A stretch of 64,000 bases of DNA, taken from assembly GCF_018860365.1 (NCBI RefSeq), contig NZ_JAHKPO010000007.1:1-64000 (forward strand), given 5' to 3'. The notes beneath the pieces are model-generated. The model saw only the letters and a list, made by a program, of their open reading frames with translations. It made no database searches and was not told the origin of the DNA. Below are positions 1-64,000 of this stretch, in pieces. Numbering within the stretch: position 1 is the first letter of the stretch; every line of letters begins with the position of its first letter. The position numbers were made by a program, and so were the translations under genes. The stretch is from Arenibacter algicola. GTDB lineage: Bacteria; Bacteroidota; Bacteroidia; Flavobacteriales; Flavobacteriaceae.

Positions 1-1189
1 CGTTTCCGATATCGGAATTTGTCCATGGAGAAGGTACCGGAGCACAATCCACCACGACATCCTCATCTACCGTGATGGTAACCGAAGCGGTGTCCTGAAG
101 GCCTTCCGGATCCGTCACCGTAAGGGTAGCGGTAAAGCTGCCTACGGTAGTATAGGTGTAAACCGGGTTGGTAGCAGACGAGGTATCGCCGTTTCCGAAA
201 TCCCAAGCATAGACAAGTCCATTTGGATTTTCTGGGTCGCTAGATCCACTGCCGTTAAAGTTCACTTCCAATGGCGCCGTACCGGTCAACGGAGTAGCTG
301 TTGCCACTGCGGTAGGGGCTTCGTTTTCTTCTACGTTGCCAATGACCTGAACATTCTCGTATACTGCATTGGTAAGTACGCCATCGTTATGTGATGTTGT
401 CGCCAGACCTACAAAGATACTTTGTCCCATAGGTATGGAAGCACTTCCGATCTGTAACCAACTTCCATTGGTCTCGGATACGTAAGCTGTGAAGGCATTG
501 CCCGAGCGTACCAACCTGAGGTAATGTGGGAATCCTCCCGGGGCAAGGGCTGGGGCGGTAAAGTTGCCGCTGCCCATATTTGCGCCTTTGGTAGGTCTAT
601 GTTGGAAACTGTATCCAGGACCTCCAACACTGTTGGGGTTCGGTGACATGATCATCATCGCCATTGCGGAGTTTGCATCAAGGTCGCTCCTCATCATCAC
701 CCCTGCCTTGGCCCAACCGTTGGTCTGTTCCAGGCTCATTAACTGGGCTATGATCTCCCCGTCGCCCTGTAGTTCCTGATAGACATAGTGGAACTCGTCG
801 GCACCGCCAAAGATGTCCGCGCCCGAGGCTTTGACCTCGAAACGACCGTTGTCGAAACAGGCCTCGCCATTGGCGGCAACGTTTCCGATATCGGAATTTG
901 TCCATGGAGAAGGTACCGGAGCACAATCCACCACGACATCCTCATCTACCGTGATGGTAACCGAAGCGGTGTCCTGAAGGCCTTCCGGATCCGTCACCGT
1001 AAGGGTAGCGGTAAAGCTGCCTACGGTAGTATAGGTGTAAACCGGGTTGGTAGCAGACGAGGTATCGCCGTTTCCGAAATCCCAAGCATAGACAAGTCCA
1101 TTTGGGTTTTCTGGGTCGCTAGATCCACTGCCGTTAAAGTTCACTTCCAATGGTGTCGTACCGATCAAAGGAGTAGCTGTTGCCACTGC
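1..1189 (-). repeat. Near-identical in-frame repeat pair, 879-bp offset
   Basis: Bases 1-310 match bases 880-1189 with only a few substitutions. The first 225 or so bases are identical, then one change near 227 and several after 270. The offset of 879 bp is 293 codons, so the frame is kept. The repeated part encodes the start of a DUF1349-like ConA module and the preceding PKD domain (motif DFGNGD). The near-identity implies recent duplication or gene conversion of a PKD plus ConA unit. The left copy continues beyond the window. Confidence 0.93.
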
Positions 1190-4100
1190 CGTAGGGGCAA
1201 TGTTAGGTTCGGCTAGACCAAATATTTCAATAGCTGATAGTTTCGGTTGGTTTACACCATCGGGTGCTGTTGCATCGAAACCTAGATTCAAAATACCGTC
1301 TTCAACTACAACATCAAAGGTTCGGGTTGTAATGGTCTGTGGACCTACGGCCGCATTGATATCAAAATCGTCCAATATGGTGCTGCCTTCCATGACCACA
1401 TCGAAAATTCGTTGGGCCGTTCCTAAGGTACCGCCTCCATTTGCTCCGAAATATATCTCTGCAAAATGAAGCGTTACCCTGTACTCTCCATTGGCAAGCG
1501 GTATTTCATAACCAAAGGTCGGTGGTGAGGCACTGCGTTCCGTTTGGTACAAGGCCGGCACCGTAGCACTGGTATTAGTATATGTTTTTCCACCAACAAA
1601 GTTCTGGTCAGCAGAGAAGACATTGCCATCATGACTAAGCTCTGGCCCACCGGCGTTGATCCTTAGGACAAAATCTCCGGTTATTGGGTTATCTACCGTA
1701 ATGGTAAGGGTGGCCGAATCGGTCAATTGTCCTTCATCGGTTACAGTGAGTGTAACGGTATAGACACCATTTGTTGCAAAGGTGTGAGTTGGTGAAACAA
1801 CGTTGGATATAGGTGTTCCGTCTCCAAAATCCCACAGGTAGGACAAATTGCCCTCGGTATCGGACGAACCGCTACCATCAAAATTCACTTCCATCGGAGC
1901 AATCCCGTTTAATACATCTGCCGAAGCAACCGCTATTGGATCTGTATTAATTGGTTCCGTAACATTAATCTCAATTGTCTCGGTATCACTTTCGCCTTCT
2001 GCATCGGTAACAGTAAGAGTAACACTGTAAACCCCAGCAGTATCAAAGGTATAAGTTGCTGTTTCAGTGGATGAGGTGGCTTGGTCAATATCAAAGTTCC
2101 ATAGGTAACTTTCAATACCCTTGTCATCACTTGAGCCGCTTCCGTCGAAACTTACCTCCAATGGTGCCGTACCGGTCAAAGGAGATGCAGTTGCCACTGC
2201 CGTAGGGGCAATGTTAGGTTCGGCTAGGCCAAATATTTCAATGGCTGATAGTTTCGGTTGGTTTACACCATCTGGTGCCGTTGCATCGAAACCTAGATTC
2301 AAAATACCGTCTTCAACTACAACATCGAAGGTTCGGGTTGTAACGGTCTGTGGACCTACTGCCGCATTGATGTCAAAATCATCCAATATGGTGTTTCCTT
2401 CCATGACCACATCGAAAATTCGTTGGGCCGTGCCTAAGGTACCACCTCCATTTGCTCCAAAAAATATCTCTGCAAAATGAAGTGTCACCCTGTACTCGCC
2501 GTTGGCAAGCGGTATTTCATAACCGAAAGTGGGCGGTGAGGCACTACGTTCAGTCTGGTACAATGCGGGTACCGTAGCACTGGTATTAGTATATGTTTTT
2601 CCACCTGTAAAGTACTGGTCCGCAGTGTAGACGTCCCCATCATAACTAACCTCTGGGCCACCTGCGTTGATCCGCAGTGCAAAGTCCCCAATAACCGGTT
2701 CTTGTGTGTCCACTGTTATGGTAGTACTATCTGTCAAAGCTCCTTCATCGGTTACTGTTAGTCTTACAGTATAGATTCCGGATACCGCATAGGTATGTGT
2801 TGGAGATACTCCTGTTGCTAGCGGAGTACCATCCCCAAAGTCCCATGCATAGGTAAGATCACCTTCGGCATCATTGGAACCGGCACCATTGAAGTTAAAC
2901 TGTAATGCAGATGAACCACGGGTAGCGGTAGCCACTGCTACAGGATTGGTGTTAGGTGGTGTTGATACCGTAATGGTTACCGTAGCCGTATTGAACAGAC
3001 CTTCTGAATCCGTAACACTTAGACTTGCCGTGTAGACCCCTGCAGAGGTATAGGTATGTTCGGCAATCATATCATTTGAATTGGCCGATCCATCTCCAAA
3101 GTCCCATAGGTATCCTACAATGTCATTTTTGTCATCCGTAGATCCACTTCCATCGAAGGCTACAACTAAGGCAGCTGGCCCTTCATTAATGTTTGTGGAT
3201 ATTATAGCCAAAGGTGCTTGGTTCTCTTCATTCACGGTAATCAGAACATTTGCTGTTGCGGTAAGCCCTGATTCGTCCTCAATAGTATATGTAAAACTAT
3301 CCGGACCAAAATAATCGTTATTTGGCGTATACAGTACCTCGGTACCTTCGGAGTTTAATTCCGCTGTTCCGTTTTGAGGAGTATCCACAGAGACTATTAG
3401 TATATCCTCTCCATTTGGTTCGGAATCATTGCTGAGTAACTGATCTAGGTTTATCGCCAAATTCTTTTCAGTAACCGCTTCGTCATCTACTGCAACTGGA
3501 GGTTCGTTTATGTTCACTACCAGGGTAGTGGATGCTGTAAGTCCGTTGGCATCTTCTGCTTCCAACAAAATTGAGAAGCTTCCAGTGGTACCTAATGGTG
3601 CTGTACCTTGCAATACACCAGTAATTGAATTATAGCTCATCCAGGATGGCAAAGCACTTCCATTTGAAGTGGCAGTAAAATCCAATGTGTTTCCAGGATA
3701 TCCATTGTCAAAATACTGGTTGACATCCACATTGAACAATTCGTCCACATTCACCAAAAGGTCTTCTATAGGTTGTGCGCTGGGTACTCCTTCCGGTCTA
3801 ATATTGATAAAGTAGAAGGTGTTGTCGTTCCAGTCACAATTGGCTGAACCTGCTCCACATCCTCCCTGAACGAAATCTTGCAATACAATATATTCGTTCG
3901 GAATTACATTGCCATTATGGTCGATAACCTTGTAAACCCTTGCTCCTAAAAGATCAGGTCTATTGCCATTTATATTATTGCCGCCGGAAGTCAAGTATCC
4001 GGAAACAGCTATCCTAAAGGCGCCAGATATGTTATTGGCAGTGTCATAATTGATGACTCCTCCATTGTTTTTAGGCAATAAAGTCTGATAATAACTGGCA

Positions 4101-7100
4101 TTATGGGAGAAGTTAATTCCACCCACGGTATTGGTTCCGCCAACAGCAACAAACTGGGCGCCGTTGGAACTTGGTCCACCATGTAATGCGGACAATTGTA
4201 TTCCTATTACCGGTTTGGAAGGATCTGCCTGAACAAAATTGCTGGACAGAATCATATCTCCCTCATAACCTGCATCAATATTAGCTGCAACGGGATAATT
4301 GGAGCTTGGATTAGTGGTCTTCGTATTTGGAGGAACAATAGTGCCCTCATCATTTACGATACTCAACATACTGGTTTGGAAACCGAAGGCATCAAACACT
4401 TCTTGGGCATTAATTTCATCACCACCTTCTGGTTGTGGGGAATATGCCCCATGTAGGGTTGCCTTATTTTCCAATGCATTATCGGCGTTTGAAACTATTT
4501 CAATACTTTCAACGAAAATACCATTTGAGCCGGTGCCCGTTGTACCTATAAAAGTTATATCCAAATCTGCATAACTTCCAGCTGCTATATTTATGGGTAA
4601 ACTAGCTGAAGTACCTGTAGCATCCAATAATTCGAAGGTATAATCATTGCTATCCGAAAGATTGATTGCGGTAACAACCAAGTCCCCAGTACCGGTATTG
4701 TTCAATCGCATCACATTTGCATCATGAACCAAAGCCTGTCCTAGTGAACCTAATCTATGGAAGGTGTAATAATCATCTGCAGGGAACCCTCTGTCCGTAC
4801 CTGGAACCTTGGTCATGTTTTCAATGGCCAAGAGGGCACCTGTTGGGGTCTCAATGGTGAAGTTGAAGGTTTTTTCGGAAGTATTTCCGTTGTTGTCTTC
4901 AGCGCTCACTATCAAAGTGTGGGTACCTTCTGTGGTTATATCCAACGGATCTGTGTAAATCGCCGTAGCATTGCCATCCAACACATATTCCAATCTGGCA
5001 ATTCCACCGCTATTACTTTCGTCTATAGCCTCTAAACTCACCTGAACACTACCTCTATAGGTATTTGTTGCACTATTGTTTCCATCAAAATTGGCCACAA
5101 TAGTTGGAGGAATCAAGGAACTATCAAATGGTGCCAGTCGGATATAATTTGGTTTAGCATTCACACCTCCGGTACCTAAGGATAATCTTAGGGTACCGTC
5201 TATGACATCTACCAATTTGGTTTCTTCAAAATTGCTATAATCGTCAGGGGCATCATTCTCTTGGTTATAATCAACAATGGTCACTCCGTTCACATCCAAC
5301 ACGTGATTACTGTCGGTAAAATCGGGATCACCAACACTGATATTTACGGAATAGGTGCCATTGGGAACATTTACTACCCAATCAAGCTGCGGGTAAGTGA
5401 CCGATGAACTATGTCCTATTATGGTAAATGTTTTTAATAAAGCATTGTCATTGCTGCCATTATTTCTATTTCTGGCATTAACACTAGCATCGGCAGGAAT
5501 AAAAGTGCCTGGATCCACCCATCCAAAGGTCATATCGCCCAAAGATGTGCTTTGGGTACCATATGGCATTCCAATGTCGTCTACATAACCTACTGGTGAA
5601 GTCTCAATATCATCAGGATCTTGGAAATTAAATTGATAGGTATAGACCAACTCATTTGTAATTCTTAAACTAACATTTATAACGGCATCCAGATAGTTTG
5701 GTGCTGTAGCGGTTATTGTTGCTTCATATGTTCCTAATGCCAGTCCTGTTGCATCAATTCCTAAATCGAACGGAGAATTAAGTTCGAAATCAGTTGGAAG
5801 CACAACCCAATCTTCGGAAGCTGTCAAATTGATTTGTCCGGCTGTAACCCCACCATTTCCAAAAAGTGTTAACTGTTGTGCCGGCACATCTTCTTGATTT
5901 CTGGAAGCGACAAAATCTATGTTCTGCTCATCAAAATTCAATACCAAGGTGCCATCCTCGAAAGGAAATACATTGTCTATAATAAACATGTAATCTTGAT
6001 AATCACCATTAGTAGCGTCTTCAAAAGTAATTAGATAGCTGTTTTCAATAGGGTTGCCTTCCCGATCTGTCATCGGGTATATTCTTGTTCTGTGGGCTAT
6101 CCCAGTGTTAATGGCATCTTCTGTATAGTTAAACCTTCCGAAAGTTTCAGATTCTACGTAGAAACCAAAAACGGCACCTTCTGGGTCAAAAGACGAATCT
6201 CCGGATCCAACTGGCGGGAACAAGGTCTGAGCATTGGCAAGTCCGCTAGCCAAAATTCCGATTTCATGGTGGGTAACGCCGCCATTATTGGTATACCAAC
6301 CGAACGGTAATTCCTCTTGGGGAGAGTAACGACCTACCGGTGTTACGTTTACAGGGCCATCGCCTGCCTTTACCCATAATTCTACCTCTACTTCGTCACC
6401 TACCGGATCTGGATTGGTAGAGCTTGATAGAGATGGCCAACCTACATTGATACCAATACCCAAAGCATCCACTACATCTTGTAGTGCAGGCTCCTGTCCG
6501 CCTTCAAATCCTGCTTTTTTCAAGCCATGAAGACCTACCTCAAAAGTTGGGTTTACAGCATCATTGCTTACAATGGTCAAACTTGCTTGTTGATATCCTA
6601 AATTGGAACCATTCAAATCTGGGGCAAAGGTTACCGTGTAATCCTGATTTTCGCCTGGATTCAATGATATAGCCCCTGAAGGAACAACATTCTCGAACTG
6701 ATCAGCATATGCACCAGTGATACTCGCACTGGAAATATTTAATACTGCATTACCGTCATTAGTAATAGTAACCACCTTGGTATCTGTGTTACTGCCTTCG
6801 TTATTAACGGTCATCTCGAAAATCAATTCGTCCGGTGTAGCCGCAATTTCAGGTCCTAAGACGGCAGGAACTGTTGCCCTCAATAGGGTTAGTTTTGGTG
6901 TTCCATTGTTATCCCTATCGTATTCCGAGATATACATGTTACCTGTTCGAGGATCTTCCACTACGTCCAAAGGATCATCAAAACCACCAAGCCCGGTTAC
7001 ATCTCCATTTGTATTGGCTATATCCCCATTTGGTTTAGGCTGCATTACCAACAAATCATCTTGACCGCTAAAACGAACTACCATTAACAGGCCTTTTAGT

Positions 7101-10100
7101 TTTCCGCCAAAGGCATTACTTTGATATTCAATGGCCCCATTTGGAGACTTATTTTTTCCAAAGTCGTATGCAGGCTCCCTGTAGTTAGGATCGGGCCCTA
7201 GATTATCTGGATATTTGGCAACATCGGTATATGATGTCTCTTCTTGTCCTGGCAATCCACTATAAGGAGCGCCACCGTGATTTAATACGAATTCTCCCCT
7301 ATATGGATTTGGATGACCGTGGTATGAACCTCCTTGCGTTTTAAACAGCCAGTCTTTCTGTGTTTCTCCACCGTTCAATGCCGGAGCAAACGGAATAGTA
7401 GTCAGCCCATCAATACGCCTTGCCAAGTCATAGTTGGCCGTAGACGGCGAGTTTGGCGAGTTGTTATTGTTACCTGCCGTTCCGTTTGTAGGAATGTATA
7501 ACCAACCATTTGAATGCCAAACCAAGTCATAGGCGTTACGTATACCCGTGGCATAGATGGTCAAAGGAGAGTTGGTGGCATAAGGATTGTAAGATCCGTC
7601 GCTCATGGTTAGGCTCGCAGATGACGCACTATTGATTATTCCAATATTGTCAGTAGTAAAAGCGCTTAAAGGAAGTGTTGACGGCATTTTATTGAAATCA
7701 ACTTTTAAGACCGCTGCCGATAGCAATCTTTCTGGTCGGTTCACCCAGTTGGGATCCGGTTCACCACCTGCGGAATTACTTCCTTGGTTTATATATAAAT
7801 TTCCTTGTGGGTCGAAGACAATACTGTTTGTTAAATGATCTTTACCAGATCTTGGTAAGTGAATGATCAAATCCTCCACGTTGGAAAGTGTTGGTCCGGT
7901 AAGTTTGGACAAGATGCCATCCCATTCCGGACCATCTGTAATAGACGCTGCACTATGCGTAACGTAAGCAATTAAATTGTCGGCAGTAGAGGCTGGGTCA
8001 AAGACCAGGCCAATAATCAATCTGTCGTTATTATTTCTAGGACCGGATACTGGATGTGCTGCGCCTTGTAGTTGCGGAGATAGTATTTCCAAATTCTCCA
8101 AGGTACCATCCGTTGCCATATCCCATCTATAGATCTTACCATCCGAATTAAAGTTGCCAATGGTACTTGCATATAGTTTACCATCGGGTCCTATTACAAG
8201 ACTGGAGAAACGTTGATTAGTGGTGCCTTCGCCCAATAGGGGGCCTCCTTCTACTTTAAAGAATTCTACACCTGTTAAATCCAAGTTTACAACCACATCT
8301 TCATCACCTGTTGTGAATTGGGATTCAAACGGCATAAATGGCAAACGATCATTGATATCGCCGACTACATTTGCCTCAATGTTACTAGTAAGTCGGAAAG
8401 TATATGTGGTGAAGGTTTTAAGGCTGCTTAAAGGTGTTAGCGTTATTGCATCCCCACCTCCTGTGTCATTTGAATTTGAAGGAACCAATACCTCTCCGGC
8501 GTTTGTTACTTCGTAAAGATTTATGTTTCCGGCCAAAGTGGCTTTATCAAGCTCGTAGCCCACAGGGGTTACCACCTCAACATTGATCTGAAAGTCCGTT
8601 ATGGCCACATTGTTACTGTTGTTCGCTGGCGTAACATTGGCGAAGAACGGTTGTGTTATTGTACCATCTTGGGTTATGGTCAAAGAGTTGATCTTGGTAT
8701 TGAAACCACCAGATGCATCTATGGTCAATCGGCCGTCTGTTACGGTTACCGTAGCGGAACCAGAAGTAAATCTGGTAGATGCGCCTACCGCGCCTGTTGG
8801 AGAATAGCGATCAATAGCATTTATTCCTTCAATATTAATGGAATGGAAAGGTTCAGTACCTTCCTGACCATCTATATTAGGATCTCCAACCCCTACGGTT
8901 ACATTGTAATTTCCGTTTGGTACCTCAATTTCCCATATACCTTCGGTTAAAACTCCGGTTGATCCTCCTACATTGCCATATTGCATGTGCAATAGCGTAT
9001 TTCTTAAAATATCAACATTGGTAACATTTCTGTTTCTTACATTTTGTGATAAATCCAAAGGAGTAAGTCCATTCGTTGTCAACCATCCGTAACTGTAGGT
9101 GTTGCCTCGATCTCCAAAGCCCAGTCCAGAATCCACCAAATAACCTGTTGGAGGAACATCTTCCGGTAGGGAGAAGTTAATATTGATCGGTTCAAAGGCG
9201 ACTGGAATATTATCAGGAGTAATGGCAAAATCGGATATCGTATATACAACTTCCGTTGCTGCAGCTTCACGTCTTTTGGTAGCAAAAACACCAGCAAAAC
9301 TTAAGTTGTCATAAGCAGTGTTGCCATTGACATATACATTGGGCAAGGGCAATGACCCTAACTCTAGCTCAGCACCTCCGTTCAAGGAATAGAAGGCCGC
9401 AAGTTCATTATTGTCAATGTCTACATATAATCGAAGTTGCACGGTGCTCGCATTTAAATTGGGCACTACGTCTATCACTTGATCTACATTATTGGAAACT
9501 GCATTTACCTCTGATCGCAATTCTATTTGTGAAGCGCCATTGGCAATCAGTTTAACAAAATTATCTTCATTCAGACCGAACCAAATACCTGCCTGCTCCG
9601 AGTTATTGGTGCTATCGGTATAAGGATTTATTATTGTAGTTGTGATACTGAAATTGCCATAATCGTCAGCATCTATTCCCACTCCAAGAGTATTGATTTG
9701 TGAATTTACCTCCGTACTTGATGAATTGGAGGAGAAGGCAATTCCCTTATTGGCCGTTAGCAATAAATTACCATTTGAGAAATTTATTTGCCCAGGCTCA
9801 AATCCAGGTACGTTGGCATTAAACACTGCCCCATCTTCTGCCAGTCTTGCAGAAGGATTATCTACCATAGTAAAGCCGGTATTGGCCAAGCCACCTTCGG
9901 CGCCATCAAAATCCAAGGAGAATGGAAGTGCTGCTTCCAGCTCGATACAGTCCAAGGTACTTATAGGGGAACATGCCACAACAGGTGTACCGCCAACTGG
10001 ACGAATATTTCTTGCTATAACCACGATATCCTGATAGTCGAATCCTGAGATATGTTCTTCTGTGGCTATAATGTATGCGTTGCTCTCGCCGGGAAGTTCG

Positions 10101-13100
10101 TACACCCGTACATGATGTGGAATAGCTCCGGTGAAGGTATTTAAGGCATCTTCACTGAACAATTGTCGATTGTTGAAGGCAGGCCATCTGCTGTAGAAGC
10201 CAAAACTTTCTACGCCCGGATCGAATTCGGCAACGCCTGTAATAGGAGCATTTAAGGTCTGTCCATTACTTGTAGGCGAATTTGTAACCGTAAACAGTTC
10301 GTTCGTAGAAGCGGCATTTCCGCTATTGTACCATCCAAAGGCAACAACCGGATTGCTGGTAGTAGGGCCATAAACGCTCAATAATTCCAAGGTTACCGGA
10401 GCATCAATGGCACGCTCGAATTGCTGTAGGGCCACTTCATCCCCCAATAAATCATTATAAGTTGATCCATTTGGCAGGTCTATAAGGTTTGTTGCCGTAT
10501 TGGTGTCACCAACGTTTACCGTTCCTGCTCCCAAATGCGTATCCAATATCCATTGTAACGAAGGTTCGTTATTGCCACCGGTTCCAGTTTTTCCCAAACC
10601 ATTTAGGGATATAACTACAGGTTCAGCATTAGTACCTGTAATGGTTAACTGTGCAACCTTAGGCCCATTGGAGGTGGGTGTAAACAATACATCAAAAGAA
10701 GCTGAGTTCTGTGAATTTATACTGGAAGGCATGCCAACAACAGTAAATTCACCAGCATTGGCACCTGTCAATTCAGCTTGTATATTGGTCAAGGAAGCAT
10801 TCCCTAAATTGGAGAATAGCACCTCTTGCGTAAACGTACCCGAGTTGGCTATGGCATCACCGATAACTTCATCGGTATTTAAAACGATAAGTGGTGTTGG
10901 TGCGGCCTGGTTGCTCGGTTTCAATAATACGATTTCATTTCGGGCATAGTCAGATACATAGATGTTTCCATTTGAAACATCCTCTACTAGATCTAAAGGA
11001 TCTGTAAATCCGGTAAATCCTGGTATACCTGCCTTATAGGTTAAAATATCACCGTTTGGACCATCTGGCACCAATGCTATGATGTCGCTGCTGCCACTAT
11101 ATCTCACAACCAATAGGGCACCCTGCAGGTTGCCATTTTCGGCATTACTCCTATATTCAATGACACCGTTGGGTGATTTGTTAAATTCGAAGTCAAATGC
11201 AGCTCCACGATAGTTGATGTCTGCTTCCACACCGTTATATGCACTATTATTTACATCGGCATCACCTCTGTTTAGCACAAATTGTCCCAATAAAGGGTTG
11301 GGGTGTCCGTAAAAGCCTAAGCTAGAATTAGGGTCCACTCTGAACAACCAATCCCTTTGAACATTGTTGCCATTGGAAGAAGGAATTACAGGATAAAGAG
11401 GATTGCTATGGTCATAAAAAGTACCATCCGGTCTTCTTGTTCCATTGATCGATGCAGGGGCATTACTTCCCCCTGCTGTACCATTGGTAGGGATGTATAA
11501 TTGGCCATTGCTATGCCATACCAAATCGTAGGCATTTCGAATACCAGTTGCAAATAACGTTAATGGCGCATTAACATAAAATGGATTATAAGTTCCATCA
11601 TCTGCAAAAGTTTGACCATCTTCAGTATAGGTTGCAACTGTAGAAGTCAGGGTAGGGGAATTAACATTAACATTGTTAATCGCCACAGGGTCCATAGTAG
11701 TTTTTACATTTAAAGGCCATTGACTTTCGGGAAGTTTGTCTAGGTCCAGACGTAATGCGGCACCGGAAAGAAGACGTTCCTTTCTATTTCCCCAGGCATT
11801 GTCCGGTGCTCCTGCGGCACTATTGCTTCCTTGATTAAAATAGATAACCCTAGGTTCTCCATCTTTGAAGTCCATGCTGTTTGTTAAGTGGTCCTTTTTA
11901 GATCTTGGTAAATTGGTCAGGATAAGATCGTGAACTTCAAGATTGGCTCCTGTTAAACGGGAAAGATTTCCATCCCAGGCAGGGGCATTGTTCAAACCAC
12001 CGGAATCGTGGGTTATATAGGCAATTAAATTATTGGCTGTTGCAGCGGGGTCAAACGTAAGACCAACGGTTGTACGACTACTATAATTACCTTGTGCGGC
12101 ACTCTTCCAGGTATTTAAAATTTCTTTGTTGGCCAAGGTGCCATCTGTATTGATACTCCATCGGTGAATGTCACCGTTTATTACCAGACCATATAGTTTT
12201 CCGTCAGGGCCTATGGTCAATGTGGAATATCCAGCACCATTAGCACCACCATTATTGGCTACTGCGCCAGCATTTGTAAAGGCCACGTTGTCAAGGTCCG
12301 TTACAGGACCGGTATTTCCACTGCCTGTTGTAAAGGAGGATGTGAAGAATTCAAAAGGTTCCCCTACTAGATCCAAAACGCCATCGATTACAAGGACATA
12401 GGTGGTATTGGCTTCCAAAGGTTGGTTTGGCGCTAAGTTGATGGCATCTCCGCCCCCTGTACCATTAACACTGGCTCCAATAGGAGTTGTGTTTCCTTGT
12501 TTGAACAATTTAACGGTAGTGGTGGTAATCGTTGTATTGTCCACACCAGCATTTCCTTCATTGTCAAAATTTGGAAGGAAGAGCTCGTTAGCTGAAATTG
12601 TTGGTGTTACGGAAACATTTATGGCTCCGTCGGATGGGGTTACACCGGCCACTCGTGGTGTTTGTATAGCCGTTGTTGTCGAGACAATCTGAATACTATT
12701 TATTTTGGTATTGTGCCCTCCGTTTAGGGGGTCAATGGTCAATCTGCCGTCGGTAACATTGACTGTTGCACTTCCGGAAGTAAAACGAGTACTGCTGCCT
12801 ATGGCTCCTGTTGGGATATAATTATCTACCAAATTTACACCTTCGGCATTTATCCGGTGTGCGGGAATATTTGCAGCAGGATTATCTACAGTAGGGTCAC
12901 CTACGAATACGGTTACCAAATAACTACCATTTGGTACTTCAATTTCCCATTTGGCATCTGGTAAATATCCATTGGCAGCATTTGTTGATACATTGCCATA
13001 TTGCAGATGTATCAAGGTGTTGTTAAGATCACTTACTCCAGTAATTTCTCTGTTTCTACCATTTTTGGTAAGATCTGCCGGGGCAGAGGTATTGGCATCC

Positions 13101-16100
13101 AACCATCCGTAACTATAACCGTTGCCCCTATCGGCGTAGGCATCACCGGCATCTTTCTCGTAACCCGAAGGGGCTGCGGAGGCCGCATCCGAAAAATTAA
13201 CATTAACGGCAAAGTTATTTATGGGCTCCGTTATTTCCAGATTAATCGTCATTTCGGCGTTGGAATAGCCCATATCCGGTTGGTCAACAGCAAATAGTGT
13301 GGTGCTGTAGTTCCCTACTGGAAGATTGGGAAGGATACCCAATTCTAAAGTTCCCAACTGCGGGTCGGTGGGTAAAACCAACCATCCACCAGCATCGGGG
13401 TCATCTGAGAGCGTAATAGTTGGGTTGCCTGAATTTGCCGTAACTGTAACTGTCTGTGGGGCAATGTTTTCACCAACTGCACCGGAGAAATTAAGTACTG
13501 GTGTATCAAAAGTCAATGCAAGTGCAGGTTGCTCGGCATCAATTTCAAATGCTTTAAATAGAACTGTTATTGACTGATCAACTGCAGCATTGCGATGTGT
13601 TGTAAATATTCCGGCGAAATTTAAAGTTTCCGAAGGATTAGCTGTATCGTATGAAGTACCTGCAAAGTAGTTGGCCGGAACAGGAAAGAAATCTACTCCC
13701 TCTTCGGAAACCAAGATTTCGTTACCGCCCTCAAGCGTATAGTATCCTTTCACCGTATTGTTCACAGGATCCAATTCCATTCTCAAGGTAATCTCTCCAG
13801 TGTTGGAGGCTATATTAGGGGTATCTAGTTCCAAAAATGCCGTTTGTGTGGTATTTTGGTCCATATTCTCTACCTGTAACTGTACTTTTTTGGTAGTAGA
13901 AGTGCCTGTTTTTATAAGGGCCAATTTAATATAATGGTCCTCGTCTAGGCCGAACCAAATACCAGCCTGTTGGGCGCCATTCCCCGTACTGCCTGAAAAA
14001 TCCGGATTTTCCAAAGTTGATGAAATACTAAAAGTAGTAGTGGGGGTGGTTATACCTACTCCTAAGGCGTTCATTTGAGAATTGGTATTTGCACTACTTG
14101 GCGTTCCTTGGGAAGCCAACTGGCTATAAAAGATACCTTTGGTACTCGTTAGGGCCAAGCCTGAATTACTCTGAGAAATGAGGCTTGGTGCATAACCCAA
14201 TACATTGGGATCTGCAATTGCCACATCTTCCGATAATCTCTCACTAGGTTCCAAGACCATGGTCATACCAGATTGTGATAGATTGCCATTGTCCGTTGTA
14301 AAGTCAAGTGACAACGGTAGCGTGGTTTCAATTTGGTCACATGGCAAAGTACTAAGTGGACTACAGGGAAGCACTTCTACTGTATCGGTGACATCAATGG
14401 TAATAATTGCAGAATTAGTATTGGTGCCATCGCTTACTTCAACGGTCAAGACATATTGTGGTGTTGTGTCATAGTCAAGTGCCGTTAATAGTGTAATCTC
14501 TCCGCTGATACCATCAATGGCGAACTCTCCACCATCATTACCTGCTGTAATGGAATATGTAAAGGAGCCATCGTCCGTTGCTACAACGGTACCGACTACG
14601 CTATTTAGCGCTGCATCCTCAGCTACTGCAAAATTCTGGTCAACGATTACCGGCGGATTGTTCTCTTCTGAAACTGAGAAATAATCAAATGCGGTGTCAA
14701 AGCTTGCACCATTCCTATAGGTAGTATAAACTCCGGCAAAGCTTGCAGAACCATTTTCTATACTTAACTGTTTGCCGTCCAAGTATGCTTGGGGAAGGAC
14801 AAGATTATTATAGTTGGTCTTGGTGAGCTGAACAAATGCGCCATTGTCAATGGCATAATAGGCGGTCAGGGTTGATGCTATAGGGTCAATTAACAATCTT
14901 AATGTAACATCATTACCGGATACTCCTGCATTGGACAATGCAATTTGATCTGGTGAAGTACCTCCGTTTAGGGAAACTCCTCCAATTTCACGACGCATTT
15001 CAATATTGTCACCGTTCACATTCAGTTTTACGAAATTTTCATCGTCGATACCAAACCAGATTCCTGCCTGTGCCGAACCACCCCCTGTAGCGATACCTAA
15101 TAATTTGGTCTCTATAGTCAATGGTGTATTAATATTCTGCAATCCAACTCCCAAGGTATTCACTTGGGCATTGTTATCTACATAGGCAATCCCTTTAGAG
15201 GAGGTTAGCACTAGATTGGAATTGACAATATTTAGCTTTGAAGGCTCATAACCATTTATATCCGAGGTGCTGATAGGTAAATCTTCAGTAAGTCTATTTC
15301 CTGAATGAGGATCTGCCATAGTAAAGCCGGTACCATTTCCATTGTTGTCTATCAATCCTCCTTCAGAACCGTCAAATGCCAGGTTCAAGGGCAATGTTGT
15401 TACAATTTGATCACAAGGTAGGGTACTCAGTGGATTACAAGGTTCTATTTCAATTACATCCGAAATGTCTATTGTTACAATAGCGTCATCAGTTAGCTCC
15501 CCGTCAGAGACTTCTACTGTCAACAAATACTGATTGGTAGTCTCAAAATCAAGTGAGGTCAAAACCGTGATTTCCCCGGTTGTCTCGTTAATTCCAAATA
15601 CTGCACTTTCATTACCAGCGCTTATGCTGTAAACTAGGGTGCCATCGTCTGTTGCAATAACCGTTCCCACAACAGTATTTAAAGTGGCATCCTCTGCTAC
15701 CGAAAAAGTCTGATTATCTACAACGGGCGTTCCGTTGGCAGGGGAAGCTTCGGTGATAGTTACTTCCCAAACTTGGGTAGTGGTTTCATCCTCTGCGGTA
15801 ACCGTATAATTTATTGGAGTGCTGAAATCCTGTGAGATATCAGATAGTGGTGATATGGTAGCACCGTCGGACAAGGTTATCGTAGGCGTTAAGGTTAGAC
15901 CTGTACCGTTAGGAACTTCAAGAGTCACTGTATGGTTATCAGTGTCAATGTTTGCTGTTGCAGTATCTTCAGTTAATACAAAGGTTAGAATATCTGTCTC
16001 GATTGATCTTGGATCTGTTGTTTGCGAGATAACTGCAGAATTGATTTTAGTATTATTGGCCAGAGGATTATCTGCATCAATAGTCAACTTGCCATCCAAT

Positions 16101-19100
16101 ACTTGCACCACAACGGTTCCAGTAGTAAAACGTCCAAGGTCACCATTTGGCAAATCGGAATCTACATCATATATATCAATGGCAGTTGTTCCCTCCACGC
16201 TTATAAAATGGTCTGGGGTCTCATTTAGGTTGCCATCTTGATTTGGATCTCCAACACTAATGGCAACTTCGTACCAACCGTTGGGTACTTCAATTTCCCA
16301 AACACCTTCATTGGCTCTGTTACCTGTCCAACTTCCAATGTCGTTACCTTGAAAATGGACCAGGGTCTGCTGTGATAAATCCAATCCAGGATATGAACCA
16401 CGATTACGGCCAACGCCATTGCTCGGTGTTGTCAGGTCTATTGGCTGGCCATCGGATAGTTTGATCCAACCATAGGTAAGACCGCCTTCATTGGCGCCAT
16501 AGGGTAATCCATAATCTTTAACATACCCCGTGGGTGGAGTTGTAGCGGCATCCTGAAAATTCACTCTATAGGGAAAGGAAGTAACAACCAATGGCGCTTC
16601 CACCGTCACCTCTTGAATTGCAGCGGAACTCGTAAGACCCTGGTCATCCGTTACCGTTAAAGATATTGTGTATGTGCCCGCAGTGGGATATTCATAGGAC
16701 AGGGTTGCACCATTTGCGGTGTCACCATTTCCAAAATCCCAATCATAGGCAGCAATAGAACCATCGTCCTGAGAGGCAGTAGCATCCAAATCAACGGTTA
16801 AATCCGAAATAGAAGTAGTGAAACTTGCATTTGGCACATTGTTCATTAATTCGGTGACTACCTCTGAATAATCAGTGCTCAAGCGAATAGGACCAATTTT
16901 CCCTGTATTGTTGGGTGAAGTGGAACCGATAAAGATACGTCCCAATTTCGGCGTTCCGGAAGTGGAGTGATCTGTTGTTGCCGTAAGCCATGAATTGTCA
17001 CCTTCCGTTAGGGTAGGAGACAAAGTATATTGGTATGTTATGGTCCCTATGCCATCCCATACACCTCTTACAACAAATTGTAATAATTGGTCTTCATTAA
17101 GCACTTGCTCGCCGGCGTTGGAATTTGCACCACCTAAACCTAATCTAGCTTTTATATTTCCGTCGTATCTACCTATAATCTGTCGGATCCATTGGTCGCC
17201 CGGTGCATCGTCGTCTACTCGTATAGCGACACGGACCCTATTTAAATTTCCAGTTCCTATTTCGGAGAACTTAAAATAGGTTCCAAAATAGAAAGGAACA
17301 TTGGCAATAAGGTCGGCAGGATTATTTACAAGGGTTAAATAATCTATCGTAGTGTTCAGATTTTCTATATTCAAGGAGTGGGTGGTGCCACTTGTAAGAC
17401 CTTCTGCTACAACAGGGGCATCGGGCAGCTCAACACCGCTGGTATTATTGACCTCAGGAGTCCAGGCTCCACCAGAAACGACTTTAAGATTGCCTGGAGT
17501 GTATGTGAAATTCTCGATATAGGAAAAAGAGGTGGTCGGGGCTTCAAATTCATCCACCACAGTAATGGAAATATCTTGGGTAATTGAAAGACTTCCTGAG
17601 TCCGTAACAGTTACCTGTATATCGTATACATTATCGGCATTGGAGTCTGCTGGCACCTCAAAATCGGGTGCTATTACGAATGTAACTACTCCAGTACTCG
17701 CATCAATATCAAATTGTCCATCATCATTACCTCCACTAAAGGAAAAAGTCAGGCCTGAGCCTTCTGAATCGTTATCGTCAGTGGCATCCACATCAATAGC
17801 CGCTGTCTGATTTTCTGCAACCTCTATGGTATTCGCTGTTGTTATTTGAGGTGCTGCGTTGAGAGGCGCAGCCTCGGTCACTGTCACTGCCCATAGCTGG
17901 GATGTGCCATCCTGGGCCGTTACAGTGTAATCAGCTGGGTTCGTGAAATCATTGGACACACCCGTATCAGGATTTATCGTTGCATTATCTGAAATAGTTA
18001 TGGTTGGGACAAGGTCGGTAATATCAGTGCCGTTGTTTACTTCGATGGTCACAGTATAGTTGCCTGCGTCAATAGTGGCGTCACCGGTTTGTTCCGCCAA
18101 GGCGAAAGTCAATATGTCGTTCTCGTTACTTTGTACCGCTGGCAATATTTCAATAGCCTGTACTATAGCTTTATTGGTAGATGCTAAAAAATCTATATTC
18201 AGTTCGCCATCCAGCACTTCTACTTCAAAACTCAATAGAGCCAAAGTCCCTTGGCCGTAGGTAGCAAAAAGATCTAAGTCGTCTACAACGGTGTTCCCTT
18301 CTATAGAAACATCAAAAACCCTTGCGCCAGCGGTATCAAAGTAATTCTCTAAACTATGAATAGCTATAGTGTAGTTGCCATTGGCAATGGGAAAATTATA
18401 ACTAAATTCCGTGCCGAACCTCCTAGGATGGTAGAGCTCGGTATGACCGCCTGCGACGGTATAGGGCGTATTGGATGTTTCAGTAGGCTGTGTCTCCACT
18501 AAATAACCCGGAGTCTCCGCGATATATAGATCCGAATCTTTCGTATAGTCTTGTCCAAAAACGTTCATGCGGAAAGGTGCCGTAATTTCTGAAACGGTAA
18601 CAGCCGTTGCCGTTAAATCAGCATCTAATTCTGCGGGGATAAAACCCTTGGCTGTGGCAATTATTTTGTTATTTCTGGTATCGCCTACTGCCAAGTTGGT
18701 AGCGTCTATTGCGAAATCAAAAAGGCCTATAGTATTGGTCGTGGGAATAGTCAGCCAATCATTGGATCCTGTGATATTCTTATCAACGGCATTTATATTG
18801 TCATTGATTGTTAAGCTAATATTGGTTGCTCCAGCACCGGAAAGCGTACTGGAAAAAGTGCTTGAAGTACCAGCTTCTAAAGCTTCGCTAATGGAGTTTG
18901 GTGAGAAAGTAAGAACACCATTTACAGGAGTCCCCGTACTTTCAACTACATCAATATGTGTAATCTTGGAGTTAAAGCCCCCAACACCGTTCATTGTCAT
19001 AAATCCATCGGTCACTTCAACAATCATGGTTTCAACCACTGTTTGACCTGGATTGGGGACAAAAGCGGGAATAATAGTATAACCCTCAATGGTGGCACTA

Positions 19101-20464
19101 TGTCTACTGTCAATATTATTTACATCTTTATCACCTAGACCGATGGTAACTGCATAGGTGCCATTGGGAATTTCAAGTTCCCAAATTACTTCATTGCCTC
19201 TAGGTTGTCCTGCCCAGGATTGGTTGCCACCTGTATTGGACATGATATTATCACCTTGAAAGTGCATTAAGGTTCCTTCTAATTTTTCTTGGTCCGAAGC
19301 TCCAGAATAAGTTGTGGTTATTCTATTTCTGCCTGCACCTCCAGTTGCCCCGGAACCACCATTGTTGGCAGCTTCGTTGGATATGTCTGCCGGCGTAGTC
19401 CCATCGGAAGCCAGTTTCCAGCCATATTCATAGTTTTCCGTGCCTATGGTAACACTAGAATTCCCAAATGCTTTACCATAATCTGCGAGGTAACCGGCAG
19501 GTGGTGTTGTAAAACTTGGATTGTTTTGAAAGTTAATATGCGCTATGAAAGGAGTGATGTCTTCCGTCACAGAAAATGAATTGTATGAAATATCCATAGA
19601 GCCTCCCGTAGCCCTTCTGGTAGAGGTCATTATTCCGGCAAATGTTAGATTATTTGTGCCTATATTGTTATCGTGATCAATTCCATTGAGAAATGAATCT
19701 GGAGCTGTTAAAACATCGGTTCCCGACTGCGCCACTTGAATTTCGCTACCACCGTCCAAACTGTAAAATCCCCTTACCGAATTATCGGAGGGGTCAATGG
19801 AAATACGAAAACTTATTTGTGATACTCCGCTTGTATTAAAGTTGCCCGTATTTAATTCCGTTATAATCAAATTCGCAGCATTATTGGGGTCGGTCTGTTC
19901 CAGTGCAAACTGAATCTTTTGCTGGGTAGCATTTGCTTTTACCACGACCAACTTGGCAAAATTATTTTCATTTAATCCAAACCATATTCCTGCCTGTTGT
20001 GAACCGTTAGTAGCTGTACCATTAAGACTACCTGTAAAATTTGGCTGATCAATGACTGCTGAAATATCGATGACGTTGGAAGCGGCTTGAAACCCTACCC
20101 CAAGGGCATTGATCTGGGAATTTGTAAAGGTGCTGTTTGGAGATCCGGAAAGTTGACTGTAATTTATTCCGTTGGTGGCAGTAACGTTTAGAACCCCACT
20201 GGAAAGGGAAAGATTCTGGGCTACCAGACCGGGAACATCGTCATCATTAATGGCCTCGTCTCCAGTTAATACAGTGGAAGGTGGATCGACCATTGTGAAA
20301 CCGGTAGACAGAATACCTCCTTGGTTTCCATTAAAATTTAAATTTACTGGCAGAGTAACTCCCACCTCGTTACAATCCAATGTGCTTAGATCGGAGCAAG
20401 GAGTTTGACTAAATGCGAGTAAGGAAAAAAGAAAAAGAATAGGGAGTAGGGTAATTTTTCTCAT
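1..20464 (-). CDS. Giant secreted multidomain surface protein (PKD, malectin-like, LamG-like, propeller modules), C-terminus outside window
   Basis: One minus-strand frame stays open from ATG at 20464 to the window edge, giving at least 6,821 residues. Residues 1-20 (MRKITLLPILFLFSLLAFSQ) are a signal peptide. Modules I read in order, with approximate residues: LamG/ConA-like 21-302, malectin-like 304-507, BACON-like 515-625, second malectin-like to 775, cadherin-like 870-975, ConA-like to 1200, PKD 1206-1289, malectin-like to 1480, further cadherin-like and LamG-like modules (1676-1929, 2034-2309), malectin-like, Ig-like, sugar-dehydrogenase-like propeller 2722-3189, choice-of-anchor-like, then a similar series with LamG-like 3492-3742 and propeller 4046-4526. 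The rest is Ig-like, cadherin-like, PKD pairs, two malectin modules (5922-6089, 6259-6426), PKD, DUF1349-like ConA 6515-6711 and PKD. A role in cell-surface glycan binding or adhesion is inferred. Export through the type IX system is likely for the family but its C-terminal signal is not visible here. Confidence 0.93.
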   Translation of the reverse strand, partial: MRKITLLPILFLFSLLAFSQTPCSDLSTLDCNEVGVTLPVNLNFNGNQGGILSTGFTMVDPPSTVLTGDEAINDDDVPGLVAQNLSLSSGVLNVTATNGINYSQLSGSPNSTFTNSQINALGVGFQAASNVIDISAVIDQPNFTGSLNGTATNGSQQAGIWFGLNENNFAKLVVVKANATQQKIQFALEQTDPNNAANLIITELNTGNFNTSGVSQISFRISIDPSDNSVRGFYSLDGGSEIQVAQSGTDVLTAPDSFLNGIDHDNNIGTNNLTFAGIMTSTRRATGGSMDISYNSFSVTEDITPFIAHINFQNNPSFTTPPAGYLADYGKAFGNSSVTIGTENYEYGWKLASDGTTPADISNEAANNGGSGATGGAGRNRITTTYSGASDQEKLEGTLMHFQGDNIMSNTGGNQSWAGQPRGNEVIWELEIPNGTYAVTIGLGDKDVNNIDSRHSATIEGYTIIPAFVPNPGQTVVETMIVEVTDGFMTMNGVGGFNSKITHIDVVESTGTPVNGVLTFSPNSISEALEAGTSSTFSSTLSGAGATNISLTINDNINAVDKNITGSNDWLTIPTTNTIGLFDFAIDATNLAVGDTRNNKIIATAKGFIPAELDADLTATAVTVSEITAPFRMNVFGQDYTKDSDLYIAETPGYLVETQPTETSNTPYTVAGGHTELYHPRRFGTEFSYNFPIANGNYTIAIHSLENYFDTAGARVFDVSIEGNTVVDDLDLFATYGQGTLALLSFEVEVLDGELNIDFLASTNKAIVQAIEILPAVQSNENDILTFALAEQTGDATIDAGNYTVTIEVNNGTDITDLVPTITISDNATINPDTGVSNDFTNPADYTVTAQDGTSQLWAVTVTEAAPLNAAPQITTANTIEVAENQTAAIDVDATDDNDSEGSGLTFSFSGGNDDGQFDIDASTGVVTFVIAPDFEVPADSNADNVYDIQVTVTDSGSLSITQDISITVVDEFEAPTTSFSYIENFTYTPGNLKVVSGGAWTPEVNNTSGVELPDAPVVAEGLTSGTTHSLNIENLNTTIDYLTLVNNPADLIANVPFYFGTYFKFSEIGTGNLNRVRVAIRVDDDAPGDQWIRQIIGRYDGNIKARLGLGGANSNAGEQVLNEDQLLQFVVRGVWDGIGTITYQYTLSPTLTEGDNSWLTATTDHSTSGTPKLGRIFIGSTSPNNTGKIGPIRLSTDYSEVVTELMNNVPNASFTTSISDLTVDLDATASQDDGSIAAYDWDFGNGDTANGATLSYEYPTAGTYTISLTVTDDQGLTSSAAIQEVTVEAPLVVTSFPYRVNFQDAATTPPTGYVKDYGLPYGANEGGLTYGWIKLSDGQPIDLTTPSNGVGRNRGSYPGLDLSQQTLVHFQGNDIGSWTGNRANEGVWEIEVPNGWYEVAISVGDPNQDGNLNETPDHFISVEGTTAIDIYDVDSDLPNGDLGRFTTGTVVVQVLDGKLTIDADNPLANNTKINSAVISQTTDPRSIETDILTFVLTEDTATANIDTDNHTVTLEVPNGTGLTLTPTITLSDGATISPLSDISQDFSTPINYTVTAEDETTTQVWEVTITEASPANGTPVVDNQTFSVAEDATLNTVVGTVIATDDGTLVYSISAGNESAVFGINETTGEITVLTSLDFETTNQYLLTVEVSDGELTDDAIVTIDISDVIEIEPCNPLSTLPCDQIVTTLPLNLAFDGSEGGLIDNNGNGTGFTMADPHSGNRLTEDLPISTSDINGYEPSKLNIVNSNLVLTSSKGIAYVDNNAQVNTLGVGLQNINTPLTIETKLLGIATGGGSAQAGIWFGIDDENFVKLNVNGDNIEMRREIGGVSLNGGTSPDQIALSNAGVSGNDVTLRLLIDPIASTLTAYYAIDNGAFVQLTKTNYNNLVLPQAYLDGKQLSIENGSASFAGVYTTYRNGASFDTAFDYFSVSEENNPPVIVDQNFAVAEDAALNSVVGTVVATDDGSFTYSITAGNDGGEFAIDGISGEITLLTALDYDTTPQYVLTVEVSDGTNTNSAIITIDVTDTVEVLPCSPLSTLPCDQIETTLPLSLDFTTDNGNLSQSGMTMVLEPSERLSEDVAIADPNVLGYAPSLISQSNSGLALTSTKGIFYSQLASQGTPSSANTNSQMNALGVGITTPTTTFSISSTLENPDFSGSTGNGAQQAGIWFGLDEDHYIKLALIKTGTSTTKKVQLQVENMDQNTTQTAFLELDTPNIASNTGEITLRMELDPVNNTVKGYYTLEGGNEILVSEEGVDFFPVPANYFAGTSYDTANPSETLNFAGIFTTHRNAAVDQSITVLFKAFEIDAEQPALALTFDTPVLNFSGAVGENIAPQTVTVTANSGNPTITLSDDPDAGGWLVLPTDPQLGTLELGILPNLPVGNYSTTLFAVDQPDMGYSNAEMTINLEITEPINNFAVNVNFSDAASAAPSGYEKDAGDAYADRGNGYSYGWLDANTSAPADLTKNGRNREITGVSDLNNTLIHLQYGNVSTNAANGYLPDAKWEIEVPNGSYLVTVFVGDPTVDNPAANIPAHRINAEGVNLVDNYIPTGAIGSSTRFTSGSATVNVTDGRLTIDPLNGGHNTKINSIQIVSTTTAIQTPRVAGVTPSDGAINVSVTPTISANELFLPNFDNEGNAGVDNTTITTTTVKLFKQGNTTPIGASVNGTGGGDAINLAPNQPLEANTTYVLVIDGVLDLVGEPFEFFTSSFTTGSGNTGPVTDLDNVAFTNAGAVANNGGANGAGYSTLTIGPDGKLYGLVINGDIHRWSINTDGTLANKEILNTWKSAAQGNYSSRTTVGLTFDPAATANNLIAYITHDSGGLNNAPAWDGNLSRLTGANLEVHDLILTNLPRSKKDHLTNSMDFKDGEPRVIYFNQGSNSAAGAPDNAWGNRKERLLSGAALRLDLDKLPESQWPLNVKTTMDPVAINNVNVNSPTLTSTVATYTEDGQTFADDGTYNPFYVNAPLTLFATGIRNAYDLVWHSNGQLYIPTNGTAGGSNAPASINGTRRPDGTFYDHSNPLYPVIPSSNGNNVQRDWLFRVDPNSSLGFYGHPNPLLGQFVLNRGDADVNNSAYNGVEADINYRGAAFDFEFNKSPNGVIEYRSNAENGNLQGALLVVRYSGSSDIIALVPDGPNGDILTYKAGIPGFTGFTDPLDLVEDVSNGNIYVSDYARNEIVLLKPSNQAAPTPLIVLNTDEVIGDAIANSGTFTQEVLFSNLGNASLTNIQAELTGANAGEFTVVGMPSSINSQNSASFDVLFTPTSNGPKVAQLTITGTNAEPVVISLNGLGKTGTGGNNEPSLQWILDTHLGAGTVNVGDTNTATNLIDLPNGSTYNDLLGDEVALQQFERAIDAPVTLELLSVYGPTTSNPVVAFGWYNSGNAASTNELFTVTNSPTSNGQTLNAPITGVAEFDPGVESFGFYSRWPAFNNRQLFSEDALNTFTGAIPHHVRVYELPGESNAYIIATEEHISGFDYQDIVVIARNIRPVGGTPVVACSPISTLDCIELEAALPFSLDFDGAEGGLANTGFTMVDNPSARLAEDGAVFNANVPGFEPGQINFSNGNLLLTANKGIAFSSNSSSTEVNSQINTLGVGIDADDYGNFSITTTIINPYTDSTNNSEQAGIWFGLNEDNFVKLIANGASQIELRSEVNAVSNNVDQVIDVVPNLNASTVQLRLYVDIDNNELAAFYSLNGGAELELGSLPLPNVYVNGNTAYDNLSFAGVFATKRREAAATEVVYTISDFAITPDNIPVAFEPININFSLPEDVPPTGYLVDSGLGFGDRGNTYSYGWLTTNGLTPLDLSQNVRNRNVTNVDILRNTLLHMQYGNVGGSTGVLTEGIWEIEVPNGNYNVTVGVGDPNIDGQEGTEPFHSINIEGINAIDRYSPTGAVGASTRFTSGSATVTVTDGRLTIDASGGFNTKINSLTITQDGTITQPFFANVTPANNSNNVAITDFQINVEVVTPVGYELDKATLAGNINLYEVTNAGEVLVPSNSNDTGGGDAITLTPLSSLKTFTTYTFRLTSNIEANVVGDINDRLPFMPFESQFTTGDEDVVVNLDLTGVEFFKVEGGPLLGEGTTNQRFSSLVIGPDGKLYASTIGNFNSDGKIYRWDMATDGTLENLEILSPQLQGAAHPVSGPRNNNDRLIIGLVFDPASTADNLIAYVTHSAASITDGPEWDGILSKLTGPTLSNVEDLIIHLPRSGKDHLTNSIVFDPQGNLYINQGSNSAGGEPDPNWVNRPERLLSAAVLKVDFNKMPSTLPLSAFTTDNIGIINSASSASLTMSDGSYNPYATNSPLTIYATGIRNAYDLVWHSNGWLYIPTNGTAGNNNNSPNSPSTANYDLARRIDGLTTIPFAPALNGGETQKDWLFKTQGGSYHGHPNPYRGEFVLNHGGAPYSGLPGQEETSYTDVAKYPDNLGPDPNYREPAYDFGKNKSPNGAIEYQSNAFGGKLKGLLMVVRFSGQDDLLVMQPKPNGDIANTNGDVTGLGGFDDPLDVVEDPRTGNMYISEYDRDNNGTPKLTLLRATVPAVLGPEIAATPDELIFEMTVNNEGSNTDTKVVTITNDGNAVLNISSASITGAYADQFENVVPSGAISLNPGENQDYTVTFAPDLNGSNLGYQQASLTIVSNDAVNPTFEVGLHGLKKAGFEGGQEPALQDVVDALGIGINVGWPSLSSSTNPDPVGDEVEVELWVKAGDGPVNVTPVGRYSPQEELPFGWYTNNGGVTHHEIGILASGLANAQTLFPPVGSGDSSFDPEGAVFGFYVESETFGRFNYTEDAINTGIAHRTRIYPMTDREGNPIENSYLITFEDATNGDYQDYMFIIDNVFPFEDGTLVLNFDEQNIDFVASRNQEDVPAQQLTLFGNGGVTAGQINLTASEDWVVLPTDFELNSPFDLGIDATGLALGTYEATITATAPNYLDAVINVSLRITNELVYTYQFNFQDPDDIETSPVGYVDDIGMPYGTQSTSLGDMTFGWVDPGTFIPADASVNARNRNNGSNDNALLKTFTIIGHSSSVTYPQLDWVVNVPNGTYSVNISVGDPDFTDSNHVLDVNGVTIVDYNQENDAPDDYSNFEETKLVDVIDGTLRLSLGTGGVNAKPNYIRLAPFDSSLIPPTIVANFDGNNSATNTYRGSVQVSLEAIDESNSGGIARLEYVLDGNATAIYTDPLDITTEGTHTLIVSAEDNNGNTSEKTFNFTIETPTGALLAIENMTKVPGTDRGFPADDYYTFHRLGSLGQALVHDANVMRLNNTGTGDLVVTAINLSDSNDYTFELLDATGTSASLPINIAAGSYADLDITFIGTTGTGSNGIFVESIEIVSNADNALENKATLHGAYSPQPEGGDEINAQEVFDAFGFQTSMLSIVNDEGTIVPPNTKTTNPSSNYPVAANIDAGYEGDMILSSNFVQADPSKPVIGIQLSALHGGPSSNGAQFVAVGGTNTVGGINFSHNASYYQTLLPKNNGGVINYDTANNISGAFRIAVSGYLTSGGNNINGNRPDLLGARVYKVIDHNGNVIPNEYIVLQDFVQGGCGAGSANCDWNDNTFYFINIRPEGVPSAQPIEDLLVNVDELFNVDVNQYFDNGYPGNTLDFTATSNGSALPSWMSYNSITGVLQGTAPLGTTGSFSILLEAEDANGLTASTTLVVNINEPPVAVDDEAVTEKNLAINLDQLLSNDSEPNGEDILIVSVDTPQNGTAELNSEGTEVLYTPNNDYFGPDSFTYTIEDESGLTATANVLITVNEENQAPLAIISTNINEGPAALVVAFDGSGSTDDKNDIVGYLWDFGDGSANSNDMIAEHTYTSAGVYTASLSVTDSEGLFNTATVTITVSTPPNTNPVAVATATRGSSALQFNFNGAGSNDAEGDLTYAWDFGDGTPLATGVSPTHTYAVSGIYTVRLTVTDEGALTDSTTITVDTQEPVIGDFALRINAGGPEVSYDGDVYTADQYFTGGKTYTNTSATVPALYQTERSASPPTFGYEIPLANGEYRVTLHFAEIFFGANGGGTLGTAQRIFDVVMEGNTILDDFDINAAVGPQTVTTRTFDVVVEDGILNLGFDATAPDGVNQPKLSAIEIFGLAEPNIAPTAVATASPLTGTAPLEVSFDGSGSSDDKGIESYLWNFDIDQATSSTETATYTFDTAGVYSVTLTVTDAEGESDTETIEINVTEPINTDPIAVASADVLNGIAPMEVNFDGSGSSDTEGNLSYLWDFGDGTPISNVVSPTHTFATNGVYTVTLTVTDEGQLTDSATLTITVDNPITGDFVLRINAGGPELSHDGNVFSADQNFVGGKTYTNTSATVPALYQTERSASPPTFGYEIPLANGEYRVTLHFAEIYFGANGGGTLGTAQRIFDVVMEGSTILDDFDINAAVGPQTITTRTFDVVVEDGILNLGFDATAPDGVNQPKLSAIEIFGLAEPNIAPTAVATATPLIGTTPLEVNFNGSGSSDPENPNGLVYAWDFGNGDTSSATNPVYTYTTVGSFTATLTVTDPEGLQDTASVTITVDEDVVVDCAPVPSPWTNSDIGNVAANGEACFDNGRFEVKASGADIFGGADEFHYVYQELQGDGEIIAQLMSLEQTNGWAKAGVMMRSDLDANSAMAMMIMSPNPNSVGGPGYSFQHRPTKGANMGSGNFTAPALAPGGFPHYLRLVRSGNAFTAYVSETNGSWLQIGSASIPMGQSIFVGLATTSHNDGVLTNAVYENVQVIGNVEENEAPTAVATATPLTGTAPLEVNFNGSGSSDPENPNGLVYAWDFGNGDTSSATNPVYTYTTVGSFTATLTVTDPEGLQDTASVTITVDEDVVVDCAPVPSPWTNSDIGN
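1180..2691 (-). repeat. Duplicated malectin-like module, 1011-bp offset
   Basis: Bases about 1180-1680 match about 2191-2691 at high identity; the shared stretch beginning tgttaggttcggctag starts at 1201 and again at 2212. The offset of 1011 bp is 337 codons, so the frame is kept. The unit encodes a malectin-like domain with motifs RINAGGPE, FGYEIPLANGEY and LHFAEI, followed by the start of a PKD domain. The flanking PKD domains are clearly more diverged, so the copied unit is centred on the malectin module. Confidence 0.9.
5940..14365 (-). repeat. Two paralogous super-blocks (LamG, malectin, Ig, propeller, anchor) within the giant gene
   Basis: Two consecutive blocks of about 4 kb, roughly 14365-9995 and 9990-5940, carry the same module order: LamG-like, malectin-like, Ig-like, sugar-dehydrogenase-like propeller, choice-of-anchor-D-like, then a domain with repeated FGWY and DYQD motifs. 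Their protein sequences are clearly paralogous (for example IRNAYDLVWHSNG plus LYIPTNGTAG in both propellers) but much diverged at DNA level. The first block has an extra BACON-like module between LamG and malectin. This indicates an older block duplication than the C-terminal repeats. Confidence 0.8.
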
Positions 20465-20647
20465 AATACGGCGTAAAAGAAATTGATTGAATATGGTGTT
20501 GGAATATATATAGGCGAAATGAAGACTATCCTGGGATCGGAGTCTTAATTCGGAACTAAAAAAGCGTACGGAAAAACATGGAGCAAAGTCCATGGAAAGC
20601 AGTTTGTATAATTTTCTGCTAAAGTAATTTCTAATCATTCAAAATGG

Positions 20648-20666
20648 TTTGGTTATTAAAACCAAA
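20648..20666. promoter_or_regulatory. Inverted repeat upstream of the giant gene
   Basis: TTTGGTT, five bases, then AACCAAA form a perfect 7-bp inverted repeat about 185 bp upstream of the giant gene start. It could be an operator or a weak hairpin. No T-run follows, and no regulator can be assigned. Confidence 0.3.
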
Positions 20667-21366
20667 GCATTCTCGAGGCTAATTCATATTCGCATGTGGG
20701 GTATGCGATATAAATATTTTTTTGCGGGGGGAACTTTTAATCCTGAGGACCAAAAGCGCTATTAATATTTTTGACAAGTATATAAAAATCATTTTAACAT
20801 CTTGCCTAAAGAGTCTTGCTAATCACCCAATTCTTGGTAAAATTCGTTGAGTTGTACACTAATTGGGATAAACTTATCGCAGTCTATTTATATTTTTTTT
20901 GTTTAATAAAGGAAAGGTCTTTTGAAATTATATTTATGTCAGCTTAATCGATAAATAAGAGTAGGAAAATAATACATATTTTATAATAATTAGTAATCAT
21001 TAATATTAGAATTTAAGAAATATAGAGAACTTCCAATCCAAACATAGAGTTGAAATTATTGTTACAATTTTATGTGATTTCATTTAGATGTCGATAAATT
21101 TTACGCTTTCCAAAATGGGAAAGAGAGATTTATGTCAGTTAATTTAAATGGTCGATCCTATCTAGCGCACATGAGTTGACTCAATGGTCGAGTATAAAGG
21201 CCTTGCCTGCCAAATTGGATAGTTCCCCCGAATACCTTTTCAGCAAGCTGGCCAATATGCGTTTAATATGTGGTTAATTGTACATCAATGGTACATTGCA
21301 ATCTAGACAATTAGGCAGCCCTTTATCATAATTTCATTGGGCAAACATATATTGATAAAAAGAAAG

Positions 21367-21390
21367 TCCCTTGCGGTTTTCCGCAAGGGA
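21367..21390 (-). terminator. Hairpin, terminator-like on the minus strand
   Basis: TCCCTTGCGG and CCGCAAGGGA form a perfect 10-bp stem around a TTTT loop. Read on the minus strand the stem is followed by CTTTCTTTTTATC, the T-rich tail expected of an intrinsic terminator. No convincing minus-strand gene lies just upstream (21391-21846), so it may mark an uncalled transcript, a decayed gene or read-through insulation between the two divergent genes. Confidence 0.5.
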
Positions 21391-21725
21391 TTGAATTCTG
21401 TTCCCGGAGGTTTGGAATTTTGTTTTATCATATTCTATAATGCATCAATTAGCCCGTTAGAATCAATTGCTTTTAATGGGGTTGGATGCGGAATAAGAGT
21501 GCATTCCCAACAAGTTTTGCTTCGGGCCTACCCGGTTATCAAAGAATACAAAATTCTCCAAACAGTTGGCCAGACCAATAAGGGTTTTAGGTTTTGTGCT
21601 AATACGGTATTGGAATCATCCACTAAAAATAATTTGAAGTCACTTAATTATTTGAACAAATTTCATTAGCTTAGGAGGTGTAGATCAGTATGGGAATCAA
21701 CTATTTATGTTATTAGGATAAAAGA

Positions 21726-21765
21726 TTACATGTAACTTCTAATAGCAACAAAAAGGGACATGTAA
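21726..21765. promoter_or_regulatory. Two ACATGTAA motifs upstream of the sugar dehydrogenase gene
   Basis: The 10-bp palindrome TTACATGTAA lies at 21726-21735, and a second ACATGTAA is 30 bp further at 21758-21765, about 80-120 bp before the ATG at 21847. A matching 12-bp palindrome occurs before the sigma factor gene at 63387-63398. A shared operator is possible but AT-rich intergenic DNA makes chance matches plausible. Confidence 0.35.
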
Positions 21766-21846
21766 ATCGTAAAATAACCCGTGGAATTTTAATTACACTT
21801 AACAATAGATTTAACTTTCTGGGTACCGAATAGGAAATATAAAGAA

Positions 21847-23613
21847 ATGGCAGTTCTCCTCCGCTTAAAAAAGGTTCTATTTATGTTACTGTTTTCGGGC
21901 ATTATGATGCAATGCACGAAAAACCTACCACCTGGAGATCCCGATAATGGGGGATTAGTACTGCCTGAAGGTTTTGAGGCGGTAGTGGTGGTGGACAGTA
22001 TAGGACCCGCTAGGCATCTTGCTATAAATGACAATGGTGATGTTTATATAAAAATGCGATTTGCCCATGAGGACGGTGAGAATATTGGTCTGCGTGATAC
22101 TAATAATGACGGAAAAGCGGACGAAATAGAGCGGTTTGGGGTATTTGATCAGCGTGGATATTACGCTACAGGGATGCGGATCAATAAGGATTATTTATAC
22201 TATAGCACAGCAAGTACGGTATATAGGCAAAAGCTGACAAGGGGCAAGTTGGTACCTGAAAGTGAGCCAGAGGTTATGCTTACGGATGATTATCAAAATT
22301 CCCCTTTTGGTTATTCCCACATTGCCAAACCACTAACTTTTGATGATAACGGCCATATGTATGTCCCCTTTGGCTCTCCTGGTGATGTTTGCCAATCAAA
22401 AGAACAGAATAGAATGCCCGGGGCATTGGGTCAGGATCCATGTCCAGAGCTGGAATGGCATGCCGGGATATGGCAATTTGACGCCAATAAGCCGGGGCAG
22501 ACACAAAAGGATGGATACCGCTATGCTACCGGAATTAGGAGTGTTGTGGGGATGGATTGGAATCCTTACGACAATACCTTGTATGTCCTACAACATGGAC
22601 GTGACAACCTGAACCGTAACTGGCCCGAATACTATTCCCCATGGCAAAGTGCTATGTTGCCATCAGAAGAATTTCTGAGGGTCAAAGAGGGGACCAATGC
22701 TGGTTGGCCTTACTACTATTACGATCATATGCAGGGCAAAAAATTACTTAATCCCGAATATGGAGGGGATGGCAAAAAGGAAGGTGATGGGGCAAAATAC
22801 GAGCAGCCCATAATTGGTTTCCCAGGTCATTGGGCACCCAATGACCTACATTTCTATCAGGGAGACCAATTCCCTGAGCATTATAAAAATGGCGCTTTTA
22901 TAGCCTTTCATGGTTCAACCATCAGAGCGCCTTTTCCCCAAGCTGGCTATTTTATTGGTTTTGTCCCTTTTAAAAATGGGCAAGCTGGTGAGTGGGAAGT
23001 TTTTGCCGATGGTTTTACACAGGTCGATAAAATTGTTGATACAGACGATGCAGGATACAGGCCTATGGGTATTGCCATGGGACCCGATGGGTCATTGTAT
23101 ATAAGCGAAAGTGAACATGGTAAAATTTGGCGGGTAATGTACAAAGGGGACAAGAAGAATTTTGGTAAGGACCAACTTGCACAAATGGAAAAGCTCAAAA
23201 ACTTACCGCATATCAAAACTCCGGATGAGATTAAGGATGATCTTACCCCGCTCAGGGCAGAAGCGGGAGCAATATTGTATAACAAATACTGTGGATCTTG
23301 TCATATGGCCAATGGTATGGGAGATGGCAGTAGGTTTCCGCCTATCGCTGGTTCCGAATGGGTCAAAGGGGACCAAAAAAGGCTTATAGATGTTGTATTG
23401 AGTGGATTAAGTGGGCCTATTGAAGTAAATGGCAAGGCCTTTGACGGCGTTATGCCACCAGTAGACTATTTGGAAGATGAAGAAATAGCCCAGATCCTAA
23501 CCTATATTAGGAAGGAATTTGGCGATAATTCCCCTCCCGTTGGATCCTACTATGTAAAAGAGGGCAGATACTATGCAAGGAAGAAAAAGGAGGCATTAAA
23601 GAGTGGTATTTAG
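21847..23613 (+). CDS. PQQ-dependent sugar dehydrogenase-like protein with C-terminal cytochrome c domain
   Basis: A 588-residue exported protein. The N-terminus has a hydrophobic segment ending at MMQC (Cys 22-23 region), a possible though atypical lipoprotein site. The body resembles the glucose/sorbosone dehydrogenase beta-propeller, with repeated features such as HGRDNL and MGPDGSLYISESEHGKIWRV. Residues about 470-570 form a cytochrome c domain with CGSCH at 482-486 for covalent haem binding, and a Met at 536 in GVMPP as a plausible axial ligand. The family oxidises sugars or related alcohols in the periplasm; the fused haem would take the electrons. Substrate is unknown. The gene stands alone, with 230 bp to the next one. 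Propellers of the same broad type are embedded in the divergent giant protein. Confidence 0.85.
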   Translation: MAVLLRLKKVLFMLLFSGIMMQCTKNLPPGDPDNGGLVLPEGFEAVVVVDSIGPARHLAINDNGDVYIKMRFAHEDGENIGLRDTNNDGKADEIERFGVFDQRGYYATGMRINKDYLYYSTASTVYRQKLTRGKLVPESEPEVMLTDDYQNSPFGYSHIAKPLTFDDNGHMYVPFGSPGDVCQSKEQNRMPGALGQDPCPELEWHAGIWQFDANKPGQTQKDGYRYATGIRSVVGMDWNPYDNTLYVLQHGRDNLNRNWPEYYSPWQSAMLPSEEFLRVKEGTNAGWPYYYYDHMQGKKLLNPEYGGDGKKEGDGAKYEQPIIGFPGHWAPNDLHFYQGDQFPEHYKNGAFIAFHGSTIRAPFPQAGYFIGFVPFKNGQAGEWEVFADGFTQVDKIVDTDDAGYRPMGIAMGPDGSLYISESEHGKIWRVMYKGDKKNFGKDQLAQMEKLKNLPHIKTPDEIKDDLTPLRAEAGAILYNKYCGSCHMANGMGDGSRFPPIAGSEWVKGDQKRLIDVVLSGLSGPIEVNGKAFDGVMPPVDYLEDEEIAQILTYIRKEFGDNSPPVGSYYVKEGRYYARKKKEALKSGI

Positions 23614-23842
23614 ATGCCTTGGCAATTAAGCCCTCGCCTGTGAGATGATTTTTAGTTTGAAATTTTGGTGTCGTAAATTCTGCCTCAATCCTGTTTTTCC
23701 TGAATTTTTTATTGTATTCAATTTTTGTTATATGGCGTATTCAAGATCATAAAAGCTATTAGTTATTAAAGGTTTATAATTGGTTCTGGTATATATCCCT
23801 AGCTTGGATTAACTTTAGTGCCAAACCGATCAGTCTTATAAA

Positions 23843-26101
23843 ATGAACAAAGCCATTTTCTTTCTTTTTCTTATTCCAATTTTGTCAATAGGCCAAAGCA
23901 CGGACCTAAGATCCAAACCAAATGCAAATCCTATTACAGCTTATATAGATAAGCCTTTTGCTCAGGAATATCATGAGGCATTTATTATTGCCGAAAAAAG
24001 TGAAGACTCCAACAATGTTAGGGCCATTCAACCAGATTTGGAGGGAGGCATCTGGATTGCCACCAAAAATGGTATCTACCAAAAAGAAGTCGGTTCCAAG
24101 GAATGGAAGATAGTAATTAGCGGAGATAACCAAGGCCCGGCCTATGACGTAGAAATTGATAAAGATCAAAATGTTTGGTTGGCCACCTGGAACGGAGTTT
24201 ATAGGAGTAGGTCCGGCGACATCCAAAAAATGGAAGGTCCTAAGCCGCCCATTGCCAAACTGCTATCGGCAAAGGAGGGCGTTTATGCCATGGGGCCATA
24301 TGGAATATGGTTGTACCAAGATAAAAAATGGGTAAAAAGGGATTATAAAACAGCGAGAAGTATTCGCACCGTGTTGTCCGACAATAACGGCGGACTGTGG
24401 ATAGGTACAGACGTGGGCCTTTACCACTGTACGGATGAAAAAACTACGGCATATCAGGGAAACGACGATTTAATCAGTGCTTATGTTCGGGGAATGGATT
24501 TTGACCAAGAGGGAAATATATGGATAGGGGGCTTGGGGGGAGTTTCCATTAGAAACAAAACTGCAAAAATTGGAGAAAAAACGTCTGAAGATGGGATTGT
24601 CAATGCCAATGTAACTGCTGTGGCAAAGGGTCCAGACGGCAGGATATGGGTGGGAACCCAATACGGGATAACCAGATTTGTCCCGGGAGAAAAAGAATAT
24701 TCCGTTAGATTGGGCAGGCGTTGGTTGGTATCTAACGAGGTGAGGGATATTGCATTCGACCAACAGGGAAATGCATGGGTTGCCACTGCTAATGGAGTAA
24801 GTGCCATAAAGAACAGGCAAATGACACTTGAAGGTAAGGCGGACTATTTTTATGATAAATTGATAAGGCGCCATGTCCGCGAACCATGGATAATAGCCCG
24901 TTCCAAATTAGCGGTGCCTGGCGATACCACGACCATACAGCCGGAGGACGACGATAATGATGGGGAGTTTACCTCCAATTATCTGGCCATGGAATCCTTT
25001 AGGTATGCAACAACCAAAAATCCGGAAGCCAGGGAAAGAGCTGGAAAGGCATTCGATTTCTTACATTTTTTAAGGGAAGTAACGGGTGAAGATGGTTTTT
25101 TTGCAAGGACCATAATTCCAGCTTCCTGGGAACAATCCCATGATATGAACCGCACTTACACCGAGCGCGAATTGGCCGAGGAAATTATTGATAATCCCAG
25201 ACAAAAGCCGGTAGAAAAGCGTTGGCATGTTTCCAAGGATGGCAAATGGAAGTGGAAGGGAGATACCAGTAGCGATGAGATTTCTGGGCACCTATTCGGT
25301 TATTATTGTTACTATAGCCTAGTGGCGGATGATAAGGAAAAAAAGCGGGTAGCCGATCATTTCAGCAAAATTATGGACCATTTGATGGAGAACGATTTTA
25401 ACCTGGTAGATGTGGATGGAACCCATACCAAGTGGGGCGTTTGGTCCCCGAATATTCTGAACCACAATCCCGATTGGGCTCCGGAAAGGGCATTGAACTC
25501 TTTGGAGTTGCTAGCTTTCTTAAAGTTTGCCCATCACATTACCAAAAAAGAAAAGTATCAAAAGGAATATTTGAAATTGATAAAGGAAGAAGGGTATTTG
25601 GAAAACGCTAAAACCTTGCACAACACCAACCCTTCCTGGGAGACTTATTTTGACATCTTTTTGTCCCTATACATGTATCCAATTTTAATAAACTATGAGG
25701 AAGATCCAGCTTTGAAGAGGGAGTATCAAGACCATTTGGAGCAATGGTTCAAGAAGCATAAAAAAGCAAAGAGCCCCATGATCAATTTTACTTACAATCT
25801 TCTAACAGGGGGGTCCGATGAGTTGGATAGCTCTATAGGTTTCCTGAAGGACGCTCCCTTGGACTTGGTAGATTGGTATGTTGACAATGCACAAAGGGAA
25901 GACCTTAAGGTAGTTCGGCAGCCTATTCTTGAAGAGCTTCAGACAGCCTTGCGCCCACCAAGTGAATACCGAACCATGAGATGGGATCAAAACCCTTATG
26001 TTGCGGTCAGCGGCGACCCGTCTCAGGAAAAAGAACCTGTTTATTGGCTGTTACCGTACTGGATGGGACGATATTTAAACTTGATATCGGCGGAAAAGTA
26101 A
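23843..26101 (+). CDS. Secreted propeller protein with C-terminal alpha-helical, glycosidase-like region
   Basis: A 752-residue protein with a signal peptide (MNKAIFFLFLIPILSIGQ). Residues about 55-325 contain at least six propeller repeats of the two-component-regulator type (GGIWIATKNGIYQ, NVWLATWNGVYR, GGLWIGTDVGLYH, NIWIGGLGGVSI, RIWVGTQYGITR, NAWVATANGVSA). Instead of the transmembrane helix, kinase and regulator domains found in hybrid sensors, residues 330-752 are Trp-, Tyr- and His-rich and mostly helical, resembling an (alpha/alpha) toroid. I see no known glycoside hydrolase signature. It may recognise or cleave a carbohydrate. It ends 34 bp before the convergent response regulator gene. 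Confident as a gene, uncertain in function. Confidence 0.8.
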   Translation: MNKAIFFLFLIPILSIGQSTDLRSKPNANPITAYIDKPFAQEYHEAFIIAEKSEDSNNVRAIQPDLEGGIWIATKNGIYQKEVGSKEWKIVISGDNQGPAYDVEIDKDQNVWLATWNGVYRSRSGDIQKMEGPKPPIAKLLSAKEGVYAMGPYGIWLYQDKKWVKRDYKTARSIRTVLSDNNGGLWIGTDVGLYHCTDEKTTAYQGNDDLISAYVRGMDFDQEGNIWIGGLGGVSIRNKTAKIGEKTSEDGIVNANVTAVAKGPDGRIWVGTQYGITRFVPGEKEYSVRLGRRWLVSNEVRDIAFDQQGNAWVATANGVSAIKNRQMTLEGKADYFYDKLIRRHVREPWIIARSKLAVPGDTTTIQPEDDDNDGEFTSNYLAMESFRYATTKNPEARERAGKAFDFLHFLREVTGEDGFFARTIIPASWEQSHDMNRTYTERELAEEIIDNPRQKPVEKRWHVSKDGKWKWKGDTSSDEISGHLFGYYCYYSLVADDKEKKRVADHFSKIMDHLMENDFNLVDVDGTHTKWGVWSPNILNHNPDWAPERALNSLELLAFLKFAHHITKKEKYQKEYLKLIKEEGYLENAKTLHNTNPSWETYFDIFLSLYMYPILINYEEDPALKREYQDHLEQWFKKHKKAKSPMINFTYNLLTGGSDELDSSIGFLKDAPLDLVDWYVDNAQREDLKVVRQPILEELQTALRPPSEYRTMRWDQNPYVAVSGDPSQEKEPVYWLLPYWMGRYLNLISAEK

Positions 26102-26135
26102 AACTTAAAATAATCCAAAGCATTTGATATAATCC

Positions 26136-26813
26136 TTAAAAAAGATTCTTTTTTACCAGCTCATAATAACTGGCACTTACAGGAATGACCGCTTTTTCAA
26201 TCAGCAGATCCCGGCCCTTTAAAGCGTTAACTTTTGCTTTGTTAACGATGTATGATCTATGGACCCTCATGAAACTTTGTGCTGGGAGCTTTTTCTCCAG
26301 AGCGCTAAGGCTCTGGTTGCTCATAATCTTTCCCTGTGGGGTGTGATAAATGACATATTCGCTATCGCTCTCAATATATAGAATGGAATCGAACTTAATT
26401 TTATGTAGGTCATAGCCCGATTTAACGATTATTGAATCCTCTGCGGCTTCCTGGTCAGTGTCTATTTTTATTTTGTTGACAGCCTTTAAAAAGCGTTCAA
26501 AAGTAATTGGCTTTAAGAGATAATCTATGGCATTTAGTTCAAAACCTTCCAAGGCGTATTCCGAGTATGCCGTTGTAAAGATGACCTGAGTTGATGGCGG
26601 AATCATTTTTGCAAACTCTGTACCTTTAATTTCGGGCATTTGGATGTCCAGTAGTAACAGATCTATTTTTTGTTCCTTAAGCACTTTTATGGCATCCAAG
26701 GGATTTTCGAAGTCGGCCACCAATTCCAAAAAATTCACTTTTGCAATATAGGTTTTGAGGAGGCTTCGGGCCAACTCTTCGTCGTCTACAATTAAACATT
26801 TAATGGTTCCCAT
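26136..26813 (-). CDS. LytTR-family response regulator (pair 1)
   Basis: A 225-residue cytoplasmic regulator. The receiver domain covers residues 1-115, with acidic residues D10 and D11, phosphoacceptor D56 in LLLLDIQMP and K101 in YLLKP. Residues about 125-225 are a LytTR DNA-binding domain (FMRVHRSYIVNKAKV). Its ATG overlaps the end of the kinase gene by 14 bp, so the pair is translationally coupled. LytTR proteins bind short direct repeats spaced about two helical turns; such repeats occur in the intergenic region beyond the kinase (27902-27949), pointing to the YHYH/SCO operon as a likely target. Confidence 0.95.
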   Translation of the reverse strand: MGTIKCLIVDDEELARSLLKTYIAKVNFLELVADFENPLDAIKVLKEQKIDLLLLDIQMPEIKGTEFAKMIPPSTQVIFTTAYSEYALEGFELNAIDYLLKPITFERFLKAVNKIKIDTDQEAAEDSIIVKSGYDLHKIKFDSILYIESDSEYVIYHTPQGKIMSNQSLSALEKKLPAQSFMRVHRSYIVNKAKVNALKGRDLLIEKAVIPVSASYYELVKKNLF

Positions 26814-27831
26814 TCAGATCTATGTGTAGTTGAACTTTAAAAGTAGTTAATTCTTTTTGGATCTTTAAGGTATGCTTTTTTGGGTATAGTATTTCCAATC
26901 TTTTCTTTACGTTTTCCAGGCCTATTCCTCCAATTTTGTCTTTTTGCATCGATTCCTTGGGGATGCTGTTTTCAATTTCAAAATTGATGTTTTTATCGTC
27001 GGAGAAGATACTTATTTTTAAAAAAGCATCTGTTATCTTTTCCAAATTACCGTGTTTTAGGGCATTTTCAACAAAGGGAATGAATAGCATGGGTGCTACC
27101 TGCACAGCATCGTTTTTTATTTGAAATTCAGTTTGTATGGGATAGGTTTTGCTACTTTTTAAGACGTACATGGCCAAATAGTCCTTTATATAGTCGACCT
27201 CTTTTCCTAAAGGTACAAACGCTTGTTCACATTCGTACAGAACATAACGCAACATATTGGAAAGGGTACTGATACCTTGTTGGGTCTTGTCCGAATTGGT
27301 AACCGAAAGCGCATAAATATTGTTCAGGGAATTGAACAAAAAATGTGGGTTGATCTGCGATTTCAGTAGTTTTAATTCAGTTTGCAAATTTTCATTCCTG
27401 TTCCTAATATTTTCTTCCTCCTTCTTTTGGGCAAACAAAAATGTCTCCATAAAAGTGGCTAGTACATAGGCAATGGACAATACCAAAAAATGGATCAAAA
27501 ATTGGGGTGGAACCCTAGGGCGCATTGCGGGCGGTGGACCTGCCTGGCGAGGTGGTTGACCTGAAATCAGTCCCACAAAAGGTTCAGAAATAATTGATGC
27601 GCAAAAAACGATCAAGGCCAAGGAAATCAATATAAATGGTACATACCTTTTTTTGAACAAAAGTGCGGGTGCCGTGTAATAGATCAGAACGGCAATGACC
27701 ACAATTTGCAAAAGAAAAGAGGGTGCGTTCTTTTTGGCAAAGACTACATCATCTGTCATAAGCAACCAGGCCATGAGCCATACGGCTAGCCATAATACCG
27801 TGTGAAAAAGAAATCGTTTTGTTCTGTCCAT
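26800..27831 (-). CDS. LytS/YehU-type sensor histidine kinase (pair 1)
   Basis: A 343-residue inner-membrane kinase. Four hydrophobic segments lie at about 8-26, 38-56, 63-83 and 112-132, with a Pro/Arg-rich loop (GQPPRQAGPP, about 91-110) between the third and fourth. The cytoplasmic part has the His_kinase core NPHFLFNSLNNIY with H163, followed by a HATPase domain (PFVENALKHG, GIGLENVKKRLEILY). No PAS or large periplasmic sensor domain is present, so the signal is probably sensed in or near the membrane. It is divergent from the EF-hand/YHYH operon, with 191 bp between the start codons. Confidence 0.95.
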   Translation of the reverse strand: MDRTKRFLFHTVLWLAVWLMAWLLMTDDVVFAKKNAPSFLLQIVVIAVLIYYTAPALLFKKRYVPFILISLALIVFCASIISEPFVGLISGQPPRQAGPPPAMRPRVPPQFLIHFLVLSIAYVLATFMETFLFAQKKEEENIRNRNENLQTELKLLKSQINPHFLFNSLNNIYALSVTNSDKTQQGISTLSNMLRYVLYECEQAFVPLGKEVDYIKDYLAMYVLKSSKTYPIQTEFQIKNDAVQVAPMLFIPFVENALKHGNLEKITDAFLKISIFSDDKNINFEIENSIPKESMQKDKIGGIGLENVKKRLEILYPKKHTLKIQKELTTFKVQLHIDLNGNH

Positions 27832-27874
27832 GGTACAAATTAAAGGAATTAATTTTCATCACAATGCAAAAATA

Positions 27875-27887
27875 GGCCCTCCGGGCC
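27875..27887. other. Short GC-rich hairpin in divergent promoter region
   Basis: GGCCC, a three-base loop TCC and GGGCC form a compact hairpin followed by a T-rich stretch on the plus strand. It lies between the kinase start and the 21-bp-spaced repeats. It could insulate the divergent transcripts, or be part of a leader. No assignment beyond the structure is possible. Confidence 0.3.
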
Positions 27888-27901
27888 CTTCTTTATTTAT
27901 T

Positions 27902-27949
27902 GTTCACTGGTGTAAACACTTTATTCGCTTAAAACCTGCGATGGTTCAC
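27902..27949 (+). promoter_or_regulatory. Three 21-bp-spaced direct repeats, candidate LytTR operator
   Basis: GTTCAC at 27902, ATTCGC at 27923 and GTTCAC at 27944 are spaced exactly 21 bp start to start. A weaker ATTCAAC follows at 27968. Two helical turns is the spacing reported for LytTR direct-repeat sites, and the LytTR regulator gene is adjacent. The array sits 75-120 bp before the EF-hand gene start, a suitable activator position for the 28023-34987 operon. Confidence 0.55.
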
Positions 27950-28022
27950 AGAAAGAAGCCATTTGGCATTCAACCATGGGCCATCTTTGTAGTCCAAAGA
28001 ATGAATTTAAAAAACAATAACA

Positions 28023-28313
28023 ATGAAAAAAATGATAGTAAAATCGGCAATGTTAACAGCAATGGTAACCTTATTTTTTAGCGCTAATCTTAATGCACAA
28101 CAACCTCAGGGTGGGCAAGGACAAAAAGAGCGGCCTTCCGTAGATCAAATTTTTAAGGAAATGGACAAGGATGAAGACGGAAAATTATCCAAAGAGGAAT
28201 TGAAAGGCCCTATCAAGGATGATTTCGCCAAGATAGATACGGATGAGGATGGCTACATCACTAAAGAGGAGTTGGAGAAAGCGCCTAAACCTAAAGGACG
28301 TAAACGTGAATAG
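28023..28313 (+). CDS. Small secreted EF-hand protein
   Basis: A 96-residue protein with a signal peptide (residues 1-26, ending NLNAQ). Two canonical EF-hand loops follow: D48-E59 (DKDEDGKLSKEE) and D72-E83 (DTDEDGYITKEE), both with Asp at positions 1, 3 and 5, Gly at 6 and Glu at 12, so both should bind calcium. The tail is basic (PKPKGRKRE). It is the first gene of a co-directional series and is 35 bp upstream of a YHYH lipoprotein gene. An extracytoplasmic calcium-dependent role is inferred. Confidence 0.9.
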   Translation: MKKMIVKSAMLTAMVTLFFSANLNAQQPQGGQGQKERPSVDQIFKEMDKDEDGKLSKEELKGPIKDDFAKIDTDEDGYITKEELEKAPKPKGRKRE

Positions 28314-28348
28314 GGAATGAACTTAAGTGTAATTATAAAATTGAAATT

Positions 28349-29356
28349 ATGACGAATAAATTTTCATATTTAATAGTAGGTGCCGTGCTCTTCATGTCCT
28401 ACCTAAGCTGTAGCAATGATAGTGAGGATACTGCGGACGGCACGGATGATAGTGAAACAGTGGATGAATCTGCTGTGGTAAATGTTGATCCATCTTACTT
28501 TTATACGGCAGATGGATCGGTCACGATTACTACTGTACCCTGTACATTGTCAGATGGCACCGAAACGGATTGCTACCAAATTGTTACCTCCAGTTTGGCC
28601 GGAGATCACGAAATGGGGCCTTGGTGCCCGGACAATATCGACGACGATGCGGAGGCAGGGGGCATATGGCTGGAAGGCGGGGAAGTTTATGATGTGGATG
28701 GTGCCTTTGTTGAAAATTTGGCGACATTTTACGACGATACCAATTGGTTATTATATGATAGCAACGGAGATATTTATGTAACGGATACCGAAGAAGATTG
28801 TGAGAATGCCGCCAACCCAAATGTGGGCGCCGAGTATGAGAACTTCTGTGTAGAATGCCTCCCTTCCTATATTACCGATTTAAGTCAAACTTGGGTAATA
28901 CCAGTAACGCCGGTAATACAGGCTAGTCCAACTTTATTTACTACCGCAGGAGGAGGGCCTCCGGGAGCGGGCAATTCGGCACCTTCGACTCGTGGAGTAG
29001 CTTTGAACGGTATTGAATTTTCTGCTCCTGCACCTGTGGATAATATACTTGGGGCATACACCCTTGCCCCTTTTGATGATGCTGGCGGACATATTAATGT
29101 ACATCAGGGATACCACTACCATGCAGCTACAGGATTCGGGACACAAATAGCGCAGGACGATGGGCATGCAGCTTTGATCGGATACGCCTTGGACGGATTC
29201 GGAATATATGCTTTGGAAGATGCCAATGGCGATAGCCCTTCCGACTTGGATGAATTAAGGGGGCATACGGATGATGCTAGAGGGTATCATTACCATGTAG
29301 ACGCTGCCGGCAATAATAATTTTATAAATGGTTTAAAGGGAGCTTACGTCAATTGA
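28349..29356 (+). CDS. YHYH-domain lipoprotein 1
   Basis: A 335-residue lipoprotein; the signal peptide ends at Cys21 in the lipobox YLSC and is followed by an acidic linker. Residues 60-100 hold a Cys-containing block (C65, C75, C93; CTLSDG, DCYQIV, WCPDNIDDD) that recurs in YHYH protein 2. The C-terminal half is the YHYH domain, with YHYH at 255-258 and 313-316 plus nearby GGH and GH motifs. The clustered His residues suggest metal binding; this is inference, as the family has no firm function known to me. It shares an operon with two further YHYH lipoproteins and a SCO protein. Confidence 0.9.
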   Translation: MTNKFSYLIVGAVLFMSYLSCSNDSEDTADGTDDSETVDESAVVNVDPSYFYTADGSVTITTVPCTLSDGTETDCYQIVTSSLAGDHEMGPWCPDNIDDDAEAGGIWLEGGEVYDVDGAFVENLATFYDDTNWLLYDSNGDIYVTDTEEDCENAANPNVGAEYENFCVECLPSYITDLSQTWVIPVTPVIQASPTLFTTAGGGPPGAGNSAPSTRGVALNGIEFSAPAPVDNILGAYTLAPFDDAGGHINVHQGYHYHAATGFGTQIAQDDGHAALIGYALDGFGIYALEDANGDSPSDLDELRGHTDDARGYHYHVDAAGNNNFINGLKGAYVN

Positions 29357-29391
29357 AAGTAATGGTTGGAAAGAGTCTTAATTAGATAGGA

Positions 29392-29417
29392 AGGCCATTC
29401 GAAAAATAGTATGGCCT
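29392..29417 (+). other. Intercistronic stem-loop
   Basis: AGGCCAT (29392-29398) and ATGGCCT (29411-29417) pair around a 12-base loop; the flanking bases (AGATAGGA and TTCCATCT) extend the pairing imperfectly. No T-run follows. It lies between YHYH gene 1 and the next gene and may set mRNA processing or partial termination in the operon. Confidence 0.35.
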
Positions 29418-29454
29418 GTTCCATCTAACCTTTTAAACATAAAAATATAAACAG

Positions 29455-30117
29455 ATGAAAAAATACATGTTACTGCTAGTTGCTTTGGGGTTTTCAATGG
29501 CAAGTTTTGCCCACAATCCCAATGTTTCTACCACAATGCTGGTGGAAAAGGGGAATAACAGTTGGGTATTACAGATAAGTGCATCCCTAACCGCTTTTCA
29601 ACAGGAAGTAAGGACCCATTTTGCTGAAACACCTTATCAATCTCCAGAGGAGTTTCAACAAATGGTGTTGGAGCATATTAAAAACAACCTTCATATCAGC
29701 TTCAATGGGGGAGAGGATATTTCTTTCGGGAACGGAGCCGTAAAACTTGGTCATGAAACCATGGTAGTTTTCGAAGTCTTGGATATTCCCACGGATATAA
29801 ATTCGGTGTTGGTTACAAATACCGCCTTTAAGGACATCCACCAAAATCAGAATGCCCTAATACTTTTAAAGGAAGGATTTAGCAAAGAACATTTTGTTTT
29901 GAACAATGCCAACGATCACACCCTCTCGTTGGCGGTAGCTGGAAATGAATTTGTGGAAGTAGGCAAAAATGAGGCTAGTTTTTTTTCGACCGGTATAGGG
30001 GTCATTTTATTGGGTGTAGCAGCGATTTTGGTTGTGGGGCTTACTGTGTTGGGGGTAGGTCATGTATTTAACAAGCCCGATAAGTCTAAAAAAGTGCCTC
30101 TTACCGTAGTTCGTTGA
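29455..30117 (+). CDS. Exported protein with C-terminal membrane anchor (DUF6702-like, copy 1)
   Basis: A 220-residue protein: signal peptide ending SFAHNP, a soluble region, and a hydrophobic helix at about 176-203 followed by a basic tail (NKPDKSKKVPLTVVR). The N-terminal pattern (AHNP, then strands such as WVLQISASLTAFQQEV) faintly resembles DUF6702, a family of exported flavobacterial proteins, but I am not certain of the match. A paralogue with the same layout lies at 31180-31803, and each follows a YHYH lipoprotein gene, so the two protein types probably work together at the envelope. Function unknown. Confidence 0.8.
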   Translation: MKKYMLLLVALGFSMASFAHNPNVSTTMLVEKGNNSWVLQISASLTAFQQEVRTHFAETPYQSPEEFQQMVLEHIKNNLHISFNGGEDISFGNGAVKLGHETMVVFEVLDIPTDINSVLVTNTAFKDIHQNQNALILLKEGFSKEHFVLNNANDHTLSLAVAGNEFVEVGKNEASFFSTGIGVILLGVAAILVVGLTVLGVGHVFNKPDKSKKVPLTVVR

Positions 30118-30175
30118 ATTAAATTATTGGGTGCACTAATGGAGATTTAAGGAGATAATAATTAAACAGAAGCAG

Positions 30176-31174
30176 ATGAAAAGAAAAGTAATATCAAAGA
30201 GCAATATGCTAAGGCAATCCCTTGGAATTATCGTATTATTTATTGCGTTTCTCGCTTGCGGTGATGATAGTTCGGAATATGATGAAATTGAAGACGAAGA
30301 GGTAGCCGATGCTGTAATTCAAGAATCTTTTTTTAATTCCACTTCCCTGATTTCCTATACCAAGGTGGATTGTACCTTGGAGGACGGATCTACGGGCGAC
30401 TGCTATAAATTGGTATTTTCCAGCAATCCAGTGGAAGATGGACCATATTGCCCAGAGACCATAGATGATATAGGGGGCTTGGGGATTTATGATGGTGCCA
30501 CAGATCCTGGTTTTCAGGTGTTGAAGGCCACCTTGTTCAATGCGATGGAAGCGGATGGCTATGATATTATTGACGATGAGGGCAACATCAATATAGATGA
30601 TTTTGCTTCTGGTCCTGCCGACCCTGATTTGGCATATTGTTTGGAAGCGGCTCCCGATAATGATCTTCAGCTTACCTTCCTGATTCCGGCAACCCCAAAA
30701 TTGGGATCCACAAATGATGTTATTGGTACTATAGACCTGGTTGGTGTTTCACTCGATGGAGTTCCCATCAATGGTGCCCCACCTTCTGTTGCCAATCCAG
30801 GAAGGGAAAAAGCAGGAAATATTCCTTCCTTGGATCCTTGCGGAGGTCATAATGACCCGGCTGGTTATTATCATTGGCATTTTGTGGCAGAGACCATGAA
30901 CCTAGTGCTGGACGCTTATAATATAACCGATGTATCCTGTACCTTGATAGACCAAGTTTCCGGAACCCAGTTAATTGGTTTTGCCAAGGATGGTTTTCCC
31001 ATCTATGCCTATGAGGTAGAACCATCGGATTTGGATGATTGTGGGGGCAGAACTTCCAGTACCACGGAATACCCGGATGGTGTATATCATTATGTTGCCA
31101 GTAATACGGATGCTCCCAATGTTCCAAAATGCCTTAAAGGTGTAGCGGCAAGTAATAACTTTAGTTACCAATAA
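30176..31174 (+). CDS. YHYH-domain lipoprotein 2 (variant motifs)
   Basis: A 332-residue lipoprotein with Cys28 in the lipobox FLAC and an acidic linker. Residues 60-100 repeat the Cys block of YHYH protein 1 (CTLEDG at 66, DCYKLV, YCPETIDD). The YHYH domain has degenerate copies: YHWH at 232-235 and YHYV at 304-307. It has more Cys residues in this domain than its two paralogues (C222, C255, C289). GFAKDGFPIYAYE matches the family signature. It ends 5 bp before the next gene, so tight coupling is likely. Metal binding is inferred from the His/Cys clustering. Confidence 0.88.
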   Translation: MKRKVISKSNMLRQSLGIIVLFIAFLACGDDSSEYDEIEDEEVADAVIQESFFNSTSLISYTKVDCTLEDGSTGDCYKLVFSSNPVEDGPYCPETIDDIGGLGIYDGATDPGFQVLKATLFNAMEADGYDIIDDEGNINIDDFASGPADPDLAYCLEAAPDNDLQLTFLIPATPKLGSTNDVIGTIDLVGVSLDGVPINGAPPSVANPGREKAGNIPSLDPCGGHNDPAGYYHWHFVAETMNLVLDAYNITDVSCTLIDQVSGTQLIGFAKDGFPIYAYEVEPSDLDDCGGRTSSTTEYPDGVYHYVASNTDAPNVPKCLKGVAASNNFSYQ

Positions 31175-31179
31175 AAAGG

Positions 31180-31803
31180 ATGACAAAAAAAATACTGATT
31201 TTTTGCATACTGATGGTGCTGTCCTCCAAAATGACACTTGCCCATAACCCATTGTCGGCCATGTATTATTTCGAGGTAAAAGGCGAGTTGGGGATATTGA
31301 ATGTTAGCCTTAGTCAGGCTGGCCTGCAAGAGGCCTTGCTAAAACACTATTCAGGAACCGATTTCAGTCTATTGACGGAGGTGGACTACAAGCAATTGGC
31401 GGTGGATTATATAAAGGAGAATTTCCATTTGACTGTAAATGGCGATCCAATCTACTTGGAGAATGGAGGGTTGAAGCTGGGAAACCATCAAACGGATCTA
31501 AAATTTATAAGCTCCGAATTGCCCAAGGAGTTCAATAATCTTGATGTTGCCATAAATGCCTTTAGGGAAAATGACCATCATCAAACTATTTTCTCATGGT
31601 CATTAAATGACATTACGGACAAGCTTATTCTAAAGGAAGACAACGAATACAGGGCCTCAGTGGTATTTAAGAACAATAAAATGGTTGTCCAAAATAGGAG
31701 AATCAATACCAATTACTTGTGGTTCATCGCCATTGTTCCATTTTTTATAGTGGGTAGAAAGCTGCTGTTGTCACCTAAGCTGAATCAAAAGAAGTTGGAA
31801 TAG
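31180..31803 (+). CDS. Exported protein with C-terminal membrane anchor (DUF6702-like, copy 2)
   Basis: A 207-residue paralogue of the 29455-30117 product. It has a signal peptide ending LAHNP, a soluble domain with the same pattern (VSLSQAGLQEALLKHYSG, LAVDYIKENFHLTVNGD against MVLEHIKNNLHISFNGG), a hydrophobic helix at about 180-195 (YLWFIAIVPFFIVG) and a basic tail. It starts 5 bp after YHYH gene 2. The alternation of YHYH lipoprotein and this membrane protein suggests a duplicated two-gene module. Confidence 0.8.
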   Translation: MTKKILIFCILMVLSSKMTLAHNPLSAMYYFEVKGELGILNVSLSQAGLQEALLKHYSGTDFSLLTEVDYKQLAVDYIKENFHLTVNGDPIYLENGGLKLGNHQTDLKFISSELPKEFNNLDVAINAFRENDHHQTIFSWSLNDITDKLILKEDNEYRASVVFKNNKMVVQNRRINTNYLWFIAIVPFFIVGRKLLLSPKLNQKKLE

Positions 31804-31855
31804 CAGTCATTAATGGAATGTATTAGATATTCAATCCTAAAAAAACATCAAGACT

Positions 31856-31996
31856 ATGAGATTATGGAAAAACATATGGGACCAGTTCAAGATTGCGGGT
31901 AATGAACCCAATCTCTGGTGGGCCTTTATTGTTTCCTGTGTTGTAATAGTACTGGCAGTATTGGTTATTTATAAAATGATCAAACCCGTAAAATAG
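31856..31996 (+). CDS. 46-residue single-TM membrane protein
   Basis: Start ATG at 31856, stop TAG at 31994-31996. The product begins MRLWKNIWDQFKIAGNEPNL and continues with WWAFIVSCVVIVLAVLVIYK, a clear transmembrane helix, ending in a basic MIKPVK tail. The amphipathic N-terminus, single helix and positive tail make a plausible small membrane protein. It is in line with the operon, 52 bp after the preceding gene. Small membrane peptides often belong to respiratory or transport complexes; no family is recognised here. Confidence 0.7.
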   Translation: MRLWKNIWDQFKIAGNEPNLWWAFIVSCVVIVLAVLVIYKMIKPVK

Positions 31997-32013
31997 CCTA
32001 AACCCATTAGGCT
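31995..32013 (+). other. Weak stem-loop after the small membrane gene
   Basis: AGCCTAA and TTAGGCT form a 7-bp stem with a five-base loop, overlapping the stop codon of the 46-residue gene. The following bases (TAAAATTGG) are not a T-run, so at most partial termination or mRNA processing is expected before YHYH gene 3. Confidence 0.3.
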
Positions 32014-32168
32014 TAAAATTGGTTTACCGATCAATGCCCATTATTGACTTAAAAGAGTGGGCAGTTCATGGATTTGCAGATTTTGATGCTGCCTGATTTA
32101 CGAGATTTGTCATAACACAAACACAGAATAAACAGAAGTAATAACGAAAACCCCCTAAATTAAAAGAC

Positions 32169-32933
32169 ATGAAAAAAGAAGTAAAAGTGAATAAAAGTAT
32201 CATGACAATAGCAATGGGTGTGACCTTGCTTTTAACTACCCTAATTGCCTGTAGTGCAGATAGTGCTTCCGATGAGGATACTGAAGAAACTGTTGTAACC
32301 GAATTGCACGCTGCATTTTCAGCCTTTAATTCCGATGCCACCACTATTTATTTGGATGGGTCCAATGTAGTAATAGAAACTACTGGTTTGCCCAACCATG
32401 AAACGGTTTATTGGGGAGAAGGAAATTCCCTATATAAGGAGGAACCCGATGTGGATAGAACGCCAAGCATCATGTCCAGTAACAACAATGCTACTACCAT
32501 TGTGGTGGATGCAACCCCTAATTTAACGGGAAGTACAGTATCCACTCAATTGAATACTATAGGCATTGCCGTAAGCGGGGCCTCCATTTTTAACGATCAA
32601 GAAGGAGGCGGCCCATTAAACCAGGCAGCGGCAAGTTTGGACTGGACAGGTGCCCATATTGGTCCTGGTGTTTATCACTACCACTTGGAGCCCAAAGCCT
32701 TCACCGATGATGATGAGAATCTAGTAGGGATACTCTTAGATGGGGTTTTTCTCTACGGTAGAAAATGTACTTCCACCGGGACCTACCCAACAGATTTGGA
32801 TGCTTCGGGCGGACATACTACGGCTACCCAATATACAGATGGCGAAGAGGAGTACCACTATCACATCATCAATGAATTGTATTCAACAACAGGATCTTAT
32901 TTGGCCTTTGCCGGTCCATATCAGGGATACTAA
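32169..32933 (+). CDS. YHYH-domain lipoprotein 3 (short form)
   Basis: A 254-residue lipoprotein with Cys28 in the lipobox LIAC. It lacks the Cys-containing N-terminal block of YHYH proteins 1 and 2 but keeps two intact motifs, YHYH at 169-172 and 229-232, with GGH at 214-216 and GILLDGVFLYG as the family core. One Cys (C200) remains in the domain. It is 12 bp upstream of the MORN-type gene. A His-based metal site is inferred. Confidence 0.9.
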   Translation: MKKEVKVNKSIMTIAMGVTLLLTTLIACSADSASDEDTEETVVTELHAAFSAFNSDATTIYLDGSNVVIETTGLPNHETVYWGEGNSLYKEEPDVDRTPSIMSSNNNATTIVVDATPNLTGSTVSTQLNTIGIAVSGASIFNDQEGGGPLNQAAASLDWTGAHIGPGVYHYHLEPKAFTDDDENLVGILLDGVFLYGRKCTSTGTYPTDLDASGGHTTATQYTDGEEEYHYHIINELYSTTGSYLAFAGPYQGY

Positions 32934-32944
32934 AAAAAAGGACT

Positions 32945-33544
32945 ATGCGACCATTACTTTTATTAATTGTTACTGCCTTATCCCTTATAAACTGTAAAGA
33001 CGCCACTGATATAAAAAGCGAGGAGGGGAAGGCTATTGTAATCTCCAATGTTGAGGTATCCAAACAGGATTTGGTTCTTAACCAAATTGAAGGGAAATGG
33101 TATTATAAAAACCAGCCTTACAATGGGTATTCGGTGAAATTTCATGCCAATGATACCTTGGCGGAAAGACTAGGGTTTCTTAATGGTAAAAGGGAAGGTA
33201 TTGCAAGAAGATGGTCCGAAAATGGAGTGCTTAGGGTAGAATCTACCTATCATCAAAACAAATTGGTAGGAGTGTATAAAAGCTGGTGGGAAAATGGGGT
33301 GTTGGCAGAAGAATCCCATTACGTTAATGGCCTTAAGCAGGGTGAAGAAAAACAATGGTATGCCACCGGACAATTGTCCAAAGTTAGGCAAATGGCAGAA
33401 GGGAAGGAAGAAGGATTGCAAAAGGCCTGGCTGCCCAATGGGAAATTATATGTTAATTATGAAGCCAAAAACGGACGCATTTTTGGAATGCTAAGGGCTA
33501 ATTCATGTTATAAATTGGAAGATGAAGTTGTTGTTAGGGATTAA
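32945..33544 (+). CDS. MORN-repeat (YwqK-like) lipoprotein
   Basis: A 199-residue lipoprotein with Cys17 in LINC. Residues about 48-175 hold five or so MORN-type repeats (YYKNQPYNGYSVKF, NGKREGIARRWSENG, KLVGVYKSWWENG, GLKQGEEKQWYATG, GKEEGLQKAWLPNG), as in the YwqK antitoxin-like family widespread in Bacteroidota. These usually act as binding scaffolds; no toxin partner is visible next to it. Its 3' end overlaps the SCO gene by 23 bp, so the two are translationally coupled. The YWPNG-like YVNYEAKNG and C-terminal Cys are otherwise unremarkable. Confidence 0.85.
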   Translation: MRPLLLLIVTALSLINCKDATDIKSEEGKAIVISNVEVSKQDLVLNQIEGKWYYKNQPYNGYSVKFHANDTLAERLGFLNGKREGIARRWSENGVLRVESTYHQNKLVGVYKSWWENGVLAEESHYVNGLKQGEEKQWYATGQLSKVRQMAEGKEEGLQKAWLPNGKLYVNYEAKNGRIFGMLRANSCYKLEDEVVVRD

Positions 33545-34214
33545 GAATAAGGGGTTGGTGTTGGTTTGTTGGTTGGCATTTTTTACTAGTTGCAAGAATC
33601 AAGTAAAAAAGGAGACTGTTGAAGTAGTGGAGACCAGTAGGGTGGAATATCTTCCCTACTACAGCGATGAATCCTTTACGCCATATTGGTTAACCCCAAA
33701 TAGTGAAGAGGAAAAGAGTTTCCATAAAATTCCGGATTTCAGTTTGGTAAATCAATTGGGGGATACGGTATCCCAAAATACATTTGATGATAAGATATAT
33801 GTTGCGGATTTCTTTTTTACCACTTGTCCTGGTATTTGTTTAAAAATGACGGGTAATATGGTAAAAGTGCAGGAGGCATTTAAGGACGATCCAGAAGTAT
33901 TATTGTTGTCACATTCGGTAACTCCCTCTATAGATTCTGTCCCCATACTTAAGAATTATGCCGAAAAAAATGGAGTAATGGATAATAAATGGCATTTGGT
34001 TACAGGGGATAAAACGGAAATTTACAACCTGGGAAGAAATCAATATTTTGTAGAAAACGATTTGGGGGTGCCAAAGGATATAAACGACTTTTTGCACACA
34101 GAAAACTTCTTATTGGTAGATAAAAACAAACATATTAGGGGTATTTATAATGGGTTGAACAGGGCATCCATAGCCCAACTAATTACAGATATCAAAGCCT
34201 TAAAACTGGAGTAG
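33522..34214 (+). CDS. SCO1/SenC family copper-handling lipoprotein
   Basis: A 230-residue lipoprotein (Cys24 in FTSC) with a thioredoxin-like SCO domain. The copper-binding set is complete: C102 and C106 in CPGIC, and H192 in FLHTENF. SCO proteins deliver copper to cytochrome oxidase CuA sites or act as thiol reductases. No oxidase gene is nearby; the neighbours are His-rich YHYH lipoproteins and a DUF6090 gene, which points to metal delivery to something other than a canonical oxidase. It overlaps the MORN gene by 23 bp. Confidence 0.93.
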   Translation: MKLLLGIKNKGLVLVCWLAFFTSCKNQVKKETVEVVETSRVEYLPYYSDESFTPYWLTPNSEEEKSFHKIPDFSLVNQLGDTVSQNTFDDKIYVADFFFTTCPGICLKMTGNMVKVQEAFKDDPEVLLLSHSVTPSIDSVPILKNYAEKNGVMDNKWHLVTGDKTEIYNLGRNQYFVENDLGVPKDINDFLHTENFLLVDKNKHIRGIYNGLNRASIAQLITDIKALKLE

Positions 34215-34219
34215 TTGCT

Positions 34220-34987
34220 ATGCGTTTATTTGCGAAAATTCGACGGGGTTTCATAATTTCCGGCAAATTCAAAAACTATCTGTTATATGCCTTTGGAGAA
34301 ATATTCCTAATTGTTATAGGTATCCTGATCGCGTGGAAAATCAACGATCTAAATGAAATCAGGAAAAATCGGATAGTGGAGATGAAAATCTATCATAGCC
34401 TGTATGAAGAATTGAATACAAATTTGAAAGTTCTTAATGAGGGCATTGTTAAGTACTCTGGCAATATTAACAGATTGGAAGCTACCATGAGCTACATTGG
34501 CCTGGCTCCCGAACAAATTACGCCAGGGGCCAAGGATACTATAGTGCACATTAATTATGCTCCAATGGTCTTGTTGGACGGGGCCTTAAATTCTGTTATC
34601 AATACTTCTAAATTTGAAATTATTGAAAGCGATTCGTTAAAAACCCTTATAGCCAATTATCCCACTGAAATTGCTGAATTTAAGATTACAGACTCAAAGA
34701 TTAATGATATAGTGGTAAATCATTTGCAGCCGGTATTGGAAAAACATCTTGCCTTAGTAGATATACTTCCACAGGAAAACCCAAAATTTAATAACCTCCG
34801 GGACTTTGGACAAGTTTCCAATTATTACACATTATTGAATACAAAAGAATATCAGAACGCGTTGGTAGATAGATTGATACAAACTGAAAATCTTTTGACC
34901 CAGGCCAAAAAATTAAGGAATCGGACCCAGGTTATGGGCATAAAATTACGCCAGGAGCTGGGGTATCCTGAAGAATATTTACAATAG
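34220..34987 (+). CDS. DUF6090 family membrane protein
   Basis: A 255-residue protein. After a short basic N-terminus, one hydrophobic helix covers about 22-40 (LLYAFGEIFLIVIGILIAWKINDLNE), a pattern typical of DUF6090, common in Flavobacteriia and of unknown function. The remaining 210 residues are polar and mostly helical and probably periplasmic. It begins 5 bp after the SCO gene and is the last gene of the operon before the terminator at 35148. Confidence 0.85.
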   Translation: MRLFAKIRRGFIISGKFKNYLLYAFGEIFLIVIGILIAWKINDLNEIRKNRIVEMKIYHSLYEELNTNLKVLNEGIVKYSGNINRLEATMSYIGLAPEQITPGAKDTIVHINYAPMVLLDGALNSVINTSKFEIIESDSLKTLIANYPTEIAEFKITDSKINDIVVNHLQPVLEKHLALVDILPQENPKFNNLRDFGQVSNYYTLLNTKEYQNALVDRLIQTENLLTQAKKLRNRTQVMGIKLRQELGYPEEYLQ

Positions 34988-35404
34988 AATTTCATTGTGG
35001 ACCAGTACGAATTAGTGCTATAATCGAGCTGTGTTTAATGGAGCCAGTTTAAGCTACTTCGGAAAGCAAAGATTTTGTTGGTGATTATGTAGGTTCCCAT
35101 TAAGATAAGGGGAGATATTCCTCTTAGTTAGTTTAGTTAGATTTAATAGGGAGGTAGTTCCTCCCTTTTTTTATTCATTTGATACTAAATCTAAAAAAAA
35201 AATCAGGAAGTTATTTCAATCCAATTCAGGTTGTTTTAGCGTTTCAACCATTACCCTTGATCATAAAATGAAGTCCAGAAGGCATAAGCCCTCTAGGAAA
35301 TAGCCTTCAAAAACAGCATAATTATGCCAATAATCAATGCTAGAAGCTATCTTTTATTTTTAAAAGTTAATTTTACAGATATTAAGTTTTAAAATAACTA
35401 AAAC
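34988..35404. other. 417-bp intergenic region with terminator
   Basis: No gene is seen. It contains the operon terminator at 35148-35172 and then AT-rich DNA that presumably holds the promoter of the sulfatase/glycosidase cluster. I could not place a convincing flavobacterial promoter box. Confidence 0.6.
35148..35172 (+). terminator. Intrinsic terminator of the YHYH/SCO operon
   Basis: AGGGAGG (35148-35154), a five-base loop, CCTCCCT (35160-35166) and a run of seven T residues (35166-35172). It is a textbook factor-independent terminator, about 160 bp after the DUF6090 stop codon. Confidence 0.85.
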
Positions 35405-36997
35405 ATGATGAAAATGAAATTCTTTGTAGCTGTTCTTGGTTCTGCACTATTATTAACAATCTCCAGTTGTAAGAATAAGACTGAAGAAAAAACAGTGGTC
35501 CAGTCGGAAAGACCCAATATTCTTTTTATAATGTCCGATGACCATACCGCTCAGGCTTGGGGGATTTATGGGGGCATACTCAAGGATTATGTGCATAATC
35601 CGAATATTAAACGGTTGGCTGCAGAGGGTTGCGTTTTGGAGAATTGTTTAGTTTCCAATTCCATTTGTACTCCCAGTAGGGCAACGATCCTCACCGGTCA
35701 ATACAGTCACATTAATGGGGTTACCACCTTGGGGGCGGGCCTATCCCCAAACCACAATAATATAGCAAAAGAGCTGCAAAAGGGTGGTTATGCCACATCT
35801 GTTATAGGGAAATGGCATTTAAAACAGGAGCCGGCAGGGTTTGATTATTATGCCGTATTGCCAGGGCAGGGGGATTATTGGAACCCAAGATTGAAAACAG
35901 CGGATAACTGGGAAGACTACTACGGTGGAGGTAAAGTAGTGGAAGGTTTCAGTACGGATATCATTGCCGATAAAACCATGGAGTGGATAGAAAACAGGGA
36001 CAAATCCAAACCCTTTATGGCCATGTGCCATTTTAAGGCTACTCACGAACCCTATGATTACCCTGAACGCTTTAGTCATCTATATCGCGATGAGGAAATT
36101 CCTGTTCCCGATTCTTTTTATGATCAAGGAGCGGAAACTACAGGCCGGGTATTTAAAGGACAATCCATAGATAACCTTCAAAAGCGCTATTTGGCTGCCA
36201 CTGCCGATCCGGAATTGAGAAAAGATTATATGGCCTATCCGGAATTGCCTTTTTCGGTTGAAGGTCTTAGCGCAGATGAGGCAAGAATGAAAACCTATCA
36301 GAAATTTGTAAAGGATTTCATGCGCTGCGGAGCTGCCATTGATGACAATATAGGCAGGTTGTTGGATTATTTGGAAAAATCTGGATTGGCAGAAAACACC
36401 ATAGTTATTTACACGGCTGATCAGGGTTATTTCTTAGGGGAACACGGTTGGTTCGACAAGCGTTTGATCTATGAGGAATCCATTCATATGCCATTTGTCA
36501 TAAGATACCCAAAAGAGATTCCCGCTCGGACCCGTAATGCCGATATCATTGAAAATGCCGATTTCTCGGCCCTGTTTGCGGATTATGCCGGTATAGAGTA
36601 TCCGGAAACCATGCAAGGCCATAGTTTTCGGGAGAACTTAAAAGGAAATACCCCTGCAGATTGGCGCAAGTATGGCTACTATAGGTATTGGGACCATAGC
36701 AAAGACCGACCTGGCCATTTTGGAATTAGGGGAGAGCGTTACAAGCTCGCATTTTATTATGGAAACGGACTCAAAGTAAATGAGTATACCAAAGAAGAAC
36801 AACCAGATAAATATTGGGAATTCTTTGATTTGGAACAGGATCCCAAGGAACTTCGAAACGCCTATGATAATCCTAAATACAAGGATATCATCAAAGAAAT
36901 GAAAGAGGAGATATTAAGGCAAAGGGAAGCCTTGGGGGATACCGATTCGGATAATCCGGAAATACATCAAATTATCGCTGACCATTGGGAAAGTTAG
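35405..36997 (+). CDS. Type I (formylglycine-dependent) sulfatase lipoprotein 1
   Basis: A 530-residue lipoprotein with Cys22 in the lipobox ISSC. The S1 sulfatase signature CTPSRATILTG begins at C88, the residue that must be oxidised to formylglycine. Metal and substrate residues include D45-D46, GKWH at 135-138, and D339/Q340 and H347 in TADQGYFLGEHGW. The C-terminal part (RGERYKLAFYYG, FFDLEQDPKELRNAY) matches the sulfatase C-terminal domain. It hydrolyses sulfate esters of glycans in the periplasm or at the surface. The Met at residue 1, 2 or 4 could be the true start. First gene of the 35405-45963 cluster. Confidence 0.95.
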   Translation: MMKMKFFVAVLGSALLLTISSCKNKTEEKTVVQSERPNILFIMSDDHTAQAWGIYGGILKDYVHNPNIKRLAAEGCVLENCLVSNSICTPSRATILTGQYSHINGVTTLGAGLSPNHNNIAKELQKGGYATSVIGKWHLKQEPAGFDYYAVLPGQGDYWNPRLKTADNWEDYYGGGKVVEGFSTDIIADKTMEWIENRDKSKPFMAMCHFKATHEPYDYPERFSHLYRDEEIPVPDSFYDQGAETTGRVFKGQSIDNLQKRYLAATADPELRKDYMAYPELPFSVEGLSADEARMKTYQKFVKDFMRCGAAIDDNIGRLLDYLEKSGLAENTIVIYTADQGYFLGEHGWFDKRLIYEESIHMPFVIRYPKEIPARTRNADIIENADFSALFADYAGIEYPETMQGHSFRENLKGNTPADWRKYGYYRYWDHSKDRPGHFGIRGERYKLAFYYGNGLKVNEYTKEEQPDKYWEFFDLEQDPKELRNAYDNPKYKDIIKEMKEEILRQREALGDTDSDNPEIHQIIADHWES

Positions 36998-37052
36998 GAA
37001 TACAAGGGTGCACTAAATAAGAATTGAGCAATAATGATCAGAAGTTAAACGG

Positions 37053-39353
37053 ATGCAAAGAAGAAATATACTTACCTTATTTTTTGTCCTGTTCTTACTA
37101 ATTGAAGGGACAAAGGCCCAGGAAAAATTAAAATTGTCCTATATACAACCTGCTACAGAATGGACAGAAGCGTTACCAGTGGGCAACGGTAGTCTTGGGG
37201 CTATGATCTATGGAGGTGTTTCACTAGAGCATATTCAATTTAATGAAGAAACGCTTTGGCGTGGACAACCCCACGATTATTCCAACAAAGATGCTGGAGA
37301 TTATTTAAATGAAATACGGCAGTTGCTTACAGAAGGTAAACAAATGGAGGCCCAAAAATTGGCACAGCAAGAGTTTATGAGCGAACCCTTACAGCAAGTG
37401 CATTATCAACCATTTGGTGATATTTATATCGATTTCAAAAACCATGATAACTACACCAATTATAAGCGCGAACTCAATTTAAATAATGCCATTGGTTCGG
37501 TATCCTATACCGTTGAAGGTGTAGAATATAAGCGTGAGGTATTGTCCAGTTTTCCGGATCAGATTATTGCGGTAAACCTAACTTCCAGTAAATCCAAAGC
37601 CCTTAATTTCGATTTGTGGTTAGATGCTATTCATGAAGATAAAGCGGTGAAGACCAATGGTTCTACTCAAACCCTGGAAGTTAAGGTTAAAGATGGCGCT
37701 TTAAGAGGGGTAGCTACCCTAAGGGTTGAAACAAACGGTACCATAAAAACGGTGGGAGGGAAACTTCAAATCTCCAAGGCCTCAAAAGCCACGATCTATT
37801 TAACCGCTGCTACAAATTATATTGATTTTGAAGTCGTTTCAGGGGAGCCTGAAAAAATGGTGCCTGAAATATTGACTAAAGTTGCTAGTACAAATTTCAA
37901 AGCGGTAAAAGAAAAGCATATTTCAGATTACCAATCCTTATACAACCGATTTGAAATTAGTTTTGGGGATAACGGAAAATCCAAAAATCCGACCGATCAA
38001 CGCATTTCCGATTTTAGCAGCGATCCAAACGATCCGCAACTGGTAGCCTTGTATGTAGCATATGCGAGATATCTAACCCTTGCCAGTAGTCGTCCAGGAA
38101 CAAAGCCAGCAACACTTCAAGGTATTTGGAATGATAAATTAACACCCCCATGGTTTAGTAGTTATACCACGAACATTAATTTGGAAATGAATTACTGGCC
38201 GGTGGAAATGTACAATTTAAGTGAATGCCATGAACCATTATTCGATTTAATTGAAGACCTTTCTATTACTGGAGCCAAAGTGGCCAAAGCACACTACAAT
38301 GCCGAGGGTTGGATTGCACACCACAATATTGATATTTGGCGTGGTGCAGCTCCGGTAAACGCATCGCACCACGGTATTTGGTTGGGTGGAGCGGCTTGGT
38401 TAAGTACCCACATTTGGGAGCATTATCTCTTCACCCAAGATAAAGACTTTTTACAAGAGAAGTACCCGTTAATGCGAAGTGCCGCCTTGTTTTACAGTCA
38501 GTTTTTATACGAAGACCCCAACACGGGTTATTTAATTAGTTCACCATCCAACTCCCCGGAAATTGGTGGTTTGGTGGCGGGCCCAACCATGGACCATCAG
38601 TTGATCAGGGCACTGTTTAGAAGTACTATTGAAGCTTCAGAAATTTTAAATACAGATCAGGAATTTGCTTCAACCCTGGAGCCTATGATTGCTAAAATTG
38701 CTCCAAACCAAATAGGAAAGCATGGACAATTACAGGAATGGTTGGAAGATAAGGATGACCCGGAAAATCATCACCGTCATGTTTCACATCTTTGGGCGGT
38801 GCACCCGGGGAATGAAATTAATTATGAGGACACGCCAGATTTAATGGAGGCGGCAAAGCAGTCCTTGGAATATAGAGGTGACAATGGCACCGGCTGGAGT
38901 TTGGCCTGGAAAATTAATTTTTGGTCTCGATTTAGAGATGGCGACCATGCTTACAAGCTATTGCATAAACTTCTAAGTCCTGCCGAAGGTGCGGATGGAA
39001 AAGAAGGTGGAGGTTCGTACCCCAATCTGTTTGATGCACATCCACCATTTCAAATTGATGGAAATTTTGGAGGTGCCTCCGGTATTTTGGAAATGATATT
39101 ACAAAGCCATTTGGATAAAATTGAATTATTGCCAGCGTTGCCGACAGCCCTACCAGAAGGACGTGTTTCGGGTATTGTGGCCAGAGGAGGGTTTGAATTG
39201 TCTTTTTCTTGGAAAAAAAGTCAATTGATAGGCGTTTCGGTACTTTCAAAAAGTGGCATGCCATGTGTTTTAAAATACAAGGATAACACTATTGAATTTG
39301 AAACTGAAGCAGGAAGAACCTATCATTTTGATGGTTTGTTGAACAAAAAATAG
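37053..39353 (+). CDS. GH95 family alpha-L-fucosidase/galactosidase
   Basis: A 766-residue secreted enzyme with a signal peptide ending TKAQ. The N-terminal domain starts with the family hallmark EALPVGNGSLGAMIYGG and NEETLWRG. The (alpha/alpha)6 catalytic domain carries the conserved blocks TTNINLEMNYWP (372-383), GWIAHHNIDIWR, QEWLED (561-566, including E562) and FQIDGNFGG (666-673), which hold the family's catalytic Asn, Glu and Asp residues. GH95 enzymes are inverting and cut terminal alpha-1,2-fucose or, in some members, alpha-L-galactose. It sits between two sulfatases; the next gene starts 9 bp downstream. Confidence 0.95.
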   Translation: MQRRNILTLFFVLFLLIEGTKAQEKLKLSYIQPATEWTEALPVGNGSLGAMIYGGVSLEHIQFNEETLWRGQPHDYSNKDAGDYLNEIRQLLTEGKQMEAQKLAQQEFMSEPLQQVHYQPFGDIYIDFKNHDNYTNYKRELNLNNAIGSVSYTVEGVEYKREVLSSFPDQIIAVNLTSSKSKALNFDLWLDAIHEDKAVKTNGSTQTLEVKVKDGALRGVATLRVETNGTIKTVGGKLQISKASKATIYLTAATNYIDFEVVSGEPEKMVPEILTKVASTNFKAVKEKHISDYQSLYNRFEISFGDNGKSKNPTDQRISDFSSDPNDPQLVALYVAYARYLTLASSRPGTKPATLQGIWNDKLTPPWFSSYTTNINLEMNYWPVEMYNLSECHEPLFDLIEDLSITGAKVAKAHYNAEGWIAHHNIDIWRGAAPVNASHHGIWLGGAAWLSTHIWEHYLFTQDKDFLQEKYPLMRSAALFYSQFLYEDPNTGYLISSPSNSPEIGGLVAGPTMDHQLIRALFRSTIEASEILNTDQEFASTLEPMIAKIAPNQIGKHGQLQEWLEDKDDPENHHRHVSHLWAVHPGNEINYEDTPDLMEAAKQSLEYRGDNGTGWSLAWKINFWSRFRDGDHAYKLLHKLLSPAEGADGKEGGGSYPNLFDAHPPFQIDGNFGGASGILEMILQSHLDKIELLPALPTALPEGRVSGIVARGGFELSFSWKKSQLIGVSVLSKSGMPCVLKYKDNTIEFETEAGRTYHFDGLLNKK

Positions 39354-39362
39354 AACAATATA

Positions 39363-40739
39363 ATGTATAGAATAAAATTGATGGCGATTATTATTACGGC
39401 ATTTTTAAGTTGTAAAACAGTATTGGTTGCCCAAAATAAAAATTCCAAACCAAACATAATCATTGTCTTTACTGACGATCAAGGGTATCAGGACGTAGGC
39501 GTTTTTGGTTCGCCCCTGATTAAAACCCCAAACCTTGATCAGATGGCTGGAAACGGTATGAAGTTTACCGATTTTTATTCGGCTTCACCCGTGTGTTCCC
39601 CATCAAGAGCGGCACTGTTAACGGGGGCTTACCCAACTCGGGTTGGGGTTCCTAAAGTGCTATGGCCAAACTTACCAGGTGGATTACCAAATGAGGAATT
39701 GACTATAGCCGATATGCTTAAAACCCAAAACTACGCTACAGCTTGTATTGGGAAATGGCATTTAGGGGATAAGGATCAATATATGCCAACTGCTCAAGGC
39801 TTCGATATGTATTATGGTATTCCATATAGCAACGATATGTCTGTATATCCTAAAGCCAAAGTCTCAGAAAACGTTTTGTACAGAGAGGGCATGACCGTCG
39901 ATAGTTTGAGACAGGAAAAATGGAGAGGAGGCGTCGTGCCATTAACAGAACAAAATGAAATTATTGAATACCCCGTAGATCAATCGACATTAACACAGCG
40001 CTACACAAAAAAAGCTTTGGAGTTTATTGAGGAGAATAAAAAAGAACCGTTCTTCTTATATCTAGCGCATTCAATGCCCCATATTCCATTACATGCTTCC
40101 GCAGAATTTAAAGGGAAAAGCGCACGAGGTTTATACGGCGATGTCATTGAAGAGATAGATTGGAGCATGGGCCAAATTTTAAAGACTTTGGAAGCCTTGG
40201 ATTTGGATGAAAATACCCTGGTGATTTTTACATCGGACAATGGTCCATGGAATCTCAAGAATGGTCATGGGGGATCTGCCCTACCCTTAAGAGGGTTTAA
40301 ATTTGAGACCTATGAAGGCGGAATGCGGGTTCCCATGATCGCCCAATGGAAAGGAGCCATACCTGCTGGGACCGTTTGTTCCGAAATAGCCTCCACCATA
40401 GATTTATTGCCCACTATCGCCCATTTGACGGATAGCGATATGCCAGAGGAAAAAGTGGACGGAAAAAATATTTGGCCGTTATTGGCGGGAAAGAAAAAGG
40501 CTTCGCCACATAAGAAAGAGGGGTTCTATTATTACTCGGGCGAAACAGCGGAAGCTGTTCGAAAGGGAGATTGGAAACTAAGGAGGAAAGAAGGGGAAAT
40601 AGAACTTTTCAATCTGGCCGAGGATATATCCGAAAGTGACAACTTAGCCGAAACCCATCCTAAAATAGTACAAAAGCTGATCAAGATGCTGGATGATTTT
40701 GACACCGAATTAAAAGCGGACAATAATAGGTACCAGTAA
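39363..40739 (+). CDS. Type I sulfatase 2 (arylsulfatase A-like)
   Basis: A 458-residue secreted sulfatase. The signature [18 protein letters not shown] begins at C78, the formylglycine precursor. Other conserved parts are [11 protein letters not shown] (D38-D39), [16 protein letters not shown] and FTSDNGPW. It resembles arylsulfatase A and N-acetylgalactosamine-6-sulfatase types, but the subfamily cannot be fixed by eye. A signal peptide ends near VLVAQ; LSC at 17 is an alternative lipoprotein site. The gene follows GH95 by 9 bp, so desulfation and exo-hydrolysis are probably coordinated. Confidence 0.95.
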
Positions 40740-40891
40740 AGGAACATTTAAGGAAAGTGGTTAGGTACTGGTTGGGATGGTTCATATTGATCTGAAGCTT
40801 TCTTAGGGAGCTTCATTGACCCAATGCATTAGGAACTAAACATTCAGAAAAAAACGGAACTAAAACTTCATAGTTAAATAACAATCGTGAG

Positions 40892-41674
40892 ATGAAACGA
40901 CTGGATTTTTTAAAAAAAGCTGGTGCGGCCAGCGTTGGCTTAGCATTGCTCCCGCATGTAGTTTCCTGCGGAACCAATAAAAATATGGCCGAAACTGCCT
41001 GGTCCGGGTTAAGGGCACAGGACGGACCCGTATTTTCCTATGTACATCCAAAAAAAGGTGTGCCAAATGTCTTGCTCTACGGGGATTCGATTTCAATTGG
41101 TTATACCACCACGGTTAGGGAAGAACTGGCCGGGAAAGCCTCGGTTTTTAGAATTTTCAGCAATGGTATTTCTAGCCACGACTTTATTCCCAAAATGGAG
41201 AAACTTGAGCAAACTATGTTTAAACCGCATTTAAAGGGGGGTTGGGATTTTGAATGGGACGTGATTCATTTCAACGTTGGACTTCATGATATAAAGTACA
41301 TGAGCAGTAAAGGAATGGATAAAGAAAATGGAAAGATCGTTTCCACTGTGGCGACCTACCAAGAAAACATGAAGGCCATATGTGAATACCTGAATGACCA
41401 TTCTCCAAATGCAAAATTAATATTTGCCACTACGACCCCCGTTCCCGAAAATGCCAACGGGCGTTACGCCGGTGATGCCAAAAAATATAATGAAGCCGCT
41501 TTGGAGGTATTAAAGGACTACCCTTCGGTTATTATAAATGATTTATATGGGTATACCCTGCCCAGTCATGAAAAATGGATGGTAAAACCAGGTAACGTAC
41601 ATTATAATAAACTTGGAACAACGGAACAAGGAAAGAAAGTAGTCGAAGTAATCCTTGAACAACTAAACCAATAG
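40892..41674 (+). CDS. SGNH/GDSL-type esterase lipoprotein
   Basis: A 260-residue protein with Cys26 in the lipobox VVSC, after a basic twin-helix-like N-terminus (MKRLDFLKKAGAASVGLALL). SGNH blocks: GDSISIG with nucleophile S66, NGISSHD (block II Gly), FNVGLHD in place of GxND, and PGNVHY with H237. Enzymes of this fold often remove acetyl groups from glycans. It lies between a sulfatase and GH20, 4 bp before the latter, so decapping of an acetylated oligosaccharide is a reasonable inference. Confidence 0.88.
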   Translation: MKRLDFLKKAGAASVGLALLPHVVSCGTNKNMAETAWSGLRAQDGPVFSYVHPKKGVPNVLLYGDSISIGYTTTVREELAGKASVFRIFSNGISSHDFIPKMEKLEQTMFKPHLKGGWDFEWDVIHFNVGLHDIKYMSSKGMDKENGKIVSTVATYQENMKAICEYLNDHSPNAKLIFATTTPVPENANGRYAGDAKKYNEAALEVLKDYPSVIINDLYGYTLPSHEKWMVKPGNVHYNKLGTTEQGKKVVEVILEQLNQ

Positions 41675-41678
41675 TTAA

Positions 41679-43535
41679 ATGTCTAAATATTTCACTTATA
41701 TACTGTTTTTTTTATTAATAGGGTTCAACCTTCAAGTAGTAGCCCAAAACTATCATTTTGTACCACAACCTGAGTCGGTTTCCTTTACAGATGATGCATT
41801 TGTTTTGGACAAGAATACCAAAGTGGTGGTGCCCAAAAAGTTTCAAGGGGTTCTTATTCCATATTTAGCGGAAAAATTCCATAAGGATCTAGGGCTTAAC
41901 CTTACCTATTCTTACCGAAATCCTGAGGTGGGGGAAAAGCATATTTTATTTAGGTTGGATAAAAGGTTGTCGGTAAGGGATGAGGGCTATTTGCTAGAGG
42001 TGCAACCAGCATCCATTGTGGTGACCGCCAAAGATTACGGAGGACTTTTTAATGGATTTCAGACCTTGCGCCAAACCTTCCCGTTGGAAAATTCCGGAAC
42101 GGTCAAAGTGCTGGGTATGACGGTCAAGGACAACCCCAGATTTGGTTGGCGTGGCATTATGTTGGATGTTTCCAGACATTTTCAACCTAAAGAATTTATC
42201 TTAAAACATATAGATGTTCTTTCTTCCTATAAGGTGAACAAGTTCCATTGGCATCTGACCGATGACCAAGGGTGGCGTATCGAAATAAAAAAGTACCCAA
42301 ACCTTACTGAAAAAGGAGCTTGGCGTGCCGATAGAACTGGCGTAAGCTGGTGGCAACGTGAGGAAGCAACGGCCGAAGAACCAAAAACGGTTGGGGGTTT
42401 TTATACCCAAGAAGACATTAAGGAAGTCATTGCTTACGCAAAAGTGCGCAATGTTGAGGTTATCCCGGAAATAGACATCCCTGGCCACAGCAAGGCCCTG
42501 GTAGCATCTTATCCCCACTTGTTTTGCTATGATGAATCCGATGCCAATTTTGAAGTTGCCGTAGGGGGCAAGGCGCCCGATAATGCCGTCTGCGCAGGTA
42601 AGGACACTACATATGAATTTTTGGAAGGGGTAATAGAGGAGGTTGCCGCACTGTTCCCATCAAAATACCTGCATATTGGTGGTGATGAGTGCAATAAAAC
42701 CAATTGGAAAAAATGTCCGTATTGCCAAGGGGTAAAAACAGAAAACAACTTAAAGGACGAAGAGGAGCTACAGAGTTATTTTATACAAAAGGTGCATAAG
42801 ATCGTAAAGGCCCAAAATAAGACCATGATAGGTTGGGATGAGATTTTAAGTGGGCAGGGCGCTCCTGGAGCAACCATTATGGCATGGAGAAGAGGAGGGC
42901 ACAACCCTCAGATTACGGCGCCGAAAAATGGTTATCCCACCATAATGACGTCTTATAAATATATGTACCTCAGTCAGGTTCAAGGCCCCACTCAAATGGA
43001 GCCCGAAGGGCCAAAGGTGGTATTGCCCTTGTCCAAAGTATACGCTCATGAGCCCATTCCGGAAGAATTGACACCCGAGGAGGTAAATAGGGTTCTTGGT
43101 AATGAAGCCTGTTTGTGGGGAGAATTTACGCCCACTCAGGAACATTGTGAATATATGCTGTACCCACGGGCATTGGCCAGTGCAGAGGTGTCATGGAGTG
43201 ATCCCAATGTTAAGGATTGGAAGCGATTTCAAACCGCTCTGGAAGATTCCCAATTTAAAAGACTGGACCGGGAACAGGTGAATTATGCCAAAAGTATGTA
43301 CACGGTCTATGCTTCATATGCCCTAGATGAATTAAAAAGTGAGGCTTATGTGTATTTAAATACAGAAACTGTTGGGTATGATATATTTTATACCACCGAT
43401 GGGGAAGACCCCACAACGGCTTCCGTTAAGTACAAGGGCAATTTTATTGCGCCTCCCAAAACCCTTGTTAAAGCTGGACTGTTTAATAAGGAAGGAAGAC
43501 TATTGGGGAGCGTAACAGAAATCAGATTAAAATAA
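41679..43535 (+). CDS. GH20 beta-N-acetylhexosaminidase
   Basis: A 618-residue secreted enzyme with a signal peptide ending VVAQ. Residues about 25-150 are the GH20 N-terminal domain, then the (beta/alpha)8 barrel with KFHWHLTDDQGWR, PEIDIPGH and the catalytic pair D336-E337 in HIGGDECNK. The C-terminal domain (about 545-615, YDIFYTTDGEDPTTAS) is the chitobiase/hexosaminidase C-terminal type. It removes terminal GlcNAc, GalNAc or 6-sulfo-GlcNAc. It starts 4 bp after the SGNH gene. Confidence 0.96.
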   Translation: MSKYFTYILFFLLIGFNLQVVAQNYHFVPQPESVSFTDDAFVLDKNTKVVVPKKFQGVLIPYLAEKFHKDLGLNLTYSYRNPEVGEKHILFRLDKRLSVRDEGYLLEVQPASIVVTAKDYGGLFNGFQTLRQTFPLENSGTVKVLGMTVKDNPRFGWRGIMLDVSRHFQPKEFILKHIDVLSSYKVNKFHWHLTDDQGWRIEIKKYPNLTEKGAWRADRTGVSWWQREEATAEEPKTVGGFYTQEDIKEVIAYAKVRNVEVIPEIDIPGHSKALVASYPHLFCYDESDANFEVAVGGKAPDNAVCAGKDTTYEFLEGVIEEVAALFPSKYLHIGGDECNKTNWKKCPYCQGVKTENNLKDEEELQSYFIQKVHKIVKAQNKTMIGWDEILSGQGAPGATIMAWRRGGHNPQITAPKNGYPTIMTSYKYMYLSQVQGPTQMEPEGPKVVLPLSKVYAHEPIPEELTPEEVNRVLGNEACLWGEFTPTQEHCEYMLYPRALASAEVSWSDPNVKDWKRFQTALEDSQFKRLDREQVNYAKSMYTVYASYALDELKSEAYVYLNTETVGYDIFYTTDGEDPTTASVKYKGNFIAPPKTLVKAGLFNKEGRLLGSVTEIRLK

Positions 43536-43632
43536 AATTTTCAAATTATCACCAATTGATTTTGTAAATGGCAAAAGCTTAAGAAGCTATTTTAAAAATA
43601 AGGGGAGGTATTGACTTACTAATAAAATAATA

Positions 43633-45963
43633 ATGTTAAAAAGAAGAATTGCACTACGTAACTTATGTTCTACCCTGTTGGTGTTGTCGCTGTTTTCATG
43701 TTCGTCCTCCAAGGAAAACCAAGTATCGGGACCCGATCCGGTAGACTATATAGATCCCATTATCGGCGCGATTACTTATGGGGAAAAGACCAAGGATGCC
43801 CATGGATTTGGCAAGACATTCCCTGGGGCCGCTACGCCTTTTGGATTGGTTCAGCTTAGCCCTGATACGTTTACGGGAGGCGATAATGGATCTGGCTATT
43901 CCTATGAGCACAAGACTATGGAGGGATTTAGTTTTACCCATATGAGCGGGGTGGGTTGGTTTGGTGACCTAGGTAATTTTTTGGTTACCCCAACAACGGG
44001 AAAACTCCAGACCAATAGAGGGGTTCCTGAAAATCCTGAAGGAGGATATCGTTCCCGTTATTCACATGATACGGAGGTGACCAAGGCAGGGTATTATGCG
44101 GTAACCCTGGATGACTATAAGGTTAAGGCAGAACTGACAGCGGCACCTAGAGCAGGAATTATTCGGTTTACCTTTCCTGAAAACGATAGTTCCAGAATTC
44201 AGATCGATTTGTCGCGCAGGGTGGGGGGGACTTCAACGGAACAGTATATAAAAGTAGTAAACGAAAATACCATTGAGGGGTGGATGAAATGTCCACCAGA
44301 AGGTGGTGGCTGGGGTGGAGGAGATGGAAATGCCGATTATGTGGTGTACTTTTATTGTCAGTTTAGTAAGCCACTTAAGGATTATGGAATTTGGAGTGCC
44401 AAAATTCCGGATGTTCCCAGGAAAATGAAATTCATCAGACAGGATGATTACCAATTGGCGGTGAAGAATGCTGAAATATTACCATCCAAAGAGGAGTTGC
44501 AGGGAAAGCATTTAGGGTTTTATACCAACTTCAACACCAAGGAAGGGGAGCAAGTGTTGGTAAAAAGCGGTATTTCTTTTGTAAGTGCAGCCGGTGCCAA
44601 GGAAAACTTGGAACACGATATAGCTCATTGGGATTTTGATAGGACACATGAGGAGGCTAGAAATAGTTGGAACAAGGCTATTAAGAATGTTGTGGTTTCC
44701 GGAGGGACTGAGGGTGAAAAGACTATTTTTTATACCGCGCTATACCATACCATGATAGATCCCAGGACGTTTTCGGATGTGAATGGGAATTATATTGGTG
44801 CCGATAAGAAAATTCACCAAACCTCCAATTTTACCTATAGGACAATATTTAGTGGCTGGGATGTTTTTAGGTCGCAATTTCCTCTGCAGACAATTATCAA
44901 CCCTAAGCTAGTGAACGACGAAATTAATTCCTTGCTACAAATGGCCGAGTTAAGCGGTAGGGATTATTTGCCACGTTGGGAAATGCTCAATTCCTATTCG
45001 GGGTGTATGTTGGGGAACCCTGCGGTCTCGGTCATTGTGGATGCCTATGAAAAAGGAATTCGCAACTATGATATTGAAAAGGCCTTTGCCTATTCAAAAA
45101 ATACGGTTGATAATACGGGAAATGGAGAGTTGGGATATACCCATGGCAATATCTCCAAAACCTTGGAATATGCCTATTCTGATTGGGCCTTGGGTACCAT
45201 GGCCAACTCATTGGGCAAAGGGGAAATAGCCCAGGAATACCTTGCAAAAAGTAAAAATTACCGCAACATCTGGAATGATGAAGTAAATTGGTTCCGGGCA
45301 AAGGATAGTATAGGCAACTGGTTGGAATGGAAGGGCAAAACGGTACATGGACAGGGCTGTATAGAGAGCAATCCTTTTCAACAAGGTTGGTTTGTTCCCC
45401 ATGACATAGAGGGCTTAGGGACCTTGATGGGAGGGGAAGATGCCTATAGGGAGGAGCTGATATCCTTCTTTGAGAATACGCCTGAGGATTTTTTATGGAA
45501 TGATTATTACAACCATCCCAATGAACCGGTGCACCATGTGCCCTTTATGCTCAATACTGCCGGCGTACCCCACCTGACCCAAAAATGGACCAGGAAGATA
45601 TGTAACGATGCCTATGGGACGGATGCCTATGGTCTATGCGGTAATGAGGATGTGGGACAAATGTCGGCTTGGTACGTATTGGCCTCTATAGGAATTCACC
45701 CTATTAGTCCTGGGGATAATAAATACCAAATTACCAGCCCAGTTTTCAATGAAATTGAAATACAATTGGATCCCGATTATTATTCGGGCAAGAAATTCAG
45801 AATTCTAGCGAACAACAACTCCAGCATAAATATTTATATACAAGCCATGACCTTAAATGGCAGGCCCTTGGACAGGTTTTGGATTACCCATCAGGAAATA
45901 ACCGAAGGTGGGGTCTTGGAAATGCAAATGGGGCCTGAGCCGGTAATTCATTCAATCAACTAG
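43633..45963 (+). CDS. GH92 calcium-dependent alpha-mannosidase lipoprotein
   Basis: A 776-residue lipoprotein with the lipobox LFSC (Cys23). GH92 blocks are all present: DPIIGA, FPGAATPFGLVQLSPDT, GFSFTHMSGVGW, IFSGWDVFRSQFPL, the putative acid E578 in CIESNPFQQGWFVPHD and the base/metal region G670-Q676 in GNEDVGQMSAWY. The family hydrolyses exo-alpha-mannose of N-glycans, O-mannose or phosphomannan. It is 97 bp from GH20, so it may have its own promoter. It ends 51 bp from the convergent LytTR gene. Confidence 0.96.
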   Translation: MLKRRIALRNLCSTLLVLSLFSCSSSKENQVSGPDPVDYIDPIIGAITYGEKTKDAHGFGKTFPGAATPFGLVQLSPDTFTGGDNGSGYSYEHKTMEGFSFTHMSGVGWFGDLGNFLVTPTTGKLQTNRGVPENPEGGYRSRYSHDTEVTKAGYYAVTLDDYKVKAELTAAPRAGIIRFTFPENDSSRIQIDLSRRVGGTSTEQYIKVVNENTIEGWMKCPPEGGGWGGGDGNADYVVYFYCQFSKPLKDYGIWSAKIPDVPRKMKFIRQDDYQLAVKNAEILPSKEELQGKHLGFYTNFNTKEGEQVLVKSGISFVSAAGAKENLEHDIAHWDFDRTHEEARNSWNKAIKNVVVSGGTEGEKTIFYTALYHTMIDPRTFSDVNGNYIGADKKIHQTSNFTYRTIFSGWDVFRSQFPLQTIINPKLVNDEINSLLQMAELSGRDYLPRWEMLNSYSGCMLGNPAVSVIVDAYEKGIRNYDIEKAFAYSKNTVDNTGNGELGYTHGNISKTLEYAYSDWALGTMANSLGKGEIAQEYLAKSKNYRNIWNDEVNWFRAKDSIGNWLEWKGKTVHGQGCIESNPFQQGWFVPHDIEGLGTLMGGEDAYREELISFFENTPEDFLWNDYYNHPNEPVHHVPFMLNTAGVPHLTQKWTRKICNDAYGTDAYGLCGNEDVGQMSAWYVLASIGIHPISPGDNKYQITSPVFNEIEIQLDPDYYSGKKFRILANNNSSINIYIQAMTLNGRPLDRFWITHQEITEGGVLEMQMGPEPVIHSIN

Positions 45964-46014
45964 AAACATTAAATGCATAAACTAGTTATTTCTTTTGTTG
46001 TTAATATAGGCTTA

Positions 46015-46740
46015 TTACAATCCCAAAAATGCAAAGAATTGTGTCTTATGACTTTCTCCTATAGGAATACGGGTGTCGTTAATTACAATCCGGTTCCTTT
46101 GTATGGTCTTGATCACGTTGACGTTGACTACGAAAGATTTATGTACTCTTATAAACTGGTAATTGGGTAGTTTTTCCATAAGATCCTTAAAGCTTAAAAG
46201 GGTTAAGATAGTCTTGTTGGTACCAGCAATATGAATCTTTAAATAATCCTTGAGACCTTGAATATATTCTATATCATCCAAGTTTATTTTGACATTCTCG
46301 TGTTCGGATTTTACGAAAATAAATTTTTGGTTATCGTTGTTTCCTCCAAAGGAAGGAAAAATATTGCCCTCCGTTGGTTTTACCTTTTGCGCCAAAATTT
46401 CTTTGGTCCGTGAGATGGCCTTTATAAATCTGTGGTAAGGGATCGGCTTCACCAAGTAGTCAACTGCGTTAAGCTCAAAACCTTCCACGGCATATTGGGT
46501 ATAGGCTGTGGTAAAAACAAATAAAGGCCTGTTTTCCAGAGCGTTTATAAATTCCAGACCACTTATTTGGGGCATTTCAATGTCACAAAATATAACATCA
46601 ACTTTTTTTTCCTTAATAACCGTAATGGCATCCAAAGGATTGGTAAATGTGCCAACTACTTCGGTAAAGTCTATTTTTTTGCAATAGTCTGCCAAAACAT
46701 CTATAGCCAGGGGCTCATCATCAATGATTATGCAATTCAT
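46015..46740 (-). CDS. LytTR-family response regulator (pair 2)
   Basis: A 241-residue regulator. Receiver: D7-D8, phosphoacceptor D53 in VIFCDIEMP and K98 in YLVKPI. The LytTR domain covers about 138-241 (FIRVHKSFVVNVNVI). It overlaps the kinase gene by 20 bp. Candidate binding sites are the CTATTT direct repeats at 49293-49365 in the kelch/DUF4270 divergent region, two genes away. Confidence 0.95.
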   Translation of the reverse strand: MNCIIIDDEPLAIDVLADYCKKIDFTEVVGTFTNPLDAITVIKEKKVDVIFCDIEMPQISGLEFINALENRPLFVFTTAYTQYAVEGFELNAVDYLVKPIPYHRFIKAISRTKEILAQKVKPTEGNIFPSFGGNNDNQKFIFVKSEHENVKINLDDIEYIQGLKDYLKIHIAGTNKTILTLLSFKDLMEKLPNYQFIRVHKSFVVNVNVIKTIQRNRIVINDTRIPIGESHKTQFFAFLGL

Positions 46741-47782
46741 AGTTTTTTAAATTTAAAGTTAAATTTACCTCATAGGTCTTTCCGTCGTCATTAATCAGCA
46801 ATACATGGGAATGTGGATATAAATAGTTCAATCTATTTTTTACGTTTTCAAGACCCACTCCACTACTTTTTGTTTTTGCCTTAAAAGATCCTATAATGTT
46901 GACTACCTGTAGATGTATTGACTCCTGGTTTACCAAAAGGTTTATTTTAACAAAGGTTTTTCCATTATAATCGGTGCCATATTTAAACGCGTTTTCAATA
47001 AAGGAGATAAACAAAAGTGGCGGTACAAATTTTCCTCTTTCCTCTCCCGATATTTTTAGAGTAACATCCTCGCTATTGGATAGTCGGAGTCGCTGCAAAG
47101 CCACATAACTTTTTATGTATTCCAGTTCTTTGCCCAATGGCACTAATTTTTTGTCCGCCTCGTAAAGCATATACCTCATAAGTTCGGACAGATTAATAAC
47201 TGCTTCTGAGGTGTCCGGGGATTGTTTTACCGAAAGCGAATAGATGGTATTTAAGGAATTAAAAAGAAAATGGGGGTTCAATTGGGTCTTTAAAAATTGA
47301 AGTTCCGATTGTATTTTTTCCTTTTCTACCAATTTTCTCAGGTCCTCGTTTTTCTGCCATTCCGTATAGACCTTTAGCATGGTGCTGAAAATATAGGGCA
47401 CGGCAAAGATTACGGTGGTCATTAAAAAAAAGCGGAATGCCCCTGGACCACCATCGCCGTGTTGTCGCATACGTACGGCCCTACGGGGAAGCTCATCGGG
47501 AGGAGATGGAGGGAAAGCAATATTTGTATAAAAGCCTACTGCCAAAAGCAGTAAAACCGAAAGTACAATATAGTACCACATACGGTCTTTGAGCAATAAT
47601 TTTGGTACCAGGTAATAATAATTGAGGTAGAAGAGTGCCATGGCCAAGAGTAATTTTGCCAATAGACTATAGGGTAAGGACCTGGAACCAGTCAAAAAAG
47701 GATAAGACAGTAAGCCGTATAGCATGAACCATAATAGTGCGTGAACAAGCCATTGTGGAATATTTTTCTTATCAAGTACCAT
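46721..47782 (-). CDS. LytS/YehU-type sensor histidine kinase (pair 2)
   Basis: A 353-residue membrane kinase. Hydrophobic segments lie at about 11-30, 40-60, 68-90 and 117-137; a Pro/Arg/Gly-rich loop (92-115) separates the last two. The core is NPHFLFNSLNTIY with H171 and the ATP-binding part SFIENAFKYG and GVGLENVKNRLNYLYP. The organisation is that of pair 1. It is 8 bp downstream of the DUF4907 gene on the same strand, and so probably co-transcribed with it. Confidence 0.95.
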   Translation of the reverse strand: MVLDKKNIPQWLVHALLWFMLYGLLSYPFLTGSRSLPYSLLAKLLLAMALFYLNYYYLVPKLLLKDRMWYYIVLSVLLLLAVGFYTNIAFPPSPPDELPRRAVRMRQHGDGGPGAFRFFLMTTVIFAVPYIFSTMLKVYTEWQKNEDLRKLVEKEKIQSELQFLKTQLNPHFLFNSLNTIYSLSVKQSPDTSEAVINLSELMRYMLYEADKKLVPLGKELEYIKSYVALQRLRLSNSEDVTLKISGEERGKFVPPLLFISFIENAFKYGTDYNGKTFVKINLLVNQESIHLQVVNIIGSFKAKTKSSGVGLENVKNRLNYLYPHSHVLLINDDGKTYEVNLTLNLKNYELHNH

Positions 47783-47790
47783 GCACTTTT

Positions 47791-48135
47791 TTAGTAAAGG
47801 TTAAATTCTGGAATCTGTAATTCTTTTAGTTCGGAAATTGTTAATATAGGGCTTTCTTTTTTTAATAATTTACTGATAACCTTATTGGCGGTACGTTCTG
47901 CATCCTCGGTGGTTGAAAACGGTCTTTTTCCTTCTAAAATAGGAATATACTCCTGTTTTATAAGGACTCTGTCCTCTAGGTCTATTTGATATCCGTAGCC
48001 ATCACCTACCGGGAATATTTCGGATTGCAGTGGGATTTTACTTTTTGTGGTGCTAAAGGAGTAATCTGTGAACCTCAAAAACAAAAAACCCGTTGCTACC
48101 GCTATAAAAACATATGCTACTAGAATTCTTTTCAT
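47791..48135 (-). CDS. DUF4907-like small membrane/exported protein
   Basis: A 114-residue protein: one N-terminal hydrophobic helix (about 5-22) followed by a small soluble domain ending GKRPFSTTEDAERTANKVISKLLKKE. This pattern fits DUF4907, seen in Flavobacteriia next to kelch-repeat and DUF4270 genes. Function is unknown. The short soluble domain facing the periplasm and coupling to the kinase gene (8 bp gap) make it a possible sensor accessory. Confidence 0.75.
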   Translation of the reverse strand: MKRILVAYVFIAVATGFLFLRFTDYSFSTTKSKIPLQSEIFPVGDGYGYQIDLEDRVLIKQEYIPILEGKRPFSTTEDAERTANKVISKLLKKESPILTISELKELQIPEFNLY

Positions 48136-48149
48136 TTATTTATAATTTT

Positions 48150-48181
48150 AAAAGAGCTATGCCAAACAGCATAGCTCTTTT
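48150..48181 (-). terminator. Strong bidirectional hairpin after the kelch gene
   Basis: AAAAGAGCTATGC and GCATAGCTCTTTT form a 13-bp stem around a six-base loop, with A/T-rich tails on both sides. On the minus strand it follows the kelch stop codon by about 30 bp, so it should terminate or attenuate kelch transcripts before the DUF4907/kinase/regulator genes. Confidence 0.8.
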
Positions 48182-48213
48182 TGCTAATCAATAAGTAAAC
48201 ATAATCAAAATCA

Positions 48214-49227
48214 CTAATCTTCGTCGTCGTACTCGTCATAAGGGAAAAATTGCTCCAAATCATCCAAATACAGACTTCCTGTGCGGCCTAGGCCTATAAA
48301 TGCCTTTGCGTTATTGGAGAATACCACCGCATCCTGTCTGGATGTTCTCTCAAAATCTGTTTTGGATTCCCAAGTATCGGTACTAGGATCATATTCCCAA
48401 ATAGATTGTAAGGTGCCCCCATAAGTTCCAGTGGCTATATATCCATAATCGTTTAAGGTAAAGCCTACGGCATTGCTTCGAACAATGGAGTAATCATCTT
48501 CTTCGTCTAGATCCAATTTCTGGGTCCAACTTTCTGTTGCCGAATCAAAAGCCCAAAAGTCATCCAAATAAATACCATTGGATACACCGGTTCCCATATA
48601 TACATAATCCCCTATGGTAAAGGTAATCGCGGCCCTTCTTTTGTCACCGCCAAAGCCAACCAACTCGTGCCAGCTATCGGTAGTGGGATCGTATTTCCAA
48701 AAATCCTTCCTGTCGTTGTCACCGTCAAAGCCGGTACCGAAATAACCATAGCCATTTATTCCAAAGGCCACGGCACTTCTCCTTGGGGTAGATGGGAACG
48801 TTGCAATTTCGGTCCATGCATTGGTGGTTGGATCATAGGAATAAAAATCCGCCAATTCATCCAGGCCGTCATAACCAGAACCTATATATCCCTTGTCATT
48901 GATGGTAAAACCTACAGCGGCATTCCTTGCTGATCCCGGGAAGTCTGCTTTTTGGGACCAATAATCACCATCCATATCATAGGACCAAAAGGAGGTTAGA
49001 TAATCATCCCCATCATAACCTACACCACTGTATCCTATATTTCCAATAGTGAAGTAGGCGCTGCCACTACGTGGACTCCCATCAAATACAGATTGGTCTA
49101 TCCAGTTTCCCAAATCCTCATCTTCATCGTCATTAGAGCAACTAGCCATTAAGCAAAGTGTTACGCTGGCCATCGTTAACATTTTAATGTGGTTTACCCT
49201 TCCCTTCATGTTATAAATGTATTTCAT
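48214..49227 (-). CDS. Kelch-repeat lipoprotein
   Basis: A 337-residue lipoprotein; the lipobox MASC places the lipidated Cys at residue 30 of the longest frame. Translation may start at Met7 (49209), giving a more typical signal peptide. Six to seven kelch-like blades follow, each with a pattern such as GYIGSGYDG, LADFYSYDPTTNAWTEIATFP and RRSAVAFGINGYGYFGTGFDG. The acidic C-terminus reads PYDEYDDED. These surface propellers are probably binding proteins. The gene is divergent from the DUF4270 gene across a region with LytTR-like repeats and precedes DUF4907 and pair 2. Confidence 0.9.
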   Translation of the reverse strand: MKYIYNMKGRVNHIKMLTMASVTLCLMASCSNDDEDEDLGNWIDQSVFDGSPRSGSAYFTIGNIGYSGVGYDGDDYLTSFWSYDMDGDYWSQKADFPGSARNAAVGFTINDKGYIGSGYDGLDELADFYSYDPTTNAWTEIATFPSTPRRSAVAFGINGYGYFGTGFDGDNDRKDFWKYDPTTDSWHELVGFGGDKRRAAITFTIGDYVYMGTGVSNGIYLDDFWAFDSATESWTQKLDLDEEDDYSIVRSNAVGFTLNDYGYIATGTYGGTLQSIWEYDPSTDTWESKTDFERTSRQDAVVFSNNAKAFIGLGRTGSLYLDDLEQFFPYDEYDDED

Positions 49228-49292
49228 TAGTTAATTTTTTTTCAAAACTAGATGGCGAACATGGTGTTTGAAACTTAAATAGATAAAGTCAC

Positions 49293-49395
49293 CTATTTAA
49301 CATATGAAAACGGCTATTTTATCTACCAATCGTAGACCCTATTTAATAGTTGAAATCCCCTATTTGGTCTTATAAGTTAGTGGATTGGTCTATTG
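49293..49395. promoter_or_regulatory. Four CTATTT direct repeats (spacing 21, 25, 21 bp), candidate LytTR sites
   Basis: CTATTT begins at 49293, 49314, 49339 and 49360, usually preceded by C or G (ACCTATTTAA, GGCTATTTTA, CCCTATTTAA, CCCTATTTGG). Each pair is 21 bp apart, the two-turn spacing of LytTR dimer sites. A related CTATTG is at 49390. The array fills the gap between the divergent kelch and DUF4270 genes, and the LytTR pair 2 is linked. It is a candidate operator for both transcripts. Confidence 0.6.
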
Positions 49396-49447
49396 AGGTT
49401 TCCGAGCTAGGGAAACGCATATACTTTTGGCATCAAATAATGAACGA

Positions 49448-50767
49448 ATGAGAAAACTCCTTGGACTTATAGCATTGCCGATATTATTGGTTTCATGTAG
49501 TGAGGATACTATTAATGATTCTGATTTTGTGGCTGGCGGGACATTTACCAACAGTAATATACGGGTGGTGCAAATAGATACCATGAACGTGGAGACCTAC
49601 ACCATGAAGTTTGATAGTCTTGTAACTTCACAAGCCACCCGCATGCTGATAGGGAAATATATGGACCCCGTTTTTGGGGCCGTAAAAAGTTCGAGTTATG
49701 CGGAATTGTTGCCCAATAGCTATTTTATCGATTCCGACGCGGAATATGACAGCATCGGCTTCTTTCTTAAATATGACAATTACTACTATAATGACACCCT
49801 TAAAAGCAACACCATCCATATTAAGGAGTTAAGTGAAATATTATATCCGGCAGATGGGAGCAATTTCTACAATACCAGCGAGGTAGGGTTTTTAGAGGAC
49901 AATTTAGGGTCAATAACCTATACCCCAAGACCCTTGGGAACAGATTCGTTATATATAAAATTGAGCGACACTTTAGGGCTTGGTCTTTTCGATCAGTTAC
50001 AACAAAAAGATATTACAAGCACAGAGGAATTTAAGAATTACTTTCATGGGATTACATTTCAACCGGGCGAAGACGACGATGGGTCTATTGTAGGTTTTGA
50101 TTTTTCTACCAGTGTAATGAGAATGTATTATAGCATTCCCGGAGGGGAAAGTAGGACACAATTTACTGCAGATTTTACCATAAACACGACCAGTAGTCCA
50201 ATTCCATTCTTTAACCAGATGTCTGTGGTTGAAACCAACGAATATTTAAAGACACTAACAGATAAGGAAGTTGTTCTCAATAGTTCCGAATCGGATAACC
50301 AAAGTTTTGTGCAATCCGGTATTGGATACACCACCAAAATAGAATTTACGAATCTAAAAACGCTGTTCGATATTCAGGGACAGGGTACCTTGTTGAATGC
50401 TGTTCTTAAAATTAAACCAGTTGCCGGATCTTATAGTGATGAACTGGCTTTAAGGGATAATTTATCGGTTTATATAGTAGATCAAAACAACGATTTAACG
50501 GAGCAATTGGTGGGAACGGATAATGCAGCGGTACAAGCCACGTTAAACCTTGATGGTCAAGAATTTAACGACATTTATTATGAAATACCCCTGACTACCT
50601 ATATAGAAGGAATATTGTCCACAGAAAGGGATGCCGACTATGCAATTATTCTTTTGCCAGAGAATTACAACAGCACTGTAGACCGTTTTATTTTAATGGG
50701 AAAAGAAGGCTCTGACCAAGGTGTAAAATTGGAACTTACCTATGCAATATATGATGAAGATGAATAA
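49448..50767 (+). CDS. DUF4270 lipoprotein
   Basis: A lipoprotein of 439 residues from the ATG at 49448; an in-frame ATG at 49427 would add seven residues (MASNNER), but the 49448 start gives a standard signal peptide, MRKLLGLIALPILLVSC, with lipid Cys17. The body matches DUF4270, a Bacteroidota family of large surface lipoproteins (VETYTMKFDSLVTSQATRML, GKYMDPVFGAVKSS). The molecular role is unknown. The next gene, a beta-barrel, overlaps its end by 26 bp or less, so a lipoprotein/outer-membrane pair is likely. Confidence 0.88.
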   Translation: MRKLLGLIALPILLVSCSEDTINDSDFVAGGTFTNSNIRVVQIDTMNVETYTMKFDSLVTSQATRMLIGKYMDPVFGAVKSSSYAELLPNSYFIDSDAEYDSIGFFLKYDNYYYNDTLKSNTIHIKELSEILYPADGSNFYNTSEVGFLEDNLGSITYTPRPLGTDSLYIKLSDTLGLGLFDQLQQKDITSTEEFKNYFHGITFQPGEDDDGSIVGFDFSTSVMRMYYSIPGGESRTQFTADFTINTTSSPIPFFNQMSVVETNEYLKTLTDKEVVLNSSESDNQSFVQSGIGYTTKIEFTNLKTLFDIQGQGTLLNAVLKIKPVAGSYSDELALRDNLSVYIVDQNNDLTEQLVGTDNAAVQATLNLDGQEFNDIYYEIPLTTYIEGILSTERDADYAIILLPENYNSTVDRFILMGKEGSDQGVKLELTYAIYDEDE

Positions 50768-52007
50768 ATTACCTTTTTTAGCCCTATTTCTAACACTTTT
50801 ATCCGCAATTCCTGTTTTGGGCCAATCCGAGGGACTCACAAGTTCCCCTTATTCCCTATATGGCCTCGGTGTAATAAATCAGACCAGTATTGGGCGGACC
50901 AATGGGATGGGGTATTCTGGGATAGCATTGAAATCGGATACGGAAATTAATAATTTAAATCCTGCCAATTTCGCATTGACACCCCAAAATTCATTTTTTT
51001 ATGATGTAGGTATAAGGGGGAAATACAACGATTATAGCAACAGGATAAACAAGGAATCCAAAACCACGTTCAACTTTTCCAATTTGGCCCTTGCCTTCCG
51101 CATAGCCGAAAGACTGGGAGCAGGTATTGCACTTGTTCCATATACCGATGTTGGTTATACCCTGATAGGAGTAAAAACCAATATTGAAGGATCTGAAGAA
51201 TCCTTTGAAAGTAATGTAAGTGGACTTGGGGGAATGAGCGATCTTAAGCTCAACCTTGGGTATGGAATTACTGATAATTTGAGATTTGGAGCCAGTTTTT
51301 CCATATTATTTGGAAAAATTGAAGAGGAGGAATCCTTTCAGGTTTACAGTAGTGCCCTTATCTCCACAGAGGATACCAATTACAGCGGTGCCCGAGTTGG
51401 TCTTGGACTGCAATATGACCTCACAAATAAAATCACCATTGGAAGTACGGTGCAACTTCCAACGAGCCTAAAGGGTAGTGTAAGGCGCTCTGTAATTAAA
51501 AGTCTGAACGGGGTTGAAATAGATGTGGAAGAGGATGAAAGTGATACTGTTTCCGATTTCAATATGCCCTTGGAACTGGGCGTCGGGCTAAGTACCAACT
51601 TTCTAAAATCCTTTACCCTAAATGCCGATTATAAAAAGAATTACTGGAGTGATACCGAACAGACCGAGAATATAGGAACATACGTTGATCAGGATATCTA
51701 TGCGGTTGGTTTGGAATTTGTAAGAAATGCTGCCAGTTATAAATTTAACCAGCGTATTCGATATAGAACCGGGTTCAATTATGACACCGGGTATTTGTCC
51801 ATTAACGACGAAAAAATAGAAGGCTATAATTTTACCGCCGGTATTGGTCTGCCCATTGGTAGGGGGAATAATTCCATGCTAAATTTATCTTATTCCTATG
51901 GATCCACAGGATTAATAGAAAATATACTCGTCAAGGAAAATTACCATGTACTAACCTTGAATTTAAGTTTGGAGGACCTGTGGTTTAAAAAACGTAAGAC
52001 CAATTAA
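50742..52007 (+). CDS. Outer-membrane beta-barrel protein (PorV/FadL-like)
   Basis: About 421 residues from the first ATG; Met4, Met5 or Met7 are alternative starts and would reduce the 26-bp overlap with the DUF4270 gene. The signal peptide ends PVLGQ. The N-terminal pattern GLTSSPYSLYGLGVINQTSIGRTNGMGYSGIA and the alternating amphipathic strands to the C-terminus (VLTLNLSLEDLWFKKRK) indicate a beta-barrel of the PorV/FadL type. It probably forms an envelope complex with the DUF4270 lipoprotein. Confidence 0.88.
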   Translation: MQYMMKMNKLPFLALFLTLLSAIPVLGQSEGLTSSPYSLYGLGVINQTSIGRTNGMGYSGIALKSDTEINNLNPANFALTPQNSFFYDVGIRGKYNDYSNRINKESKTTFNFSNLALAFRIAERLGAGIALVPYTDVGYTLIGVKTNIEGSEESFESNVSGLGGMSDLKLNLGYGITDNLRFGASFSILFGKIEEEESFQVYSSALISTEDTNYSGARVGLGLQYDLTNKITIGSTVQLPTSLKGSVRRSVIKSLNGVEIDVEEDESDTVSDFNMPLELGVGLSTNFLKSFTLNADYKKNYWSDTEQTENIGTYVDQDIYAVGLEFVRNAASYKFNQRIRYRTGFNYDTGYLSINDEKIEGYNFTAGIGLPIGRGNNSMLNLSYSYGSTGLIENILVKENYHVLTLNLSLEDLWFKKRKTN

Positions 52008-52058
52008 TACCAGGTCATTATGAAATTTATTCAAGACATTGAAATGCAATGGAAGAAC

Positions 52059-52082
52059 AAACCCCGCTTTTTGGCGGGGTTT
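52059..52082 (+). terminator. Terminator after the beta-barrel gene
   Basis: AAACCCCGC (52059-52067) and GCGGGGTTT (52074-52082) form a 9-bp stem around a six-base loop, followed by CTGTTTTA. It lies 52 bp after the stop codon at 52007 and separates this gene from the convergent regulator gene ending at 52210. Confidence 0.82.
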
Positions 52083-52209
52083 CTGTTTTATACTGTGGTC
52101 CTAAGTTTGGTTTCATCAAGGGGCCTAAGGCCAACCCCGAACCTAAATGTTATTCTTTGAGAAACTTGGAAGGGGGATTACAACCCCACAGATTTCGAAG
52201 TAAAAAAAA

Positions 52210-52941
52210 TCAATCCAAACTATTTTTGGCAATGTAATCCAAAAATTCAGGTTTATAATTTTCCGAAACCGTAATACGTTGGTTTCCAATTATGATCTGA
52301 CTGCGTTCTATAACATCTATGGCTTGTAAGGAAACAATGAAAGAGCGATGTACACGCATAAATTTATCCTTTGGAAGTTCTGCTTCCAAGCTTTTGAGAT
52401 TCATTAAGGTTAAGATGGCCTTAGGCTGACCTTTAAGCCAAATTTTGATATAGTCTTTCAAGCCCTCAAAATATAGCACCTCTTCCAGGTTGATCTTTAG
52501 TTGCTTGTATTCAGATTTAACGTACAGGAACTTTTTGTCGGCAGAAGTAGCTTCTTTGCCGCTTCCCTTCACCAGGGCAAACCAATCTTTGGCCTTGGTA
52601 GCAGCGATCAAAAACTCCTCGTAGTCGAAGGGCTTTAACAAATAGTCCAAAGCTTCAACCTTATAACCTTCAAGGGCATACTCACTAAAGGCTGTAGTAA
52701 AGATGACACGGGTTCTTTTCGGGATTAGTTTGGATAACCCAATCCCTGTAAGATCTGGCATTTGTATATCCAAAAAAAGAAGATCAACTTCCTCGTTTTC
52801 CAAGAATCTCAAAGCCTCTATAGCACTGTCGCATTTAGTTTTGAGCTCCAGGAACGGAGTTTTTTGAACGTACCCCTCTATGAGTTGCAATGCCATGGGC
52901 TCATCGTCTACAACAATACAGCTTATCTTATTCGAGTTCAT
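52210..52941 (-). CDS. LytTR-family response regulator (pair 3)
   Basis: A 243-residue regulator. Receiver: D12-D13, phosphoacceptor D58 in LLFLDIQMP and K103 in YLLKPF. The LytTR domain covers about 140-243 (FMRVHRSFIVSLQAIDV). Separated by 5 bp from its kinase gene and last gene of the TolC/HlyD/ABC series, so it is probably co-transcribed with the exporter. No clear repeat array was found upstream of tolC for it. Confidence 0.95.
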   Translation of the reverse strand: MNSNKISCIVVDDEPMALQLIEGYVQKTPFLELKTKCDSAIEALRFLENEEVDLLFLDIQMPDLTGIGLSKLIPKRTRVIFTTAFSEYALEGYKVEALDYLLKPFDYEEFLIAATKAKDWFALVKGSGKEATSADKKFLYVKSEYKQLKINLEEVLYFEGLKDYIKIWLKGQPKAILTLMNLKSLEAELPKDKFMRVHRSFIVSLQAIDVIERSQIIIGNQRITVSENYKPEFLDYIAKNSLD

Positions 52942-52946
52942 TTCAA

Positions 52947-53984
52947 TTAGATTTCAAGCGTTAACACAGCGGTAAAGATTTCGTCCTTAACTTGATAAAC
53001 AAAGCTATGGCTATCCGGATATAACAATTGCAGTCTTTTTCTTAGGTTTTCCAAGCCAATGCCAGAACCGCTTTTATCCGAATCGCTTTTGGGTAGATTC
53101 TGGTTCTTTGCGGTAAAGACAAGAAAGGTATCCGTTATTTCCATCTTAAAGGACAATGAGGCCTCACTACTGGCAGGTATACCATGTTTAAAGGCGTTCT
53201 CTACCAAGGTAATAAATAATAATGGTACTACTTTTATGTTTTGTGGAACTGTGGGAAAGGAATACGATATAGTAATCTTATCGGAAAATCTAAGTTTCAT
53301 AAGTTCTATATACTGCGTCATAAAATCAATTTCCTTTTGCAGGGCTACTTTCTCGGTATCTGTATCGTAGAGAAGATACCGCATTAGTTTGCCCAAACTG
53401 TGGATAGTTTTTTTTGCAGTTGCAGGGGAACTATCTACCAAGGCATAAATATTGTTGAGGGAGTTAAAGAAGAAATGTGGCTGCAATTGATATTTTAAGT
53501 GCTGTATCTCTGCCTGCAACTTTATAGTCTGTGCCTCTTTGCGTTCGTTCTCGGATTTGTACCAGCGTTCTGTGGTTTTTAGGGCTACTGAAAATACAAT
53601 GGGCACCATAGATGCGATCATGTCCACATAAAAAAATAAATTTTTCGGGGGCCCTTTATCGTTGCTACGATTAGGGATTAGCTGGTCCATTAAAAAGCCC
53701 TTAAGTTCATGGTTGGTAAAAACAAAAAAGGCAATTAAACCAGAATTGATCAATATGAACGGCAAAATTTCATTCTTAAAAAGAAATCTATCTATAAGAT
53801 AAAGATAATTGAAGTAAAAAATAATTGCATAAAAACACAGCGGAATCCATGAGTGTATTAAGGTCCGATTAAAGATTTGTTCCTGATCTTGTCCCACAGA
53901 AAGCAAATAGGGTAGACCAATTAATATCGCCCACGTTAAAAGGTGGAGTAAAGGGATTAAATTCTTTTTTTTATTCAGTATCAT
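52947..53984 (-). CDS. LytS/YehU-type sensor histidine kinase (pair 3)
   Basis: A 345-residue membrane kinase with hydrophobic segments at about 10-29, 44-64, 73-91 and 117-137 and a short PNRSNDKGPPKN loop. The core reads QPHFFFNSLNNIY (H170), with LVENAFKHG and GIGLENLRKRLQLLYP. Phe replaces Leu in the HFLFN motif of pairs 1 and 2, a minor change. It starts 11 bp after the permease gene, placing a sensor in the exporter operon. Confidence 0.95.
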   Translation of the reverse strand: MILNKKKNLIPLLHLLTWAILIGLPYLLSVGQDQEQIFNRTLIHSWIPLCFYAIIFYFNYLYLIDRFLFKNEILPFILINSGLIAFFVFTNHELKGFLMDQLIPNRSNDKGPPKNLFFYVDMIASMVPIVFSVALKTTERWYKSENERKEAQTIKLQAEIQHLKYQLQPHFFFNSLNNIYALVDSSPATAKKTIHSLGKLMRYLLYDTDTEKVALQKEIDFMTQYIELMKLRFSDKITISYSFPTVPQNIKVVPLLFITLVENAFKHGIPASSEASLSFKMEITDTFLVFTAKNQNLPKSDSDKSGSGIGLENLRKRLQLLYPDSHSFVYQVKDEIFTAVLTLEI

Positions 53985-53995
53985 CTACTTTGTTC

Positions 53996-55216
53996 TTATT
54001 CATATCGCAATGCAGTAATCGGGTCTAGAGCTGCAGCCTTTCTTGCCGGATACCATCCAAAAAATATTCCAGTAACGGCGCAAACGGCAAAGGAAATTAT
54101 GATGGAGTATAATGCAACGTTGGTGGGCCAATGTAAGAATTTTTCAATAAATACGGTCGAACCAAGGCCTAGGATTACCCCTAAAAGTCCCCCTGTGATG
54201 CTTATTAAAATGGCTTCGATTAAAAATTGCATCAATATATCGGAACCTTTGCCGCCCACTGCCATTCGCAGACCTATTTCTTTTGTACGTTCTTTTACGG
54301 ATACATACATGATATTCATGATGCCAATACCTCCGATCAACAAAGAAATTCCTGCAACCGCAACTAAAAGAATAGTAAGCATTTCACTGGTTGCACTAAA
54401 TGTGGAAATTAATTCTTCCATAGAACGCACGTTAAAATCATCATCTTGATTATCTGTCAATTTATGTTGTGACCGTAAAATTTCTGATACTTGGGTTACG
54501 GCATCCGGCGCATCCTCCTCACTAATGGCAGAGGCAATGACCTGATTTAAATGATCAATGGCCAAAATACGCTTTTGAACCGTGGTATACGGGGCAATAA
54601 CCACATCATCTTGATCTTGGCCAAAGGTGTTTTCCCCTTTTTCTTCCAATACCCCGATTACTTTAAACGGAATACTGTTAAAGCGGATCATTTTACCAAC
54701 TGGGTCCTCCCCATCCGGGAATACATTATCTACAACGGTCTGGCCTATCAAAACTACTTTGGAGGCCGATTGTACTTCTGCATCGGTAAACATACTGCCG
54801 CTTTGTAGATCGATCATCTTAATATTTAGATAGTCGGGATTTACACCATAAATAGTAGAAGGCCAGTTGTTGGAACCATTAATAACTTGTCCGCCCCCAT
54901 TTACCACTGGAGTTATATAAGTTAGTAGATCTGCCTGTTGCTTAATAGCCTTATAGTCGTTAAGAGTTAAAGATTCCATGACGCTACGTTCCTGTCTTAC
55001 CCCTCCTCGCATATCTGCACCTGGTCTAATGGTTATCATATTAGATCCCATACTGGAAATGGTACTGCGAATACTGTCCTTGGAACCTTCTCCAATAGCG
55101 AGCATTGCGATTACGGACGCCACTCCTATGATAATGCCTAGCATGGTAAGCAGGGTTCTCATTTTGTTAAGAATGATAGCCTTAAATGCAATTTTAAATA
55201 AATTTAATAGTCTCAT
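53996..55216 (-). CDS. MacB-like ABC transporter permease
   Basis: A 406-residue inner-membrane protein. An N-terminal TM helix (about 20-42, TLLTMLGIIIGVASVIAMLA) precedes a large periplasmic MacB-type domain (IRPGADMRGGVRQE, DYKAIKQQ), and three C-terminal TM helices follow (VAVAGISLLIGGIGIMNIM and onward). The C-terminus reads WYPARKAAALDPITALRYE, typical of MacB/FtsX permeases. With the ATPase, adaptor and TolC it should form a tripartite mechanotransmission exporter of antibiotics, lipids or peptides. Two bases separate it from the ATPase gene. Confidence 0.95.
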   Translation of the reverse strand: MRLLNLFKIAFKAIILNKMRTLLTMLGIIIGVASVIAMLAIGEGSKDSIRSTISSMGSNMITIRPGADMRGGVRQERSVMESLTLNDYKAIKQQADLLTYITPVVNGGGQVINGSNNWPSTIYGVNPDYLNIKMIDLQSGSMFTDAEVQSASKVVLIGQTVVDNVFPDGEDPVGKMIRFNSIPFKVIGVLEEKGENTFGQDQDDVVIAPYTTVQKRILAIDHLNQVIASAISEEDAPDAVTQVSEILRSQHKLTDNQDDDFNVRSMEELISTFSATSEMLTILLVAVAGISLLIGGIGIMNIMYVSVKERTKEIGLRMAVGGKGSDILMQFLIEAILISITGGLLGVILGLGSTVFIEKFLHWPTNVALYSIIISFAVCAVTGIFFGWYPARKAAALDPITALRYE

Positions 55217-55218
55217 AA

Positions 55219-55962
55219 TTAATGGTCTTCTATGGGTAATGAAGCCAATTCAGTTGCTGCTGATTGGATCTTTGCATTTAAATTGTCCTTGATAATATTC
55301 CCATCCTTTAGGATTATGGTTCTATTGCTAAAAGAGGCAATATCCGGTTCGTGTGTTACAAAGGTGATGGTAATGCCTTGCTTGTTCAATTCCTGAAATA
55401 GGGACATAATTTCATAAGAGGTCCGGGTGTCCAGATTACCTGTAGCTTCATCAGCCAGAATCATCACGGGGTTGTTCACCAAAGACCTGGCAATGGCTAC
55501 CCGCTGTTGTTGTCCCCCGGAAAGCTGCGATGGGGTATGTTGCATACGATCTGCCAAGCCAACTTTTTTCAAAGCTTTTATGGCGCGTTCCCTCCGTTCT
55601 TCCGTGGATACCTTACTGTTGTACAAAAGAGGAAGTTCTACGTTCTCCAATGCCGAGGTCCTGGCTAGCAGATTATAGGATTGGAAAATAAATCCAATTT
55701 TTTCATTTCTAATGGTCGCCAGGGCGTTTTTGTCCAGATCTTTTACTTTTAGGCCATCTATCTCATAGGTTCCCGAAGTGGGTTGGTCCAGGCAGCCCAA
55801 AATATTCAATAAGGTACTTTTGCCAGAACCACTAGATCCCATTATGGTAACAAATTCACCTTCTTTGATGGAAAACGAAATGCCCTTCAATGCGTGGACG
55901 GTTTCGTTGCCCATGGTAAACTCGCGCTTCAGATCTTCAATTTTGATAATCTCTTTACTCAT
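55219..55962 (-). CDS. MacB-type ABC transporter ATPase
   Basis: A 247-residue ATPase. Walker [10 protein letters not shown] is at 42-50, the signature LSGGQQQR at 147-154, and Walker B ILADEATG has D171 and E172. The RSYN...[22 protein letters not shown] region matches the LolD/MacB group. It starts 6 bp after the adaptor gene and ends 2 bp before the permease gene. It powers export by the complex encoded here. Confidence 0.97.
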
Positions 55963-55968
55963 GGCTAC

Positions 55969-57243
55969 TTATTTTTTTTTGTTGGCTCCCGGGGGTTTTG
56001 GCATAAACGGACTTTCGCCAGCGCCTTCGGGCCCTGAAAGTTCTTGGTTGCTGTCAGATTTTAAACTATATACCAGCTGATCACCATCATCAATGCCACT
56101 TAATATCTGTACGTTTACCCCGTCACTGGCTCCCAAAGTGACCTTTTTAGGTGAAATGGCCCCGTTTTCTCCAAGTACCCAAACCCTACTGCTATTTTCA
56201 TCCTCGGGCCTAGCTTGTCCTTTATTTTCACCTTCTGGTCTTGGCTGTCCTTTTGGTGGTTCAACGGTTATATTTTGTTGCTCATTATAGGCCATCATCA
56301 CTGGGGGCGTAGGTTTAAAATTAATGGCTTTGGCTTCGGCAGTCAAGACGTCCTTCAACTCTAAAGTGTATATGGAAATGGTGGCAGTAAGTCCAGGTTT
56401 TAATTTTAGATCTGGATTATCCGCTTTTATGACTACCGTGTAGGTAACTACGTTTGAAGTTACTGTTGGATCCAAACGTATTTGGGTTACGGTTCCTTCA
56501 AAAGTTTGCCCTAAATAGGCATCTACGGTAAAGGTTACCCTTTGTCCATCTTTTACTCCACCTATATCCGCCTCATCAACATCTGCCTCTACCTGCATTT
56601 CCCTTAAATCTTGGGCAATGGTAAATAGGGTTGGGGTACTAAAGCTTGCCGCTACCGTTTGTCCTTCGTCTATAGCTCTGGAAAGTACAACACCATCTAT
56701 GGGTGAATAAATATCGGCATAGCTTAGATTGGTTCTGGCCCTTTCAAGGTCGGATAAGCGTTGGGTCACCGTGCCTTTTGCCGTTTCAAAATTATATTGG
56801 GAGTCATCAAAATCCGACTTACTGATCACCTGATTGTCATAAAGTGTCTTTTGTCGGTCGTAGATGGTCTGCATATAGTTCCTTTGGCTCACTGCGTTAT
56901 CATAGGCTGCCTGTGCCTGGGTAAGTGCAGCCCGTAGGTTTGTTTTATCCAATTCTGCGATGAGTTGTCCTTCGGTGACCACACTGTTGTAATCCACATA
57001 TATTTTTTCCACTACACCAGAGACTTGTGTACCTACTTCCACTTGGGTAATAGGTTCTACGGTACCTGTTGCCGTAACCAATGTGGTAACGTCCCCTTTT
57101 TTGGCCGCAATGGTCTTGGCTTCTATTACAGCACTGTTATCGTCTTTTATAAAGCTGTATGCTGCAATAGCTAGTATTACTGATGCAAGGCTGCCTAATA
57201 TGATTCTTTTTTTATTTTTCATTAGATTAGATTTTAATGTCAT
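55969..57243 (-). CDS. HlyD/MacA-like periplasmic adaptor
   Basis: A 424-residue adaptor. An N-terminal membrane anchor (about 12-30) precedes the lipoyl half-motif (GTVEPITQVEVGTQVSG), a coiled-coil hairpin (about 95-190) and the beta-barrel region. Odd features are a Pro/Gly/Glu-rich segment (PPKGQPRPEGENKGQARPED, about 325-350) inside the membrane-proximal domain and a PKPPGANKKK tail. It bridges MacB to TolC. Its ATG overlaps the tolC-like gene by 17 bp. Confidence 0.95.
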   Translation of the reverse strand: MTLKSNLMKNKKRIILGSLASVILAIAAYSFIKDDNSAVIEAKTIAAKKGDVTTLVTATGTVEPITQVEVGTQVSGVVEKIYVDYNSVVTEGQLIAELDKTNLRAALTQAQAAYDNAVSQRNYMQTIYDRQKTLYDNQVISKSDFDDSQYNFETAKGTVTQRLSDLERARTNLSYADIYSPIDGVVLSRAIDEGQTVAASFSTPTLFTIAQDLREMQVEADVDEADIGGVKDGQRVTFTVDAYLGQTFEGTVTQIRLDPTVTSNVVTYTVVIKADNPDLKLKPGLTATISIYTLELKDVLTAEAKAINFKPTPPVMMAYNEQQNITVEPPKGQPRPEGENKGQARPEDENSSRVWVLGENGAISPKKVTLGASDGVNVQILSGIDDGDQLVYSLKSDSNQELSGPEGAGESPFMPKPPGANKKK

Positions 57244-58549
57244 TTCCCTGATAAAATTGAAGTAATTGGTTGTATAGCAGGCTAAGGTATTTGGCCTGGA
57301 TATAATTTTGTTCCGTATTGGTATAGGTGTTCTGGCTTAAGATGAGGTCCGTAGTACTCAGAGCTCCCAATTCATATTGTTTCTGTGCCAGCCTGAAGGA
57401 TTCTTTTGCCGCATTTCTGGCGATATCTGCCGCTTCCATTTCACTTTGGGAGGTAATGGCATTTTGCCAGGCTGTTTCTATTTTTTTGTATAGGTCTTTT
57501 TCTTCCTGCGCCAGTTCCAATTTGGCCATATCAATATTTATTTTGGCCGTTTGTACCTCAGATTTGGTCTTGTTTCTGTTAAAAATGGGGACGTTTAGGG
57601 ATAACCCCAATCTTTGGTTGAAATTCAGGTCCAATTGATCGGTAAAATTATAATCCTGGGTGGAGGTGTAGCCAGAACCTAAGCTCCCCGTTAAGGATAA
57701 AGTGGGCAGGTAGCCTCCTTTGGCAATGTCCAAGTCTTTTTCGGAAAGGGAAACATTAATCTTGCCTGCATTTATTTCCGGAAGATTTTCCAAGGCTTCG
57801 GAATAGACTTCATTTAGGTCCGGGACAAGGTCCAGGATAATTTCATCTGCATCCGCAATCTCAAAATTAGTGTTGGGGGGCAATTCCAATTGTTGTTTTA
57901 ACGATAAAAGCTGCAGCGCATAATCGTTTTTTGTATTTATAAGAAGGTACCGGTTTGTGGCGGTTTGCGACTGGGCATCGGTATATTCCTTTATGGCGAT
58001 GGAACCGGCATCCAACCTGGCCTTGGCCCTCTCTTCTTCCTTTTGCGATACCGCAAGGTTATTTTCGGCGATCAGTATATTCTCTTTTGCATATAGCAAT
58101 TGAATATAACTTTCTGTAATGCTCAGAGTTATATTGTTCTTGGCCTCTTCTTCATAAAGTGCATATTGATCAATAAGCAGCTTTCCCTGTTTTATTTGAT
58201 TGTTGATCTGGTTCCCTTGGAAAAGGGTTAGCTGGGAGTTCAATCCCAGGCTGGTGGAATTGATCTGTTGGGAAACGAAATCGCTTGTAATGGGGTCTAT
58301 GGAATTTCCGTTCGTGAAATTCTGGGAGGCATTGCCATTTAAATTGGGCAATCTTAAAGACTTTGTTGCCAGATAGCTGGCTTCCGTAATGTTCTTGGAT
58401 AATTCGGCTTGTTTTACACTTATGTTGTTCTCTAGTGCGTAGTTAATACACGCTTCCAAAGTCCAAATTTTCTGGACAGAATCGATCTGTGTTTGACCTT
58501 GTGCAAACTGAACTACAAAAAGGATTGTTAGTAGGATATATTTTTTCAT
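57227..58549 (-). CDS. TolC-family outer-membrane efflux protein
   Basis: A 440-residue protein with a signal peptide ending QFAQG. Two outer-membrane-efflux repeats with long heptad helices follow (ACINYALENNISVKQAELSKNI, ENLPEINAGKINVSLSEKDL), each with short beta-strand regions (LNGNASQNFTNGN, LSLTGSLGSGYTS). It forms the outer-membrane exit duct. It is the first gene of the 58549-52210 unit and overlaps the adaptor gene by 17 bp. Confidence 0.95.
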   Translation of the reverse strand: MKKYILLTILFVVQFAQGQTQIDSVQKIWTLEACINYALENNISVKQAELSKNITEASYLATKSLRLPNLNGNASQNFTNGNSIDPITSDFVSQQINSTSLGLNSQLTLFQGNQINNQIKQGKLLIDQYALYEEEAKNNITLSITESYIQLLYAKENILIAENNLAVSQKEEERAKARLDAGSIAIKEYTDAQSQTATNRYLLINTKNDYALQLLSLKQQLELPPNTNFEIADADEIILDLVPDLNEVYSEALENLPEINAGKINVSLSEKDLDIAKGGYLPTLSLTGSLGSGYTSTQDYNFTDQLDLNFNQRLGLSLNVPIFNRNKTKSEVQTAKINIDMAKLELAQEEKDLYKKIETAWQNAITSQSEMEAADIARNAAKESFRLAQKQYELGALSTTDLILSQNTYTNTEQNYIQAKYLSLLYNQLLQFYQGNDIKI

Positions 58550-58992
58550 GGATTTTAACCTTTCAAATGAAAATTCATATCAAATCTCCCACTAAGGACA
58601 CCTAGAAATAAATGAAATAGATTGATACGGGGATTCCCTATACCAATCGCCATATTTTATCGATGAATTTTTTGGGCAAAGGGACTCACCTGTCAAATTC
58701 TTTGTGGGTGAACAATGGTGGAAGAAATCTAAAATGGAGTATTGCAGACATTAAAAAATAAGCTGGGAATTTGTGTCGATGCTTGTTTTGCCTCAGAGAT
58801 ATATTTTAAAGATGAAAATAATTAACGTATTTTTCGGGAATAGTGGAATTTATAGAACAATCCCTGGTTTCATTTTGATGTATACAGGCCCCATAGAGGA
58901 ATAAAAATCGGTGATGTTGAAGAGGGTTGTACCACAAATTCCCTTTACGATAATCCGATTAAATAAAAAGCAATTAAAGCACTATAACAAAT
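58550..58992. other. 443-bp divergent intergenic region
   Basis: No gene is seen. It separates the minus-strand exporter operon from the plus-strand kinase/aldolase genes and holds the imperfect palindrome at 58620-58648. Promoters for both directions must lie here but I could not identify them. Confidence 0.6.
58620..58648. promoter_or_regulatory. Imperfect 29-bp palindrome upstream of tolC
   Basis: The arms GATTGATACGGGGA and TCCCTATACCAATC pair with two mismatches and one G-T wobble around a single central base. It lies about 70 bp before the tolC start. The dyad symmetry suggests a dimeric repressor or activator site, unlike the direct repeats expected of LytTR proteins. Confidence 0.4.
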
Positions 58993-59946
58993 ATGGGGCT
59001 ACCCGAAAATTTTATCAGTTGTGATTGGGGCACGTCCAATTTTAGGCTCCGTTTGGTGGATTCCCATTCATTGAAGGTGCTTTCCGAAATCAGGACGGAT
59101 CTTGGAATTAAAAAGTGTTACCAACTATTTACAGCGCAAAGTGAACGGTCGCAAGAATCCTTTTTTGCCGATTATTTGTTGGAGCAGTTGGAAAAGTTGG
59201 ATTTAGAGGGAGTGGAAAACTGCCATTTGGTGGCTTCCGGAATGCTGTCCTCTTCCATAGGGATGCAGGAATTGGAGTACTGTCAATTTCCCATTGCCTT
59301 TGGTGGTGAAGACCTAATAAGCAAAAGGCTTTCAATCAGTAATAAATTGGACCTGCTTTTAGTTTCCGGGGCAAGAACAAATAGCGATGTAATGCGAGGG
59401 GAGGAGATCCAGGCTATTGGACTTTCGGATTACCTGCCCAAGAAAGACAAGGGGGTTCTGTTGTTGCCTGGTACCCATAGTAAACATATCCATTTTGATG
59501 CTGGGAGATTTATGGATTTTACCACCTACATGACAGGTGAATTATTTGAGGTTATAGGGAAGCACACTATTTTGTCGGCTTCCCTGGAGGAATCGCCATG
59601 GAGCCCTTTAAATAAGGATATTTTTCTGAAAGGGGTACAAAAAGGAGTTGACAACCAACAGATGGCCTCGCTTTTTTCCATTAGGGCAAATAGTTTAATA
59701 CATAAAACCTCCGCTAAGGAAAACTATTATTATTTATCGGGATTGTTAATAGGAGCGGAGCTAGGCCATTTGAAAAAAAAGAGCGAAACCGTGTACCTTG
59801 CAGTTACCGGAATACAGAACGAATTGTACCAATTGGCTTTGAAATCATTTATACCCGAGGCCCGAATCGTTTGTTTTGAGCCGCAAATTATAGAAACGGC
59901 CCTACTGGTTGGTCAGCGAAAAATTTTAGAATCACATGTCAAATAA
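58993..59946 (+). CDS. 2-dehydro-3-deoxygalactonokinase-type kinase
   Basis: A 317-residue cytoplasmic kinase. The ATP-binding motif CDWGTSNFRLR at residues 10-20, LLPGTHSKHI and TTYMTGELFEVI match the DgoK family, which phosphorylates 2-keto-3-deoxygalactonate (KDGal) at C6. The reaction serves the De Ley-Doudoroff galactose route and catabolism of 3,6-anhydrogalactose. It overlaps the aldolase gene by 11 bp, as expected for the two consecutive steps. Confidence 0.9.
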   Translation: MGLPENFISCDWGTSNFRLRLVDSHSLKVLSEIRTDLGIKKCYQLFTAQSERSQESFFADYLLEQLEKLDLEGVENCHLVASGMLSSSIGMQELEYCQFPIAFGGEDLISKRLSISNKLDLLLVSGARTNSDVMRGEEIQAIGLSDYLPKKDKGVLLLPGTHSKHIHFDAGRFMDFTTYMTGELFEVIGKHTILSASLEESPWSPLNKDIFLKGVQKGVDNQQMASLFSIRANSLIHKTSAKENYYYLSGLLIGAELGHLKKKSETVYLAVTGIQNELYQLALKSFIPEARIVCFEPQIIETALLVGQRKILESHVK

Positions 59947-60577
59947 AGAATCATTTTCCTGGGAACTTTACAATAGGGCACCCATTGTGGGTATTGTAAG
60001 AGGAGTATCCATGGATGTTATGCGGGATATTGCCAAGGCATATCTCAAGGCGGGGCTGCACACCATTGAAATAACTATGAATACCGCTGGGGCCACCGAA
60101 ATAATTTCAAAACTAAGGAGCGAATTCAATGACCTCAATGTGGGTGCGGGTACGGTCTGTAATATGGAAGACTACGACAGGGCCGTGGCGGCAGGTGCCC
60201 AGTTTATTGTAACTCCGATCATAGATGAAGCGGTAATCAAGGGTGCTGTAGCCCAAGGGATACCGATTTTTCCGGGGGGTTATTCTCCAACTGAAATTTA
60301 CAGAGCGTGGAGCTTAGGGGCATCTGCGGTAAAGATATTCCCGGCCTCTCAACTTGGGGTTCAATTTATAAAGGACATCTCGGCCCCACTTAACGAAATT
60401 AAGCTTTTACCTACTGGGGGAGTTTCTTTGGAAAATATCAAATCCTTTTTTGAGGCTGGTGTTGTGGGCGTAGGTATGGGCAGTTCACTCTTCGACAAAA
60501 AGTTGATTCAGGAGAGAGATTTTGAAGGACTTTCGGATCATTTTTCCAAAGTAAAAGCCGAAGTAAAGGGCTTTTAA
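59936..60577 (+). CDS. KDPG/KDPGal aldolase
   Basis: A 213-residue class I aldolase. The motifs ITMNTAGATEII, NVGAGTVCNMEDY, FIVTPIID, GGYSPTEIY, AVKIFPASQLG with the Schiff-base Lys, and LLPTGGV all fit the KDPG/KHG aldolase family. It splits the phosphorylated keto-deoxy acid to pyruvate and glyceraldehyde 3-phosphate. Pairing with DgoK favours the galactose-type substrate. It overlaps the kinase gene by 11 bp. Confidence 0.95.
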   Translation: MSNKESFSWELYNRAPIVGIVRGVSMDVMRDIAKAYLKAGLHTIEITMNTAGATEIISKLRSEFNDLNVGAGTVCNMEDYDRAVAAGAQFIVTPIIDEAVIKGAVAQGIPIFPGGYSPTEIYRAWSLGASAVKIFPASQLGVQFIKDISAPLNEIKLLPTGGVSLENIKSFFEAGVVGVGMGSSLFDKKLIQERDFEGLSDHFSKVKAEVKGF

Positions 60578-60619
60578 ATTCAAATAAATATATTTAACAA
60601 AATCAATTCCATTTTTATC

Positions 60620-61771
60620 ATGAAACGACCTTCAAATTATTTAATGATTATTATTCTATTGGGGCTAGTGATCGGGTGTAAAGATCATCCCAAAAAAGCC
60701 AATTTGGCGAGCGGACAACAACAACAAATTCAAAACGAGGGACTAAAACTCTTGGTCGGTACTTTTGCCGAAGGGGATGATCAAGGCATTTATCAGCTCG
60801 ACTTTAATACAGAAACGGGGGAGCTTACCAATAGTCGGCATGTAGCCAAAGAGAATAAGCCAGGCTATTTATACCTTTCAAAAGATGGGGAGAGGGTCTA
60901 TTCTTCGAACGGAACAAAACCGGGGAGTGTATCGGCATTCCAATGGAACCAAGATAAAACAGCCCTGACCAGAGTGGCCAACCTTCCCAGTATAGGGGAT
61001 GGAGCCTGTTATGTTGGGGTAAATTCCGATGAAAATCTTCTTGCTGCAGCAAATTATAGTTCGGGAGGTATCGTACTATATCCCATTGACAAAAAGGGGG
61101 TTATGTTAGATGAACCACAAGAGATACAACATACAGGAAGTGGTCCGCATCCCAACCAAAATTCGGCCCATGCACACTGTGTACAATTTTCCCAAAACGG
61201 AAAATTTTTATATGCCGTAGATCTAGGGATAGATCAGATTTTAACGTATCCAATAAATTCGGAAAGGAAATTGGGTAAGGCGGAAGTAGGGCTGCAAATG
61301 GATCCCGGAGATGGCCCCAGACATCTTATTTTCCACCCAACGGATAACAAGGTGTTTATTATCAATGAACTGTCCAGTACTGTTGTGTCGGCCACCGTGG
61401 ATGAAGAGACCGGAGTTTTTACAAAAATCGATAAAAAGAGTACGCTCCCAGAGGATTACCAAGGACCAAATGCCTGTGCCGATATACATATTAGCAACAA
61501 TGGGAAATTCCTGTATGCTTCCAATAGGGGGCATAATAGTATAGCTATTTATTCGATATCTGATAGCGGAGATTTAAAACCTCTGGCCATAGAACCTGTG
61601 CAAGGGGATTGGCCTCGAAATTTTACCCTATCACCCGATGGAAAATTTTTATTGGTGGCCAACCAGAAATCAGATAATATCACAGTTTTTAAAGTTGATG
61701 ATAAGACAGGACTCCTTGAATTTACAGGAAATGAAATATCTATTTCACAACCTGTATGTTTAAAGTTCTAG
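60620..61771 (+). CDS. Lactonase-family seven-bladed propeller lipoprotein
   Basis: A 383-residue lipoprotein with Cys20 in VIGC. It has the lactonase-family beta-propeller pattern of 6-phosphogluconolactonase (YbhE/Pgl type): YVGTF-like LLVGTFAEGDDQGIY, HCVQFSQNGKFLYAVDLG, GDGPRHLIFHP and PRNFTLSPDGKFLLVANQ. The lipidated form would act outside the cytoplasm, so hydrolysis of a sugar lactone before uptake is more likely than a pentose-phosphate role. It is 42 bp after the aldolase gene and 18 bp before the sulfatase gene. Confidence 0.9.
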   Translation: MKRPSNYLMIIILLGLVIGCKDHPKKANLASGQQQQIQNEGLKLLVGTFAEGDDQGIYQLDFNTETGELTNSRHVAKENKPGYLYLSKDGERVYSSNGTKPGSVSAFQWNQDKTALTRVANLPSIGDGACYVGVNSDENLLAAANYSSGGIVLYPIDKKGVMLDEPQEIQHTGSGPHPNQNSAHAHCVQFSQNGKFLYAVDLGIDQILTYPINSERKLGKAEVGLQMDPGDGPRHLIFHPTDNKVFIINELSSTVVSATVDEETGVFTKIDKKSTLPEDYQGPNACADIHISNNGKFLYASNRGHNSIAIYSISDSGDLKPLAIEPVQGDWPRNFTLSPDGKFLLVANQKSDNITVFKVDDKTGLLEFTGNEISISQPVCLKF

Positions 61772-61789
61772 ATAAACAATCTATCTATT

Positions 61790-63316
61790 ATGACCAACCA
61801 CAAACCAAAATCGACCAACTTTTTAATCCTTCTATTATCAATATTTACATTATCCTGCTCCTCAAAAAAAGAAACTAAAAATGAAGAAGGGGAGCGCCCA
61901 AATATTGTATTGATCATTGCTGACGATATGGCCTGGGACGATAGCGGGGCCTATGGCCATCCAAATATACGTACCCCAAATATTGATAAACTTGCTGAGG
62001 AGGGAATGCGTTTTGATCAGGCCTATCTTACGGCCAGTTCATGTAGTCCTAGTAGGACAAGTATTATTACCGGACTCTATCCCCATAATACTAATGCAGA
62101 ACAATTACATTGGCCCCTGACACCGGATAAGATAACTTTCGTGGAAAAGCTCAAAGCCTCTGGCTACTGGACAGCCCAGGCCGGCAAGTGGCATATGGGG
62201 GATGCCATTAAGGATCGATTCGATGAGGTCTATGATGTAGGTACCTCTGGCTTTCAATTGGCACCTGATGGTACTAAGGCCAAACAAAAAGGTGACGGCA
62301 GTGGTTGTGAAAATTGGGTTCCCGTGCTGCAGGCACGGCCAAAAGACAAACCTTTTTTTCTTTGGCTGGCCGCTGTTGATCCGCACCGACCCTATACTGA
62401 TAATATTGTGGAGCATCCACAGACCATTGAAGATGTGATTGTACCTCCATATATGCCGGATACAGAAAATGTGCGAAAAAACTTTGTGTACTATTATAAT
62501 GAAATTTTAAGGTTGGATGACTATGTCGGTAAGGTAGTGGAGGAGTTGGGTAGTCAAGGGATTTCCGAAAATACCATGATTCTTTTTATTAGCGATAATG
62601 GGAGACCTTTTCCAAGAGACAAGACAACCCTGTACGACGGTGGTATAAAAACGCCATGGATAGTAAAATGGCCCCAAAAAGTAAAACCTAAGTCGGTCTG
62701 TAATAACCTGGTAAGTGCTGTGGATATTGCCCCTACATTTCTAAAGTTGGCTGGGTTGGAAAGCCTTCCCTCCTTTGAAGGACAGGATTTTTCCGATTTG
62801 TTGACCAATCCGGAAGCAAAAATAAGGGATATGGTCTATGCCGAAGATCATTGGCACGACTACGAGGATTACACTAGGGCCATAAGGACAAAAAAGTTAA
62901 AATACATACGTAATTTTTATCCGGACCTTCCAAATACACCTTCGGCGGATGCCTTTGTCAGCGGCACATTTACCGATATGCTCAAAATGAAGGAAAAGGG
63001 AGAGCTCACTGAAGCACAATTGGCCTGCTTTATTATTCCACGCCCAAACGAAGAGTTGTATGATATGGTCAAGGATCCATACGAACTCAATAATTTGGCT
63101 GGAAACGCCGATTATCAGGAAAATTTGGAGGCCATGCGTTCAGAAATGAAAAAAATTAGACGACTTACACAAGATAGTTTGCCAGCTTTTAGGACTCCGG
63201 ATGAATTTGATAGGGAAACAGGTAAATCAAATTCATTTAGGCGACGTCCACGCCCTTCCAAAAAGGAAATGGAAAAAATTATTTTGGAAACAGCTCAGCC
63301 CAATAAAAAGGGATGA
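61790..63316 (+). CDS. Type I sulfatase 3 (heparan N-sulfatase/SGSH-like) lipoprotein
   Basis: A 508-residue lipoprotein with Cys23 in the lipobox TLSC. The S1 signature CSPSRTSIITG begins at C85, with IIADDMAWDDSG (D45-D46), AGKWHMG and FISDNGRPFPRDKTTLYDGG. The ASSCSPSR block and LHW spacing resemble sulfamidase-type S1_8 enzymes. The C-terminal tail is basic (SFRRRPRPSKKEMEK). It is the last gene of the kinase/aldolase/lactonase series, so sulfate removal precedes catabolism of the sugar. Confidence 0.93.
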   Translation: MTNHKPKSTNFLILLLSIFTLSCSSKKETKNEEGERPNIVLIIADDMAWDDSGAYGHPNIRTPNIDKLAEEGMRFDQAYLTASSCSPSRTSIITGLYPHNTNAEQLHWPLTPDKITFVEKLKASGYWTAQAGKWHMGDAIKDRFDEVYDVGTSGFQLAPDGTKAKQKGDGSGCENWVPVLQARPKDKPFFLWLAAVDPHRPYTDNIVEHPQTIEDVIVPPYMPDTENVRKNFVYYYNEILRLDDYVGKVVEELGSQGISENTMILFISDNGRPFPRDKTTLYDGGIKTPWIVKWPQKVKPKSVCNNLVSAVDIAPTFLKLAGLESLPSFEGQDFSDLLTNPEAKIRDMVYAEDHWHDYEDYTRAIRTKKLKYIRNFYPDLPNTPSADAFVSGTFTDMLKMKEKGELTEAQLACFIIPRPNEELYDMVKDPYELNNLAGNADYQENLEAMRSEMKKIRRLTQDSLPAFRTPDEFDRETGKSNSFRRRPRPSKKEMEKIILETAQPNKKG

Positions 63317-63386
63317 ATTAATGCTAAACTCGGCAATTAAATATGTCAGCATCTCCTAATCCATAAACCTTGCGATTAAAATAAAT

Positions 63387-63398
63387 TTTACATGTAAA
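63387..63398. promoter_or_regulatory. TTTACATGTAAA palindrome upstream of the sigma factor gene
   Basis: A perfect 12-bp palindrome about 85 bp before the ATG. It shares the TTACATGTAA core with the site at 21726-21735. Candidate operator only. Confidence 0.35.
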
Positions 63399-63444
63399 TT
63401 TTACATTTAATAAAATTTTGTATATTTAGCTGATATATTGGTAA

Positions 63445-63458
63445 TTAAACATGTTTAA
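63445..63458. promoter_or_regulatory. TTAAACATGTTTAA palindrome just before the sigma factor gene
   Basis: A perfect 14-bp palindrome ending 23 bp before the ATG, with the same ACATGT centre as the 63387 site, 58 bp between repeat starts. It overlaps the probable transcription start region and could be an operator. Confidence 0.35.
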
Positions 63459-63481
63459 GTTTATGTAATTCTTAATTCATA

Positions 63482-64000
63482 ATGGAGAAAGAGCATTTAA
63501 GTTTGACAGATTTTCGCTTCCTACAATTTAGGGAAGGAGATCGCCGTGCTTTCGAATATTATTTTAAAGAATATTACAATAGTATTGTTGGGTTTGGAAC
63601 TCAGTTTATAGGGGATAAGGACAAAGCTAGAAGCGTTGCACAAGACGCTTTTATCAAGCTATGGGAGAACCGGGAAAAAGTGCAAAAAATTAATGGAATC
63701 CCATCCTTTTTGTATCAGTCTGTAAAAACGGATTGTTTAAACCTAATTAGGCACCATAAGGTTGTACGGAAGTACAAATCCAGACAATTGCAGGAAAGGG
63801 AGAGCAACTTGCATACTGAAATTTTGAACTCCTTGAATTTTGATTCCGTAACCTTTTCGGAATTGGAAAATCTTATTGAAAAGTCAATTGAGGAATTACC
63901 GGACAAATGCAAGCAGGTATTTTTGAAAAAGCGATTTGAAAATAAGAAGAATAAAGAGATTGCTCAAGAATTGGGAATTACCATCAAAGCTGTTGAAGCC
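63482..64000 (+). CDS. ECF-family RNA polymerase sigma factor, C-terminus cut by window edge
   Basis: The frame is open from ATG at 63482 to the last base (173 codons). Region 2 is FREGDRRAFEYYFKEYYNSIVGFG with AQDAFIKLWENR, followed by region 4 (IEELPDKCKQVFLKKRFENKKNKEIAQELGIT and onward) at about 140-173, where the window ends in the recognition helix. It fits the Bacteroidota ECF group typically followed by a FecR-like anti-sigma factor and SusC/SusD-type transporters. It may control polysaccharide utilisation in the DNA to the right. Confidence 0.95.
   Translation, partial: MEKEHLSLTDFRFLQFREGDRRAFEYYFKEYYNSIVGFGTQFIGDKDKARSVAQDAFIKLWENREKVQKINGIPSFLYQSVKTDCLNLIRHHKVVRKYKSRQLQERESNLHTEILNSLNFDSVTFSELENLIEKSIEELPDKCKQVFLKKRFENKKNKEIAQELGITIKAVEA

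Follow-up and report, generated by a model that had tools for sequence, protein, structure and literature searches.

A YHYH and SCO gene operon in Arenibacter algicola as a candidate modular system for extracytoplasmic metal capture and loading

What brings together, in a single bacterial operon, lipoproteins of the YHYH family, an SCO1/SenC protein and a series of exported or membrane-anchored companions? The question is raised by positions 28023-34987 of a 64,000-nt stretch of Arenibacter algicola DNA (hereafter, the window), where a sequence-only reading had recognized nine co-directional genes, knew of no described system with this set and proposed that SCO delivers copper or another metal to the YHYH proteins. 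The run is indeed co-directional and all of the listed genes are present, but it consists of ten open reading frames (ORFs), the number to which that reading's own list sums. In the open literature that we searched, no description of the gene set turned up either.

Organization of the Operon

The ten ORFs are spaced at −23 to about 170 bases, with a 23-base overlap shared by the MORN and SCO ORFs and the widest gap, from 31996 to 32169 between the 46-aa ORF and the YHYH3 gene, leaving space for an internal promoter. The operon diverges, as had been described, from a LytTR pair on the opposite strand (26136-27831), comprising the ORFs of a membrane histidine kinase (343 aa; 26800..27831, −), a probable sensor conserved together with the LytTR gene, and a LytTR response regulator (225 aa; 26136..26813, −), the probable regulator of the operon. 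The terminator placed at the operon end corresponds to an intrinsic-terminator-like hairpin at 35148-35166 (+), with seven pairs (five G-C) followed by TTTTTTATTC; the terminator scan detected 11 such sites in the region, compared with a mean of 6.8 in shuffled sequence. Signal peptides and lipoboxes were called by sequence inspection, and Pfam searches identified no dedicated copper transporter, copper sensor or copper enzyme among the ten ORFs.

Besides the YHYH, SCO and DUF6702-type proteins discussed below, the operon encodes an exported protein of 96 aa with two EF-hands by Pfam (28023..28313, +), a 46-aa peptide with a single transmembrane (TM) segment, called as an ORF (31856..31996, +), a MORN_2 lipoprotein of 199 aa (32945..33544, +; PF07661, E = 8.1e-16), in which Cys188 is kept in 92 of 92 distinct aligned members, and a 255-aa membrane protein (34220..34987, +). 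The last had been assigned to DUF6090; the gene and its membrane protein are present, but the PF19578 score of 15.9 bits is below the cut-off of 23.5, and the protein is best called DUF6090-like. The small peptide was found in relatives at loci L036, L037, L059, L064 and L085, of which L059 and L085 apparently duplicate the genomes of L036 and L037.

Conservation of the Gene Set in Relatives

Relatives carry versions of the operon, with conservation above chance. Gene labels at these loci come from purpose-built profiles, with Pfam checks on examples, and some genomes are included twice under different locus numbers (e.g., L036 and L059), which leaves counts of distinct sequences unaffected. 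Among the 80 named loci, chosen as the best 80 of 520 in similarity to the window protein and thus biased toward its orthologs, the YHYH-SCO core is present in all 80, the MORN_2 gene in 73, an EF-hand gene of the window kind in 64, the divergent kinase/LytTR pair in 35 and a relative of the DUF6090-like protein in 33. The kinase/LytTR pair occupies the same place in relatives, and in many of them it is replaced by an ECF sigma factor and a Spy/CnrX-like partner. Genes for CotH (36 loci) and for VTC together with DUF4956 (6 loci) also occur within the same best 80 of 520, and genes for Cthe_2159, C-type lectin and DUF3500 were found in Arenibacter relatives. The gene set is modular, a property beyond the reach of the sequence-only reading.

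Linkage Between YHYH and SCO Genes

The SCO1/SenC lipoprotein of the window (230 aa; 33522..34214, +) carries a CPGIC motif and a downstream His, matches PF02630 with 79.2 bits (E = 3.6e-22; cut-off, 22.8 bits) and can be aligned with two Sco proteins of solved structure, 4hde and 1xzo. Across 247 evenly sampled Bacteroidota genomes, an SCO gene lies within 5 kb of 17 of the 49 YHYH sites (54 rows minus five second pieces of the same proteins), against 0.30 expected. Thus, the co-occurrence, the lack of which would have spoken against the metal model, is conserved. Under a division by length that was chosen post hoc, with the table already seen, SCO is within 5 kb of all 13 sites with open frames of up to 297 aa and near none of the 22 sites with frames of at least 400 aa in the same sample. 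Of the 28 genomes in this sample that bear YHYH, 12 have the YHYH-SCO core, the window genome being one of the 12, and of 27 relative loci at which YHYH was matched, 9 carry no SCO. No other gene accompanies the small YHYH proteins as constantly as SCO.

The ligands of the linked SCOs are conserved as well, with CxxxC in 102 of 102 and the downstream His in 100 of 102. In a phylogenetic tree that left out four other SCOs with very long branches and two Persicobacter SCOs, the linked proteins fall, with weak support, on one side, opposite 16 other SCOs from ten sample genomes; the linked/other label requires one change in this reduced tree and two in the tree with all 39 rows. This topology suggests that the linked SCOs might represent one clade, a dedicated lineage.

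YHYH Lipoproteins

The three YHYH lipoproteins previously recognized all score above the curated PF14240 cut-off of 25 bits. YHYH1 (335 aa; 28349..29356, +; 40.2 bits, E = 4.5e-10) and YHYH2 (332 aa; 30176..31174, +; 81.6 bits, E = 9.2e-23) are Cys-rich, and YHYH3 (254 aa; 32169..32933, +; 33.5 bits, E = 5.3e-8) is the small, SCO-linked type. The family is widespread, with members in bacteria, phages and diatoms. Across 107 distinct relatives, YHYH3 has seven near-invariant His residues, and D158, D191 and D211 are conserved beside the histidines in the alignment of relatives. Neither sequence nor fold searches matched YHYH to a solved protein, and a fold search of a viral library with the YHYH3 model recovered phage YHYH proteins. 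Because 75 of 85 YHYH3 proteins have no more than one Cys downstream of the lipobox, a role of SCO as a YHYH3 disulfide reductase is unlikely; on YHYH1 and YHYH2 it may act in this way, judging from their Cys content.

Judged against the lipoprotein export signal (LES) consensus of Bacteroidota, polar and then acidic after the lipid-bearing Cys, YHYH3 carries on average 2.51 acidic and 0.14 basic residues at positions +2 to +9, compared with 1.08 and 0.92 in YHYH1/2, 2.80 and 0.16 in CotH, 1.60 and 2.72 in SCO, and 1.19 and 1.53 in MORN lipoproteins. The N terminus of YHYH3 appears similar to the export signal, which might place the protein at the cell surface.

DUF6702-Type Proteins

The two paralogous TM-anchored proteins of the sequence-only reading, which missed their probable metal-binding character, are of the DUF6702 type by a His directly after the signal peptide and, in the case of A, by Pfam and fold. 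Protein A (29455..30117, +) scores 25.3 bits with PF20420 and protein B (31180..31803, +) 13.9 bits, above and below the cut-off of 24, respectively; their aligned ectodomains are 25% identical. Of 36 distinct DUF6702-type members, 35 have this His behind the signal peptide, both window proteins among them, compared with 21 of 905 controls under a simple hydrophobicity rule; 35/36 is the fair count, since this residue is invariant in the alignment by construction, the rows being cut there. The exception is L064, where the start may be misplaced. The 26-row alignment contains no other invariant His; H81 is kept in at least 90%. The ligands of a published DUF6702 protein, which binds Ni, the preferred metal, with pM affinity and both Co and Cu with nM affinity, include the second and third His, His28 and His32 (PMC12537917); the window histidines at 36 (A) and 35 (B), which are missing from some relatives, lie near these positions. 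In the model of A, two helices separate strands 2 and 3 of a beta-sandwich, as in Ang-1 and ZrgA, and the best solved matches of the model are ZrgA, copper-bound Ang-1 and PA4063.

A Metal Capture-and-Loading Model and Its Rivals

The YHYH-SCO linkage, the clustering and ligand motif of the linked SCOs, and the His and fold of the DUF6702-type proteins support well the assignment of the operon to an extracytoplasmic metal system. In the explanation that we prefer, and to which we give about an even chance of being correct, this is a modular capture-and-loading system, most likely for copper. The membrane-anchored DUF6702 proteins would take up a scarce transition metal through the N-terminal His; the dedicated lipid-anchored SCO, with CxxxC and His, would handle Cu(I) and metallate the YHYH lipoproteins, whose near-invariant histidines would be the receiving site; YHYH3 would then scavenge copper, or act as a copper enzyme, on the cell surface; and the kinase/LytTR pair would tune expression. 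The transfer of copper from SCO to YHYH proposed earlier is the most economical model, consistent with the Cys-poor YHYH3 and with MbnP/MauG and multicopper oxidase neighbors, with copper as the probable metal; the Ni, Co and Cu bound by the DUF6702 class and the Zn and Cu of its structural relatives argue against certainty. Also weighing against the preferred explanation are the Ni preference of the published DUF6702 protein, the phylum loci without metal-linked neighbors, the separation of YHYH sites with long frames from SCO, the relative loci that lack SCO, the lack (by Pfam) of dedicated copper transporter, sensor and enzyme genes, the Cys-rich YHYH1 and YHYH2, and the weak support for a single clade of linked SCOs.

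Capture of another transition metal (Zn, Ni or Co) by DUF6702 and YHYH, with SCO providing redox protection or sensing, is rather unlikely in our estimate. The published affinities, the zinc proteins ZrgA and PA4063 as two of the three best-matching families for A, and the similarity of the Spy-like partner in relatives to heavy-metal resistance proteins argue for it, whereas the constancy of SCO beside small YHYH proteins, with its ligand motif kept, and the links to MbnP/MauG and multicopper oxidases speak for copper. We consider it unlikely enough to give it little weight that YHYH proteins are zinc-dependent cell-surface hydrolases and SCO an accessory thiol-disulfide protein. A jumbo-phage survey predicts that phage tail YHYH is a metal-dependent hydrolase in which three His and one Asp form a Zn site (PMC7824862), a prediction with which the conserved aspartates and the recovery of phage proteins by the YHYH3 model agree; however, YHYH3 mostly offers no internal disulfide as an SCO target, and the linkage to SCO, MbnP/MauG and DUF6702 is left unexplained. 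A surface-matrix or adhesion system, with CotH phosphorylation, EF-hand calcium and carbohydrate-binding parts, and with copper-dependent cross-linking by SCO and YHYH, appears improbable: the CotH, EF-hand and VTC/DUF4956 counts, the genes in Arenibacter relatives and the acid-rich, surface lipoprotein-like N termini of YHYH3 and CotH favor it, but Pfam detected no CotH, VTC, Cthe_2159 or lectin genes in the window operon, the constant core is YHYH-SCO, and no candidate substrate is apparent.

Beyond the capture-and-loading model, we tentatively raise the possibility, against which the odds still stand, that the YHYH proteins form a novel family of copper proteins acting outside the cell, perhaps as enzymes with a paired Tyr-His-Tyr-His site, in a fold yet unsolved; each branch would rely on a partner of its own for maturation: a dedicated SCO for the small lipoproteins, and MauG/MbnP or multicopper oxidase for the large secreted proteins. 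In other families of the phylum, larger YHYH genes adjoin MbnP/MauG or multicopper oxidase genes; the test for metal-linked neighbors gave P = 1.2e-8 for 40 YHYH clusters outside G000 and G018, a value inflated by the choice of the metal-linked gene families after the neighbors had been seen, and such neighbors are absent at 17 of the 40 loci. If YHYH is a copper family, phage tail and diatom YHYH proteins should share this chemistry, which would bear on the current prediction of zinc hydrolases in phages. The SCO lineage and the N-terminal-His binders provide a first testable biochemical role for the small YHYH lipoproteins, and the operon may represent an undescribed way for marine Bacteroidota to acquire copper, or put it to use, extracytoplasmically.

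Relationship to Known Systems

The window SCO belongs to the same family as the SCO1/SenC copper chaperones, sharing CxxxC and His and aligning with solved Sco proteins, but its operon lacks cytochrome oxidase genes and its constant partner is a YHYH lipoprotein. The phage YHYH domain is of the same family as that of the window, where YHYH is an SCO-linked lipoprotein rather than the Zn-dependent tail hydrolase predicted in the phage survey (PMC7824862). ZrgA and PA4063, periplasmic zinc-binding proteins that are, with Ang-1, the closest solved folds to A, are reported to serve ABC-type zinc uptake (PMC9820375, PMC8561739), whereas Pfam recognized no transporter gene among the ten ORFs. In the MbnP/MbnH, MopE and CorA pairs, too, exported proteins linked to copper have a partner of their own (PMC3621798, PMC3912023); PF20243 (MbnP) and CCP_MauG, absent from the operon's ten ORFs, are encoded next to the large YHYH genes of other families. 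Also related are the DUF6702 "metal sequesterase" and the anglerases Ang-1 and Ang-2 (PMC12537917), which resemble the window proteins in the post-signal-peptide His and, for the model of A, in the two helices between strands 2 and 3 and the fold match to Cu-bound Ang-1. There, DUF6702 has M1 peptidase and HAD neighbors, with YHYH unmentioned; in the window, DUF6702 proteins that carry a TM anchor in place of a HupE permease stand together with YHYH lipoproteins in an SCO operon.

Operon organization and genomic context

The operon (28023 to 34987) consists of ten open reading frames (ORFs), all on one strand, encoding, in order, an EF-hand protein, YHYH1 (28349..29356), DUF6702-type membrane-anchored protein A (29455..30117), YHYH2 (30176..31174), DUF6702-type protein B (31180..31803), a 46-aa TM peptide, YHYH3 (32169..32933), a MORN lipoprotein (32945..33544), SCO (33522..34214), and a DUF6090-like protein (34220..34987). 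The sequence-only reading was thus right about the co-directional run, which it had counted as nine genes. The EF-hands, the three YHYH proteins, DUF6702 for A, MORN_2, and SCO1-SenC scored above the Pfam cut-off, and DUF6702 for B and DUF6090 for the last ORF scored under it. On the upstream side, genes for a histidine kinase and a LytTR regulator run in the divergent orientation, and a terminator-like hairpin with a T run is present at 35148-35166, in line with both boundaries as originally described.

Several flanking genes were also noted. Adjoining the regulators is a 752-aa propeller-like protein (23843-26101, +), similar by eye to the 746-aa product of the gene immediately preceding YHYH3-SCO in a locus from another family (L158). 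Past the terminator, 35405-39353 (+) reads by eye as a sulfatase-like lipoprotein followed by a large glycoside-hydrolase-like protein; YHYH-SCO clusters of other species also enclose sulfatase-type genes, as in locus L104, where they lie between two YHYH-MORN-SCO sets (Pfam). At 46015-47782 (-), ORFs of 241 and 353 aa overlap; relatives such as L060 and L063 have, on the downstream side of the operon, another HisK/LytTR pair with these same lengths. A giant open-ended ORF of at least 6879 aa (2-20638, -) has an N-terminus that looks signal-like, and its repeated blocks resemble, by eye, PKD-type and carbohydrate-binding repeats.

Linkage of YHYH and SCO across Bacteroidota

Among 100 relatives, own genome counted, 23 yielded a YHYH2-like match, and SCO was present in 18 of the 27 stretches around such matches; three of the nine SCO-less stretches (L040, L042, and L046) contain the YHYH and DUF6702 pair alone. 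Named genomes with YHYH3 relatives were then scanned; 520 loci were confirmed, of which the best 80 were retained, with gene identities checked by Pfam on examples. In all of these best 80 of 520 loci, SCO shares the strand of YHYH3 and starts 1231-2231 bases past the point where YHYH3 starts, accompanied by genes for MORN (73/80), EF-hand (64/80), CotH (36/80), and DUF6090-like (33/80) proteins, YHYH1/2 together with DUF6702 (20/80), and VTC with DUF4956 (6/80). YHYH-(MORN)-SCO thus forms the core of a modular system. YHYH-SCO clusters in L105, L107, L116, and L131 also contain VTC polyphosphate polymerase-like, DUF4956, DUF2490, and CotH genes (Pfam for L105, gene order for the set).

A fairer test of linkage was provided by 247 evenly drawn Bacteroidota genomes, 28 of which encode PF14240, with 49 YHYH sites and 69 SCO genes. 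SCO lies <5 kb from 17 of the 49 sites, compared with an expectation of 0.30 given the SCO counts and genome sizes; the linked sites are spread over 13 of the 42 clusters and over 12 of the 28 genomes. SCO was found within 2.1 kb at all 13 sites whose YHYH open frame is no longer than 297 aa and at none of the 22 with a frame of at least 400 aa, indicating that the linkage belongs to the small YHYH type. The co-occurrence of YHYH and SCO genes, on which the initial proposal hinged, is therefore conserved.

In phylogenetic trees, linked SCOs of several families cluster together, apart from the remaining SCOs encoded in the same genomes. The 39-row tree has two changes between linked and other labels vs. 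13.3 in shuffles, and the 33-row tree, which omits long branches and Persicobacter rows, has one, with weak support (59/96). The linked SCOs likely represent a dedicated lineage. They contain CxxxC in 102/102 distinct proteins and the downstream His in 100/102, and the window SCO is alignable with solved Sco proteins.

Features of the YHYH proteins

Across 107 distinct small YHYH proteins, conservation reaches 97-100% for H77, H163, H170, H172, H216, H230, and H232 and also for D158, D191, and D211. At most one Cys past the lipobox is present in 75 of the 85 YHYH3-type proteins with a recognised lipobox, which counts against SCO reducing a disulfide in these proteins. The N-termini of YHYH3 and CotH are acid-rich, resembling Bacteroidota surface lipoproteins (as characterized in the available text of PMC5080379), a character missing from those of SCO and MORN. 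The predicted YHYH3 model (pLDDT 78.9, pTM 0.80) matched phage YHYH proteins in a viral library (best E 3.6e-8) and no solved structure. In the MORN lipoprotein, the single Cys, C188, is kept in 92/92 distinct aligned members and could possibly be a metal ligand or SCO partner site.

Copper-linked neighbors and comparison with known systems

In 40 further loci from the phylum sample, SCO, MauG, MbnP, multicopper oxidase, or DUF6702, families picked after seeing the neighbors, occur within three ORFs of YHYH in 23 and are not found there in 17. Multicopper oxidases adjoin large YHYH genes in L140 and L166 (Pfam). An ECF sigma gene with a Spy/CnrX-like partner may accompany both the SCO and MbnP versions; this Spy-like partner is presumably akin to CnrX. 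Within the best 80 of 520 named loci, ECF and Spy-like genes occur together in 33 and a HisK/LytTR pair in 35, with neither arrangement in the other 12; only 5 of the 40 phylum loci contain both ECF and Spy-like genes. The Metal_resist cut-off was exceeded by one of seven checked Spy-like proteins, and an eighth (L155) had no Pfam match. In L164, L166, L167, L112, and L178, YHYH adjoins a 346-399 aa lipoprotein family. The same profile also matches a PEBP (YbhB/YbcL-like) gene that has a YHYH gene on either side on a plasmid of Loktanella.

In the available text of earlier studies, the YHYH domain is predicted to be a Zn hydrolase in a jumbo-phage survey (PMC7824862), is listed with carbohydrate-binding or host-recognition domains in a pelagimyophage paper, and also figures in a diatom survey; the corresponding text of a Bizionia copper-gene inventory lists SCO proteins and not YHYH (PMC11213822). 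No description of the YHYH-SCO set was found in the literature searched, which was mostly open-access journal papers.

Taken together, the YHYH-SCO linkage, the likely dedicated SCO lineage, and the kept SCO ligands suggest that the operon is likely an extracytoplasmic metal system, as first proposed; copper is the best-supported metal, and the full model is about as likely as not. Among known systems, MbnP/MbnH-type pairs offer a comparison: MbnP and di-haem MauG genes adjoin large YHYH genes in L139, L142, L147, L151, and L155 (Pfam), and two papers place CorA and MopE among the exported, copper-linked members of such pairs (PMC3621798, PMC3912023).
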